A stretch of 64,000 bases of DNA from Omphiscola glabra (Eukaryota > Mollusca > Gastropoda > Lymnaeidae): assembly GCA_964017045.1 (NCBI GenBank), contig OZ024807.1, forward strand, positions 21,684,053 to 21,748,052, read 5' to 3'. A program made the translations under genes and the position numbers. This document shows, one piece after another, positions 1-64,000 of this stretch; positions within the stretch are counted from its first letter, which is position 1, and every line of letters starts with the position of its first letter. The notes under the pieces were generated by a model. The model was not told where the DNA came from. It did not search any database and saw only the letters and a program-made list of their open reading frames with translations.

Positions 1-3000
1 TATCCTTAAATTTGTCACTGCCTCACTCTGTCATACGAATCAAATAGGTCCGAGTGTATATATATCACACAGTACTTTATTATGCACATTACAAATGTGG
101 TTTTTGATACAGAACATCCATGTAACTAATATAGTTACATTATATGAAATATGGTACACTTTAATATTCTTTAATTCATGAAATAACATGACAGTCAAAA
201 ATGGCGACGTCCTTCTCTCTCTAACCAAAACCGTGCACACTCAATATGGCATCCAGCCTCTCACTCCAAAGTCATGCAGTCTTCATACGCCCCTAAAAAC
301 TAATTCCCCTTATTCTCATCCTATGATTAAATTACTCCGCCACCGTGCATGGGAATAGAAATACAGTCATGGGACTGAGTACCATTCACTCGTTGTGTTA
401 CGGTGGCATTTCAGAAGTGCAAGAATAGCTTGTAATAAATACAGAGAAGTAATTGTTTTGTTGGTTATAAGGTTAATGTACATGTATAGGCTGAATATTG
501 TGTACTTAAAAATCTCTTCGGTGACCATATTAAAATTATAATTTATGCCAATATTTTCTCAGTGGTTATAAACTTTATTGTTCCCCGACCCCTTTAAAAT
601 ATTTATCAACTTTTGCCAACCGACAACCAGAATTATTGATATAAATAGAGAAACTCTCTGTTTAAAAAAAAAGAAAATCGAATAAGAAATGCTGACTGTA
701 AGCTAGTTGACTTATCAATAATTGATCATCTATATTTTTTTTTTCTTCAGGCTTACACAATTAATTTTTTTTTCAGAATTATCATTTAAAATACAAATCA
801 ATGTGGGATTTTTTTGAGAAGCATATTTTTTTTAATTCTTTGTGTGGAGATAAAATAAAATAAAATTAAAATTTCACTTTTAAATGTGCATTTAAAAATA
901 CAAAATTAAAAGTGAAAAAAAAAAAAAATTAGTGGAAACTTCCAACTTTGAATTTGAGGTAGGGAAAATAAAACAATAACAAAGGAAAATAAATAAACAA
1001 ACAAACCAACAAAAATAGATCATCGAATTTCTGTTTAAAAGACTTTGTCAAAAAAATGTAATTAAATATCAGAAAAGGCGCTGTCATCCACCACATTTCA
1101 AAATTAATTAGAATTTTTTTCTTTAAAAAAATGATTTTTATTTTTGCGTAACAGTAAAAGAGTCATTGTTTAAAAAATGGGGGAAAATGTACATTTATAA
1201 AAGTAAAGAATGCACATTAAGGCTATGTAGCTTTCAAGCGACCCCTGACATATGTTCAGGCCAACTCCATATTGTAGAGTCACTTGTCTAATAGAATTGG
1301 TTGCCAGATTTTGGCATATGGATGCAAAACGTTATAAAAGAAGATTGGGAAACCCAGTTTTTTTTTTTATTTTCTTTACTTTTACTGCCACGCTCGGATG
1401 TAATTTTTTACTTCGGAAATACCCATTGTTATTTGTAATCGTTAACAACCGACAAAAGAACACAACACTCTGCTCAGCTACCTAGACCTAAACTTATAAT
1501 TTTTGTATTGGATTTTATTTAAAGCACTTTATAGCTATTTCGCTAAAAATCAATTTCAATCTAGTGGGTCCTTGATTAAATGCTCAATTTGTCTAAGCAT
1601 ATTAAATATGTAAATTAGTAATGATAAATGAAAATTAAAATTATTGAAAATAATTAATTAAATTAAAAATATATATGGTAAATTGAAATAAACTATTGTC
1701 AGTTATGGGAGTCCAATAGTTACGTCAACAATTTGTACGCAATTGTTGGTCAGAATTAGCACACTTTGTTAATGCAAGGGATGTCAAAAGCTGGACCTCT
1801 TTTCAATTGTAGATTTTTGTTTGCGGAGGTTGGGTGCTATGTCAGTTGCCAGTGGCCAAAGGGGTAGCTAAAAGGTGGCAGATGGGACATACGAGCCGGG
1901 GCGACAGACTTGTGGGGGGGGGCAAAAAATGGGCCTAGATGGAATTAATAGGTCCACCCAAGCGTCATTTTTTCTTTAAATGCTGGTGTGCCATTTTGGG
2001 ACAACTGCAGAGTTTGAATCATGAAAGGGAGGACGGCATAAAATATTTGGGCTCTCATGGCCGCCTTAATGGTTGCTACGCCACAAGTCAGTGTATCTAT
2101 CGATACCAACATTGGCGATCGTTTTCTTTGATGATTAGGGCGGAAATCGATGGCGCCGATGAATCTTAATTGGTGGAGGGGTTTGGGGAGATTTTAAAAT
2201 CTATAGGTGTATTTTTTTTAGTATACTTGAATTCGATGGTTCTGTTATACCTTATACAGAGAAGAACATTTTTAAAGATCCGTTGGAGGCTTTATTTAGC
2301 CCATTGCAAACATAAACTGAATTTACTCCGTTTGTGGCGTTCCCCAGGGAAATCATTAGGCATAATCTTATAATCAACCCTATACTGTACCATTGATTAG
2401 CGTAAGGAAAGGTGTCCATCATTTTTATTTGGAATTTCAAACAACTTTAACTTTTTTAAATTGCCTCTTTGCTATACTTTAAAATATGTTTATCTAAATC
2501 CACAGAATCTATTTTAAATTGAAGAATTAGGAATACTATTTTTTTTTCAAAGCACTTACCACAAATGGAATTGGCATGATAATCAAAATGCTTGTTCACA
2601 CAAAAACAAATTCTTAGCTTTCTACTGGATTCTTATCTAAAAAAAATTAACAATATAAAACAAATGAGAGCAATGTCAATGGATCGGGCACTATGTTTGT
2701 TATTATGACATTAAAAGGAGAAAAGCAGTTTTTAAGTTAATAATAATAAATATGGGCTAAGTATTTTAAAATAATAAACAAATCTGCTATTCAGGAAACT
2801 TTGTAACAAAAGTAGAACATTTAAAAGAAAAAAAAATTTCTTTATTTAATAAACATTTTTGAAACGTGCACTATTTCTTTGCTCCATTTAAATTATAAAT
2901 TAGAAGAAAAGGCATAATGAGTAATTTCTTAGTCATGCTTTAACGGTGATTAATATTTTGAAAAAAAGATTTCACATGTTTATTACTTGACTAACTATTA

Positions 3001-3659
3001 TTAAAATTGTAGACCCATATAGGTATGTAAATTTATTTTAATACAGTGTCCTTAAAGTCTTTAAACTTGTGCAAACAAAAAATAATAATAATAATACTAA
3101 TAGCGATATATGGGGAACAACAGGAAGTAATATTGGTGAGGTCAGAGCGATTTTTAAAAAAGACTGAATACTATAACTTGATTAGCCTTAAATATACGGA
3201 TCATCAAATAAATCAAGCCTAGCGATATTTCATAGATTCCACTAATTGTAATATGTTAAAGGCACCGGTTAATATGCCATTGTCATTTTTTATCCGGAAA
3301 TATAGCTGAAAGAAACACTGATGCTAACAAAAACTATATTTTTGAAAGCATGATGCCTTTATTCAATTTTTAATTAACACAAATTTCTAGTTTAAAAGTC
3401 ATGCTTTTGTTATAAAATATAATTTGAGTGCTTGTATCTAAATAAATTGACATTTAAAATACTCCTAAATATCTAAATATTTATAGTTGTAAAAAAATTC
3501 AACCCCACATTTAAAAACAATCAAATAAAATCATCTGTTACTAGTCTATGAAACAAATAATATTCCAAATCATGAGTTTTTCTATTCCGAGACCATTTAG
3601 TGCATTTCGTTAAAGTTCCGTATAAATATATATTGTTTATACAAAAAAAAAATGCAAGC
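1..3659. other. gene-free AT-rich sequence
   Basis: No supported gene. From about 540 onward this is the 3' flank of the block A gene copy. Homopolymer runs and short shadow frames only. Confidence 0.6.
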
Positions 3660-4890
3660 TCAGTCGTAAGAAAAACACTCCATTCCTTGACTGCAATAGT
3701 TTTTCCCTTTAGTATTAACTCCACTGTGGACGTGGTCAACGATCCATGCGTCATCATAATGTCCGAGTAAGTGGACGTGGGCACCGCTGCTCCCTGGACA
3801 CGTCACTGTGTCGTACGTGTACGTTGTAATTTTTGTATTTACCACTTCTATCTTCACGTGTTTATCCTTAAGAAATCCAACCGAGATCTGCTTGGGGCAT
3901 CCGTGTGGATGGGAGACAATTACGATACGTTTTTCAGTTATGTCCCCTTGTATTTCTTAAGCGTCTTGTTCCACTGCGCGCGCCAGTCTCGGACCATTTT
4001 TTCAAGCATCGTCATAAATTTCTCATCACACGATGTGGTTTCCAAGATGCACATGTCTAGATCTATGTCCCATTTCTCTATAAACCAACCATCGAGAGTT
4101 ACCTTCTCGCTCTGAGGACTGTCATAGAAAAGAGTAAACGTGTTTTTTTCTGCCTCGTGCTCGTTGAAAACAACGTGCACGGCTGTGTACAGACTCACCG
4201 TCCACCACACTTTACTGGGGATGTCCGACGAACGACATATTTTACACGTGCATGCTTTTGATGCATTTTCATCATTGCATTTCTCCACACGTCTGATTCG
4301 CCCCGTCCCTACTCTGCAGGTGTTGGCTCCCTTTCGATGGCGCAAGTGCCGATGTGTTGGTCTTTTGTAACTTGTGAACCGTACGTTTAGTTTTACAGTT
4401 AAATCGGATATGGTTTGTATCATCTTGAAGACCTCAATGTCTTGAAATTCCTTGGGCAGGCGATTTATTTTATAATCGTCTATTGCTATGAAGTCTTTGT
4501 GATAAGCTTTCTTTCTACACTTTTGAAAGCCGTTTGTCAGATCTGTCTCTTCTCCCATTTCCTCAAACGCAATTTCGTACGTACCTAATTTATTCAACAT
4601 TGCGCTTTAAAATATATTTAAAAATGATAGATATAAATATACATGTCGTATGACGATCATCATGTTGAATGTTTTTATTATAATCATAGTGTTAATTAAA
4701 GCTATTTTGATTGAAAAACTTTGAAGTTTATGAAAATATTGAAACATTTCAATGCAATTGATCAAGCGTTTAATGCAAAAAAATATTGGATACAAAATCA
4801 CAAACATTTTTTTAGCAACGACCTTGCAGAAGATAAATACAATATATAATCTAATATTGCTTCATTAAATAATAAAATAATGTTTTTTAC

Positions 4891-5094
4891 AAGGAAATTC
4901 ATTCTCTTTCTGGTGCTGTTTTGTATCTGCTTCTGGCTCTCTTAGAAAATAATCTGCAAGTTTCTCCTTAAACATGGGATCAATTTCTTGCTGGTCATGT
5001 TTGGTGTCTGCTTCTCGGTCTCTTGAAAACGAAACCCTAAGTCTGTCTTTGAATGATAAAGTGTAATGTTTTGGTCTATCGGAAATTGATGGTT
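4891..5094 (-). other. exon 4 of the broken protease-like paralog, with internal duplication
   Basis: The exon is 204 bases, against 123 in the intact copy (47275-47397). It begins EPSISDRP, homologous to ESSISERA. The extra length comes from a repeat of a segment of the form (D/E)READTK... then EPEADTKQ..., so the region grew by internal duplication. Acceptor TTGTAG and donor GTAAAA. Confidence 0.6.
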
Positions 5095-5610
5095 CTACAA
5101 TTATCGAAATCATTTAAAGGTAACAGATGTTCATTTTGCAATAAATGTTATTAGAGGATGTAATATTTATTATTTTCTTTTTAAAATATATGTCATAATA
5201 CCTTGTTAAAAACATTTAAGAAAATATCAACTTATAACACTATGTTTGTCTTTTTTCAAAATATATTTACATACGATTCATTATTGATTCCAATAAATAG
5301 AAGTGTTTTTAATTAAATTGTAGTACACATAAATTTTCAACACATAAATATAGACACATTTAACCCAGTACAATATAAATATATATATAGTTATTTATTT
5401 AATGTTTTTATTTTTTATTTTGCTCTTTTGAATTTTGTCTGGTAATTGCGGTGCTATTATACTTTTCGCAAATACTGCACATTTCACACTATAACATGAA
5501 TGTTCGATTGAACAAATGATAATCATTAGTCTCTAAAATACATACTTAAATACTTTTTTTTAAATATGGGTCATTCAACCTATCATGATACTCAGTATTT
5601 AAATATGTAC

Positions 5611-5694
5611 CACCCGTTAGTTCAGTGCGATTATCTAAGTCTTCAAAATAACCAGGATCATCAAATTCATAATGAAGATATTTATCAGAAGTCA
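5611..5694 (-). other. exon 3 of the duplicated protease-like gene family, copy A-1
   Basis: The 84-base exon has a TTTCAG acceptor and a GTACAT donor, phase 1 at both ends, coding for ...SDKYLHYEFDDPGYFEDL.... It is homologous to 48450-48533 and to the degenerate copy near 7,673-7,751. Splicing from this copy would keep the frame into 5094-4891. Confidence 0.65.
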
Positions 5695-5929
5695 CTGAAA
5701 ATAAATATAAATATGAAACATATAATTATATATTATAGTTAATAAATATAAATATGAAACATATAGTTATATCTTATAGTTAATTGAAGATTAAATTTTT
5801 AAGAATACAATTTTAACTTATAAATGTCCTAAACTAAATGTATGGAGAATTTACATTATTATATCAAAAGAGAAGAGAGGAAAAGACTAAAAATCTAAAT
5901 ATCACAATGTTGAAAAGCCCTAGGAATCA

Positions 5930-6990
5930 GAAATCTTTTGTGGACGGTCTGGAATAACGTATGGATTCCACACCAATTGGAAAATGACAATGTCGAAGCA
6001 GACAAGGAATCAGTTAGATTGATGTTTTACAAAACCGCCTTGGAGTTTCTGGGGCCAAACTCGAAAAACACCAGGAGTGGTTTGATGATATTTAGACATA
6101 ATCAATCAAATCCTGGAGGAAAAAATACCGTCTCCACCACACTTCCGTGAACAAACCGAGGTCAGTACCAATGAAAGATGCGTACAACAGTAATAAGAAG
6201 GAAGGTGCAGCAAAAACTGCGTCTAATTCAAAATAAATGTTTGAGGAACATGCCCGACGAGATCCAACGCCATGCGGACCGACATGAACAAATAATTTAT
6301 ACTCCGCTCTGAGAACAGTCTACGGCCCAGCTTCATCAGGATCATCCTCACTTCTCGAACAAGGAAATCGGTCTGCTGGTGGTCAGAAGAAATGTTTGAA
6401 AGAAAATCTAAATTCATCACTAATGTCGTTCGACACAAACCCAGATTCGTGGGAGAAAAAGCAAGGATCAAACATCATTGTGTTAAACTTTACACAGCAG
6501 CTCCATGCAACGTGAAGTTAGCAGAACAGCGGCTGCACACGAGACATACCAGGAAGGCCCGGTCTGACTCTGCTCCCGGAGATCACCCATCATTCATCAT
6601 TCTCTTGCACCTACTGCACAAGAACGGTTCTTACCGAAAATGGCCTTATTAGCCACCTGCACACCTTTAGACATAACTTTCACAAATATGATAAAAGTGG
6701 TCTTGGCCGACTCCCGAATGACGAAAACATTTAGTGATCATTTAAATTTGATAACAGCTGATTTTGTATGTATAGTATGGTACAGGGCGGAAGCAGCTGT
6801 AAAGAGAGCGCAGAGAAAGGCCAGAAAACACTGCTCCACCGCATTCGTGTGTGGGACATGCAAAAGAGACTGCCACTCGAGGATCGGTCTCACTAGCCAC
6901 ACCAAGAGCTGCAATCAGACAAGATAAATCTATCGTCTCTCGTAGACGGAAAGATGCCATACATACATATATTTATATCTATACTTTTCT
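5930..6990 (+). mobile_element. degraded LINE ORF2 fragment
   Basis: Frames with stops and shifts read through typical linker sequence of non-LTR retrotransposon polyproteins (KESVRLMFYKTALEFLGP; then LRTVYGPASSGSSSLLEQ) and end with a zinc-knuckle C-terminus (FVCGTCKRDCHSRIGLTSHT) and the usual AGACGGAAAGATGCC 3' end. The reverse transcriptase core is missing. It sits between the two copies of exon 3 in block A. Confidence 0.75.
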
Positions 6991-7043
6991 TTTTTTTTTT
7001 TATTTTGCTCTTTTGAACTTTTTATTGTAATTGCGGTGCAATT

Positions 7044-7525
7044 GAAATATCTCATTAGGAAATGGCGTCAGCGGGCCGTCGAGCTCGCGCTCCTTATGCC
7101 CTCCCTGGCACCCCCCCCCACACCTGCCAGGCGCCGGTTTTCCCCGACGTCGGGCCGTGCGGGGGAGCGCCAGAGACATCCTCGAGCGTGGAGCGTCCCC
7201 ACCGGCAACCGCTCGATCGGGTTTGCCGCCGGAGACCCTCCCCGCCCGGAGACATCTGGTCGACCGAAGACGCTGCGTTTAAAGCGTCCGCAGTCCACTT
7301 TCCTAGGGGCCGAGACGGTAAATTAACGTCCTAATATCTCCCCCCGCCCGTCTCCCTCTAAGAGGGACTCTACAGTGGGCTTCCACCTCTCAACTAATTC
7401 GCGAAGTAGCTGGGACGAAACGGTTGCCTAGGAGCAGCTTTCTCAGGGCTGCATATTTAGAATCACCGGCCATAGGCTTCCACCACAGCCTATCGCCTCA
7501 TATCCCTTAACGGCAACTTCTAATC
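7044..7525. mobile_element. 482-bp GC-rich insertion of unknown family
   Basis: Flanked by a perfect 14-base target-site duplication, ATTGCGGTGCAATT, at 7030-7043 and 7526-7539. Composition is strikingly GC-rich against AT-rich surroundings. It is open in two plus frames for about 90 codons, with low-complexity Pro/Arg/Ala translations that I do not recognise. The TSD length suits target-primed retrotransposition (a SINE or a truncated LINE), but no A-tail is seen. Confidence 0.65.
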
Positions 7526-7667
7526 ATTGCGGTGCAATTATACGTTTCGCAGATACTGCCCATTGCACATTATAATATACATGTTTGAGTGAACAAATCA
7601 TAAGCATTAGTTTCTTTTTTGTAAAAAGATGTATCATTCAAGCTATCATGATAATCAGTATTTAAAT

Positions 7668-7751
7668 ATTTACCAATTTAGTGAGATTATCCAAGTCTAC
7701 AACAAATCCAGGATCATCAAATTCATAATGAAGATATGTATCAAAAGTCAC
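7668..7751 (-). other. exon 3 duplicate, copy A-2 (degenerate 3' end)
   Basis: This is a second tandem copy of the DKYLHYEFDDPG exon, reading TFDTYLHYEFDDPGF. Its end lacks the LKD codons, and the nearest donor (TTG then GTAAAT) falls in phase 0 rather than phase 1, so use of this copy would shift the frame. It is separated from copy A-1 by a LINE fragment and a GC-rich insert. Confidence 0.55.
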
Positions 7752-8977
7752 TGAAAATAAATATAACTATGAAACATATAGAGTTATTTCTTAGTTAATG
7801 TATAGATTTATTTTTTTTTAGTATACAATGGTAACTTATAAATGTCTAAAGTTAAAAATGTGGAGAACTTACATTAGTATATCAACAGAGAAGAAATGAA
7901 ATATTAAAACGTTAAGCAAATTAAAGAATTTTAACTTATTATCCTTTTTGGCCGCCATATTTTTTCCAATGTTTCGAATTGTATTTTATGACTTCTGTGG
8001 AATAAAACTTAAGTATTTACTTTCTTCCATCATACTATTCAATATATAGCTTGGATAATATTTGCAGTATTTCATTTAAGGATTTTATGCATAAACAAAA
8101 ATTTACTTCATTTTGAGTATTATTTTTTCCATTATACTATTTTTGTTTTCATATATGTTAATTGACACTGCTACTGTATGCAAACTGGACAAAATTAAAA
8201 CAATAGCTTATATAATCATTTGTGAAGAGAAAATTCCACGATCACACAAAATTATCTTTTAAAAGATAGTATTACAAAAAGCATAAGCTAAATTCATATA
8301 CATTAAGATTATTAATATAGCTTTTAAAAAATCTACATACTCTAGGCTTTACCTTCTTAGTTTTTTCCAGAGTTCGATATAAGCACTAAATTAACTCCGT
8401 CATACAAGTAATGCGTATGCAATACATAACACCGTTAAAAAATTGTAAGGCCTAACCCATGCACTTTTTTAAAATGAAGAAGCGTACTAAATTGTGTCAG
8501 AAAATTATCTTACTCAAATCTTAGACAATAAAATCCTTGAATTAAATATTTAATTCAATCGGCAGAAGCAGCACTGAGCACGATAGAGCTAGACTTACAC
8601 ATACGTCTTTTCGAAACCAAGAGGAATATCCCATGTTCATTAAGTAATCCAAAATAAATTTAAACAGGGTGATCAAACCAATCAATGACGAGATCAAGCT
8701 ACAACGGGTCAAGTGTTGTGTTTAATTTTTTAGTCACCAAACAGCAAAACACAAACGACGGTCCTGCTACTCGACTTTATAAAACCACCATCCCCAACCC
8801 AACCAAATTGTAGATTTCTATACACCATACAATTTTAGTAATAAATATTATGATAATGTTAATAGTTCCATTTTTAAGAGGTGATTATTAAATAGTAAGC
8901 CTAAGCATAAATACGGAAATTTTAGAAATATTTAAATATAAAGCTGACGTGATAACACCTGGATGAACGATCTAAAC

Positions 8978-9178
8978 CAGCGGTTCTCAACCTGTGGGTC
9001 GCGACCCCTTGGGGGGGGGGGTCGAACGACTCTTTCACAGGGGTCGCCTAAGACCATCGGAAAACACATATACACTACAGTTAATAAATATTACGAAAAT
9101 AATTTTGTGGTTGGGGTTAACCACAGCATGAGCAACTGTAATAAAGGGTCGCGACATTAGGAAGGTTGAGAACCACTT
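8978..9178 (+). mobile_element. SPIN-like hAT non-autonomous transposon, copy 1
   Basis: Begins CAGCGGTTCTCAACC and ends GGTTGAGAACCACT, with GGGTCGCGACCCC-type inner ends and CTAAGACCATCGGAAAACAC internally. Flanks ATCTAAAC and ATATAAAC agree at 7 of 8 positions, the hAT 8-bp TSD. The ends and body resemble the SPIN family, known for horizontal transfer among tetrapods, a triatomine bug and the pond snail Lymnaea. Confidence 0.75.
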
Positions 9179-9344
9179 ATATAAACAGTTAACACACAAA
9201 TTTAAGTCATATACTTAATTAATGCTCTCTCTACAAAAAAAACTTGTGTGTTAATTTATGATGGCTGATTATGACTTACCTTAAACATGATACAACCATA
9301 ACGATGTTACGCCACATTCAAAAGCAGAGCGAGCCACTGGTGTG

Positions 9345-9352
9345 TATTTATA
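9345..9352 (-). promoter_or_regulatory. TATA box of block A gene copy
   Basis: TATAAATA on the minus strand lies about 65 bases upstream of a strong GTAAGTC donor (exon end at 9280), giving a 5' UTR exon of roughly 40 bases. The TATA box, the spacing and the donor are conserved in block B at 52,453-52,458. Confidence 0.6.
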
Positions 9353-11040
9353 GTTTTCAGAAAATAGTTGTAAAGGTGTTTTCTCGAAAAATGCTCAAAC
9401 CGCTGAATCAATCATTCGTATTTAAAATTTCTCAAACGGTCAAGGGTCACTGCTTTTAAACGACGTGTTTATAAATAGTTTTTGTTATTGGATATGTAGG
9501 CCTACTCTCTAACCATGGACCTTATAATGTACTCGAATGTAATGCCTTGCTAACGCTGTACGTAATTTCTTGTTACAGTACGTTGGTGCTGTCGTGTTAT
9601 AAAACAGCTCTTTAAGCTATGTAAAAATCCTTACGCCATTTTAAAATAAAAAAAAATATAAAAACTTTTTAAACTGATGAAAACAAATATTAAGCAACAT
9701 TAAAACATGTGCAATCTCTTTTGCAGTGTCAAATAATTGTGTACTAAAAGAAAGATTGATATGATAGAAATACGTCGTTGACTTTAAACATGTTTGAAAC
9801 ATCAATGTATACTATTTGAAATGAGCTCTACAGTTAACGTTTTCTAATATAATCAAACACACAATGCATTAAAACTGTTTAACACAAGCTTGTAGTACTT
9901 CAATAAGAATATAGTATTCGTAGATTCAAATAATTACTCCAAGAACAGTCATTCGGAACAAGTTAAAAACTGAAACACGTATAAAATCTCTCCGCGGTAG
10001 ACAACTTGTAAATATGCTCGTTGCTTTTTTCTATTACTGGGCTATTTGCATCGTTAGCAAAAAAAAAAAAAATAATAATAATTATTGTCGTTCATTGTCA
10101 TGGCTCTTTGTGTAAGAACACACTTATTCCACTAAAAGATTTTTTTAAAAATTATCTAATCTAAAATATTAGCACATAAATACAGAAAGAGATACAGTTA
10201 TTACGACTATTTGAAACAATGAGCAAACTATAGGAGTACACTTCAGATGTGGAAAATGTAGGATATATTCATTTTGTTTAAAAAAAGATGTAACACTATG
10301 ACGGGATTTATTGTTTTGTAAATTAAGTTTTTCTTAAAAAAACATTTGAACAAAAATGTTTCCAAATTATTTTGAAAATGTTTTTATTCTTTACGACAAG
10401 CAAATGCATGTATAACAATTATCATTTGCAGTGAATATACGAATCTTAAAGGCAGAAACAGACGATACGTGAAACGGGAAGAATGTAGCAAATAAAACAA
10501 TACAAAAATACAAAGTAAGCCAGCAACCACGATTTTCTTGCAAACGACGGATTGATGCAAGGAATGCAGATATTTATTTTTTTTTAATGAAACACTATGT
10601 CTGTTAACCGCGATAATTTTGCAATGTAAATTTATATCATCTGTTTAATAAAGAAATAACGTATTAATTGTTAAAATTATAGAAAATCTAAATTCCACCG
10701 TCACTCTCCAACTTTATTACGTATACAAACGTATTTCATTAATAATTGTTTGTACAGTGCACTTTGTTCATTCACTAACTTTAGTCTAGAGAGTTTAAGT
10801 TTAACAACGCTTAAACCAACGATAGAAAAATATTGGCACTGAAATGTATCCCAGGTATCGCAGACCTTTTTACTCTCAAACTCTTAAAATCGTAAAACAT
10901 CATCACAAAATAATTCAATACATTATCATAAGAGTTTTTAAAAAAGCACTTTATATAATGTATACACCTATGTTTACTCTTAGATTTCGGCGTACAGTGT
11001 ACGATTTTTTAGGTGTATACATTGTTGAAAAAGTATCACA

Positions 11041-11260
11041 TTGATATACCACTGCCACATTGTAGTGCACCTGTCCTATTGTAAAAACATTCATAAATGA
11101 GTGTACCACAGTTATGTTAATGTATCGCGCAAATTTGTTGTATAGCGGCCAATGTTGTACCATGGTCACGTTATTGTAAAACTTGCATATTGTTGCACCA
11201 CTTGCTCCTTTTGTACCACCGCCACAGTATTGGATGAAGCCTAATGTTACGACATTGTGC
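11041..11260. repeat. degenerate tandem repeat
   Basis: Imperfect copies of a unit around TATTGTACCACCGCCACATT. The copies are heavily diverged. Confidence 0.4.
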
Positions 11261-11299
11261 CTTTTTATAAAGGTACTCTGTCAAATAAAGTTCGAGTCT

Positions 11300-12245
11300 G
11301 GTCAACAACTGTCCAAAATATCTACCGTTTTAAGTTAGGAATAATCTGCAGTTGAAACGATGAACCATTAATAAACACATATGAGCGACAAAGAAGCATG
11401 CCTTTCAGTACTGTTCGCTTTGGGGAATAATGTATAAAGAAAATGCGATAGTCGTTAAAGTTAACAATATAGCTATAATGTAGTATTGAAATAAAAAGAA
11501 GCAGCGTAAGATAAGTGGCATAAAGACATAATTAAACGTTTTTCATGTTACACAAAATTATAAAATCCAAAAATCGTTTAATATAGTAATAAATCAATAG
11601 CTAAAACTAATATTTAAATTTTTAGGTATTTAAATTATAATAAATGATACATTTGAAAAACGTGATACAAAATTAAATGAACTTCTACAATTTTAAAATA
11701 ATTGTTATAATTTATAAATTCAACAAATATTTTAGCTTACATTTATTGTAACGATAGATTATCAATTTAAAAACTCAAAATAAATGTGATTCTTTGAATA
11801 CATTTTGACAAAAAATGTTGGTGAAAAGCTTTATATCCGGTGTTTTAAGAACATTATTAAAACATTTTTAGTATAAATTGCCAAAATAAAAAGATGTTTA
11901 GAAAGCTGAAACATTTTTATAAAATATTTAAAACTTATAATGGTAATGATGTACATGGTATGTACATATTTATTTACTGGAGAGTTACGTTTAATTAAGT
12001 AGCAGACTGATTGCTTTTACGCAATTTGGATAAACCCATCAAATTGTATCCAAAACAAGTGTGTGTCTGCATAAACCTGCTTTCTCCATAAAAAGTTAAA
12101 TTAATTTATATTTTAAATTCAAGAGAACTATAATACTTTGGTCAACAACTGTCCAGCATATCTACCTGTTAAATGCTAGGAATATCCGGCAGTTGAAACG
12201 ATGCACCGTTAATAAACATATGGCCGATTAAGATGCATGCGTTTC
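11300..12245. repeat. pair of direct repeats of about 115 bp
   Basis: GGTCAACAACTGTCC...CAGTTGAAACGATG...TTTCAGTACT occurs at about 11,300-11,415 and again at 12,139-12,253, roughly 80 percent alike by eye. The 720 bases between them hold no gene. Confidence 0.65.
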
Positions 12246-12728
12246 AGTACTTGTAGTTTTAGCTAGTTCTCTGTGAAATAACTTTTATTATATATTTCCT
12301 ATTAGTATTGTCTAAAGTCAAAGTAAAATAATTGTCTGAAGCGTAATAAATTGCAAAGTGAAAAGACAAGAAACTGAGTGGGCAAGAGTCAATTGGCTAA
12401 TTTGTAGCTTAAAATATTACATCAAAAGCATGATAAAGTAGCATTGACAAATAATTGCAAAGTTAACCATAGTTACACAAAATGGTATATCGATTATGTA
12501 GTCCACACTGACCAAATGACATAACTAATTTTACTGACCTTCAGGTTTTTTCTAGCATATAATCTGTATATTTCTTTTTGCTTTAACATGAACGCGTCAT
12601 CCTCATTATTCATCATACTAACAATATACTTATATAGAATTATTCATCATACTAACAATAGACTTATATGAAATAGAGGGAAAATAAACATAACATCAAC
12701 AAAGAAAATTGTTATGAACTACACTGGC

Positions 12729-12739
12729 TTCTCTCTCTA

Positions 12740-12790
<51 letters not shown>
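12729..12790. repeat. (CT)n microsatellite
   Basis: An almost pure CT run with two TATC interruptions, about 150 bases beyond the receptor stop codon, on the 3' UTR side. Confidence 0.9.
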
Positions 12791-12792
<2 letters not shown>

Positions 12793-12940
12793 GATAGTGA
12801 TACATACCACGAACGACTTTGTGCCTCAATGTGTTTTAATCGAAAAGGATATGTCTCGCACTAAATTTCTAGCTCTTCCAGTTTAGAACATTCATATTTG
12901 CTTGGAAGTGCAGCGTAGTATGAAATCCTGGACGACATGG

Positions 12941-14690
12941 CTATGTGACGCGACTAACACATGCATACTCAACCTCTTCGCTCGAGTATGGTTTATTTGT
13001 CGTCATGGATTCAACGTGCCGATTACGTTCATTCAATTTAGTGCCTTTCTTGGCGTGCTCAACGGTAACGTATACCAATCCTTCCTCGGTTGTGTATCGC
13101 CCATCGTCCTACAAAAGGAAAACAAATACATTGATAAAGCAACTTCATTCATGTCAAACTAGCTATTAGAATATCTTAAAGTGAAAATAAATGTATGACT
13201 TTTTGCTTTTTTAATTCTATACATGTATTTCTCTTCTTGTAAACAGGATTTTAAAGAGAAGAAAATAATAATTTAAAAAAGTTAGTTTTTTGAGTGTATA
13301 GCCCATGAGTATTTTAATATCATAGTTACATTTCCATCAGGGTCAACAATTTGATTATTATTCCCTCTTTCCGTTTGGAACTCTACACATTTTGTAGCTT
13401 GTGATACTGTTATGTAAACAAGGCCTTCGTAATTGTTATATATAGATTCCTCTGTTTGTGCCTTAAAAAAGAAGGGGTAAAAAAGCATTAAAAAGAAAAT
13501 AAATTAAGTGTTCAACTCATTTTAATGTGGTCGTCTATTGGCAAGTAAACTTATTAAAGGAAAAGCTGTAGTTTCTTTTTCACATCGTGTTAAGCATGCA
13601 ACTTACATGTTATTATTAAATAGTTTTATATTCCTCTTGTTTTCAACTTTCGAGTTTTATTTTTTTTAAACTTAATTAAACGGCTGCTTATTTCCTACAT
13701 TTTTCAGTAACATATTTCATTTTATATAACCTTGTATTAATTAACGTTTGCTTCAATTCAAAGAAAGGCAATACTTTTAAAACAAGCTTAAAAGTGCATC
13801 AGTTCACATTACTCAAAATACTTACAGCTGTTTGTGTATCTTTAGGAACGGTTTCCTTGGTCATAATTCTTTGTCCTTAAGATGAGAGTGATAACAAAAA
13901 CAAATAAACCAATATAAATCTAAGTCAGTATTTAGAGTCAATGAGCTCTTGCTCCATCTATGCATATATTGGCCACCTACTAGTAAACTCAATGTGTTGT
14001 ATCGGGTGATAGTTGTATCTAGGACCTTCCGATCGTAGTGTGAAGTTATTTTTAAGTTTCTTACTAAAGGTCACGAAGCAAACTTGGACTTACATTTTAT
14101 AATTAACAAGTACAGCGTAACTTTATTGGTTTTGGCTTTTTGAATGATACCAAAGGTTTTTAGTAGTCTTTCAGAGGTATATGTTATCCATAAAATCCAG
14201 TTTCTCGCTAGAATATCCATTATATATTTTTCTTTGTTAAAAAAACCTGCACTTAGAAATTAGTGTCCAACACCGCATTTTAGGTCTCTTATTTCTGTTG
14301 TTATTGCTGGATTTGTAAACCCTAATAAGAGACGTTGTTTTTTGAAAAAATTATTATATTTTTGTTTATCAGTTTTTATAATGTCCATTTTAGAATGTTT
14401 TGAGTTAATAAGTTATGAAAGTTTAGTAACCTTAAAGAACATGCGGTCCTCAACTCAGTCCTTACTGAAAATTCCCAGTGTGGATGAACACAGAAAACAG
14501 TCATACGGAGTGCGCTCTTTTGAAGCGGTAGCGCCAAAGTTATGGAATAGTTTATCTCAATCTTTGAGGAGTATTGACAATTATAGAAAATCATTTAGGA
14601 AACATTTAAAGACTTTTTTGTTAAATAGATTTGAGGAAACCAGAGCACAGTGAGCATGCTAAAGTAGCATGGAAATCAGCGTTATAGAAG

Positions 14691-14722
<32 letters not shown>

Positions 14723-17700
14723 ATCATCTCAAGCTGTGTGGTCAAGCTCTTTTTTTCAGTTTTTTACACCCTCTTTTTAAATGGTCCATAAAGACTCCAC
14801 TGGAATGATATCATTTGAAAAATTATGCATTGCTATATTATAGTAGTTAATTCTTTCATTGTTATCAAATGATTCGAGTTAATTTCTTTAAGTTGTTCAA
14901 TAACCAATTCCAATTAACTTGCACAAATGCTCGATCGTATTGACTTGAAGCCAAATCGTTCATCTAAATAAAGTTGTTTAAGGTTTTTGTTTGTACATTC
15001 GAATGTTATATCATTGTGGCAATGTGCCACTTTGTCTATCTATTTATAATTTTGTATATGTGGCTGGGTGCCACCTATGTTGCAGGGTGCCACATATTGG
15101 GGCACAGAGAACACACGCTGGTGTCACGATGTTTATGCCAGGCGTGTTGATAGTCACTGAGCTGTGCATGCCTGTCCCAAGGGGGGTGGGTAAAACAGCT
15201 CATGACGTGGACACAATTTGCCACTAGATAAGCAAGGGAAATTGTAACCCGGGGGCAGTCTTTTTGACGTTTTTATATGTGTAACAAAGTGTGGAGATGG
15301 GAGGATATTGTGTGTGAAATGTTGAACGGAGTGTACCTCTTGAATTAAAACGCTATAGTTCGCATGACCTGCATGTGTTGATTTTTGTTTTAACCTGTAA
15401 CCACTCGGCTACATCATGAGCATACCTTTATTTTTACAGTAGATGATCGCAACTACGGTAACTATAATTGCTACCATGAAGACAGTGACTAGAGCTGCCG
15501 TAACCACGAGTACCAACGAGTCATCATCATTCGTATCCTTGTTAACGGAGGCAATACCTGTAAAACGAAACAGTTTTATCGACTTGAAAAAATGTCATAC
15601 GTATACGGTAGCATTTTACATAAATGTCTCTTTGATCTAACCAGCAATATGGGCCTATAATTAGGATTCATCATCATCATCATCATCATCATTCTCATCA
15701 TCATCATCATCAGGTCCCGTAGTCCTTCGACCGTTGGGGCGCCACAGATGACATGTACACTATTCTTCTCCATTCCTCTCGGTCTTCTAACCTACTCATA
15801 GCATCGCCTAGTTTTAATCCAGACCATTCTTTGATATTATATTTCCATCTTTTTCTTTGTCTTCCTCTTCTTCTCCCTCCTCTAGTAGTGCCCTGCAAGA
15901 TCTCTTTGGCGAGCCCTTGTTTTCTGGTCACGTGGCCATACCACTCACGTTTGCGCTTTTTAACAGATGTCAGGAGGTCATCGTATTGCCCAATTGCCTG
16001 ACGAATCCTTTCTTTTATTTGCTCATTGGTGATGTGGATTAATTAGGATTAATAATCGTAAATATACGTTACTGAAGGCTGGTGCCGTTTAAAGCAACAC
16101 AACTTTCACGAATAGACGTATATACATTGCTTGACTTACTCAGTTACTCGCATGTCCTTATCTAAAAGAAAAGATTTCCTTAAAGTTATAAGTAGTTGAA
16201 CAAGGAATGTTTAGGCTCAAAAAGAAAAGACGTCTTATTTTCAAGCATAATCATATCTTTTCCCACAATGTATTTACTCTACACGGCAAGAAAGCAGTTG
16301 ACCTCAACAAAATTAATGAACTATTTTATTAGCATTAAAAAAAAAAAACCTTAAAAGCCATGCTTTAAATAATTACAAAAAATGATTATTACCTTTTTAA
16401 CCATTATATTTCGCCCCGAATAGTGTGGTTAGAATTACCTTTTATAATTGCCCGTTTAATGTTAAAATTTTTAAGTCCCGATTTCGCTTATATTGTAGGG
16501 AGTCGTCAAGATATATTTGTTCAATGAATACATTATTTAGTTAATAGGTCCTACCTATTACAATTGTAAAAAAAAAATATCCCATATAGTGTTACACACA
16601 TTTGTAGAAATAAAACTACAGAATATTATTAAGCGATTAGCTGCCATGAAAAAACAAAAACAAAGACAACATCGCTCGATGTATAATTGGCTTGTATTTT
16701 CCTTGTATTGTTGCATTTTTTTTTAAAGCTCCTCGAGCCTTAATTAGGTATGAAGTTGTTTTTTTTTAAAATGAACTATGTTATTGTTATTATTATTATT
16801 ATTAATATTAAGAGTAAATATAGTTAATTGAAACTTACCTTCTGTGATGTTATACTCAAGGTAGCCTATTTCGTTAAAAAGTTTCAATTTCAGTGTAGCA
16901 TTTGTTGGCTGTGACGTCAGGTTGAGATGAAAAGTGGCCAAATAAAAAATATCTATATTCTTTATTGCTGAGGTTTTGTTTATTGTTTTAGAATGATCTC
17001 GTATGCTGTCGAATTCAATATTTCTATTATTTAAGAAGAAATCCCATTGCAATAACTTTGGATTAGATATAAATGGCAAACTAATATATACATATCTTCC
17101 GTTCCAAACATTTTCAACCAATGCTTTATCCAGTTGGGGTTTAGCTGAAAATGATAAATACTTTTTTTAAAAACAAATCGTCCGTTACAAAATTCAAACT
17201 AATTAAAATAAGTATGAAATGCATAAAATGTTGATGCATTAATAATACAGGAAAATGATCTCAGAAATATAATTTAAACTTATTGCAAATGAAGAGCAGA
17301 TTGGTAAAAGAGTCTAAGAAAAGATGGAAGAAAATGTCATGAGATAAGTGCCGAGTTTACTTTTATAAAGGATTATATAATTTTATTTTAATATTTTAAT
17401 ACATGTTACAGGCAATGAGGGAAATTCATGCTTAATAGTCAAAGTGTTAAATGTCTTATGCAATTTATATTTTGTTTGACTATAATCGTCAGACATACTA
17501 TAGAATGCCTGGCAGCACTTATGCAATGTATACAATAACAATCAAAGGGATTTCAGTTATATGCAAATAAAAAGCATAAATACACTAAAAGTACAAATCG
17601 ACTATGACAAGTTTTCTAGCATCTTTAAAAAAAATTAATTTATCGCATGCGTCTGAACTAGTTGGGGATTTTCAATTACATAGTAATGTATTTATTCTCT

Positions 17701-20700
17701 TACACAAAAGCATATTTAATTTTGACACAGGGTATTATTACACATGCACTTACAAAATCCGAGTCAAGTTGAACTAGACAGCTGTGTTGCAGCTAATCTA
17801 AAGGATATGTTTGTCAATCAAAATCACTTCCATTGCCAATATATTTTTCTTAAAACCCCAAAAAACTAAGATCTGGTATAAAGCTTTTTTTAATAAAACT
17901 TTTGTCTTACGTAAAAGATATACATCTTTCTGATCATCTTTGATGACGGCAAAATGATTATGCCACAACTCGGGCATGGGAATCCGCACTGTAGTACCAG
18001 ACTCAATGAAAGAACGTATTATCAAAGCTTTTATACAAGTGTGTATTTAAGATTTATGTTGGCAGTCTTTTGAAATTTAATTACAAAATTGTGATTTCAT
18101 CAGACCTGACACAACACATTGGCACTGTACCACACAGACACAACAAAATGGGCACTGTTACTCTCCGACACAACCCATGGGCACTGTTACTCTCCGACAC
18201 AATACATGGGAATTGTACCTCTCGGACACAACACATGGGCACTGGTAATCTCCGACACAACACATGTGAACTGTACCTCTCGGACACAACACATGGAAAC
18301 TGTACCTCTCGGAAACAACACGAGGGCACTGTTACTCTCCGACACAACACAAGGGCACTGTTACTCTCAGACACAACACATGGGAACTGTACCTCTCGGA
18401 TACAACACATGGGCACTGTACCTCTCAGACACAACACAAGGACACATTACATTTCCAACACAACACATGGACACTGTACCTCTCGGACAAAGCAAAAGGA
18501 CACTGTACATCTCGGACACAACACATGGGCATAACACATCTATAAGAACTATGACCACACATAGCTTGAATATTAAACACATTTATAACAACTTTTGTAA
18601 AACATTCGTTACCCGATGAGATATCATTTTCCAGTGGTATCTCGGTACTTGGAAGGATCCCGACCCCGTTTTGATCCGATCCGGATCCCACAAGTATCCC
18701 TATCCCTTGGCTATTCCGATCCAATTGGTGTTCCAATCCAGGTGGTTTTCCGATCCCATTGGAACTCTTTTACCTGTGGGTTCCCGATTCCGTTGGTAAC
18801 CATATGTCAGTAAGATCGAGCTTCCTGATTGGATCCCGATTCCAGTTGGATACCGAGCCCGTAAGCATTTATATCCCAGTGGGATTCCGATAATGTTATT
18901 ATCCCGATAGTGGTGTGTTCTAAATCACGGTGGTATACCGATCCCGGTAGGATCGCGCTTCCCGATAGATCCCGATCCTTGTAAAATCAAGATTCCCGGT
19001 AGGATCCCTATAACGGTTGGATCCCGATCCCGTTTCACAGTGGGATTACTAACTATCTGGATTCCAGTTACGGTGTGATCGCGATCCCGTCGGTATTCCG
19101 ATCCCGGTGGCAAATTGATCCCGATAGGATCCCGATCCCATTCGTATAACGATCCCTTTATAATCGCTTTTCGCAGTGCGATTATCTATTCTGATTGGAT
19201 TACGTTTTCCGATAGGATCCCGATACTTGTTTAATCCCGTTACCTTATGGGATCGCGTTCCTGGTGGGTTCAATTAACTGTTGGATCTCGTTAACATTAC
19301 AATGAGCTTTTAGATCCCATTATATAACCCCATAGAACTACATAGAACCTTCGGAAATACTCAATTTCATATCCACTTTGAAAAGTGTAAAAAATGACTT
19401 TTTTGACGTATTTATTTTTCGAATACGAAACGGTATACAACTAAATGCACAACTATTACTATAACTGTAGTACATTTACGTTGATAGAGGAACCCCGATG
19501 GGAGCTCGTTTCGTAAGTGTAACGATTTAGTTTTGCCTGATTCGGGTGCCCTATACAAATCAGTCAGATAAATAATAAAGTTACAATTTAAAAGTTGTCC
19601 CATTAAAATAAATTTTAAATGTCATAGACACAACTTTCTTAAATGATCAAAATTTCTGGAAAATTCTAGATTGGATATTCTTAGTTTTACATCCTGCTAT
19701 ATTTCAGTATTGACTATGAAGCGTATTGCTACAAAGCTAGTTCTATATATTAACATAGAACCTATAGTGTTGTCTATGCCTTTTGGTATTTATATAGCTT
19801 AAATAAGGAACAATGACACCAGAGGAATGGATATTATGAGTTCAGTACCCTTCATTATTTGAATATGGATAATCAAGTGTATGTTTAGTAAGTTAGGTCA
19901 AGATCCTTCTATTCATGTAGGAGTATTTGTTGCTAGTTTTATTTATATAACTTGTATAAGAAAAAAACGAATTCAAAGAAAATCACACATTTTCAGGTAT
20001 TTATATATATGATATGTTTTATTGGTAGTCACTTGAACAGAAGTAGTTGCTTAAGGGGGTCGAGCAGTAGCATATGAGATACTTGTGGTTTTTGTAAGTC
20101 TTTTGATAGTGTTATGAGTTAGAAGATTGATACTTATACTTGCATAGATGTTTGAGCTTAAATGGATGAATGACATGTAGGCTCTTCATGTGGGGAAAAA
20201 AAAGATCTATATAGATTGAGTTGCTGTAGAAAGAAAATTAGTAGATTCAGTAATCACCTGCAAGTCTTCTTCTGCAAGTCTTGCTGTAAAACTTCTTGAG
20301 AAAGATGTGATGTGTTTACCAAAACGAGCCCCACAGTGAGACATCTTTATACTGGCATAATGGGTTTGGTTTATCATTACCTACAAAATTCATACAAACG
20401 ACTGCTGTTCTCGTCTTGCATCGATGTCATTAACACGTTTTTAACATTTCGATTCATAGGTTATCCATTTCCTTTACTTTGGCTAAGGCGAGTCTTACTT
20501 TGCACTGTTTGAAAGAGCGTCCAATAGAGTTTAAGCATTGATACCATTTCATTGGAAAACTCCCGACTGACAAACAAATCTGATACAGATCAACGGCAAC
20601 ACAACATTCAACTGGAACGGGACTTTGATTTGTTAAGTGAATACCAAATGTCAAAATAGAATATGATTTTGTGTATAAAAAAAAAAAAGCATTATATGAA

Positions 20701-23700
20701 AAATGTATTTCTAGTTCAGAAGGATGCAAAAAGGAAATATAGAACATCTTTGTTACTGTTACACATTTGATCTTAAAATATTTTTGCACCAGCTGTTTAT
20801 TTTTTGTTTAATAAAAGCCCCCCTCAATTTAATGTTATTATGTATTTTGCCAAAGTCAAGTCGCACATTCTGTAGAATGTTGCGCTATGCGTATATATTC
20901 TAATGAATTTCACGCTTTGATTAGAATCGCCAGTTTTTCTATAATCCTGGATTAAACACTTTACCTTACTATTTATTCTGCTAAAATACGTTTTCGGAAG
21001 ATTGACTGTTTCCGGCGGGCATTGATTAAAATTGTGATCTATCCAATGTTAAAATAACTAGTTAACAATAATGACGTAAGCATGTAAAGGGGTCCTTTTT
21101 AAATACAAACTTATTTTAAAATATCAGTGACATGTTGGGGGAGGGGATGGGTGGATGGAGAGAACGCATCTTATATATATTTTTTTTTTTTAAAAGGTTG
21201 TGGAAATAGTTTTACTTAAATAGATAAATGCTTAAGAATAGTGTGATAACTAAAAACTATTAAACATAAAATGTTTTATACTATTTTAACGTATTCTTCG
21301 TTTATTTGTTTGTCATACTTTATGTTGAATTAATTTTACATTTTATTCGTACAGTATGAGCCCAAAGTAACATTACTGAAACTCCCACATATTGAACACG
21401 TAAGTCCGTTTGTCAAAGATGCATATCTTTAGTCTCCCTTTCTTTTATATAAATGAAAATAATGTCATAATGGGCAGTAGTCGATGGAAAAGAAATTCTC
21501 AAATGGAGATAAAATATTCATATTTGTGCACAAGTTTTGCTATTAACTAAGTGATTAAGTGATCGGTAAAGGTGGCCATGCAGAAAGATTCCTAGTAATA
21601 TTTAAAAGTCGGAAAGAAGTAACACATTTGTGCGGTTCATTTTTAGACAATTTTGCCGCAATGAAAGTGTACAGTGTCAAAGGAAAGGGACGTCTGGTTC
21701 GACCAGTATGTGTTTTGATAAATGAGAAGAAAGCACCTTTTCTCCGGGTGATGCCTTTACCTTTTCGACGGACATCATTGAAACGGAATGTCAGTGATAA
21801 ATCAATGGTAAATAACTATGGGGGAAATTTCGTATCTGATACATATTGGGAAAAGCTTGACGAAAACAGATATGCGAGCCAGGATTATCAATTAAAAAAA
21901 AAAAAAGTTTCAAAATTGTATTAGTATCAAGATTGCGGTACTTCGAACAAAATATTATTGTTCTATCAGACGTTCCCTTCCGCTGACAAACTACCATTTC
22001 ACCATTTAGTTGATGTCGACTTGGTAAATCTCTCTCATACATGCCCTGCCACATTTTCAAATACGTTGAAACTTTACTATCACTTACGATCCATTTTTTA
22101 CCAACAACTGCTCAACATGCCTTCAATTCACATCTGTGCATAATTATTAATTGCACGTAAGAGTTCAAGATGAGGGAGTTTGAGTATTATTAATTTTTTC
22201 GCATGCTACATTTAATCTAACTTTCATGAAATCATGATTTTAAAAGCAACATAACTTATTTTGAGAATTGTGATTAGACAGTGCAATATTTTTTTAAGCA
22301 TTTGCATTTTTTAATTTTTGTCTAAGAACTTAGCTATTTTAATCAGAAAACGTTTTTTTTTTCATTTAAGGCAATAAACACGACCCATAATTTTAAAATA
22401 TGTGTTTTTAAAACAGCAAAGAAACGAAGAAATAAGGACTAAGACTTGAAACAACTAAATTGGTCTGTAGGCTTATAATTTGAATGACAACCATTCAAAG
22501 ACTTAACAGGTAACTACAGTCTTTGAAAAAGTGCTTATTCCTACCAAAGACTATCAGGAAATGGAACAAGCTTCTAAAAGGTCCAGTTGAGGCGACAAAA
22601 CTTGACACATTTTCGTCTAATGCCTCATGCCTTCCAACCCCCAGTTTCCGATAGCCTCGTTGAGTAGCCCATGCAATCAGAGAAATATCATTTGAAAACC
22701 ATGCACTGAAATATCGCAAAACACCTCTACATAAATCGGAGCCAGAGTGATCAACACATTGATCGTGACCCTCAGGATATAGAATAAAGGAACAAACGAG
22801 ACCGTGGACATATATTTAGATAGTAGATCATTACAGTGTAGTGAAGTAACCATCATTTTTTACTTACATAAAACATTTAGCTTTATTGTTTTGCTGTGTA
22901 GAACTTGATCACCATTTTTCTTTATTATACATCTAAAACTGCCATGGTGTTGAAGACCAGCTTTGCTAATGTTGATTGTACACACGTCTGTTAATTTGCA
23001 CGTCTGGACAGTCGTTATATTTTGACGTACTGCTTTGGGTTCAGTGGTGATATCAATTTTGAAAACGTCTTGTGAAACATTACAAGAGAGTGTCAATCGT
23101 GCTTCCTCTTTGACAATGTATGTCAAATTATCAGTATATTTTACTTTATCCGGGGGGTTTATAATAAAATGTTTTATTCTTGGAATTTTTTGTAAAATAT
23201 CAATTGCCTCACATACACCGGATGTTGTTGTCAGCGCTGGAAATTCGCCTGAAACTTAAAAAAATAATAATTATGAATAGCATTTTGAGGCGATTTTGTT
23301 GGAGCTTAAAAAGAAATCGAGAGAAAACTATATATGTATAAAGAAATGTGTGGGCGAATTAATACACAAATAAAATTCTGGTGGGCTGTGCAGTAATACT
23401 AATTTTAAAAAGGCTAATCTAAACCTTTGAAATTCAATACCAAGAAAAAATGTAAAAAACAAAACTAACACCAGCATCACGGATCAATGGGACCCGTTAA
23501 TTTTGGTTGGCAACTCATCTAATAAAGTATTGGCATGGGAACACATAGGCAAGCCTGAGAGAATACGCTGAAAAATTACGGGTGTCTCTCTCAGTAAAAA
23601 CAAAATACAGCACAAGTAAAGGCTACTGCAAGTTATCTTTGTAAGCGACGGAAAAAAGACATCTTACCGAAACGTTCTTTTAAATGTCTTTTCATGTTCA

Positions 23701-24255
23701 TATATTGCTATACTGTTTCTTGCAAACAGCTGGAACCCAGTTTCTTATAGTTTATCCTTGTTTACTTTAGTTCGTTAAGTCATCTATTGCCTATCATTTC
23801 TCCTAAATATTACATAGTATTTTCACTCTTTGGTGGCTTTGTTGACCTCTTTAGTCTACCAGTTTTGGCCTTTTTAAACATTTGTCTTGACTTTTTGGTT
23901 ATATAATAATCTTGATAGTGTGAAGCCGGTGTTTAGAAAATAAAAGAAAAGCAACATTATACATACGTTACCATACTGTTTGCATCGATATGTCCCAGTT
24001 TTACTCTAAAATTATTTATATTTTTCGTATGTTTAACTTCAATTAACCATATTTTAATTATATTAAATATATTTTAAATTTTATTTTTCTGGGAGGACGT
24101 AATTAATTTGTCAACAATTAAATCTTATGTAAATCAATTTAATAAATGAATTATTTAAAATACTAAATATGTATGATGGGTAAACTTAAAATTTTGGTGC
24201 ATTAATTACAATGCTCAACAACAATTTAGCTGTGAAATAAAAGCATGGCTTGTCA

Positions 24256-24293
<38 letters not shown>

Positions 24294-27200
24294 TCATCAT
24301 GTCCCTAAGTCCTTGGACTGTTGGGGCGCAACAGATGAAATGAAAACTACCCTCCTCCATTCGATTCTGTTTTCTGCACTTCGCACATCATCTCCTAGTT
24401 TTAGTCCCGTCCAATCTTTGATGTTATCTTCCCATATTTTTCTCTGTCTCACTATTCTTCTCCCTACAATAGTTGTGGCCTGCATGATTTCTTTGATGAG
24501 CCCTTGTTTTCTTGTATCGTGGCCATACCACTCAAATGTTCGCTTTTTTACAGTCCCCAGGAGGTCATCGTACTGCCCCATTGCCTGACGAATCCTTTCT
24601 CTCACTTGTTCATTGAAGATATGGTCTCTATAGCAGATTGCAAGAAAGCCTCTGAAACATCTGATCTCCATCGCCTTTATTTTCCTTTTAAGTTCTGATA
24701 TTAATGTCAAGGACTCAAAGGTGTCAAGGTCATGGAATCAGTGGCAGAGTATGTTTGGGTTGATTTTGGGAGAAATGAGGTATGTGAGAGAGGTGAACGA
24801 TTGTCATGTCACGGATGGGTGAATGACTTGTGAGATGTTTAGGTATAAAAGGGGGGTTAACTGTTATGTTGGAGAGAGATTTATTATTGAGAGTGGATTC
24901 GAGCAGAGTGTGTTTTGAGTTGGACGTAGTGTAACTTAATAATTCTTTTGTGTAGTTATTGGATTTGTTAGTCACTTCACATGACTATTCAATAGAAGGT
25001 GCTGTGTTTGAACACTTATATTTTCAACAAGGAATAAACATATTTGATGACTCTTAAACGACGTTGCGTGGTTTTGCCTTTTAAATTATCGGCTTATCAA
25101 CTAGAAAACGAGAATATTCTTTCGGACTAAAGAATATTTTACAAAAGGCATATAAGAAAATGAAGAAGATTGATGTGCGCATCAGCCTGATTTTGGTGTG
25201 GGGGCTATATTTTTGTCGTTCCATATTTTCTTGAGCTTCTTTAGTGTTGTCGTGGTCTGGGCAATCCTAGACATCAATTCAGTCTTGAGGCCTTCTTCTG
25301 AAACTATTGCTCCTAGGTACATGAAGCTGTCTATTGTCTCTAATCTTGCCTTCCCGGCCTTAATTACAATGGAGTTGCCGGTGGTACTATTCGTCATCAA
25401 ATGTGTCTTTTCGGCACTGATTTGCATGCCAAAGTACGATATGTCGAGATGCTTTAAGTTTGGCTAGCTCTTCTTCGTTTCCAGCCAGTCCATCTTTATC
25501 ATCCGCAAACCGTAGTTTGGTGATTGTTCTTCCACCAATGCTGACTGTCCCTACATGCGCTTCAAAAGCATTTGACATAATTTTCTCTAAGAAAAGATTG
25601 AACAGTGTGGGGGAGAGCAAGCAAGTTGTACTCCAAAAATGGTTTTGAACCATTCTCTGATGCTTTTCTTGAAGAAGACTGCACTGGTGACCTTATCATA
25701 GAGGCTGCATATCATCCTGGTTAGGTTTGTGTTGATGTTGTATTGCCTCTTGGTGCCCCATAAAGCAGCTTGTCAAACCCTGTTGAATGCATCCTTGAAA
25801 TCCACAAAGACGTGGTATAAGTTTTGTTGGTGTTAAGCATAATTCTCATATATTATTCGGAGGTTTAGGATCTACTCAGTAGTGCCACGTCCTTGTCTGA
25901 AGCCCGCCTATATTTTGGCAATGATTATGTCGGTATATGGTCTTAGTCGGTTCAATATGACCTTGAGCATGACCTTGCTTGGCTGGTTTATTAGGCTAAG
26001 AGTGTGATCGTTTTGGCAAAGCTGTAGATTACCTTTCTTGGGGAGATTTGTGATGAGCGATTTGGTCCATGATTTTGGCCATACCCCCATAAGCCATATT
26101 TTGTTACAAATATTAAATAGTGCACTTACCAGTGCTTCTCATCCTTGTTTCACCAAGTCGCTAGGGATATTGTCTACTCCCGCGGCCTTGGCCATTTGGA
26201 GTGCTTGGACTGCTGCTTTTTACTTCTGCGCGTATACAAGAGTAATTATATTTGTACGTTTCCGGGGGACATTTAGATCTCTGGATCTATCTTTATATTT
26301 TCATTATACAGCTCTGGCCAGTATTCAGTCCATCTTTTTAGGATGTCATTTCCTCGGTCAAACCTTTTCCATTTTTTCCTGTATTTTGAAGTAATATGCC
26401 CTTTCTTTGCAGTGGTTACTGTTTCAACAACTGGTATGCTTTTTTGCTATTGTTTTTCTTCAAACAGTTTTCAATGTTGTAGCATTGCTCTTATCCAATA
26501 ATTCTTCTTTGCCCTTCTCATAACTTTTTTTTTATATACAAATTACAAATTGGAAAATAATATCCTTTTCTGAACTGAAGTGAACAGTCTCTGCTAGTTT
26601 TAGTTTGCACGCTAATTCCTGATCAGTGGACTATTTATAGAGGCGATCTTGGAAGCTGTATTCCACTGTGGTAATGAAAAATTGTATATTCCTATCACTC
26701 ACAAAGACATATGATAGGATAAAATTCATTTTAAAATGAACAACTGTTTAAAACACAACTGAAACACCGTGCTGACCTTAAGGTATTATGCCTCCATGCG
26801 TACAGCTCAACAGCTGATGTAAATAACAATGTTCCTTTTTGCTTATGAAACAGTCGTGATGAGTCGTGTTATTTCAAATTTAAGAACATGAACACGAACA
26901 TAAAATTTCATATTGGAATTAGGTTAGTTTTATTAAAATTTCAAAGGATAAAACTTTGTTTTGTTATTAAGGTATTCTTGAGCAGTCTGGAGTCACACAT
27001 GTATAATCTTTTTTTATTTATTTTTTATTTATAATTTAATTTTTCAAATAGAGTTTCAATACTTAAAATCCTGTAGTGCAGCAAATAAATTTAGACTTTA
27101 AACTCTGGACTCAATAAACTCGAATTATTGTATACCACATAAAAGATGTCCAATGGCAGACGACCGGAGCTATTAATTGAAAACGGTGTTAAAACAATCT

Positions 27201-29008
27201 AGCGTTTAAAATAAACGAACATGTTTTTATTGATATATATTTAAAAACTTCATAATTTACGATATAATATTTATATATCGCTTACCTTCAAGTTTTTGAC
27301 ACACATAATATCTAGGTATACTGCAATTTTCATCTATCCAGACATATTTGTTTGAACTGTCGCAAAAAATCATTGTTGAACAATTTTTATTTCTCGGCGT
27401 TGCAGTTTCCCAATTGGTATATTTTGGCTAAAGTAACAAAAGTAAAGTTATTTGTGTGTTAATTATGAAAAATATCTGCAAGATTTAAAACAATGAAACA
27501 AAATACTCTCAACCTCATCTTCAATTAGTAAGTAGTTTATTTTTATTAAAGAACAAATTTCAGCGATAAACCTTTAGTTAGTCTAAACAGACATTCATCG
27601 ATTCGTCTCATATTTGGTCTTTTTTGTCAATTTAATAAAATACATGGAGCTATTTTGACTATTTGCAATAAAATGGAAAGTTTTGACATTGTAAGTTGTG
27701 TATATTTAATAAATTAAAAGTATAAACAAATTAGCCCTGTCTGAGAATAACATATTTTATCAATTAAGAGATTAACTTTTTGGACTTTTACCAATATGAC
27801 ACATGTCTACGAAACAATTCAATATCTGCTAGTGCAAGGATTCCTAACCAAGAGTACGTAGGTCTTAGATTGCAAGAAGACCATAAGTTTTTTTTTTATT
27901 ACCACATTTATCTTGGGTGTGTAAGATAAATAAGTTTTGAAATGCAGATGGGAGAGTAAATGCAACGCTGCAAAAAATGTTCAGAGACCTGTATTAGGGT
28001 TTTCACAAACTCTAGAAGAATGAAAGTGCTAGAGCAGTTGAAGAAAAGATTTAAACATTTCAAATTTAATTCATTTTTTAAAAATTCAGTTTACTAGACA
28101 AATTGTGGACATATGTAACAAAAATATTTAATTTTCAAACTATACATCAACAGTTAACATTAAGTAAGTTTTTTCTACCTAAGTAATAAATTGCTCCGAA
28201 TGTTGAAGAATTTTTTTGAAAAAAGACGTATTCTTACATATGTTGTTCGGCACGGACCGTTTTTGCATCTTTGTGTTGTCGTATTTAACCATATACCAGC
28301 GCCGAATGGCGTGATTGCACTTGAATGCATTTGTGCAAATATACCTTAAACAAAGAAGTTAAACATAGTTAGACTCGCAAGGGTTTCGAGTATGTTCGAT
28401 AAATATAATTTAGACGAGATGAGATTGCCTGATTAATTTCAATTTTTAAATAATAAAAATTGATTTAGCATCCTATTAGTGGTGATGATTTCGTTATGTA
28501 GAACACAATTGAAGACTTTAAATAAAGGTATTATAAAAAAGTTGTATTTAAAATTTTAAAAAAAAATTCTTAAACAAGTATGTCTTTCTTTAGTTGTATT
28601 TGCACGTTTCATATTTACCAACGAAATTACTTTGCATCTTTTCACTACATATTGTTAATATGAACGATGCATTATCATAGCAGTTCTTTTCAGCATCGAT
28701 CCAGTTTTTGGGAACATTATCGACATAAATGCAAGTTTCTCCTAACGAATGCCATCTCTCGGGACATGAAGCTGAACATATTTTTTTATAATTATTTTTT
28801 GTCTTTTTGAAGACTTTTTAAGTAATAACAAAGAATAAGAAATATACAAGCCGAATATTGATTTAAATATGTTCAATGACAAAGGGGTGATTGTTGGCAT
28901 ATTTTTAATTTATATATAGTTTATTGATTTTGTAAACATACCTTGAACGTTAGTTTTAGAGATGAACGACAAACAAAATAGAAGAGATACGTAAATCATT
29001 AGTTCCAT
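12941..29008 (-). CDS. C-type lectin / Ig-like single-pass receptor with ITIM-like tail (10 exons, 545 aa)
   Basis: Coding exons on the minus strand: 29008-28942, 28771-28619, 28344-28238, 27427-27286, 23248-22868, 17144-16839, 15557-15426, 13875-13826, 13461-13330, 13108-12941. Every junction is GT-AG. Introns are phase 1 except after exons 3, 8 and 9 (phase 0), and the summed length (1,638 nt) is an exact reading frame. Residues 1-about 18 are a signal peptide (MELMIYVSLLFCLSF...). Residues 24-157 are a C-type lectin domain: CPERW start, AGIWLN, and a WIDENC...YYVCQ end; no EPN or QPD motif, so ordinary sugar binding is doubtful. Residues about 188-284 are Ig-like, with cysteines in LTLSC and SFRC. 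Residues 284-385 form a cysteine-free beta-rich module with many N-glycosylation sites. Residues 400-425 are a transmembrane helix. The tail has LVYITV (Y462), LVYVTV (Y503) and VEYACV (Y538), all fitting the ITIM consensus. Family-level function (recognition receptor signalling through phosphatases) is inference. Confidence 0.85.
13282..13461 (-). other. alternative terminal form of receptor exon 9
   Basis: If the donor at 13329 (AAT then GTAACT) is not used, the frame reads on to a TAA at 13284-13282. That gives a 505-residue form with only the first ITIM-like motif (LVYITV), against three motifs when spliced to exon 10. Confidence 0.45.
14430..14722 (+). mobile_element. 3' end of a CR1/L2-type LINE
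   Basis: Encodes the conserved C-terminus of reverse-transcriptase polyproteins (VAPKLWNSLSQSLRS...FRKHLKTFLL). It ends in a (CAAT)n tail at 14,694-14,722, the usual microsatellite tail of such elements. It lies in receptor intron 8. Confidence 0.75.
15015..15413. mobile_element. probable solo LTR beside the receptor transmembrane exon
   Basis: Starts TGTGGCAATGTGCCA and ends CACTCGGCTACA (TG...CA), flanked by TCAT at 15011-15014 and 15414-15417. About 400 bp with an ATTAAA near the right end; no coding interior. The right edge is 8 bases from the exon 7 donor hexamer GTATGC. Confidence 0.55.
15660..16045 (-). mobile_element. 3' fragment of an RTE-like LINE
   Basis: The minus-strand translation has GRRRGRQRKRW, IKEWSGLKLGDA, REEWRRIV and SSVAPQRSKDYGT, the classic C-terminus of non-LTR retrotransposon ORF2. 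It ends in an ATG/CAT repeat tail (15,668-15,712). It lies in receptor intron 6. Confidence 0.8.
17911..18027 (-). other. candidate alternative exon in the lectin/Ig receptor gene
   Basis: The open segment of 117 bases is bounded by an AAAAG acceptor and a GTAAGAC donor, phase 1 on both sides, so it can be inserted between receptor exons 5 and 6 without shifting the frame. It encodes ESGTTVRIPMPELWHNHF and more, loosely like the start of exon 6 (WNGRYVYISLPF). The acceptor has a poor pyrimidine tract; it may be an exon relic. Confidence 0.3.
18110..18535. repeat. 29-bp minisatellite
   Basis: About 14 copies of a unit like ACAACACATGGGCACTGTAC plus CTCTCGGAC. Period 29, so three units rotate through all frames and give long spurious reading frames on both strands. 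It lies in receptor intron 5. Confidence 0.85.
18640..19330. repeat. degenerate GATCCCGAT minisatellite
   Basis: Dozens of imperfect copies of GGATCCCGATCCCGTTGG-like units (about 17-36 bp spacing), immediately next to the 29-bp array. GATCCC core repeated throughout. Confidence 0.75.
19330..22860. other. large part of receptor intron 5
   Basis: No supported exon. Two open stretches (plus 21,559-21,924; minus 22,830-22,495) translate to protein-like text that I cannot assign and that lack matching splice sites. Confidence 0.45.
24257..24300. repeat. (TA)n followed by (CAT)n
   Basis: A pure TA run, then CATCATCAT, which is the tail of the LINE fragment on the minus strand. Confidence 0.85.
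24295..26670 (-). mobile_element. degraded RTE-like LINE, longest copy
   Basis: Minus-strand pieces in order: linker near 26.6-26.4 kb, reverse-transcriptase motifs (VWPKSWTKSLITNLPKKGNL; KLRFADDKDG), EKTHLMTN...LGAIVSEEGLKTEL, and the REEW/SSVAPQQSKDLGT end. Frameshifts and stops throughout. A solo LTR is nested at 24,722-25,143. It lies in receptor intron 4. Confidence 0.8.
24722..25143 (+). mobile_element. solo LTR nested in the LINE
   Basis: 422 bp, TGTCAAGG...TTTTACA, with a perfect 5-bp TSD AAAGG (24,717-24,721 and 25,144-25,148) that splits the LINE's ...YAFESLT... codons. It contains a promoter-like TATAAAA at 24,844 and a poly(A) signal AATAAA at 25,033, as an LTR should. No internal region is present, so it arose by LTR-LTR recombination. 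Confidence 0.85.
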
Positions 29009-29879
29009 GATTTTATTTGACAAAATTTATGGATCTGGAAGGAAAGAAATAACAGTACATAATTGAATGCTGTATGCAGCAAGATGGATTTTTTTTCAAA
29101 ACATTTTTGATACATAGCCATTTTGTGTATCCTCCTATAAATTAATTAATTTTTTTTTAAATTATTTATATGATTTGAATATTGTGACGAACGTATCCAC
29201 AATAAATGCGAAGTCAAAACTTACCAATACAATATTAGAAACCATGAAATCGCCAAAATAAATTTTAATTATAACATAATTTACAAGCTACATTAAAACA
29301 AAATATATATAACATTGAGACCTAATCGTAAAGACTATAATATATTTAAAACATGTTTTTATAATTTTTTTTTCAAGATAATAATTTCAAATCCTTGCAA
29401 TGAATCAATGCTTGAAATAGAAATCGGATGCATGTCTGTTTCATCCTATTCATCTGGCTAAATACACACTTTAATATTTACAGTTTACTAATGCAAAATC
29501 CAAATTTGTCCAACATATTATTGAAACACTTTTCAACTCATTGAGATCCTAGCTTCAGTCATCTCTCGTGTACTTAGAAACTTATATCACACCATCAACA
29601 AATGTCACATATCACTTGATGAGTTTGCGTTGATACTTGACAATGATGTGCATTCATTAACGAGACCTGAATTCGTGTTTAGCTGATCTTAATGGATACT
29701 TAAGTATTACAGTGATAAATGTGTGGGTGTTTGTTGTTTGAAGGATTGGTAGAATAATATATTAGTATAAAATTATTTTATATACATTTCAAAAATTATA
29801 TTAAGAATGTTTTCATAGAAAAAAAATGTATGTCTACTCATTAAGAAGAATGCCGAATATGAAAATTTGATGCAGCCAG

Positions 29880-30660
29880 TTTATTATTTCCTACTTGCTA
29901 ACAGTCCAGAAGCTGAATTGTTGACGAAAGTGATTTGTAAAAAAGGAGATTAAATTGATGGAAGACTCCATCATTATGTTTCTCAACATGGAAGATAAGA
30001 ACCTATCGTCATGGATTTGACACCAACTTATAATAGATGACGATGTGATAAAGACTGTCAATATTGACGAAGAACTCTCCTGACACAACAGTATCATTGC
30101 CTACTGGTGGATAGTGATACCATCAAGGAAGACTAACTACACATTTTAATGTGAGGGAAAACCCACATATGAATTTAGGCAGTACGGTTTTGGATTCCCT
30201 GTAAAAGTACAGTCGTTGACTACACTGAGCCCCCTTCATTGGAATTGAAGACAATTCTAAGACATATTCAGCGTATATACTCACCTCTCCATTCGACTCC
30301 AGTGTAGAAAAATGGCCCTAGACCAAGAATTATCCGGTGTTCCCAACATCGATGCAGTATACACTTTGGAAGACTTTCTTGTTAGCGCGTGACCCGATCA
30401 AGAAAATCGACCTTCATGCGTGGATCCTCAATTATTGGGAAGAATGATAACGGTCAACGACAGCTGGACCAAAGTCGATGATTAACTTTTTTTAAACATA
30501 GACTGCCTACAATTACAATATCCTGCAAGCGCTGCTACTCTATCAATTCATACGAACTTTCATGTCAGGATGAGACAGACTATGAATTGAGCGAGCTCAC
30601 TCAGTCACGTCTGTCAACAAAAATGACGCTAAAAACGTATTTACAGAAAAACCACATAGA
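29880..30660 (+). pseudogene. degraded coding remnant of unknown origin, possibly transposon-derived
   Basis: Plus-strand stretches such as YYFLLANSPEAELLTKVICK, then later DAVYTLEDFLVSA, look protein-like across two frames with several stops. Composition is less AT-rich than the flanks. I do not recognise the family. Confidence 0.3.
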
Positions 30661-31704
30661 TTGCTAAGTAGAAAGAAAGTATTTTCATTTAAAATATATT
30701 AATTTTATGTCTCTTCTAGATTCATTGTCTGATTTTCCAAATGGTATATTGTGTGTTTTCTATCTAGATAAAAACTTTGAAGCAACACTTATGACATCAT
30801 CCTTAATTTAAAAAAAAAAAAATAAAATAGTCAAATTGCATTTTAAAAACAGTAGACACAAATTATATGATTTTTAATAAGTAAAACGTGCATATTGATG
30901 TGTCACTATTCCGTACACAGTAAAATCAGTCAGGAAATGAGTTACATGAATAAATATGTTGTTCTGGGAAAGGAAGTAAAAAGAACTGAATGGTAAACTT
31001 TAGAAACATAGCACTAGCTATCATCATCTAAGTGCTTAAATATTCATGTTATGAGTCCAGGCACTTTTATAAGTTATAAATGTGGGATCCACTTAAAACA
31101 TTTTTTAAAAAATGGCAATGATAACTCTATATCAGCGTACCAAAGTGTAAAAATATTATCTTGAAAAATTACCCAATTCAGATAAAGTTATAAAGAAAAA
31201 CATCAATAAATGAGTTTCATTAAAAGAATAGCTCCAAATTTTTCAATTTAAAAGATCTCTTTATAAAATAATTGTGAAATTTTTCGTCGCAGCAAAAAAT
31301 CGTAAAAAGTTTTCTATTAAAAAGTACAATTTCCTCTACTTTTCTTAACACATACATGTGGAAAAGATTTTAAGATCTGATGAGGACTATAAAGTGTTAA
31401 GGTAAAGATCTCGTTGGTTTGCAGATGTTTTATATTTATAAATGTATAACACAGCCAGACCATAGCCATAAAAGTAAAAACGTATAAATAATCAACATGT
31501 TGCAGTAAATTAAAAGGGAAGTGAAATAACATATAACCTAATAAAAAAGCTGTACACTAAAACACTTATAAATGGAACACTACATGTAAGTGTACTTTAA
31601 TAAACAGGAGGTGTGTTATTGTTCATTTATCATTGACATAAAGAGTGATGCAATAACTTCTTGTCATTTCTATTTTAATGCGATAAATTAATCAATAAAT
31701 AGAT

Positions 31705-32475
31705 GGACTGAATTCAAGGGAAGAAGACCTAGTCAACCTATTGAAGCGTTTTGACAAGACTTCATGCAATTTAGTGAAGAAAAGACACAATTGATGAAAT
31801 ATAACAGCACCAGTATCGCCACTGAAATTAAGGTCGGGGATGAAAGATTAGAGACAGTAGGCGGCTTCAAGTATCCAGGAGCAATAGCCTCTGAAGAAGG
31901 CTCCAAGACCGAATTGATTTCTAGGAATGCTCAGACCACAACAGAACTAAAGGGGCTTAAGAAAATATGGAATGACAAAAATATAGCTCCCAGCACCAAT
32001 ATAAGGCTGATGCGCTCACTAGTCCTCTCCATTTTCCTGTATGCCTTTGAGTCCTGGACATAAGCAGAACTTGAAAGAAAAATAAAAGCGATGGAGATGA
32101 GATGTTTCAAAAGCATTCTTGGAATCTCTAACAGAGACCATATCTCTAACGAACAAGTACACGAAAGTATTCGTCCAGCTATTGGGCAGTATGATAACCA
32201 CATGGTGATCTTAAAAATACGCAAACTGGAATGGTATGGCCACGTGATAAGAAAACAAGGCCGCTGCCAAAGATATCATGCTGGGCACAACGAGAGGAGA
32301 GAGAAGAAGAGGAAGACAGAGAAAAAGATGAGAAGATAATATCAAAGAGTGGATATGACTAAAACTAGGTGATGCTCTGCGTATTGCAGAAAACAGAGAG
32401 TAATGGAGACAAATAGTTTGTATGTCATTTGTGGCGCCCCAAAGGTCAAATGACTAAGGGACATGATCATGATGT
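31705..32475 (+). mobile_element. 3' fragment of an RTE-like LINE
   Basis: Plus-strand EEKTQLMKYN, SEEGSKTELISRNAQTTTEL, KIKAMEMRCFKSILGISNRD and KLEWYGHVIRKQGR, with in-frame stops, ending near GACATGATCATGATG. Same family as the copies at 15.7 and 24.3-26.7 kb. It lies between the two divergent immune-like genes. Confidence 0.8.
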
Positions 32476-32479
32476 TGGA

Positions 32480-33960
32480 ACAATTAAAAAGTAGAGTTTT
32501 TAAAATAGTTTTCTCGTCTACTGTTTGTCTTAATGCAATTTCTTTCCAAACGTTTCAGTTTGGTTAACAGGTGGACAAAGTTTCCATTGCATTACTGACC
32601 GGTTCCAGATTTATTATTCCTTCTTCTTTTTATGTGTCCTAAAATATGTCATGAAATTTATGATTTTAATCCGTAATCAGCAAATTTAATAGGACTCTAA
32701 TTAACAGATGCTGTTTGGTACTAACCATTAATAGTTTCCATTTTTCGTTAAGCCTGGATTAAAATATATTTACTCATTAACCGTACTTTAAACGGCTTAG
32801 TGACGTCACCTGCTAATTACAGTACCAGTCGTGATCCCCATTTAAGGATGACCCAAAACTTTGGAATTTTAGACACATTTCCTGTGAGATGATTCTAACA
32901 CATGATTGCCACATTTTGCAGATGTAATTGTATAACATTATAGCAAACATTTCCGAAAAAAGTGGCAGTTAATATGTAACAAAGATAAACTTAAATGGCC
33001 TATTATTTTTAATATATTTATAACATAAGCTTTAATTACGAATATAGAATACATGTTGGAGGAAAAGCATTGTAGCTTACAGTAGCAATGTCTGTTTAAT
33101 GAGAAATGTGGTCATGCATTTAACTTACAAGCAAATCGAAGTGTGACTTGATTGTAGACAGTGCTACTTGCGAAGAGAACAAATATTCAATCTGTTTCAG
33201 TCATTTGTCTTAAAAACGCTCATATACGTAAAGCCTGTTTCGCAGAGACAAGTGGAAGGACATGGGAAAAGAACTAATTTGTCAATTTCAGCAAATTCAT
33301 GACATTCTTTTTTGACATGAATCCTCGATTTTTTAAGAAAACTTGTGCCTGGCATTTTAAATGATTTACATAGATTGGAAATATGCCAAGGATTTCTTGT
33401 GTTAATTCTAGAAAAAAAACTGCATAAGGGCACTAACTATGCTTTTCTTCATAAAAAATAGTTTTTACATTTTGATGTTTGTTTTTTTTTTTTTGCTACC
33501 GAATTTATTTTGACGCTTAAAGCTTGTTTCAAACAGTATGTGACTTCCTGTATTATCTTGCAAAAAGTATGTGTTTTATATGCTCCAGGACCATGCTATT
33601 GTCTGAAATATTCACTTTTGTGATGGAGTTCTCCCACTCTGCCCCTTACGCTCTCATTTTCACTAACAGTAAACTTGTCTGTTCGTAAAGTGTCATTTTT
33701 CATTTTGGTGGCTACGTTTTTTTGACAAATTCCGCTCAATAGAAATTCGTAAATAGCCCTATTGTGAAGCGCCAATATAATATTAGTGTCTTATTAAGCA
33801 GTGCTCAATTTTATCTTATTAAGAATAAATATCATCATTAAAATTCCCTTTTAATATATGGACGTGCCTGAATAAAAGTACTGCATTTTTTTAAATATTA
33901 TTATGTTAGATTACATTTAATGCAATAATACCAAATTGGTTTTTTTTTAAATATACGGTT
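32480..33960. other. intergenic region between divergent receptor and C1q-like genes
   Basis: No coding signal recognised. It may hold the C1q-like gene promoter, but no clear TATA box was seen near the ATG. Confidence 0.4.
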
Positions 33961-33965
33961 AAAAA

Positions 33966-36900
33966 ATGTCAATCCTTAAAATAATCATTTTGTTTCTACA
34001 GCTGATGGGAGTAGAAGAATTGTCGACAAATATTGTTGACTTAAGATTAATTAGAAGTAAATCAAAAGAAAATTCAAGTCATTCTATTTTTATTTTATTT
34101 ATTCATCTAATATTTATCAAGCTATTTATATCAGATCACCTACTTTCAGTTTCTTTTACAACTTCTTTGTTTTAAAGTGATTTTCAGAGATAGAAGTCTG
34201 ATGATGATAAGTGAAATGCAATATTATAGATTAGAGCTTTTTCTTTTATAGATTCTTATCATCGTCATCATTTTGGAGGAATGTACAAATTCGATAAACC
34301 AATAAAAATGTTTATTATCAAGGCTTACTTTCGATCTTAAGTTCATATTGCTTTGGGAATTCCCAGTCATATTCTATATGACAAACCAAATCGGGAAACT
34401 GAGAGATTATTTGTTCTAAAATTATTAGAATTAATGTATTAAACTTTTAGTCGAGGATCAGGTAATAATAATTAGAAAATAGGTTTGTAATATTGCTGTT
34501 TATTTTTCACTACATTCTTCTTCTTCTATATATTAAGGGCCCACGATCAATTTATTGATCATTATGGCACTCAATGACACATTGTATCACGCTAAAATAG
34601 TGTCATCAACATAATCTCGTATGCATACAAACATTACCCATGGCCTGCTAACTCTGTTAGATTACTGTAAAAAACGCAGACCTCGCTTCAAGATGCATAC
34701 TGGGCATGACACAGCATGTGCCGTGGGGTGCCTATCAGAGGCGTTGAGGAGGGTGGTGGTCCACCACTGGCGGGACTTTCCTTCATATGAAGGGATGGCA
34801 TTTTCAAAAAATGCAGTTTTTCGTGGAAGTTGGCGCACATATATTGGTGCAACCTTATCATCTGTATCCCTAACTAGGCCACGGACACTTAGGGTCGGTT
34901 CACACGATCAAATTTTCCTTCAAGCATTTGATGCAATTCGTGTATGAAGCCTTGTCACGACTTTCTATTTGATCAAATTCCCCAAAAAAGAAACCACGCA
35001 CAACATAATGTGATCATACAACAATTTCACGCAAAATTTAATCGTGTGAACACACGTTTATTTTCCAAATCAATTTGTATAAAAATAGGAGTCTATGGAT
35101 TGAAACGTGTTTGTTATTACAGATGCGTCATTTATCCTTAGTACGCTTCTAGTTCCTATATATAGAGCATATAAATTAAAATGTCCAATTCTAGGCAACA
35201 TTTTAATGTTGTGAAAAATTATGAACTATTTTATTTTGTTTTGAATATCACGTTCATAATTTGCGTCATCCTGGAATTTATTGTTCAAAAGCCCATGTTT
35301 ACAAATTATAATTATTAAACGTAATTTGCGGTTCTGTTAAAGTTTCTAATGACAAGATACATTTCGTATTGCTATATAGGACTACACTATAACAGAAAAT
35401 GTATTGACTAACTTTGCACGAGAGGGCTGTCACAATGGCTTTGTGCTTCAAGCACTTATGCGCTATTTTAATGAATATGTTTAACAAAAAAAAAATTCCT
35501 GTTATTTGTTTATGTTTCAGAGATACAAACAATTAATTTAGAATACAGAATGACAGCATCCACCGAGCAAAATAAGATGTGTCACAAAATCCTAACACAG
35601 CAAGTAGCTGCACTCCAGGAGGTAACAGAATATCACAACAAAACGTTGTTGGCCTTTTCAATCAAGGTAATCTACCAAATTATATGGCCACATGATTATA
35701 GAAGAAATAAAAATGGGTAAAGGTTATTTTTGTAATTATTTAGCTTTTGTATACATTTATGATTCTTCAAATAGATTAAATATCTTTAACGAAGCAGATT
35801 AATTTCGTTCTGATTTTTTTAAGGATTAAAAAGGGGAGCTATCATTGACACTTGAGTAAAAAAATAGACTTTTTTTTAATATAGGTTTTAATAAAACTTG
35901 TATAATTTAGAAATAACACTTTTTTCCCTATGTTAAGTATGCATGAAATATATTAACATGAACCTGTTTAATATATATATATATATATTAACACATTTAA
36001 AAACGAATTGTACCTATTCATAATGCATATTAATAATCTAAAATTAAAAATGGAAATGCCTGATTGGATTATAAAAAAAATGTAAAATGTTTGATCTGTG
36101 AATGGATAATTTTATTTAAATACTTTACAGGTTCAATCAGGTTCGCTGTCTTTAGATGTTGAAGATAAGAAATTTCAAGATAGATTTGAACATATGTACG
36201 CACTTGTTCAACGGATTATTGTGTACATCCTCTCAAAGACCAATGAGTTTAAAGGTAATCCTACTCTTCAACATAACATCAGCACAAGTGGTCTTGAAAT
36301 GAAAAAAAAAGAATTAGAAATGGTTTCACTAAAAAAATAACACCAAGTAATACCTTCAATTAAAAATTCAAATTATCTGTATAATAAGCAGAAATCACAT
36401 TAATTCAATTTAATAATGAAAAAACATATGTTTAAACTTGAAAATAAAAGACAATTAAGTGGACGTTTCGGCTCGATGCTTTCTTCAGAAGACAACGCAA
36501 TACAATTGTTTAAAAATAAACATAACAAATGAAACTAATTTTCTCGAAAATCTATTTAAATTGAATGTAGGTCAATGTTCAGAGCGGTAAGCGCTCCATT
36601 TCAATGCTGAAAGATACGTTATCGTTTAATACAGCAAACAACATGTACATGTGTGTTTGTATATTTTTACGAGAATCTGTGTGCTATGAATGGATTACCT
36701 AATAATAATAATTGTTCAAACACATTCAAAATTAAGTCAATTGTGGCTAGGACATTCGGGTAGGACATACGACCCTTTCGGAAAAAGGCGTCCTCTGATA
36801 TTTAATGGGTCACAAAATTGTGATGTGGAAAATAAATCTCACTATCAACTTTTAATGCATTGGGCACTGAACCGAAAAGTTTCAGGGTTCCTACAACAAA

Positions 36901-37769
36901 TATGAGATGGTTTTGATTGTTATGTAAAAAGTGTTTCGCTCTTAAGTATGGCTCATATATATTATAGTTATGTTTTGGAACAATAGAAGTTTGAAGATGA
37001 AATGAATAATTACTTTTTTGTATTTATTAAAGACACACTGTGTTATGATTAAAATAATCGTATATATTCCAATGTCATACACATGTTTCTCACTTTAAAG
37101 GTGCAATAAATAAAGGAAATGAAAATCAAATGTTCTTACAATCTGCATCAAGTTACAGCGCCCAACCAGCTTTTAAATTAGAGGAGAACCATCAAGAAAA
37201 TGGTAACGAACTAAAAAAACGTGCAACTAAAATATAAATCTTAAATGAGTATTCCTTTTTAATGTATACATACATTTTTAAAAGGTAAATTTGTTAAAAA
37301 GTAAATACATTTTTTTTTAAAAATATATGCTTCTAAATAATGAAAATATAGAAATCATCCTACCTGGCTGGCCCGGGAGAGGGGGGGGGAAGTTCGACCA
37401 AGCTGGATTAAAGTTCTCGGGGTTATGATAACATAAATGTATATACATCATATGTGTGTGTATGTCTAAATGGGCTCACTTTTGGGAATAGATATGTGTA
37501 CAATTTGACTGTTGACTGTGCCCCCCCCCCCCCCCGCATGATTTAGGCTAACCTAACCATTTGAAAATACACTACGTCACATTTATTTTCTTTAACTTAA
37601 AATATATCAGCACGTATTTGTTTTCTTCCTCAATAGCTTTCTTTGAAGAAGAAATAAATATTTGTTTTTAGGAAATTTGAATTGGCACTAAATTTTGTAA
37701 GTCTGGTAGGATTTTATTATGAACATTTTTTTGTGTGGGTATTAGACAGTTAATGATTTTCTACTTTAT

Positions 37770-37800
<31 letters not shown>

Positions 37801-40800
37801 GTAGTAATTAAACACATGGTTTGGTTCATATATTACGAATATCTACAGAAACAACGGTACCTGACCATGTTATGATGAAACTGCAATCACTCGAGAAGAT
37901 TGTGTTCCAAATGCAAAAGACGAGTGAAGAATTTGAAGAGAAACAATATGCTTTGGACAGTGCAGTTCAAGATCTGCGAAGCCAACAGGAAGACATCCAT
38001 GAACAAATAGATTGTCAAAGAAATGAAAAACATGAAAAAAGCAAGCAATGTCATACAAGGCTAAGTGATTTAAAGGACGATTTTGATAAGAATCAAGTCA
38101 AGATTGAGGCACTTGAAGAAGAATTACAATCAGTCACACACTCAGTGAAAGTCTTGACATCTCAGTTCTTTTCCAGAAACAATTTTGAAAAGGATGCAAT
38201 CAAGTCTATTGAAGATTTGTCAAATAGAGTTGAGCACTCAGACTCTACATTTGAAGCTATTACTAAGAAAATTAAAATACTTGAAGATTCGATTGATATC
38301 CTGTCTTGTAAGTTCTCTGATCAACTTGAGAAGACTTGCACCTTCAGTACTGAAAATTATGATACATTAGTAAGTTATATTTTTTAAAATAAGAATTAAC
38401 GATGCGATCTTTCATTTATCTCTTTACTGTAAATAAATCTATGCATAATAATATTAATTTTTTTACTTAAAAAATCCCCCAGAAAAACTAATCATATTCA
38501 AGATTTGTATGGAACTATATATATTTCCAAATAATTGCTTGAAATTATATTATTAAGATCTGTTGCAAGTATTATTCAAGAGAAACGATCTGGTCAAATG
38601 TAAACCTGTCATAGTGTGACGATTGGCACACTTTGCAGGACGATGTCACTAGGCCTGAGTTGGGTTTTTTAAGGAAGATATGCTTGTTCTCTAGACAGTA
38701 AATTACCCGTCTTCACGCATTTGTATAACCGAAGGAAACATAATGTGTGGATGGTACTGCAGGAGTGTCCAGGGTTTTCATTGTGTCAATATCATACCGC
38801 ACAAAGGACACCATCTCCGTGTTTAAATTTTGGAAATTTACTTCTGTTCGATGTGTTGTCATCCAAGGTTAACAAGTCCCATCTAACGTGTGTGCTGGTC
38901 TTTGTCTCGCTATCTAGTTTTTTGTCTGAACTTCCATTTACAATCTTGATATTGACTCAGTTTTGACCGTTCTAAAGTCACAAGACATAGCAAATCAATG
39001 TAGTATTAATGTCTTTAATAAAATTTTCAAAATGGATAACATATGATTTCATTCATTTTAGGATAAGAAGTATGGAGTGCTGTGTCATCTTGTCTCCAAG
39101 AGGCTGTCTTCCCTTGAGGAATTAAAAGATATATTCAACAGAAATTTGACGAAGAAAGATAGTAACACTTCAAAGGTAAATAGATATACTTATTATTTAA
39201 TACTAAATGTAAATGTATTTTTCAAAACGAATTTAAATATTTTGACAAAGATTTGACAAAGGAAAAGGCAAGAATTTAATTGAAAAGTTGCATTTAATTT
39301 TTTTAAAAATCGACTTATTTTAGCTACGTCATCAAATGTGTTTTATGATGATTCTCTTCTAATGAATTTTTTGGCATTTTGCATTCCCGTAGACTAATTG
39401 TAAATGTGTGTGTGTTTTTTTTTTTTTTTTTACAGATAGATGACATTGAGGAAAAAATGAAAGAGATAACCAGGGAAATTGAAGTTATCGGTGAGAGTTT
39501 CATTTTATAAAACTAAACTTGTCAATAGAATTAAATAATGCGGTGTTATTTTAATGTTTGAATTTCAATAATTTTTTGTTATGCACCTTAATAATTCAAC
39601 AGTTGAAGTTGTAGATTGAAAAGATGAACCCGTTTCAGAAAGAATATATTCTAATCAAGCCTATGTTACTTGCCATGTTGTATTTGTTTTTTATAACATA
39701 CTTAAAACAATTTACTTATAATATTAAAGACATATCAATTAGCCCAGAGCTTCCAAAACGTCATCACATTGGAGCTTACAAATTCTTTTTTAAAATGTGC
39801 TAATTAATTGGATGCAATGTGTTGTTATCCCGGAATCAAGTAATAATGTTTGAAACAGCTTTGCCAATGGTGCTTTTAATAATTATGCATACATTTATCG
39901 TTTTTTTTTGGCATATAAATAGATGCCGATTTCATTTTGTTCTAGCTTTGATTTAGTTATCAAAGAGTATATCCACTGAATTTTGTTGTGATTAATTTAA
40001 GTAAAGTTTTTGAAGTAAGTTGACTCAATTGTATTTTTTTTTAATTCCAAATGTTCGAGTTTACTAAGCAGTGATGGTGAGATAATAAAGAAAGTAGCGA
40101 TGCCAAATGTGTTAAAAGTAGGAAGAAGCTTAACTATCGTACATATTGTGACAGTACTTTATTTAACTTATTTGTTTCGCCGATAAAAGTCGGCGTTATT
40201 AGTAAGGCCGAAGCATGGCTCTGTTGGTGGCAGTGAGCATGTGTTGGTGGCAGTGAGCATGTGTTGGTGGCAGTGAGCATGTGTTGGTGGCAGTGAGCAT
40301 GTGTTGGTGGCAGTGAGCATGTGTTGGTGGCAGTGATCATGTGTTGGTGGCAGTGAGCATGTTATCAATTAAGCTGAAGCGACATTTAGTAGCCATTCTT
40401 CTTGGCAAGGTTGGTAACTCAAGTGAAAACAACACCATACAATATTTGCGATTTCGCGTTGCACTTGTTAGGAATTTGTTAAAGGGGGATTAAGGAAAAC
40501 AAAACACGAATGAACCAAGGGTCCATGACTCAGAAAAGTTATGAGAAACAATGGTCTAAGTTTAAAATGTAATAACTCCTATTATTGTTATTTTTACAGA
40601 TCTTAAATTTTGGGAACCTTTGGTGGGTTTCTCTGTCTTTGCCGAACTGGATCTTCCCCCACACTCAGACTTTATGAAAGACTTCAAACGTCATTGCACT
40701 CTTCAAGGGGTCCAGGTGGATGAAACGAAAGGACTATATCCAGTCTCGGTCAGTGGTTTTTATAGTATCAGTACGTCCGTCAAATATAAGAATACTCTCT

Positions 40801-41015
40801 TGAACACAATCGTATGCTACACAACTAAAGGATCTGAAGATGAAACAGAGCCAGCCGAGTGTCATTTTCTGTATCGATTGCAAGGAGACGAGAGCGTTAC
40901 TTACTTCACTGAGCTGTCAGAGGGAGATTTACTGCACTTAGAACTGCAAGATAACGATGAACACACGCGTGTTCGAATCCACTTCTCTTGCGCTTTGATG
41001 AAGAGATACAATTAA
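33966..41015 (+). CDS. secreted coiled-coil protein with C-terminal C1q-like domain (8 exons, 522 aa)
   Basis: Coding exons: 33966-34056, 35521-35666, 36131-36254, 37101-37202, 37849-38369, 39062-39175, 39436-39490, 40600-41015. All are GT-AG, phases match at each junction, and the total of 1,569 nt closes exactly. Residues 1-about 20 are a signal peptide (MSILKIIILFLQLMGVEELS). Residues about 160-384 are heptad-rich coiled coil (exon 5 and the two short exons after it). Residues 391-522 resemble a C1q/TNF jelly roll of usual length: VGFSVFAEL start, GLYPVSVSGFYSI core, LSEGDLLHLEL, and IHFSCAL near the end. There is no collagen stretch. The layout matches secreted mollusc lectin-like proteins, in which a coiled coil multimerises a C-terminal recognition domain; a role in pathogen or self recognition is inference. 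The domain is divergent, so TNF-like is an alternative. It is head-to-head with the lectin/Ig receptor gene, with about 5 kb between start codons. Confidence 0.8.
34891..35055. mobile_element. inverted-repeat MITE-like element in intron 1 of the C1q-like gene
   Basis: GGTTCACACGATCAAATTTT at the left is matched by the reverse complement of AAATTTAATCGTGTGAAC at the right, about 120 bp apart. No clear target-site duplication was found. The ATG-open frame across it is not a gene. Confidence 0.5.
40215..40362. repeat. 20-bp minisatellite
   Basis: About seven near-perfect copies of GTGTTGGTGGCAGTGAGCAT in intron 7 of the C1q-like gene. Minus-strand reading frames across it are artefacts of the period. 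Confidence 0.9.
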
Positions 41016-41145
41016 CAAAAGCATTCATTTGATCATCTTTATGATTATATTTAACTTTTCTTTGAATGGATTGCACAGTTTCTTTTTTAAACAATAGTAC
41101 ATTTCATCAGAAAAAGAATGTAATCCATTTTCTAAGTTAATAGAC

Positions 41146-41151
41146 AATAAA
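41146..41151 (+). promoter_or_regulatory. poly(A) signal of the C1q-like gene
   Basis: AATAAA lies 131 bases after the stop codon of the coiled-coil C1q-like gene. It is the first canonical signal on that strand; a second AATAAA lies near 41,242. Confidence 0.55.
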
Positions 41152-41562
41152 TCCATTAAATGTGAATTGTTTTAAATCCAATTCAACTATTATTTTGTAC
41201 ACTGTAAAATCTTATAAGTGTGATCATCAATGTTCGACAAGAATAAAAACATTTGGTTAAATTCTGTTGTTGTTTTTTTTTGCACCACGATTCCGTCCAT
41301 TAAATTTTCAATTTTTAAAATTATATTTTTATTGTTATACATGTTGTTAAATTACATGCATATTAAATAACCATGTGTCATTTAAAAAAGTATAAACATT
41401 CCTCCCCCACGACTCAAAAAAAAAAAAAATCATATTATAAAATGTGCCGTCTCTCTCACAACCATTTTTTATGTCACATACTTTAATTCACCATCATATG
41501 GTAGCAGTTTTCAGATTATTTAGCTGTAAGTAAATCAAAATATAGTTTGACATTAGACTTAC

Positions 41563-41669
41563 GACCAGTAATTCTTCGCAATTTTTAAAGTTAGCATAGC
41601 CATACATAAGATCTGCGGAGTAATTGCTTCTTTGTGTTAACACAATTGTCATTTTCCCATCAAGAGAAG
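41563..41669 (-). pseudogene. orphan fibrinogen-related domain (FReD) exon relic
   Basis: The 107-base open exon has an AAAG acceptor and a GTAAGTC donor. Its product reads SLDGKMTIVLTQRSNYSADL followed by MYGYANFKN. This follows the FReD pattern DGG-W-T-V-QRR-x-VDFYRxWxxYKxG, with several key positions altered (Trp lost, acidic and aromatic changes). No neighbouring FReD exons were found on the same strand in the 550 bases down to the C1q-like gene. Fibrinogen-related proteins are a well-known snail immune family; this is probably a relic of one. Confidence 0.45.
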
Positions 41670-41699
41670 CTTTATAAATATAAATATATAATTAAATTA

Positions 41700-44660
41700 T
41701 TCATTTGTTTAAGGAACAACAACAATTTATTTTTTTATTAAAAAAAGACCGAACATTTAAAAATTTAAAAAAAAAAGCATTGATACTCTGAATATGTGTT
41801 TCAAATACTTCATTTGTAACTTTAAAAAAAGGCTCCCTTTTCTTGAATGAATGAAAAGTTGTTAATAGTCTATTATATATACTGGATATCATCTAAAGAA
41901 AACAATTCAACTATTTGAAATTCCACATTTAGATCTTTTTTTGGGTCATATTTTCATTACTGCGCAAATTGCTCATTGTTTACTTGTTATTTTTTTTTTT
42001 TAAAATGGCTCGTTCATTTTTTTCTGGTCCGCAAATCACAGATAGATGTGTTCATTTAGTATGTGCAACTTTCTAATTTAAGCGTTTACAATGGCATTTT
42101 ACAAAAAGATCAATTTTTTTTAAAAAATTTTGCATAAACTATATAAAATATTTAAGTGTCTACTGCTTTTTACATTCACTTGTTACACATTTTTATATAA
42201 GTGTTTCTTTAATGCAATTCATATTACTAATACTATATATCTTAATTAGCAGTTTCTTCAAAAGATATGAAACCAATTCAAGTGTTCTTAAAAGTTGAAA
42301 ATTTCTGTGGAGTATTTACCATGTTTCAAAACAAATCTACATAGATGTTTATACATTTCTTTTAAAAGTGTGTAGATATGTGCAATAAGATTAAACATCC
42401 ACTCCTTTTTGGCATTATTGTAAGATAAAAATGATGAAAATATGTATTTATTTATAATAAAGAGAAAGTGTTATTTTTTAATTAACTTTTTTTCTTGTAA
42501 ACATGTGTTTGGAGTAGTATAATTCCAACACTTTTTATTTATATTAAAAAATTATTGAAACCTCAAAAATTGTTACAACCTAACGCATAGCCAAGGTTGG
42601 GACTACTAAAGTTTCTCATTTCTAGGGATTTAGCTTATCCGGGAAATAAGGCAAATATTTCCGCATCACGGGATCTCTCAATGCAGTATTTTCTAAAGGA
42701 TTCTAATAATAATACAGGCTATAGATTTTATTTAGTCCTAAACAAGCTAAAAAATACTATTTTTATTTAAGCCACACCCTAAATGCCGTTACGAGATTAA
42801 GTTGATCTAGAGTTCATTCACGGGGAAAGATGACGTTACACGTCGTCTAAGTAAAAGTCAATGTTTTGTAAATGTCTTACTATTATATTGATTTTGAAAA
42901 TAATAAATACACAATAAAAAAGTAGCTTAAGATAGCATATTAGGGTAATAAGTCACAAAAAAAGAATACGATAAGTGCCGAACCCATGGATTTGTGAAGG
43001 GGTTTATACTAAGGTCCCCGGCTTAAACAATAGGCTAATAGTGGTAGTGATTATTATAAAAAAAATTTTTTTAAATATGTATCTTAAAGTTAATGTTAAC
43101 ATTTCAATGATGTTGCAAATGTCACAAATTAAATTATGTTGGGAAGTTAAGTTTTAACATGTTTTACTTCCCAAGAATGTACCCAAATAAAAACATGGTT
43201 TCCATATAGCGTGGTAAGGTTCACTTTGCTTCTATACCTATGTTGGCGTGCTGTTTATCTTAGTAATTCTACAAATCTTTGCTTAGAGAGATAATTTGTG
43301 ACAATGTCACGTCCTGAAATAAAATTTAAAAAAAAATTAAAATTAAATTATATATGTGTATCCGGGATTTTAAGTGATTTGCCGAGATAGAAACATTTTC
43401 AGGGATGTCTTTTGCTTACTAAACATCGTTCGGGATTCTGGCAGAGAAATCCCAGCGACTATCTTTAGAATCGCTTTAACACACACACACACAGGCACAG
43501 GCACACAGACACACACAAACACATACACACAAGTAATATGTGACAAATACTTTAAGTGTCAACTTCAATTATCAATAAACGTTTCTTTATTTCTTTAATT
43601 TGTTTCAGATTTACAAAATGTGCAATATTTTTTTTTTTTTTTAGAAATTCCATTCCCGTGTAGAAGTTGTGGTGAATAAAGCGTGACTAAAAAATAAAGA
43701 ATGTCCTTGTTAATTTTGTTTAAGGTGTATGTGGATATTTGTTTGTATGTGTCAGTTATCTCAAGTGCTATTCTAGCACAAAACAGCAGGCCTACACAGC
43801 ACATGTCAATGGGAACAGAACCAACCCGCATAAACGACATAACATATAACAAAGACTTTGTAATCAGAATTGCCGAGAGGAGTTTATCATTTAGCAATCA
43901 TTATATACCTAAATGTACACTCATGTCGTTGTGTATGTATGAGTAAGAGAATTGTATGTTTTATGTGTTATGGGTGTGTGTGGGGGGTATGTGCTCGCTC
44001 GTACGGTGGACATGAAATGTACCGATGCACAACAGCAGTGTAGGATTAAATAAGAATCACTTTAACTCTCACCGACTTCCTTACAAATTACGAATGTGTT
44101 AGGTTGTTGACATGTTGGTGCTGGAATAGTGCTTGTAAGGCTGATAAGTCTATTTATTAACATTTTTTTTTCTAACTATAAACCATTTTTAAACAAAATT
44201 ATTTCCCCATGCACCAAATAGTCACATAAAGTGTTGTGATGTCTCTATGACAATATTAAAAAAAATGATTTAACTAAATTCTGGAAAGGATATTTGTAAT
44301 TAGTGTCTTTTAAATGGATTCTATTTGAGGTGTCTAGCTCGTTAAATTAATCTCAAATCACGACTTTTTGAAACATCTTATTATATTTTTTTAATGAAGT
44401 TATTTTTACACTAAATACAGCGCAGAAAAAGCCGATTTAGGTTTCTTTGTTCAAAATAGTTTTCAACTAAGCCGTACATTGAAATTATAAAACACCATAA
44501 CCATAAGAGTCAGAAGTTTGGATGCTTCGTCTCACGGTAACCCCCCCCCCTCCCCCTTTACCTTTTTCTCCTATGTAACAGCTTTTGATCTGGTGATAAA
44601 TACAGATTATTAATAATTGCCTTTTAAGTTATGAGGTAAATGTAAATGTAAGTTAAATAT
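41700..44660. other. intergenic, no gene seen
   Basis: AT-rich sequence with homopolymers between the FReD relic and block B. Open frames are short and without splice or domain support. Confidence 0.5.
43478..43530. repeat. (CA)n-rich microsatellite
   Basis: Interrupted ACACAC run with G and T substitutions. Confidence 0.85.
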
Positions 44661-45990
44661 TGCATAATTGAGGCCAATATTTTCTCAGTGGTTAAAACCT
44701 TTATTGTCCTACAAAAAAATGTTCTAACCCACAACCAGTATTATTTAAAGAAAAAACAAATTGAATGTAAGCTAATAGGCATATCAAAATTTTATTACCT
44801 ATATTTTTGTATATGCCTAAAAATGACTTTTATTCCAACAATATCATTTAAATACAAAGCTATTTTAGTCGTGTATTTAATGAAATCATAGTATTATTGT
44901 AGTCGATCACAATGATGATGCACACACAGTTACTGAGGTAATTGAAAAAGCACTAGGCCCAAATTATGTCTCAAAAAACAATGTGAGTTGATTAAGTTAT
45001 CATTCCACAAACTGGTGACCTCAGTGTGTACAATAACATTAGCCCCAGCGGTAACTTACAAAAAAATATGAGCTACTGCCCCACACACACCGTGGTGACA
45101 CTTGGGACTGGAATCAGCGATTTCGCCAGCGAGGGTTATTGTAGTCAGAATACCAATACCGGGTACATACATTCATCCATATGTACTTGACCAGGAAAAT
45201 ATGGACTTGATGTCATAATCACCATCCAACCCCAAAGTCTTTATTGTGTGTGTAATTTGATTGTATGTAAACACAACTGTATACCAATAATGCTGTCACC
45301 TAGTTGAAGATGCCTTAATTTTAATTAAATCCCATCATTTTTAAAGAGGGGAATTGCTTGCACAAATGTAATGTGATTTACAAGCTATTTTTAATTGTTC
45401 CAAAAAAACAACATTAATTAACACTTAAAAAATAACAAACATACCACATATACATTATATATATATATAATGTTTAATTGTAAAAAAAAAGACAATACTC
45501 ATTAAAGGATGAGAAACACGCTTACTTTTAAAATAAAAACAAAAACGAAAATAGACTGAGGTGAAGATATTGGAACTTTTATTAGCATTTCCATTACAAA
45601 TAATAATCTACTCATGAACGTAAAAAATGTAGGCTTAAATAAAATGAAATAAATCAAAATTGAGTTGTATGTTCCAAATGTATAAACACACATAATATAT
45701 CGAGGAAATATTTAAATAAATTGAACTAATATATGATCTAAAATTATCTAAAATAATCTATAATAAACGTTTGTGTTCTATTTTAATTTTAGTTTTTAAA
45801 CAAAATTGCTCGCTCATCTAAAGATAATTTAAAAAAAACCCACATATTTTGTCATTGCATAAACAAAAATTCAAACGATGAATTTTTCTATTTTAAATTA
45901 TTTAAAAAATGAGCTGTTTTTTTTTTTTAAAAGTTTCTCGAAGTTTTTTTGTTTGTTTTTTTCTTTCTGTAAAAAATTGAAAGCACTGGT

Positions 45991-48743
45991 TCAGTCATCA
46001 AATAGGTACTCCATCCCGGGACTGCAATAGTTGTTCCCTTTAGTATCAACTCCGTTATGGACGTGGTCAACAAACATCGCGTCATCATAACGTCCGATTA
46101 AGTGGACATGAGCACCGCTGCTCCCTGCACACGTCGCCGTTTCGTACCGGTACGTCGTACACGTCACGGTGTCCATCACTTTGATCTCCACGCGTTTGTC
46201 CTTCAGAAATCCGAATGAGATCTGCTTGGGGCAGCCGTGTGGATGGGAGACAATTACGACCAGTTTGTCAGCAAGTTCTGTCCCCTTGTATTTCTTCAGC
46301 ATCTTGTTCCACTGCGCATGCCATTCTTGGAGCATTTTTTCAAGCCTCGTCATCAACTTCTCATCACATGACGTGGTTTCCATTATGCACATGTCAACTT
46401 CTGGCTCCGATCTCTCTATCTTCCAATCGTCGAGAGTTACCTTCTCGCACTGAGGACTGCCATTATCATAGAAAAGAGTGCATGTGGTTTTTGCTGCCTC
46501 GTGCTCGTCGAAAACCACGTGCACGGCTGTGTACAGACTCAACGTCCACCACACTTTACTGGGGATGTCCGACGCACGACATTTTTTACACGTGCATATT
46601 TTTTGTGGGTTTTCTGGGTTGCATTTTTCCACTCGGCTAATTCGCCCCGTCCCAACTGTCCAGATTTTCGTTCCCCTGCTTGCGTACAGCGGAAATGGTT
46701 TCAGCCTTTCCTCGTTTAACTTCTGCTTCTCGCTCTGTGGCCAATGTTTGGGCCTTTTCTCACTTACGCATTTTATGTCTAGTTTAGCAGTTATATCCGA
46801 TATGGTTTGTATCATCTTGACGACCTCGATGTCTTGAAATTCCTTGGGCAGGCGATTTATGTTAAAATCATCAATGGGTATGAAGTCTTTGTGATGAGCT
46901 CTCTTTCTACACGTCTGAAAGCCATTTTTCAGATCTGCCTCTTCGCCGCCCTCCTCAACCGCAATTTCATACGTACCTGATAAATGAAATGCTAAGCTTT
47001 AACATGTATTTTATCATTCGTGTCTCAAGCGTATTGTCCTATTAAATTCTGTTAGTATCATCATAATGTTAACGTAAATCTAATCTCAAGAGCAAAACGG
47101 TTAAATTGTTAACAATATGCCAGTGAAATTCATCGCAATATTTATGAAAGTATTTTTAGATATTATAAAATCACAAGTAGCATTTGTGAACAACGTCCCG
47201 ACAGAAGACGAATGAAATAAATAATTACGTTTAAAAAAATCGTTAAATAGTAGTTTTAATTATAATATTCTTACAAGGGGAACATTTTTCTTGTTTTTTC
47301 TGTTTTGTAGCTGCATCGCGTTCAATTGGACACGAAACTGTACGTCTATCCTTTAATGATAAACAGGAGAGTGATGCTCTTTCGGAGATTGATGATTCTG
47401 AAAATTATTGAGAACGTTTAAAGGGCACATATACTCAGTCGCTTATCAGGGGTTAGTGACTTAGCAAGGGGTCAGTTACTTATTGAAGGTTCGGTGACTT
47501 AGCAAGGGCTCAGTGATTTAGAAAGGGTTCAGTGTCTTAGAAAGAGTTTCAGTGACCTAGCAAGGGTTGAGGGACTTAGCAAGGGCTCAGTACTTTAGCA
47601 AGAGTTCATTGACTTAGCAAAGGTTCAGTGACTTAGCAATGGTTCAGTGACTTAGCAAGGGTTCATTGACCTACAGAGGAGTAGCTAGAGTGTTTTGCTC
47701 CCGGGGACGAGATTCGCGCCCGGGGACAAGATCTATTTTAAAGCGCCCCTTATGTCTTTTTTCAACACTTAAACCCATTATTTTTATCAATAAAATAATA
47801 TCAAAGCACATTTTGGCACCCCTAACTAGCTGGCGCCCGGGAACATCTGTCCCTACTGCCCCCCCCCATTCGCTACGCTTCTGTTGACCTAGCAAGGGTT
47901 CAGGGACTTAGCAAAGGCTGCTGCAAGCCGGGGAGAGACTAATGTTTTTGCATTTGCTTCCACGAAAAATAAAACTCGCCAAAAGTTGCAGACTTACAAC
48001 AACAACAAAAAATCTACAAATGGACCGCCAAAGAACAAAATCGCCTCCACACTCATCCATTCTATGACAGTGCACAGATTACAATTAATTAAATATAAAG
48101 TAATAAAATAAATAATAGTGAAAAATGTAACAAAAAATAAGCATATATATATATATATATATATAATATGCGTTTAGCACAACCAGTGTATCCTTGTTCA
48201 GATATAATATAGAATATTATATTTACTAAATTAATAAAAAAAATGTAAAGTATTAAATTAAGAATTATTTATAGTCATTGCGGTGAAGTTATATTTTTCT
48301 CCCTGTTTGTGCATCTTGCTTAAGCCAATATACTTGTTTGAATGTACTTTAATAATCATTACATTCTTCGATATATCTTAAAGCATAATTTTTTTTAAAA
48401 TATTGACCATTCAAACTAAGCTGGTATTATAATTATTCAAATATTTTACCATCTTTTAGCTTAAGGAGATTGTCTAAGTCTACAACATATCCTTGATCAT
48501 CAAAGTCCCAATGACGATATTTATCAGATAGCACTGAAAGTAAATATGAGCATGAACAAATTTCGTGGTTTTATGGACATAATACATTTTTAAATACACA
48601 CTTTAATACATTTTTATAAATATTTATCAGTATATATGAAGATTGAGCTGTACATATATTTTATATACCAAGAAAGATAAAGGGAAAGGGGGATACATGC
48701 AGCAAACTGAAAATTGTATTGTACCATCTTTTTGTGCAGCCAT
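45991..48743 (-). CDS. intracellular trypsin-fold (PA-clan) serine protease-like protein, intact copy (403 aa)
   Basis: Coding exons: 48743-48725 (MAAQKD, then G), 48533-48450, 47397-47275, 46976-45991. All internal junctions are phase 1 and the frame closes (1,212 nt). There is no signal peptide. The C-terminal two thirds carry a trypsin-like triad: His228 in LYTAVHVVF, Asp270 in EVDMCIMET, Ser362 in TCAGSSGAHV. These occupy the places of TAAHC, DIALL and GDSGG in S1 proteases. A CTCKKC cluster precedes the His motif. The fold call rests on motif order and spacing; whether it cleaves anything is unknown. The first coding exon continues 5' as UTR to an acceptor at 48791, and a non-coding first exon near 52,381-52,430 follows a TATA box. 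The start ATG was chosen because this small exon is conserved in the paralogous block and gives the phase the next exon needs. Expression and substrate are unknown. Confidence 0.75.
47435..47920. repeat. 19-bp minisatellite interrupted by a MITE
   Basis: Units like GGTTCAGTGACTTAGCAAG, about a dozen copies, continuing beyond the insertion at 47,674-47,883. It lies in intron 3 of the intact protease-like gene. Confidence 0.85.
47674..47883. mobile_element. 210-bp hAT-type MITE inside a minisatellite
   Basis: Perfect 8-bp TSD TTGACCTA at 47666-47673 and 47884-47891. Imperfect terminal inverted repeats: CAGAGGAGTAGC at the left, and CAGAAGCGTAGC when the right end is reversed. It interrupts the 19-bp GGTTCAGTGACTTAGCAAG array. 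Confidence 0.7.
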
Positions 48744-49734
48744 TTTGTTGTTTACAGTGTCACGAATGCCGGATCAATTTACTTGTGAGTTCTGTGGAAG
48801 AAATTTAAATAAAACATTTTTTTAATAAATATTATAAACTATGTAACCCTGATTTCTGATTGTATTTCTTTAACGGATTTTATGATTAAAAGTAATTTAT
48901 ATGCTTGTGTTGCTTGCTTTATGTTTTTATATTATTTATAATATGTATATATAATATATATATTTTTTATTAATATGTGTATATATATATATAAAGTCAT
49001 AAAAGAAAATATATATAAATAAAAGAATGTGCGCTGCCACAGGATATATAGGGCGGTGCTCTTGTTTGAATTCCTAATAAATAAGTTTTGAAGAAAAAAA
49101 ACAATAACACGGAAATAAAATGAATCCATACTTTTTTCCCTTTTTTTTTTTTTTTTTACACAGAGCACCAACTTAATTCATACTGCTTAAGATTATTAAT
49201 AGACCTTAAAAAAAATCTCATTTTGGAGGCATCAAAGTGCAAGAATAGCGTCCATCATATAAGAAATAAGTATTCAGTTCACGAAACCATCTCACTATTC
49301 TGAATTTTTATACGGCTAGTACCGGGATATTTGTTTGATGCACAATGAATTATGCTTAAGGCTTTCAGAAATCTTCCATTTCACATATTGTGAACCAGAA
49401 ATAACCCGCTAACCCGGTGGTGGCGGCAATGTGTGAACGTCCCAACTGCTAAAGTCGCTAGACAAAACATGCATTGCAGTAAGGCACTTAGTAAGAAATC
49501 TCATTTAGTGCTAGCTTCATGGAATTTCAAATATGGCGCCTATTAAACAGCCATATATACATACCATGTGAATTACAATTTGTGATTAAAAAGTAAATTT
49601 TTCATATATATTGTTGCTTGATTGAAGTCATTAAATTTAGAAACAATAAAAGCAACTTTAACAACACTTTGAACTATAACAAATAATACCATTGTCCTTA
49701 AGTAAAATAATTAAAATGACATTGAAGGATATCT

Positions 49735-49830
49735 AATGGTAGGATGCTACGACAGTACATATTCATCCAAGTGTAGGATGCTACGACATTAAAGAGTCAT
49801 CCAATGGTAGGATGCTACGATAGTACAGAG
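49735..49830. repeat. short tandem array
   Basis: Three copies of GGTAGGATGCTACGACAGTA with about 30-bp spacing. Confidence 0.7.
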
Positions 49831-50142
49831 TAATAAAAAAAAATAAAAGTTACTCACCACTAATTCGATATCTAAACTTTAAGTCCATCACAAACTAGAT
49901 TTTAGAAGATAATTTCTCGACTTACGAACTGAATGCGTTACTGACTGTTGTTCGTATCTCGAAAAGTTCGTATCTTGAAACCCAATTTACGATTACATCT
50001 TTCTCGAAATCAATTACTCTGTTCTCGGATTAAAAATTGATTAACAGATCACACGGACCTATACAATTGTCAATCTGTAATTCATTCCATAGACATAACA
50101 CGTTACAATACATACATACAGTACACATATTATTATATACTA

Positions 50143-50330
50143 CAGTGGTTCTCAACCTGTAGGTTGCGACCCATTTAGGGGTCGTACGATCCTTAAACAG
50201 GTGTCGCCTATGACCATCGGGAAACTTATATTTTTTGAAGTAGCAACGAAAATAATTTTATGGTTTTGGGTCACCACAACACGAGGAACTGTAATAAGGG
50301 GTCACGGCATTATAACGTTTGAGAACACTG
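50143..50330 (+). mobile_element. SPIN-like hAT non-autonomous transposon, copy 2
   Basis: CAGTGGTTCTCAACC start and GAGAACACTG end, with flanks ATATACTA and ATATGATA (6 of 8). Diverged from the other two copies. It lies in the first intron of the intact protease-like gene. Confidence 0.7.
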
Positions 50331-50404
50331 ATATGATACAAATAAAATAAAACTCTTCACTAATTGTATTGTTTTTATTACACAAATTTGTATGGACAGC
50401 ATGC

Positions 50405-51040
50405 TTTACAAACACCACTCTTTGGTCACAAACACTACTCGCCAGTCAACAATACCAAGCATTGGTCGCACACACACCACTCGTTGGTCGCACACACTCA
50501 CACCAGTCGTTGGTAGCACACACACACCACTCGTTGTTTGCACACACACCACTTCTTGGTCGTACACACCACTTGTTGGTCGTACACACCACTTGTTGGT
50601 CGCACACACGCACCACTCGTTGGTCGCACACACACACCACTCGTTGGTCGCACACACGCACAACTCGTTGGTCGCACACACACACCACTCGTTGGTCGCA
50701 CACACACCACTCGTTGGTCCCACACACACCACTCGTTGGTCGCACACACTCACACCAGTCGTTGGTAGCACACACACACCACTCGTTGTTCGCACACACA
50801 CCACTTCTTGGTCGTACACACCACTTGTTGGTCGTACACACCACTTGTTGGTCGCACACACGCACCACTCGTTGGTCGCACACACACACCACTCGTTGGT
50901 CGCACACACGCACAATTCGTTGGTCGCACACACACACCACTCGTTGGTCGCACACACACCACTCGTTGGTCCCACACACACCACTCGTTGGTCGCACAAA
51001 CACTCACCACACGTTGATAGCGCACACACACCACTTGCTG
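50405..51040. repeat. higher-order minisatellite, 252-bp period
   Basis: Basic unit of roughly 20-23 bp, CACACCACTCGTTGGTCGCA. A larger block recurs with a period of 252 bases (for example CTCACACCAGTCGTTGGTAG at 50,497 and 50,749). Since 252 is a multiple of 3, long open frames of up to 232 codons exist on both strands; these are not genes. Confidence 0.9.
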
Positions 51041-52051
51041 CATCATAGAGGTCAAAATTGGATATGAAATAACTTTAAACTGTATAAAATCCCGTAAGTG
51101 GCGATTCCGCAGTACATTCTTTAGTACTAAACACATTTTCGTCTTGGTTTCAATATAAACAGTATATATTATCATAGTTGATACTTAATCCAAAGTCTCT
51201 ACCGACACAGTATATTATCATAGATGACAAATGCTTCTAAATTTCTACCGACACATTATATGTTACCGTAGATAACACTTGCGTCTTGGTGTACCGACAC
51301 ACTATATATTACCAGAGATAACACTTGCGTCTAGGTTTATCGGCACATTATATATTACCATAGCAAACAAGTGTAGCTAGGTTGCTAAAGACACATTATC
51401 GATGGTTTATTCTATACCTGGAAACAATGACAATAAATTATGACTATTTAACATACAGATTTGAATATTAATTTTTTTCCGAAAGATCTATACAATGGTA
51501 AATCATTTGGTAGTAACTAAACATTCGAAACAGAAAACTTACACACATTGGTCAAATAAATATTTTTTAAAAAAATAATTAAGAACGTGAATAGTTTAAC
51601 ATGAACAGAAAACGTTCACAATGTATTGTTGACTTGTGACATCACACTATACATTCAGATTTACACATGCGTTTTTTCGCTACCAAGTATAAGACTATCC
51701 CAGATTCATTTACTAAGCTACAAGAAATGCCAATGGATCGCTAAAACCAATCAATGACGAGATCAGGCTATGACAGGTCGCGCAGATCATGACGGTCAAG
51801 CTACTCTACTGTTTAACCACCACCTCGACCTAACCCCAAATTGTAGATTTCTTTAAAGGAAAAAAAAATTCAGTCATAAATATTAGCAAAATATTTATAG
51901 TTGAATAACATGTGACATAGAAATTTTATAAACTTACTTGTAATACCTTTAAAATGTGATTTTTAAATAGTTATCTTTGGCGAAATATGGATATTTCAGA
52001 AACATTTGAATATAAAGCTTGGGTCAAAACACCTTGATGAATGATCTAAAC

Positions 52052-52249
52052 CAGTGGTTCTTAGCCTTCCTAATGCCGCGACCCTTTAGTGCAGTTCCTC
52101 ATGTTGTGGCGACCCCAAACCACACAATTTCTTTCGTTGCTACTTTATAATTGTAGATGAAATGTGTTTTTCCGATGGTCTCAGGCGACCCCTGTGAAGG
52201 GGTCGTTCGACCACCAATGGGGTCGCGACCCACATGTTGAGTACCACTG
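52052..52249 (-). mobile_element. SPIN-like hAT non-autonomous transposon, copy 3
   Basis: Perfect 8-bp TSD ATCTAAAC at 52044-52051 and 52250-52257. The orientation is reversed relative to copy 1, although it occupies the corresponding site in the duplicated block. Confidence 0.75.
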
Positions 52250-52452
52250 ATCTAAACCTTAGCAGGCAAATTTAAGCAATACATTTTTTTTTTTATAAGT
52301 ATGAAAAACATACATTACCTAGAGCACTTTCTACAAAAAGGGTCTCCGTGTTACTTTTATAAAGACTGATTTTGACTTACCTTAAACAGGATATAACGAT
52401 TAGTAGTATTAGGATGTCATGCCACCTTCAAAGGAGAAGGCCCTAGTGTGTG

Positions 52453-52458
52453 TTTATA
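52453..52458 (-). promoter_or_regulatory. TATA box of block B (intact) protease-like gene
   Basis: TATAAA on the minus strand, about 72 bases upstream of a GTAAGTC donor (exon end at 52381). The 5' UTR exon then splices to an acceptor at 48791 (TTCTTCCACAG). Conservation with block A across otherwise diverged sequence supports a promoter. The intron of about 3.6 kb holds the 252-bp higher-order minisatellite and two SPIN-like elements. Confidence 0.6.
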
Positions 52459-53509
52459 GTTTTTTGAAAATATTTGGATAGGTGTTTTCTCGAAAAATTA
52501 TCAAACTGCTGAATCGATAATTCGTATGTAAAAGTTAGCAAACGGTCTCGGGTCATTGCTTTTAAATGACGTGTTTATAAATAGATTTTGTTACTGGATA
52601 TGTAGGCCTACTCTCTAACCATGGAGTTGATAATGTACTTTAGTGTCATGCCTTGGCTAGGTGGTTTTGTTAAACTGTGTCGGTGTGTCGGTGATAAAAA
52701 AAGTTTTATTGTCTGTGTGAAGAACTTTAAAACATTTTTTAAAATTTAATAATTTTTTTTGAAATGATGAAAACAAAAATTAAATTATCTAGAATCCCAG
52801 TGTGAAATAGTTGTGTATAAAAAGATAGATTCATAGAAATACTTCGTTAACCTTAAATAGTGTTAGAAACATCCAAGTATACTCTTTTTAATCGGACCTA
52901 CAGTTACAGTTTTCTAATAAAATCAAACATACAATGCATTAAAACTTTACACAGGAACGTGTAGTATTTCAATAAAACTATATTATTGATAGATTCAAAT
53001 AATTACTCCCCGAACAATCAGTCAGCACAAGTTAAACTGAAAACATGTTTTAAAGATCTCCACGGTAGACAACTTGTAAATATGCTCGTCACTTTTTTCT
53101 ATTAATGGGTTATTAGCCTTATAAAAAACAAAACAACAACATTATTGTACAAAAATAGATACAACTTTTCTTTAAAATTCTGAATATAAGACTATTAGAA
53201 ACTATGATAAAAGTACTCTTCAAACGTAGAAAATGTAGGTTATATTCATTTTGTTTAAAAAGATGTAACAATTTGAACTTTAAAAAAAAAAAATATTTTG
53301 TATTTTTTTTGTTTTTGGACAATCAGTTTGTCTTAATAAAAACATTTGAGCAAAAATGTATGAACATTATTTTATTATTTATGACAACATAATGAATATA
53401 TTATAATTATTATTTGCAGTAAATATAGGAATGAATCTTAAAGGCAGAAACAGAGAATGCTCGAATCGGGACGCTTGCTGCAAAAAAAAATAATAATACA
53501 AAAGGACAA

Positions 53510-53765
53510 GATAAACCACTTTCCAAGAAAGCTCGAACCTAGGAAATTCTTGGCCCCAAAAGCTGACAGTTCGGGCCCCTTTCGTGTTTCAAACATTTGC
53601 GTATATTTAAAACCTCGAAAAAGGGCTGGCCCGTATTTAGCTCGGGTCCCTGACATGTGTCATGGTTGTCAAACCACCCATCCCTTAGATGCGGGCCTGA
53701 TCAAAGATTTTCCTTCAAAAACTTCTAGCATCTGCCTGATAAGATACTCTACGCTGACCAAACAA
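53510..53765. mobile_element. block B-specific insertion of unknown family
   Basis: Block A near 10,480-10,530 lacks this segment, while both flanks match (TCTTAAAGGCAGAAACAGA on the left, a CAC..ACGA motif and GAATGCAGA on the right). It is open for 103 codons in one frame, but the product resembles nothing I know. A transposon or SINE fragment is likely. Confidence 0.4.
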
Positions 53766-56629
53766 TAAAGAAGCTATAACCTCGCATCACACAACGACAG
53801 ATTAATGCACTGAATGCAGACAAATATTACATTTTATTTATAACTAATGACTCAGGATTTTTGCTGACCACGATACTGTTGCAATTTAAATGTATATCAT
53901 CTTTCTATTTCATTTCTACTAAATCGTGTTTCATCATAATAGAAGATTAAAAAACAAAAACAATGGTTACAATTATGAAAACGAAATTTTCAAACTAACT
54001 CTCCAGTTGTTGTCTGGTTAAAAAAAGAAAACACGATTTCTTTAATATATTGTTTATACAGTTCACTTGGTTCATAAAATAACATAAACCTAGAGATTTT
54101 TTTAAGTTTAGAAAAACACAGAGACGAAGGCTCGACGAAAACAACGTTTAGCACAACAGCATAAAAATCTTGGCACTGAAACGTATGCCAGGTATCAGTA
54201 ACTTATTTTTGCTTTGTTTCTATAATTCTTTCAACGTTTTTGTTTTTATTTTTACGTTTACGAAACGGATGTTTCTCATCGGTGCTATTATGTCGTTATT
54301 TTAACTCTTAAAATATTTAAAAATGAAAATGTAAAGAAAACAATTTGATGAATGATTTGTGAATTCAATTGTTTCAGTCAAAGAAATTTAATTATGCGTA
54401 TCCCGGCGTGAATTGTGTATTAAAGATTATACTGCATGCTTAAAATTCAAAAGAGATAAATAGTATATATTAAAAATCTGTGCTTTATTCAATGTTTATT
54501 TAAACTTAAAATTATTCTCTTAAGACATTAAACCATTTTCGCGTTTGTGAGGCCACGGGAGTGCACATTACAAAGTGTTTATCTTAACCTCAGGCCCAGA
54601 CGATGCCATAATGTCGCAGTTACATCTCTGAAGAGACGCTCTTTCCTTCTTGGCTGGGTTTATTTTCTCTGATCATAGATATAAGACACACATTGATGAT
54701 AGCAAAACTCTTATGACGTCTATCAGCATCAAACACATGAGACTTTCTGTTCCCTTCACATCAACGGGTATCCCGAAGAAAGTGGGCAGAAGTGGGATGA
54801 ATGCGACATTGCTTTCATAATATGCTTACATTTGTTTATGCAGACTCATCCGAAATCTTGTTAGCACCTAAGAACCCATCATCAATGGATAAAACGTAAC
54901 GGCTCGTAATTTAAATTTGAAGTCAGATGGTATAAATTATTTTTAAATCAGGGTCAAAGGTCCCCCCCCCAGGAATTCTCGACGTTCTCGATTTTTAATC
55001 TTTCATTTAATAAATACTCCAGAATTGATTTGAAGAATCTTACATTTTTTAAAAATAATATACCTTTGGTCACTAGTTAAAATTGCATTAGAATTATTTG
55101 CAATTTGCATTTATATTTCAAACGTATCTCCCCCTCCCACCCCACCCCTGTCAGCAAAATGCCCCTCTTAAATATAATATATAGCCTAATAAATTAATAG
55201 ATGCTTCCATGTCGTTGTGTTTCCCCCAAATGCCAGGCCCATCCGTGACATTGGGTGCTTCTTCGTAACGTTTTGGATTTTACCCAGTGCATTAAATCTT
55301 GATATATTAAGTTTCTTTTTAAAGTGTTAACACAAATTTGGGCCATATTAAATATCCAGATCCACCCCCCCCCAAACCCCCAGCGCCCAATAGCTTCGTG
55401 GGTTGCATGTGCATTGAGAACTCTCTGGTAGACGCACCTGGAATTATTCGTAGTATCATGTTAACAGACATAGATTGACGTAGAGCTCTTCCCTTGTTTT
55501 GCTATACATTTTAAATGGATCAAAGGTAACGCCTTCTCGTGCACTAAAGCTATATCCTGAAGTTTTATCGCCTACAGTTTTGCAGTAAAGCAGTAAGCAA
55601 GCAACGGCTGTCGTGGTTTACATCTACGTGAAACATTGCTCAAACACCAGAGCAACAATTTACGCATTTTTAAGTGGAGCAATGTACTCAATAGCTCGTG
55701 CTAATAAACATTCCTATAACACGTGAGTACGTTCTCTTTTCGTTTTTAAAGTGTATTTCTTGCACAAATTTCTAAGTGGTTACTATTGGAAACTAGAACT
55801 GAAAATTCTAATTCGGCTACTCGTTATTACTTCTTCTAGTTTTGAAGTATTTTATAATAATTTTAATATTGATTGATTATATTGATGAGTATGTTTTTGA
55901 TCATCTTATGAGTTGTGGTGTTGCGTTAGACGTTTACATTAAGTGTTTGCCCTTGGATCCTTGAGTGATAAGTTCTAGTTGCGCGATGAGACTTTACATC
56001 AAAATATTTGCAATCGAATCATTTATAGCAATCTGTTTAAGAACAAGGTGGATTGTCCTGTCACAGGATGTCAAACTCAACCCAGCTACCAGAGACCTTA
56101 AGTGTGTCCCAACCTTAGCCCCATCGGTAGGTGGGGGGGGGGGGGGTTCCTCGAACTCTTTCTCCTCCCCCAAACATTACTCTCTAATCACAATTATTTT
56201 TTAAAAATATATTGTAGCCCCAAAAGACTTCCTCATAGAATATGATTATAAAATGGGCTTCATGAATTAAAAAGGTTGGGAATCATTTATTTTATTTAAT
56301 TACTTTTTGTTCCCCTGGAGAAATTCTTCGTTGAAAAAACCCCATATAAATGAACAATTAAACGTGGCATGATAATTTCCATTTGGATGCAACCAGCACG
56401 TGTGAGCGAACGTATACCAATCCTATAAATTTAAGACTTGTTTCATTGTATGTATGTACATTTTTTGCATTGTCTTTGTACCACCTTTCTTATCACTTGG
56501 GCTTGTCTTACAGTTCATCTGTATTATTTAAAATGCTTTCTCTGTGGTTCGTTTTTGTTTTCCTCTTGTCATTTTATTACAACGATGTTTATGAACTCAG
56601 ACATTGCAATTACAGGATGCAGGCAGGCA

Positions 56630-56815
56630 TGGGATCAGGTGATCACCACGTCAGCTGTCTTGCTGCTTTAAGTAGTCAGTGTTTCTAAAGAAATATATGA
56701 TTACCAAATCAGACGTCATGATATTATAAAGAGCCACGTGATCATCAAGTCAGATATCAAGCTGTTATAAATAGCGTAAGTAATCACTACGTCAGAGTTC
56801 GTGCTGTTAAGTGGA
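56630..56815. repeat. degenerate tandem repeat of about 60 bp
   Basis: Three to four imperfect copies of GTGATCACCACGTCAG...TTGCTGTTATAAATAG units. Confidence 0.5.
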
Positions 56816-57309
56816 ATCTCTAGTTCGAGACACACACACATCCTGAGATCAATCACATCGTTTCTTTAATGGCTAACATCTGTGGCTTTGGTATATCTTC
56901 TACCCAATTACTGGAAAGTTACCAAAGACGCAATGCAATTAAAGTAACACCAAATGGCTTGCGTGGTGGCGTAGGACACAATGGTCCAAAGTAGTGTGCT
57001 TTTATTATGTTTAGGTTAAGTGCAGCAGTTTGAACTTGACATTTAATGATTTGTTGTAAAACACGTTCGGAATTATTTTTTTTGTTGTGTGTGTATTGAT
57101 CGAAATGTTGTCCCTAACTGTTGCACCATCTGCTTGCAGTCATGAGACAAATAGCGAGACGTTTCCACACAATTTTTCTTCCCAGTTTCAACGACTATAG
57201 AACGCAGCTTAGGAGTGTGCATGGAGTGTCTCGTCATCAACACAAAGCCAAAGGGGTGCAGTACTTGCTGATTAAGACGTTTAAATCGTGCTTACGATAT
57301 CAGTGCGGT

Positions 57310-57535
57310 TTAATCCGTTAAAAACACTTTCACGTGAACAGTGCAAGCTTAAACGTTAAAAACACGGTCACGTTAACAGTGCGAGCTTAAACGTTAAAAA
57401 CACGTTCAAGTTAAAAGTGCGAGCTTAATCGTTAAAAACACATTCACGTTAACAGTGCGAGCTTAAACGTTAAAAACACGCTAATGCCATCAGTGCGGAT
57501 TAAGACGTTAAAACATGCTCACATCATCATTGCGG
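57310..57535. repeat. 38-bp minisatellite
   Basis: About six copies of a unit starting GAGCTTAAACGTTAAAAACA and ending CGTTAACAGTGC. Confidence 0.85.
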
Positions 57536-58837
57536 ACCCTATGCAGCCGAACATTTAACCCATATTATTATTAACACCGATTATCCATATTCACTTAGTT
57601 ACAGTTATGAGTTCGGGGTTAACGTAAAATTACATCTCACGATTAACAAATGTAAAACTACTTTTGTGTCACATTTTAGGTCACTTATTCGCTGACTTTG
57701 ATTGAATATTTAGCAGAATTTGTATGTATTTTTTAAACATCTCTGTGGGTTCCAGCTGTCAACAAATTACAACGGTCGCCAGTTTTTCAAAATTATATCT
57801 CTGGTGATTACCGTCTTAGGAACAGTGTACACCTTGTATTGTCGCGCTTACTTTTCCATCCGTCCTCCAAATTGTTGTTATAAATAGTGATTTCAAGATC
57901 ACCACACCTAGTATTGTACATTACACCATTACAAGTATGTCCAAGATGGTATTAAGCTCTCCCCTGCAAACCAAATAAAAAATGGAAGATTTAAGAGAAA
58001 AAAAAATCCATAACCGTTATGTCACTAAAAGGTGACGGCCCCCGAGAAACGGGTGAACTTGAGATAAATACGGCACTGCACAACATTAGTGCAGGAGGAG
58101 AAGAGCAGCCATTGTAGTTTTGGTCTAAGAGTTTTGTTAGTTAATACAAAAACCAGGCCAAACATGCTGGTACCAGCATCAAGATGTTTCAATAATGCTG
58201 GTATCAACATATGCGTTTCAGGCCAATATCAAGATGTGCGACTACGAAACTATTTTTTATGATTACTTGGGTAAAAATTGTGTTAAAACTAAACCCATGC
58301 AATCTACTTCAAGAAGTTTGACTTCACCGTGATGCTGATTAAATTAGATTTAATAACAATGATACAATACTGATATTTCCCGGCTCACATGAGAGGAAGC
58401 CACGGCTCTCTCGGGCAATGGACAGTACAGACTGTGGAGCAGTGAACGCATGCCAATGCTATAAGGCCTGCCTGCATATCATACGGCCCTTGGAACGCAT
58501 GCGGCCCGCCAGTCCCTCATTGGCGGACAGCGAAGTAAGGAAATATTCTTCATTATTATCATTTTTTTAATAAGCCCCCCCCCCCTGTCCTATTATCTTT
58601 TGGCCCACACAAATCTTTCATAACGAATTATACAACAGTTTTCATAGGCCCCGCCTTACATTTTGAGTTGTGCAGGTATGCTATAGGGGATTATAAGTAT
58701 ACACATTATAGCTATTTTAATTTTTTTTAAAATTTAATTAATTTTTTTTTTCTTTCTAACATCGTGCTAAGAGAATGTCATAAGCAAATGTCTGCTTAAG
58801 GTCTTATAGCCGTTTGCACCTCGAGCGTTTAGAGTAG

Positions 58838-59090
58838 CACATATATATATATATATATATAGAAGCGTAAGAAGCGTTGAGAGTATCAGATATATAGAGG
58901 CGTAAGAAACGTTGAGAGTATCATATATATAGAAGCGTAGGAAGCGTTGAGAGTATTATATCTATAGAGGCGTAGGAAGCGTTGAGAGTATCAAATATAT
59001 AGAGGTGTAAGAAGCGTTGAGAGTATCAGATATATAGAGGCTTGGAAGCGTTGAGAGTATCAGATATATAGAGGCGTAGGAAGGAGGCTC
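58838..59090. repeat. 35-bp minisatellite with TA-rich head
   Basis: A (TA)n run at 58,839-58,862 followed by about seven copies of AGAGGCGTAAGAAGCGTTGA then GAGTATCAGATAT. Confidence 0.85.
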
Positions 59091-59589
59091 GGAATGGGTC
59101 GGCATCCGCCTGTGGCACCTTTTAATTTATTCTTATGGAGTGGGTAGCATTACGGAATACTGAATGGGCGTCGAAATCGTGGCTCGCACAGGGCGGTACA
59201 AAGACTTACAATTTCAGATATGGTTAAAGGCTACAGAGACAGTGAGTCATGTGTCTTTGTTGAAAAGCTGTGAAGGATTTCTTTGTCCTTAGATGTAACA
59301 AATGTGAGGATTTCTTTTAACAGTTAATATAGTAACCAGACAATGATACGTTGATTATTTCATGATATTAAATAGAAGAAAACATTTGAATATTACCGAA
59401 CCTTTACTACATAATTACTCTGTGTCTGGCACTCTTTAGAATTTAGAGCTGATCCTTGATTGAAGCATGCTATGTATTATGTGGTTACTAACTTTACATC
59501 AATCCGTATCAGGGATATTATGCTAGTAAATAGAGATACTTAGAGAAAAGAAAAATGTTTCGTTGCATTATTACCTTTCCATGGCATTA

Positions 59590-60185
59590 GCTGAATACCA
59601 GTAGGGCCATCCATTAAGTTAGTACCAGATAGGATACTCCATTTAGTTTAGTCCCAGATAGGGCCTTCCATTAGCTTATTACCAGAAAAGGAAATCAATT
59701 AGCTTATTCAAAGTTAGATCCCTCCATTAGCTTAGTAACATATAGGACCCTCCATTAGTTTTGAACAAGATATGGCCTTAGAATAGCTTAGTACCAGATA
59801 GTGCAATTCATTACCTTGTTACCAGGTAGGACCCTCCATTATGTTTGTACCGCATAGGTAGATCCCACAATTAGCTTACTATCTTATATGTCCATCACTT
59901 AGCTTAGTACTAGATAGGGCCCTCAATTAGCTTAGTACCAGATGGAGCAACCCATTACTTTAGTACCATATAGGGCCCTCTAAAGCATAGTATCAGATAT
60001 GACATACCATTAGCTTAGAACCAGATAGGTCTCTTAATCATCTTAGTACTAAATGTGTACATCCATTTGATAGTACTAGATAAGTCCCTGTATTAGCTTA
60101 ATAATAGATAGGGCCCTCTATTTGCTTAGTAAAATATAGGTCCCTACATAAGCTACTTACCAGATATGGCCCTAAATTAGAACTA
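59590..60185. repeat. degenerate 29-30-bp minisatellite
   Basis: Roughly 20 imperfect copies of CATTAGCTTAGTACCAGATA followed by GGGCCCTC. Confidence 0.85.
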
Positions 60186-60289
60186 AATGGGTATATTTAC
60201 GACATGTATGTTAACACTATGCATATGTAACGTTATGTAAATGTGACACTATGTAAATGTAACGTGACTTGTATGTGTTGTTGTTGTTC

Positions 60290-60580
60290 GTCCGTCAAAT
60301 CGTCTAGGACCAACCAGTCATCTGGTTAGGGGGGTGGTGGGTTACGATGGGTTTGTAGGTGGCTTGCCAATCCTATATGTGCTCTGAATATTCTGTGGCA
60401 CCGTGGGCAGGGGATAGTTGGTGCAGTTGTGGATTTAATAATGTTCTTTCGGGCTTGCGTGCGTGTCTCAATGATGGCCATGCTACTGGCTTCATAAGAT
60501 TTAGCCCCTATCTTGACCACTGATCTCCACCTGACTCTGCTCCCATTTAGTTGTGTCGATGCTGAAGGCCTTTAGTGCTA
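60290..60580 (-). mobile_element. LINE ORF2 C-terminal zinc-finger fragment
   Basis: The minus translation ends with TIPCPRCHRIFRAHIGLASH followed by LQTHR, a C2H2 finger typical of the C-terminus of this LINE class, preceded by ARKNIIKSTTAP. Severely 5' truncated. Confidence 0.7.
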
Positions 60581-63494
60581 CTTTCAGTGAGTTTTTGTAA
60601 CGTTAATGTATTTGACACTATGTATAAATGGTAAGATTTAAGACCAACCGAAGAAAACCGTGTAAATACCCATTGTTTTATTTTCTAAATTAGAGCAATT
60701 GTTAAGGCGAGGGATTTTTTTCCAGAACACGATACTTTGCATTTATAATTGTATAATATCGAGTGAGCACTCGTTCAACTGTGTAGTTAAGGGCGAGGTG
60801 AATCATTTGCACCTTGGGGGAAAAGTTAACAGGTAGACGCGTCAAAATATACGTGATGGAAGAACACTGACTGAACTCAAAAGAGTATGAATAGTGGTCA
60901 CAGTGAAGCGATTCGGGCCTTATGGCACTTAATTATTTATTATAAAGGTCCAGCGCTATCTGCAAATAGTAGCGATTTTTTTTTTCTTTTTCCCTGGAAG
61001 GAAGGAGTTAAAATCGTGTGTACCGGGAGGCACATACACTATCAAAATTATTCGTAAACTGCCAAGCAGCCGTTAATTTATTTAGCATATAAAATTATTC
61101 TATACATCTATTTAATCGTAAAGGCAAAATGTCAATGTTAGTTGAAAATAAATTATATGTTTTGTTTGAATATATTCACATCTTATCATTTATTTATTTT
61201 TTTTTGTTTTCATTCTGGCATTAACAAGAATAATCGGTAGACCAACTACTTTCTTATTATTCGTTCACAAAGAAAAAAAAAAAAGCTATTAAAAATAAAA
61301 TCTCATGCACTGAATACATTCACCAACGAAAATCTGAAATGACCTAACGTCCACCAAGAATCCCCACACATCACTCTCTCTCTCTTCATTGAAACACACA
61401 AAGAAAGTATCGAACTTTCTTCACATTTCTACTTTAGTGAACTAATGCTACAACAAAGAAACTTGGAAACAAGATGTCAGTTGAAATATTTGTTTAAACA
61501 AAACAAAACTTATTTTCATGTTTCATTTGCTTCTGATTTTTAAAAAAAAAATGTTTTAAAAGAAAAAGGAAAAAAAAACCACAAACCTACTTAAGGGATA
61601 TCCGCAACTGTGAAAGTACAAACACAAATGATGAAAATGTTTGGTTGAATCATTAACCATAAATACATGTTAAAGTCTGTATTTAAAAACAATACATAGG
61701 TCATCATTAAAATGTTCATTCAGGCTTGATGAAAATATTTTTTTTTTTAAAATTCTCTTTTTTAAAAAAACTGGTCATAATTGCAAATCTAATTAAGCTC
61801 ATATTTTGTAAATTATTTTGAAACAGTGACAAAAAACATTAGCGATTTTAATATTATTTTAATAAATGTATTTGTGAACAAATTATGTTGTTTTAGTAAA
61901 ATAAAATCTTGAGATTACTTTATCATGGTTGAAATACTTATAATGTGTGTTGATTTAAATTGTTATTCACTTAAAATAGTGTGTACTTTTCTCCTTTATA
62001 TCTGATTTTGGGATGAGTTTCTATTTGTTGCATTGTTGTTGTTTTTTTACTGCATATAATTTGTAATTTTACATTGTTCATAGGAATTCGTTTTCTTTTT
62101 TTTTTAATATTTGCATTCCGGGCCCACATCATGTCTGATAGTCTATGTATTGGCCCACTGATTAATTCAGTTTGCTAACCCCTGTTCTAAGCGAACAATT
62201 TAGCTAACTTAGCCGTCAGTAAGACAGCACTTAGACGGGCATAAACAAAGACCTTTTATTTAACGGAAGTTTTAATAGTTCAAGTAACGAATGACATTGT
62301 TTTTTTTTTTTTTTAATTTTTCCAGTTGTCCTTCTAAAAGAATATAATTATTGAAATAGGAGGATCATCAAATTCGTGAAACAAGTGTTAGCAAATCTTT
62401 AAAAACGAGGTTTAAAATGTTATTTAAAAAACTTTACAGTGAGTTTCTGGATTTTAGAACCGCTTTACGATAAACTCGCCATCTGTTGGACAATAAACCG
62501 ACCATTGTTAATGTGTAAGAAGTAGTAAATCTTTGAATGAGTCGATCTATTTCCCTTGTGATGTCTGATTTTTAACAGTCGTCCCAACTCTCTAGACACC
62601 AAATGAATCAGTGTGTTGCGTCTACTCGACTGGTGTTTGGTTTATTCTGTTCTTTGTTTGGAGCACATTTATAGACTCTCATAGGTAAAGATCTGTTTTT
62701 GGTAATTTTTCATTAAGGAATGATTTTTTTAAACTTAAAGTACAATAAGGTTGTAAAAATATGAGCTGTGTGTTCTGTGCATTGTACTTTCAAAATCAAG
62801 CATACATAATTGTCCTGGTTATCAAAAAAGTAACGATCTTTGTGGCATCCTATCTTTTCTTTTTCAATTAATGTTAGAATGATGTAAACGACGTTTCTTC
62901 ATTTATTTAGCTATATTTAGTCTTAATCATAATAAGAGGGAGAAACGGCAAAAAGCATGCAAGATAGAAGGAAATAACTAATGCAACGTGTAGGGAGACC
63001 TGAAATTGGCCAACAAAGAAACAAACGTGTTGTAAAAAAAGCCATAACTCATTGCAGAGGTTTTTTAAAGTAAAATGTACTTTTTTAAAATCATTAATAT
63101 ATTTTTTTCATACCAAATAGCTTAAACAATACTTTTTTGTTTAAATGTGCAACTAATGGCTGATGAACCAGTCGTAAAATTCGTGGTAGTTTCAGTTCCA
63201 TCATCCATCAATCCCTGTAACTATAAGAACTTTAGGCATACATTATGTGTATATTTTAATTTCATTTGTGTTAGTTATTTTTAGTATGTTTCAATTAATT
63301 AAATATTGTATGTATTTTGTATTACTAAAATTACTTAACAATAATAATAATTGCTTATACTTTCAACAGAATAAATTTTTTAATTAGTATTCTTTTATAG
63401 TTATGTCATGTTATTTGTTGAACTAACTGTTAGCAATGTGCGTATTCAACCTTCAAATAGAAACTATGACTGACCTCTTGAGATAACTGCACAC

Positions 63495-63625
63495 ATTTGA
63501 AAACCACTGTTCACAATTGAGAAGCATTGCAAACTTTTGGGAATCACTGAATATATATGACAATCATTGCACACATTTGAGAAACATTGCGCACATTTGA
63601 GAACCATTGCGCACATTTGAAAACT
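63495..63625. repeat. 20-bp degenerate minisatellite
   Basis: Five to six copies of CACACATTTGAGAAACATTG, about 170 bases before the right-edge gene. Confidence 0.7.
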
Positions 63626-63755
63626 TTTTCACTTTCAAGCGTTCTTTTTCTCTAACATGTCATATGGAATTTGACTTGAATATTTAAAAAAAATTATTTT
63701 ATATTCCAGAAAACCGGGTTTTACAGCTACATTAGTTCCCTCTGAGGTCATAAGA

Positions 63756-63763
63756 TATAAATA
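63756..63763 (+). promoter_or_regulatory. TATA box for the right-edge secreted-protein gene
   Basis: TATAAATA sits 41 bases before the ATG at 63,797, consistent with a start of transcription around 63,785. Confidence 0.5.
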
Positions 63764-63796
63764 CATTTAGCATTTTGTCTGCTGGATCTTGCCACT

Positions 63797-64000
63797 ATGA
63801 TTGTGCTTTCAAAATCACAGAGTCAATTGTCTAGCAGAGTAAAGTATCGTTATTTGATAAAGTGGCTTTTCGCATCTCTGGTTCTTGGAGTCTCTTACTC
63901 AAATGCATCATTTGATCAAAACTTCTTTAGCCGAAGTGTTCGGCGGCCGTCTCTATATCCCCCGGCTATTATAGAAAGAAGAGACAATTTTAACGCTCCG
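63797..64000 (+). CDS. start of a secreted protein gene, cut by the window end (68 codons visible)
   Basis: An ATG opens a frame with no stop to the last base. Residues 1-about 42 contain a basic n-region followed by a hydrophobic core (WLFASLVLGVSYS), typical of a signal peptide or signal anchor. After it come FSRSVRRPSLYPP and IERRDN, with two RR pairs that could be proprotein-convertase sites. A TATAAATA box lies 41 bases upstream of the ATG, so the 5' UTR would be about 10-15 bases. A neuropeptide or other secreted precursor is possible but not recognised; the rest lies outside the window. Confidence 0.5.
   Translation, partial: MIVLSKSQSQLSSRVKYRYLIKWLFASLVLGVSYSNASFDQNFFSRSVRRPSLYPPAIIERRDNFNAP

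Follow-up and report, generated by a model that had tools for sequence, protein, structure and literature searches.

A predicted snail receptor that joins a C-type lectin domain, an Ig-like region and a cytoplasmic tail with three ITIM-like motifs

Variable single-pass receptors are candidates for parasite recognition by snails. The closest described system is BSUD.12903 of Biomphalaria sudanica, a hyperdiverse single-pass candidate pathogen receptor reported to carry a C-type lectin, an Ig and a TMEM154 domain plus an alternative FN3 domain, with the named orthologues BGLB024560 / XM_056010427 and KAK0057508 (PMC10875847). Its FN3 exon is variably used, and nonsense variants are found there in two snail lines (PMC10875847). 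The combination of a C-type lectin domain (CTLD) and an Ig domain on a single-pass protein is already known from Biomphalaria, and the suggestion of an initial annotation that the receptor at the present locus is possibly undescribed does not hold for the domain combination, given that BSUD.12903 has been published (PMC10875847). The literature covered names no signalling route for the lectin-Ig receptors of snails, and the nearest hint is a SIT (SHP2-interacting adaptor) domain call on BSUD.3983, a PTC2-linked snail gene (PMC10875847). The CREPs (VIgL family) of Biomphalaria are secreted proteins with IgSF domains and a 3′-terminal lectin domain (PMC10875847).

Tyrosine-motif tails are described in other invertebrates. 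The text of a review presents the oyster protein CgIgIT2 as having five Ig domains and an ITAM and as driving ERK, and names no CTLD in its description, whereas the titles of two papers cited there call CgIgIT2 or IgIT signalling inhibitory (PMC11999971). These sources therefore disagree on the link between motif and outcome in molluscs. Candidates with ITIM tails are found at allorecognition loci, namely the Botryllus FcoR and Hydractinia Alr candidates; the FcoRs are described as type I proteins with Ig and sushi domains, with no CTLD named in that description, and they also carry core YxxI/L/V motifs of unknown function (PMC12065747).

In the window, by which we mean the whole 64-kb stretch of DNA that was analyzed, ten predicted minus-strand exons running from 29008 to 12941 join into one 545-residue frame that ends in a TAG stop. 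Each of the nine introns starts with GT and ends with AG, and the exon entry phases (0,1,1,0,1,1,1,1,0,0) give one closed reading frame, as had been annotated initially. The exons are free of stops and frameshifts, and a stop codon lies in frame upstream of the ATG. The model was derived from the splice signals and reading frame of genomic DNA from one haplotype, and exon usage is accordingly a prediction.

Exon 1, 28942..29008, minus strand: residues 1-22, start codon followed by a likely signal peptide with a hydrophobic core; donor GTATGT.
Exon 2, 28619..28771, minus strand: CTLD part 1, residues 23-73, with C25, C36, C53 and C64.
Exon 3, 28238..28344, minus strand: CTLD part 2, residues 74-109.
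Exon 4, 27286..27427, minus strand: CTLD part 3, residues 110-156, with WIDENC...YYVCQ.
Exon 5, 22868..23248, minus strand: phase 1-1, residues 157-283, comprising a stalk that contains C169 and an Ig-like domain (C212-C263).
Exon 6, 16839..17144, minus strand: phase 1-1, residues 284-385, predicted to encode a second beta-sandwich module; skipping it would keep the frame.
Exon 7, 15426..15557, minus strand: phase 1-1, juxtamembrane segment and TM helix, residues 386-429.
Exon 8, 13826..13875, minus strand: short cytoplasmic exon, residues 430-446, called from splice sites and phase only.
Exon 9, 13330..13461, minus strand: tail with ITIM 1, EGLVYITV (Y462).
Exon 10, 12941..13108, minus strand: ITIM 2, EGLVYVTV (Y503), ITIM 3, VEYACV (Y538), and the stop.

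By its profile match, the receptor carries a real CTLD, in agreement with the initial annotation. The Pfam family Lectin_C is found above its cut-off in the whole protein (E 8.3e-05, 23.7 bits vs 22.6), and the piece encoded by exons 2, 3 and 4 matches positions 2-107 of the 107-position profile (E 8.7e-06, 26.9 bits). Exon 4 alone matches positions 68-107 (E 2.3e-04, 22.3 bits). When exon 3 is added to exons 2 and 4, the match grows from 67-107 to 2-107 and from 23.1 to 26.9 bits; among the combinations tried (exons 2, 3 and 4 singly, 2+4 and 2+3+4), only the last gives a full-length match. This result favors the exon 3 join only mildly, because exons 2 and 4 pass the cut-off without exon 3 (23.1 bits vs 22.6). 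The joins downstream of exon 4 are predicted from splice signals and phase alone.

The conserved CTLD cysteines are present, and the nearest solved structure by sequence is the CTLD of CLEC4A (6.3e-08). An EPN/QPD-type motif together with WND forms the Ca2+-dependent sugar-site signature of CTLDs. When these motifs were sought in the receptor by alignment to CLEC4A, both proved to be replaced, with TPR opposite EPS and WID opposite WND. A canonical Ca2+-dependent sugar-binding CTLD was rejected on the basis of these replacements, and the domain has likely lost the canonical Ca2+/sugar site.

The evidence for the Ig-like domain that had been annotated is more mixed. Its cysteines in exon 5, C212 and C263, are spaced 51 apart, and the exon includes the stretch HGSFRC, which we take to resemble the Ig F-strand signature. 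The best Pfam match of a trimmed 94-residue piece is to PF00047 (E 0.0037, 18.0 bits), below the cut-off of 21.8, and the other matches of this piece are likewise below cut-off (Ig_3, 0.0084; V-set, 0.011; C2-set, 0.013; I-set, 0.083). Exons 5 and 6 together give weaker Ig matches (best E 0.033), no Ig family appears in the Pfam scan of the whole protein at E<=1, and the structure model of the region is of low confidence (pLDDT 43.5). We call the domain "Ig-like" only, because no Pfam Ig match rises above cut-off. The profile searches that had been recommended bear out the CTLD and leave the Ig assignment below threshold, and structure prediction adds a module encoded by exon 6. This module is predicted to be all-beta, with nine strands and no cysteines (pLDDT 66 for the best of five models, 40-56 for the others). 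It matches no Pfam family, FN3 included, at E<=10, and its fold matches are weak and mixed. The models predict that exon 6 encodes a second extracellular module, an Ig- or FN3-like beta-sandwich. The initial annotation noted neither this module nor that the CTLD has likely lost its canonical Ca2+/sugar site.

Signal peptide and membrane topology were judged by hydropathy only. The annotated signal peptide corresponds, at this level of evidence, to an N-terminal hydrophobic segment at residues 3-21 (mean KD 1.62). The single TM helix is borne out by the only hydropathy peak above 2, at about 399-425 (peak 3.08), with the tail following the helix; the receptor is therefore predicted to be a type I single-pass cell-surface protein. 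A link to the GRC and PTC receptor clusters had also been drawn. It survives as an analogy and as a subthreshold match of the TM helix and tail to TMEM154 (E 0.027, 14.7 bits, cut-off 30.3), with UPF0697 and PsbP_2 scoring better; TMEM154 is not listed in the Pfam scan of the whole protein.

Three hexamers in the cytoplasmic tail, LVYITV (Y462), LVYVTV (Y503) and VEYACV (Y538), fit the consensus (I/V/L/S)xYxx(I/L/V), as previously annotated. The consensus is found at three of the seven tyrosines of the 119-residue tail vs none of the 14 ectodomain tyrosines, and at least three such hexamers arise in a fraction 0.000785 of 200,000 tail shuffles. Exons 9 and 10 have EGLVYxTV in common, wherein seven of eight residues are alike and eight of 24 bases differ, such that the likeness lies at the protein level. 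As many residues of this stretch, which was picked after being seen, are kept in 72 of 294,165 random-substitution draws. A 7-of-8 match occurs in none of 4,000 exon 10 shuffles, which ignore a possible single duplication of exons 9 and 10, and a tblastn comparison of the two exons gives E 0.42, no better than neighboring chance rows. The common stretch spans position -2 as well as +3, and agreement at both positions suits an SH2 ligand. ITIM function does not follow from a short consensus by itself, and by sequence the YxxV cores also fit AP-2 sorting signals.

No second copy of the receptor is found in the window: tblastn returns its own ten exons, and all other rows have E >=0.14. The tRNA and Rfam scans of the window returned nothing. 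Among protein relatives, none is found at E<=1 for the whole receptor (3,547 candidates) or for the TM helix and tail (190 candidates). The database searched does include Physella, Biomphalaria, Bulinus and Lymnaea proteins, which points to rapid divergence, absent gene models or word-filter limits as the cause, rather than to an absent phylum. A neighboring gene has 55 matches, and the 52 with an organism name are all from Physella, Bulinus, Biomphalaria or Lymnaea, in keeping with the earlier description of the locus as snail-like and pointing to a probable hygrophilan snail as the host. Introns 4 and 6 carry LINE-like retroelement relics, and copies related to that of intron 4 lie at 15.7-16.0 and 31.7-32.5 kb. 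The intron 4 relic, whose frames were read by eye, gives an RVT_1 match below cut-off (E 0.011) in one of four frames scanned.

LINE-like retroelement relic, 24300..26138, minus strand: inside intron 4, outside the receptor gene.

We propose, at what we judge to be even chances, that the gene encodes a type I snail lectin-Ig receptor that damps immune-cell activation by recruiting a SHP-type phosphatase. In this scheme, the outer CTLD would be raised on one or two Ig-like stalk modules and would engage a protein or an atypical glycan. Engagement would place the tail within reach of a Src-family kinase, which would phosphorylate Y462, Y503 and Y538. Two phosphotyrosines would then jointly hold and open a tandem-SH2 phosphatase of the SHP2/corkscrew type, which would dephosphorylate nearby activating complexes in haemocytes. 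Precedents for this reading are the domains of BSUD.12903, the SIT call on BSUD.3983, the ITIMs of the Botryllus FcoR and Hydractinia Alr candidates, and the oyster receptors whose cited titles speak of inhibition. An unlikely but serious competitor is an endocytic lectin receptor wherein YITV, YVTV, YACV and YEGL act as YxxPhi signals for AP-2 and serve ligand uptake, with no phosphatase signalling. Indeed, each ITIM hexamer contains a YxxPhi core, YEGL is present besides at Y457, and tyrosine-based sorting is known from vertebrate lectin receptors, DC-SIGN among them. However, L or V stands at position -2 in all three motifs, and exons 9 and 10 agree at this position, where AP-2 needs neither residue.

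Phosphatase recruitment also has to be weighed against activation, wherein the phosphotyrosines of an activating or dual receptor would dock a Syk- or Src-family SH2 protein, or an SHP2 that promotes ERK signalling, and haemocytes would be triggered. The account of CgIgIT2 with its ITAM and ERK output is consistent with this idea (PMC11999971), as are the YxxI/L/V cores of unknown function in the Botryllus FcoRs (PMC12065747). A scan of the protein for the ITAM spacing YxxL/I-x6-12-YxxL/I returned no match, and an ITAM receptor was rejected for this reason; moreover, the two cited oyster titles speak of inhibition (PMC11999971), and we regard an activating receptor as quite improbable. We give still less credence to the view that the exons are real but split among transcripts, with skipping of exon 6, read-through of exon 9 or a soluble CTLD-Ig form giving the prevailing products, or that the locus is decaying under retroelement insertion. 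Any of exons 5, 6 and 7, all phase 1-1, could be left out with the frame kept, the exon 9 donor GTAACT looks the weakest of the receptor donors when judged by eye, unspliced read-through of exon 9 would end 15 codons on with one ITIM only, and introns 4 and 6 hold LINE-like relics. The variable FN3 exon of BSUD.12903, with its nonsense variants in two lines, points the same way (PMC10875847). Against splitting or decay stand the ten intact exons, their uniformly GT-AG sites and the resemblance, in protein sequence, between the tail motifs of exons 9 and 10. A broader proposition, which we put forward tentatively and consider rather doubtful, is that the lectin-Ig receptors of freshwater snails, which rank with the most variable of their candidate immune genes, form an ITIM inhibitory family, a lectin-fronted brake on haemocytes that arose independently of vertebrate NK lectin receptors and in which a signalling exon was duplicated to give tandem SHP2 docking.

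Human CLEC4A, which we take to be DCIR, an inhibitory C-type lectin receptor, is an ITIM-bearing type II protein that lacks an Ig domain and has its tail at the N terminus, whereas the receptor here is predicted to be type I, with a C-terminal tail and an Ig-like region. Among titles and the starts of abstracts, a coverage that mostly leaves subscription papers outside, no ITIM array on a lectin-Ig receptor was found for molluscs or other invertebrates. The repeated ITIM-type motif on such a receptor poses the question of whether the tail binds SHP2 and restrains haemocytes. As described for BSUD.12903, a predicted single-pass snail protein has an extracellular CTLD and an Ig region (Ig-like here), with an extra module on an exon that is variably used there and skippable here. 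BSUD.12903 is of comparable size (647 residues, or 741 with the FN3 exon, vs 545 here) and has FN3 and TMEM154 calls, whereas the present receptor reaches neither Pfam cut-off; the main text on BSUD.12903 does not mention an ITIM, and the likeness is one of domain content (PMC10875847). With the CREPs, which are immune-linked, the receptor has in common its snail origin and the pairing of Ig or Ig-like and C-type lectin domains. Membership in that family was rejected, as the lectin domain here is N-terminal and is followed by a TM helix and tail. Like oyster CgIgIT and CgIgIT2, which belong to the Ig superfamily, it is a mollusc transmembrane receptor with a tyrosine-motif tail (PMC11999971). 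It resembles Botryllus FcoR as an invertebrate type I protein with an ITIM-type tail and differs in having a CTLD. If the proposed function is correct, the ITIM logic of Botryllus, Hydractinia and oyster would extend to a lectin-fronted receptor of a gastropod.

The predicted minus-strand receptor gene was assembled by frame translation and scripted joining of its exons.

Features of the receptor locus
29008 to 12941, minus strand: predicted receptor gene, ten exons
24300-26138, minus strand: old LINE-like relic in receptor intron 4, identified by eye
15713-16042, minus strand: old LINE-like relic in receptor intron 6, identified by eye
31755-32336 (about 31.7-32.5 kb), plus strand: LINE-like relic outside the receptor gene, related to the intron copies
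3663-4606, minus strand: peptidase-like copy 1 (S1/Trypsin_2-like family), split across two frames
45994-46998, minus strand: peptidase-like copy 2 (same family), one open frame

The joined exons have GT-AG boundaries at 9/9 introns and closing phases, with a TAG stop after 545 residues, and thus the ten-exon, single-frame gene proposed in the initial annotation is borne out at the sequence level. Introns measure 170, 274, 810, 4037, 5723, 1281, 1550, 364 and 221 bases, and G+C content is 36.3% in exons versus 33.7% in introns. The LINE-like pieces match reverse transcriptase in one frame only, below the cut-off. Intron 5 carries a 29-base tandem array (14.6 copies, 18108-18531) and, at 18.6-19.3 kb, consecutive degenerate repeats of the 'GATCCCGATCCC' type.

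The proposed C-type lectin domain (CTLD) is upheld by both profile and structure searches. The whole protein matches Pfam Lectin_C above the cut-off of 22.6 bits (23.7 bits, E 8.3e-05), the CTLD alone matches profile positions 2-107 of 107 (26.9 bits, E 8.7e-06), and the nearest solved chain to the domain is CLEC4A (E 6.3e-08). Exon 4 alone covers profile positions 68-107 (22.3 bits), neither exon 2 alone nor exon 3 alone matches Lectin_C at E<=0.1, and exons 2 and 4 with exon 3 omitted cover positions 67-107 above the cut-off (23.1 bits). These matches lend mild, indirect support to the predicted splicing together of exons 2, 3 and 4. CLEC4A carries EPS and WND, motifs of the canonical calcium/sugar site, whereas the receptor has TPR and WID at the aligned positions and therefore likely lacks such a site.

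The ITIM consensus is matched by 3/7 tyrosines beyond residue 426 and by 0/14 ectodomain tyrosines, and at least three matches occurred in only 0.000785 of 200,000 tail shuffles, in agreement with the three ITIM-like motifs originally noted. Exons 9 and 10 share the stretch EGLVYxTV, wherein 7/8 residues are the same, 8/24 bases differ and codons differ at 5/7 shared residues. Eight random base changes retained at least seven residues in 72/294,165 draws, and a 7-of-8 match arose in none of 4,000 shuffles of exon 10; these figures are guides rather than strict probabilities, because the stretch was chosen post hoc and plain tblastn gives the likeness an E of only 0.42. The pattern suggests that the motif, position -2 included, has been held at the protein level.

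Most likely, the gene encodes a type I receptor with a tail that, after phosphorylation, would recruit an SHP-type phosphatase; the spacings between tail tyrosines (41 and 35 residues) might permit two-site binding. One main rival is endocytosis via the YxxV cores of the tail, but the apparent retention of position -2 would set the motif apart from a bare YxxV sorting signal. The other is an activating or dual output. For oyster CgIgIT2, the available text of a 2025 review gives ITAM and ERK activation, and among titles cited there, one concerns BCR-like signalling promoting phagocytosis, another contains 'functions as immune inhibitory receptor' and a third 'IgIT-mediated signaling inhibits' (PMC11999971).

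The receptor appears to be flanked by duplicated sequence. Pieces of 3677-10522 recur in 46008-53518, largely collinear and in the same order, at 68-80% identity and 42.3-43.1 kb apart, with one short piece inverted, which points to an old segmental duplication. Part of this may represent dispersed repeats, because some pieces are found again elsewhere in the window. By tblastn, the window holds no second receptor copy. Searches with the whole protein and with TM plus tail found no protein relatives, which fits fast evolution.

Peptidase-like copy 2 has 55 protein matches, the best at about 40% identity; 39/55 are named Physella acuta and 4 'Peptidase S1 domain-containing'. Organism names accompany 52 (Physella 39, Biomphalaria 6, Lymnaea 6, Bulinus 1). 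Physella is a freshwater pulmonate placed in Hygrophila, and the other three genera are freshwater pulmonates also. Together with the identity level, these matches mark the window as probably from a hygrophilan snail other than Physella acuta. A Physella acuta 'GTPase IMAP family member 9-like' protein joins a part resembling the N-terminal half of the peptidase-like family to an AIG1/GIMAP domain (PF04548); the fusion is either genuine or an artefact of the gene model. On the plus strand, a coiled-coil frame (37812-38384) precedes a frame resembling, by eye, a C1q/TNF-type jelly roll (40566-41012), the latter matching neither Pfam nor PDB at E<=1; the two possibly form one gene.

The initial interpretation, an inhibitory lectin receptor that was 'possibly undescribed', stands for the CTLD and the ITIM consensus and falls on novelty, as the accessible texts indicate that snail receptors of the lectin–Ig kind are already known, and so are ITIM receptors in invertebrates. 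ITIMs are present in Botryllus FcoR and Hydractinia Alr candidates (available text of PMC12065747). No paper combining a lectin–Ig snail receptor with an ITIM was recognised in our literature search. The available main text on Biomphalaria sudanica, which describes the lectin–Ig receptor BSUD.12903, lacks 'ITIM', 'tyrosine', 'intracellular' and 'cytoplasmic'; there, the PTC2-linked gene BSUD.3983 is assigned a SIT (SHP2-interacting adaptor) domain (PMC10875847). In a term search, the accessible part of the eLife PTC paper lacked 'lectin', 'ITIM' and 'tyrosine'. If the BSUD.12903 tail carries the same motifs, the O. glabra receptor would simply be a further member beside it.
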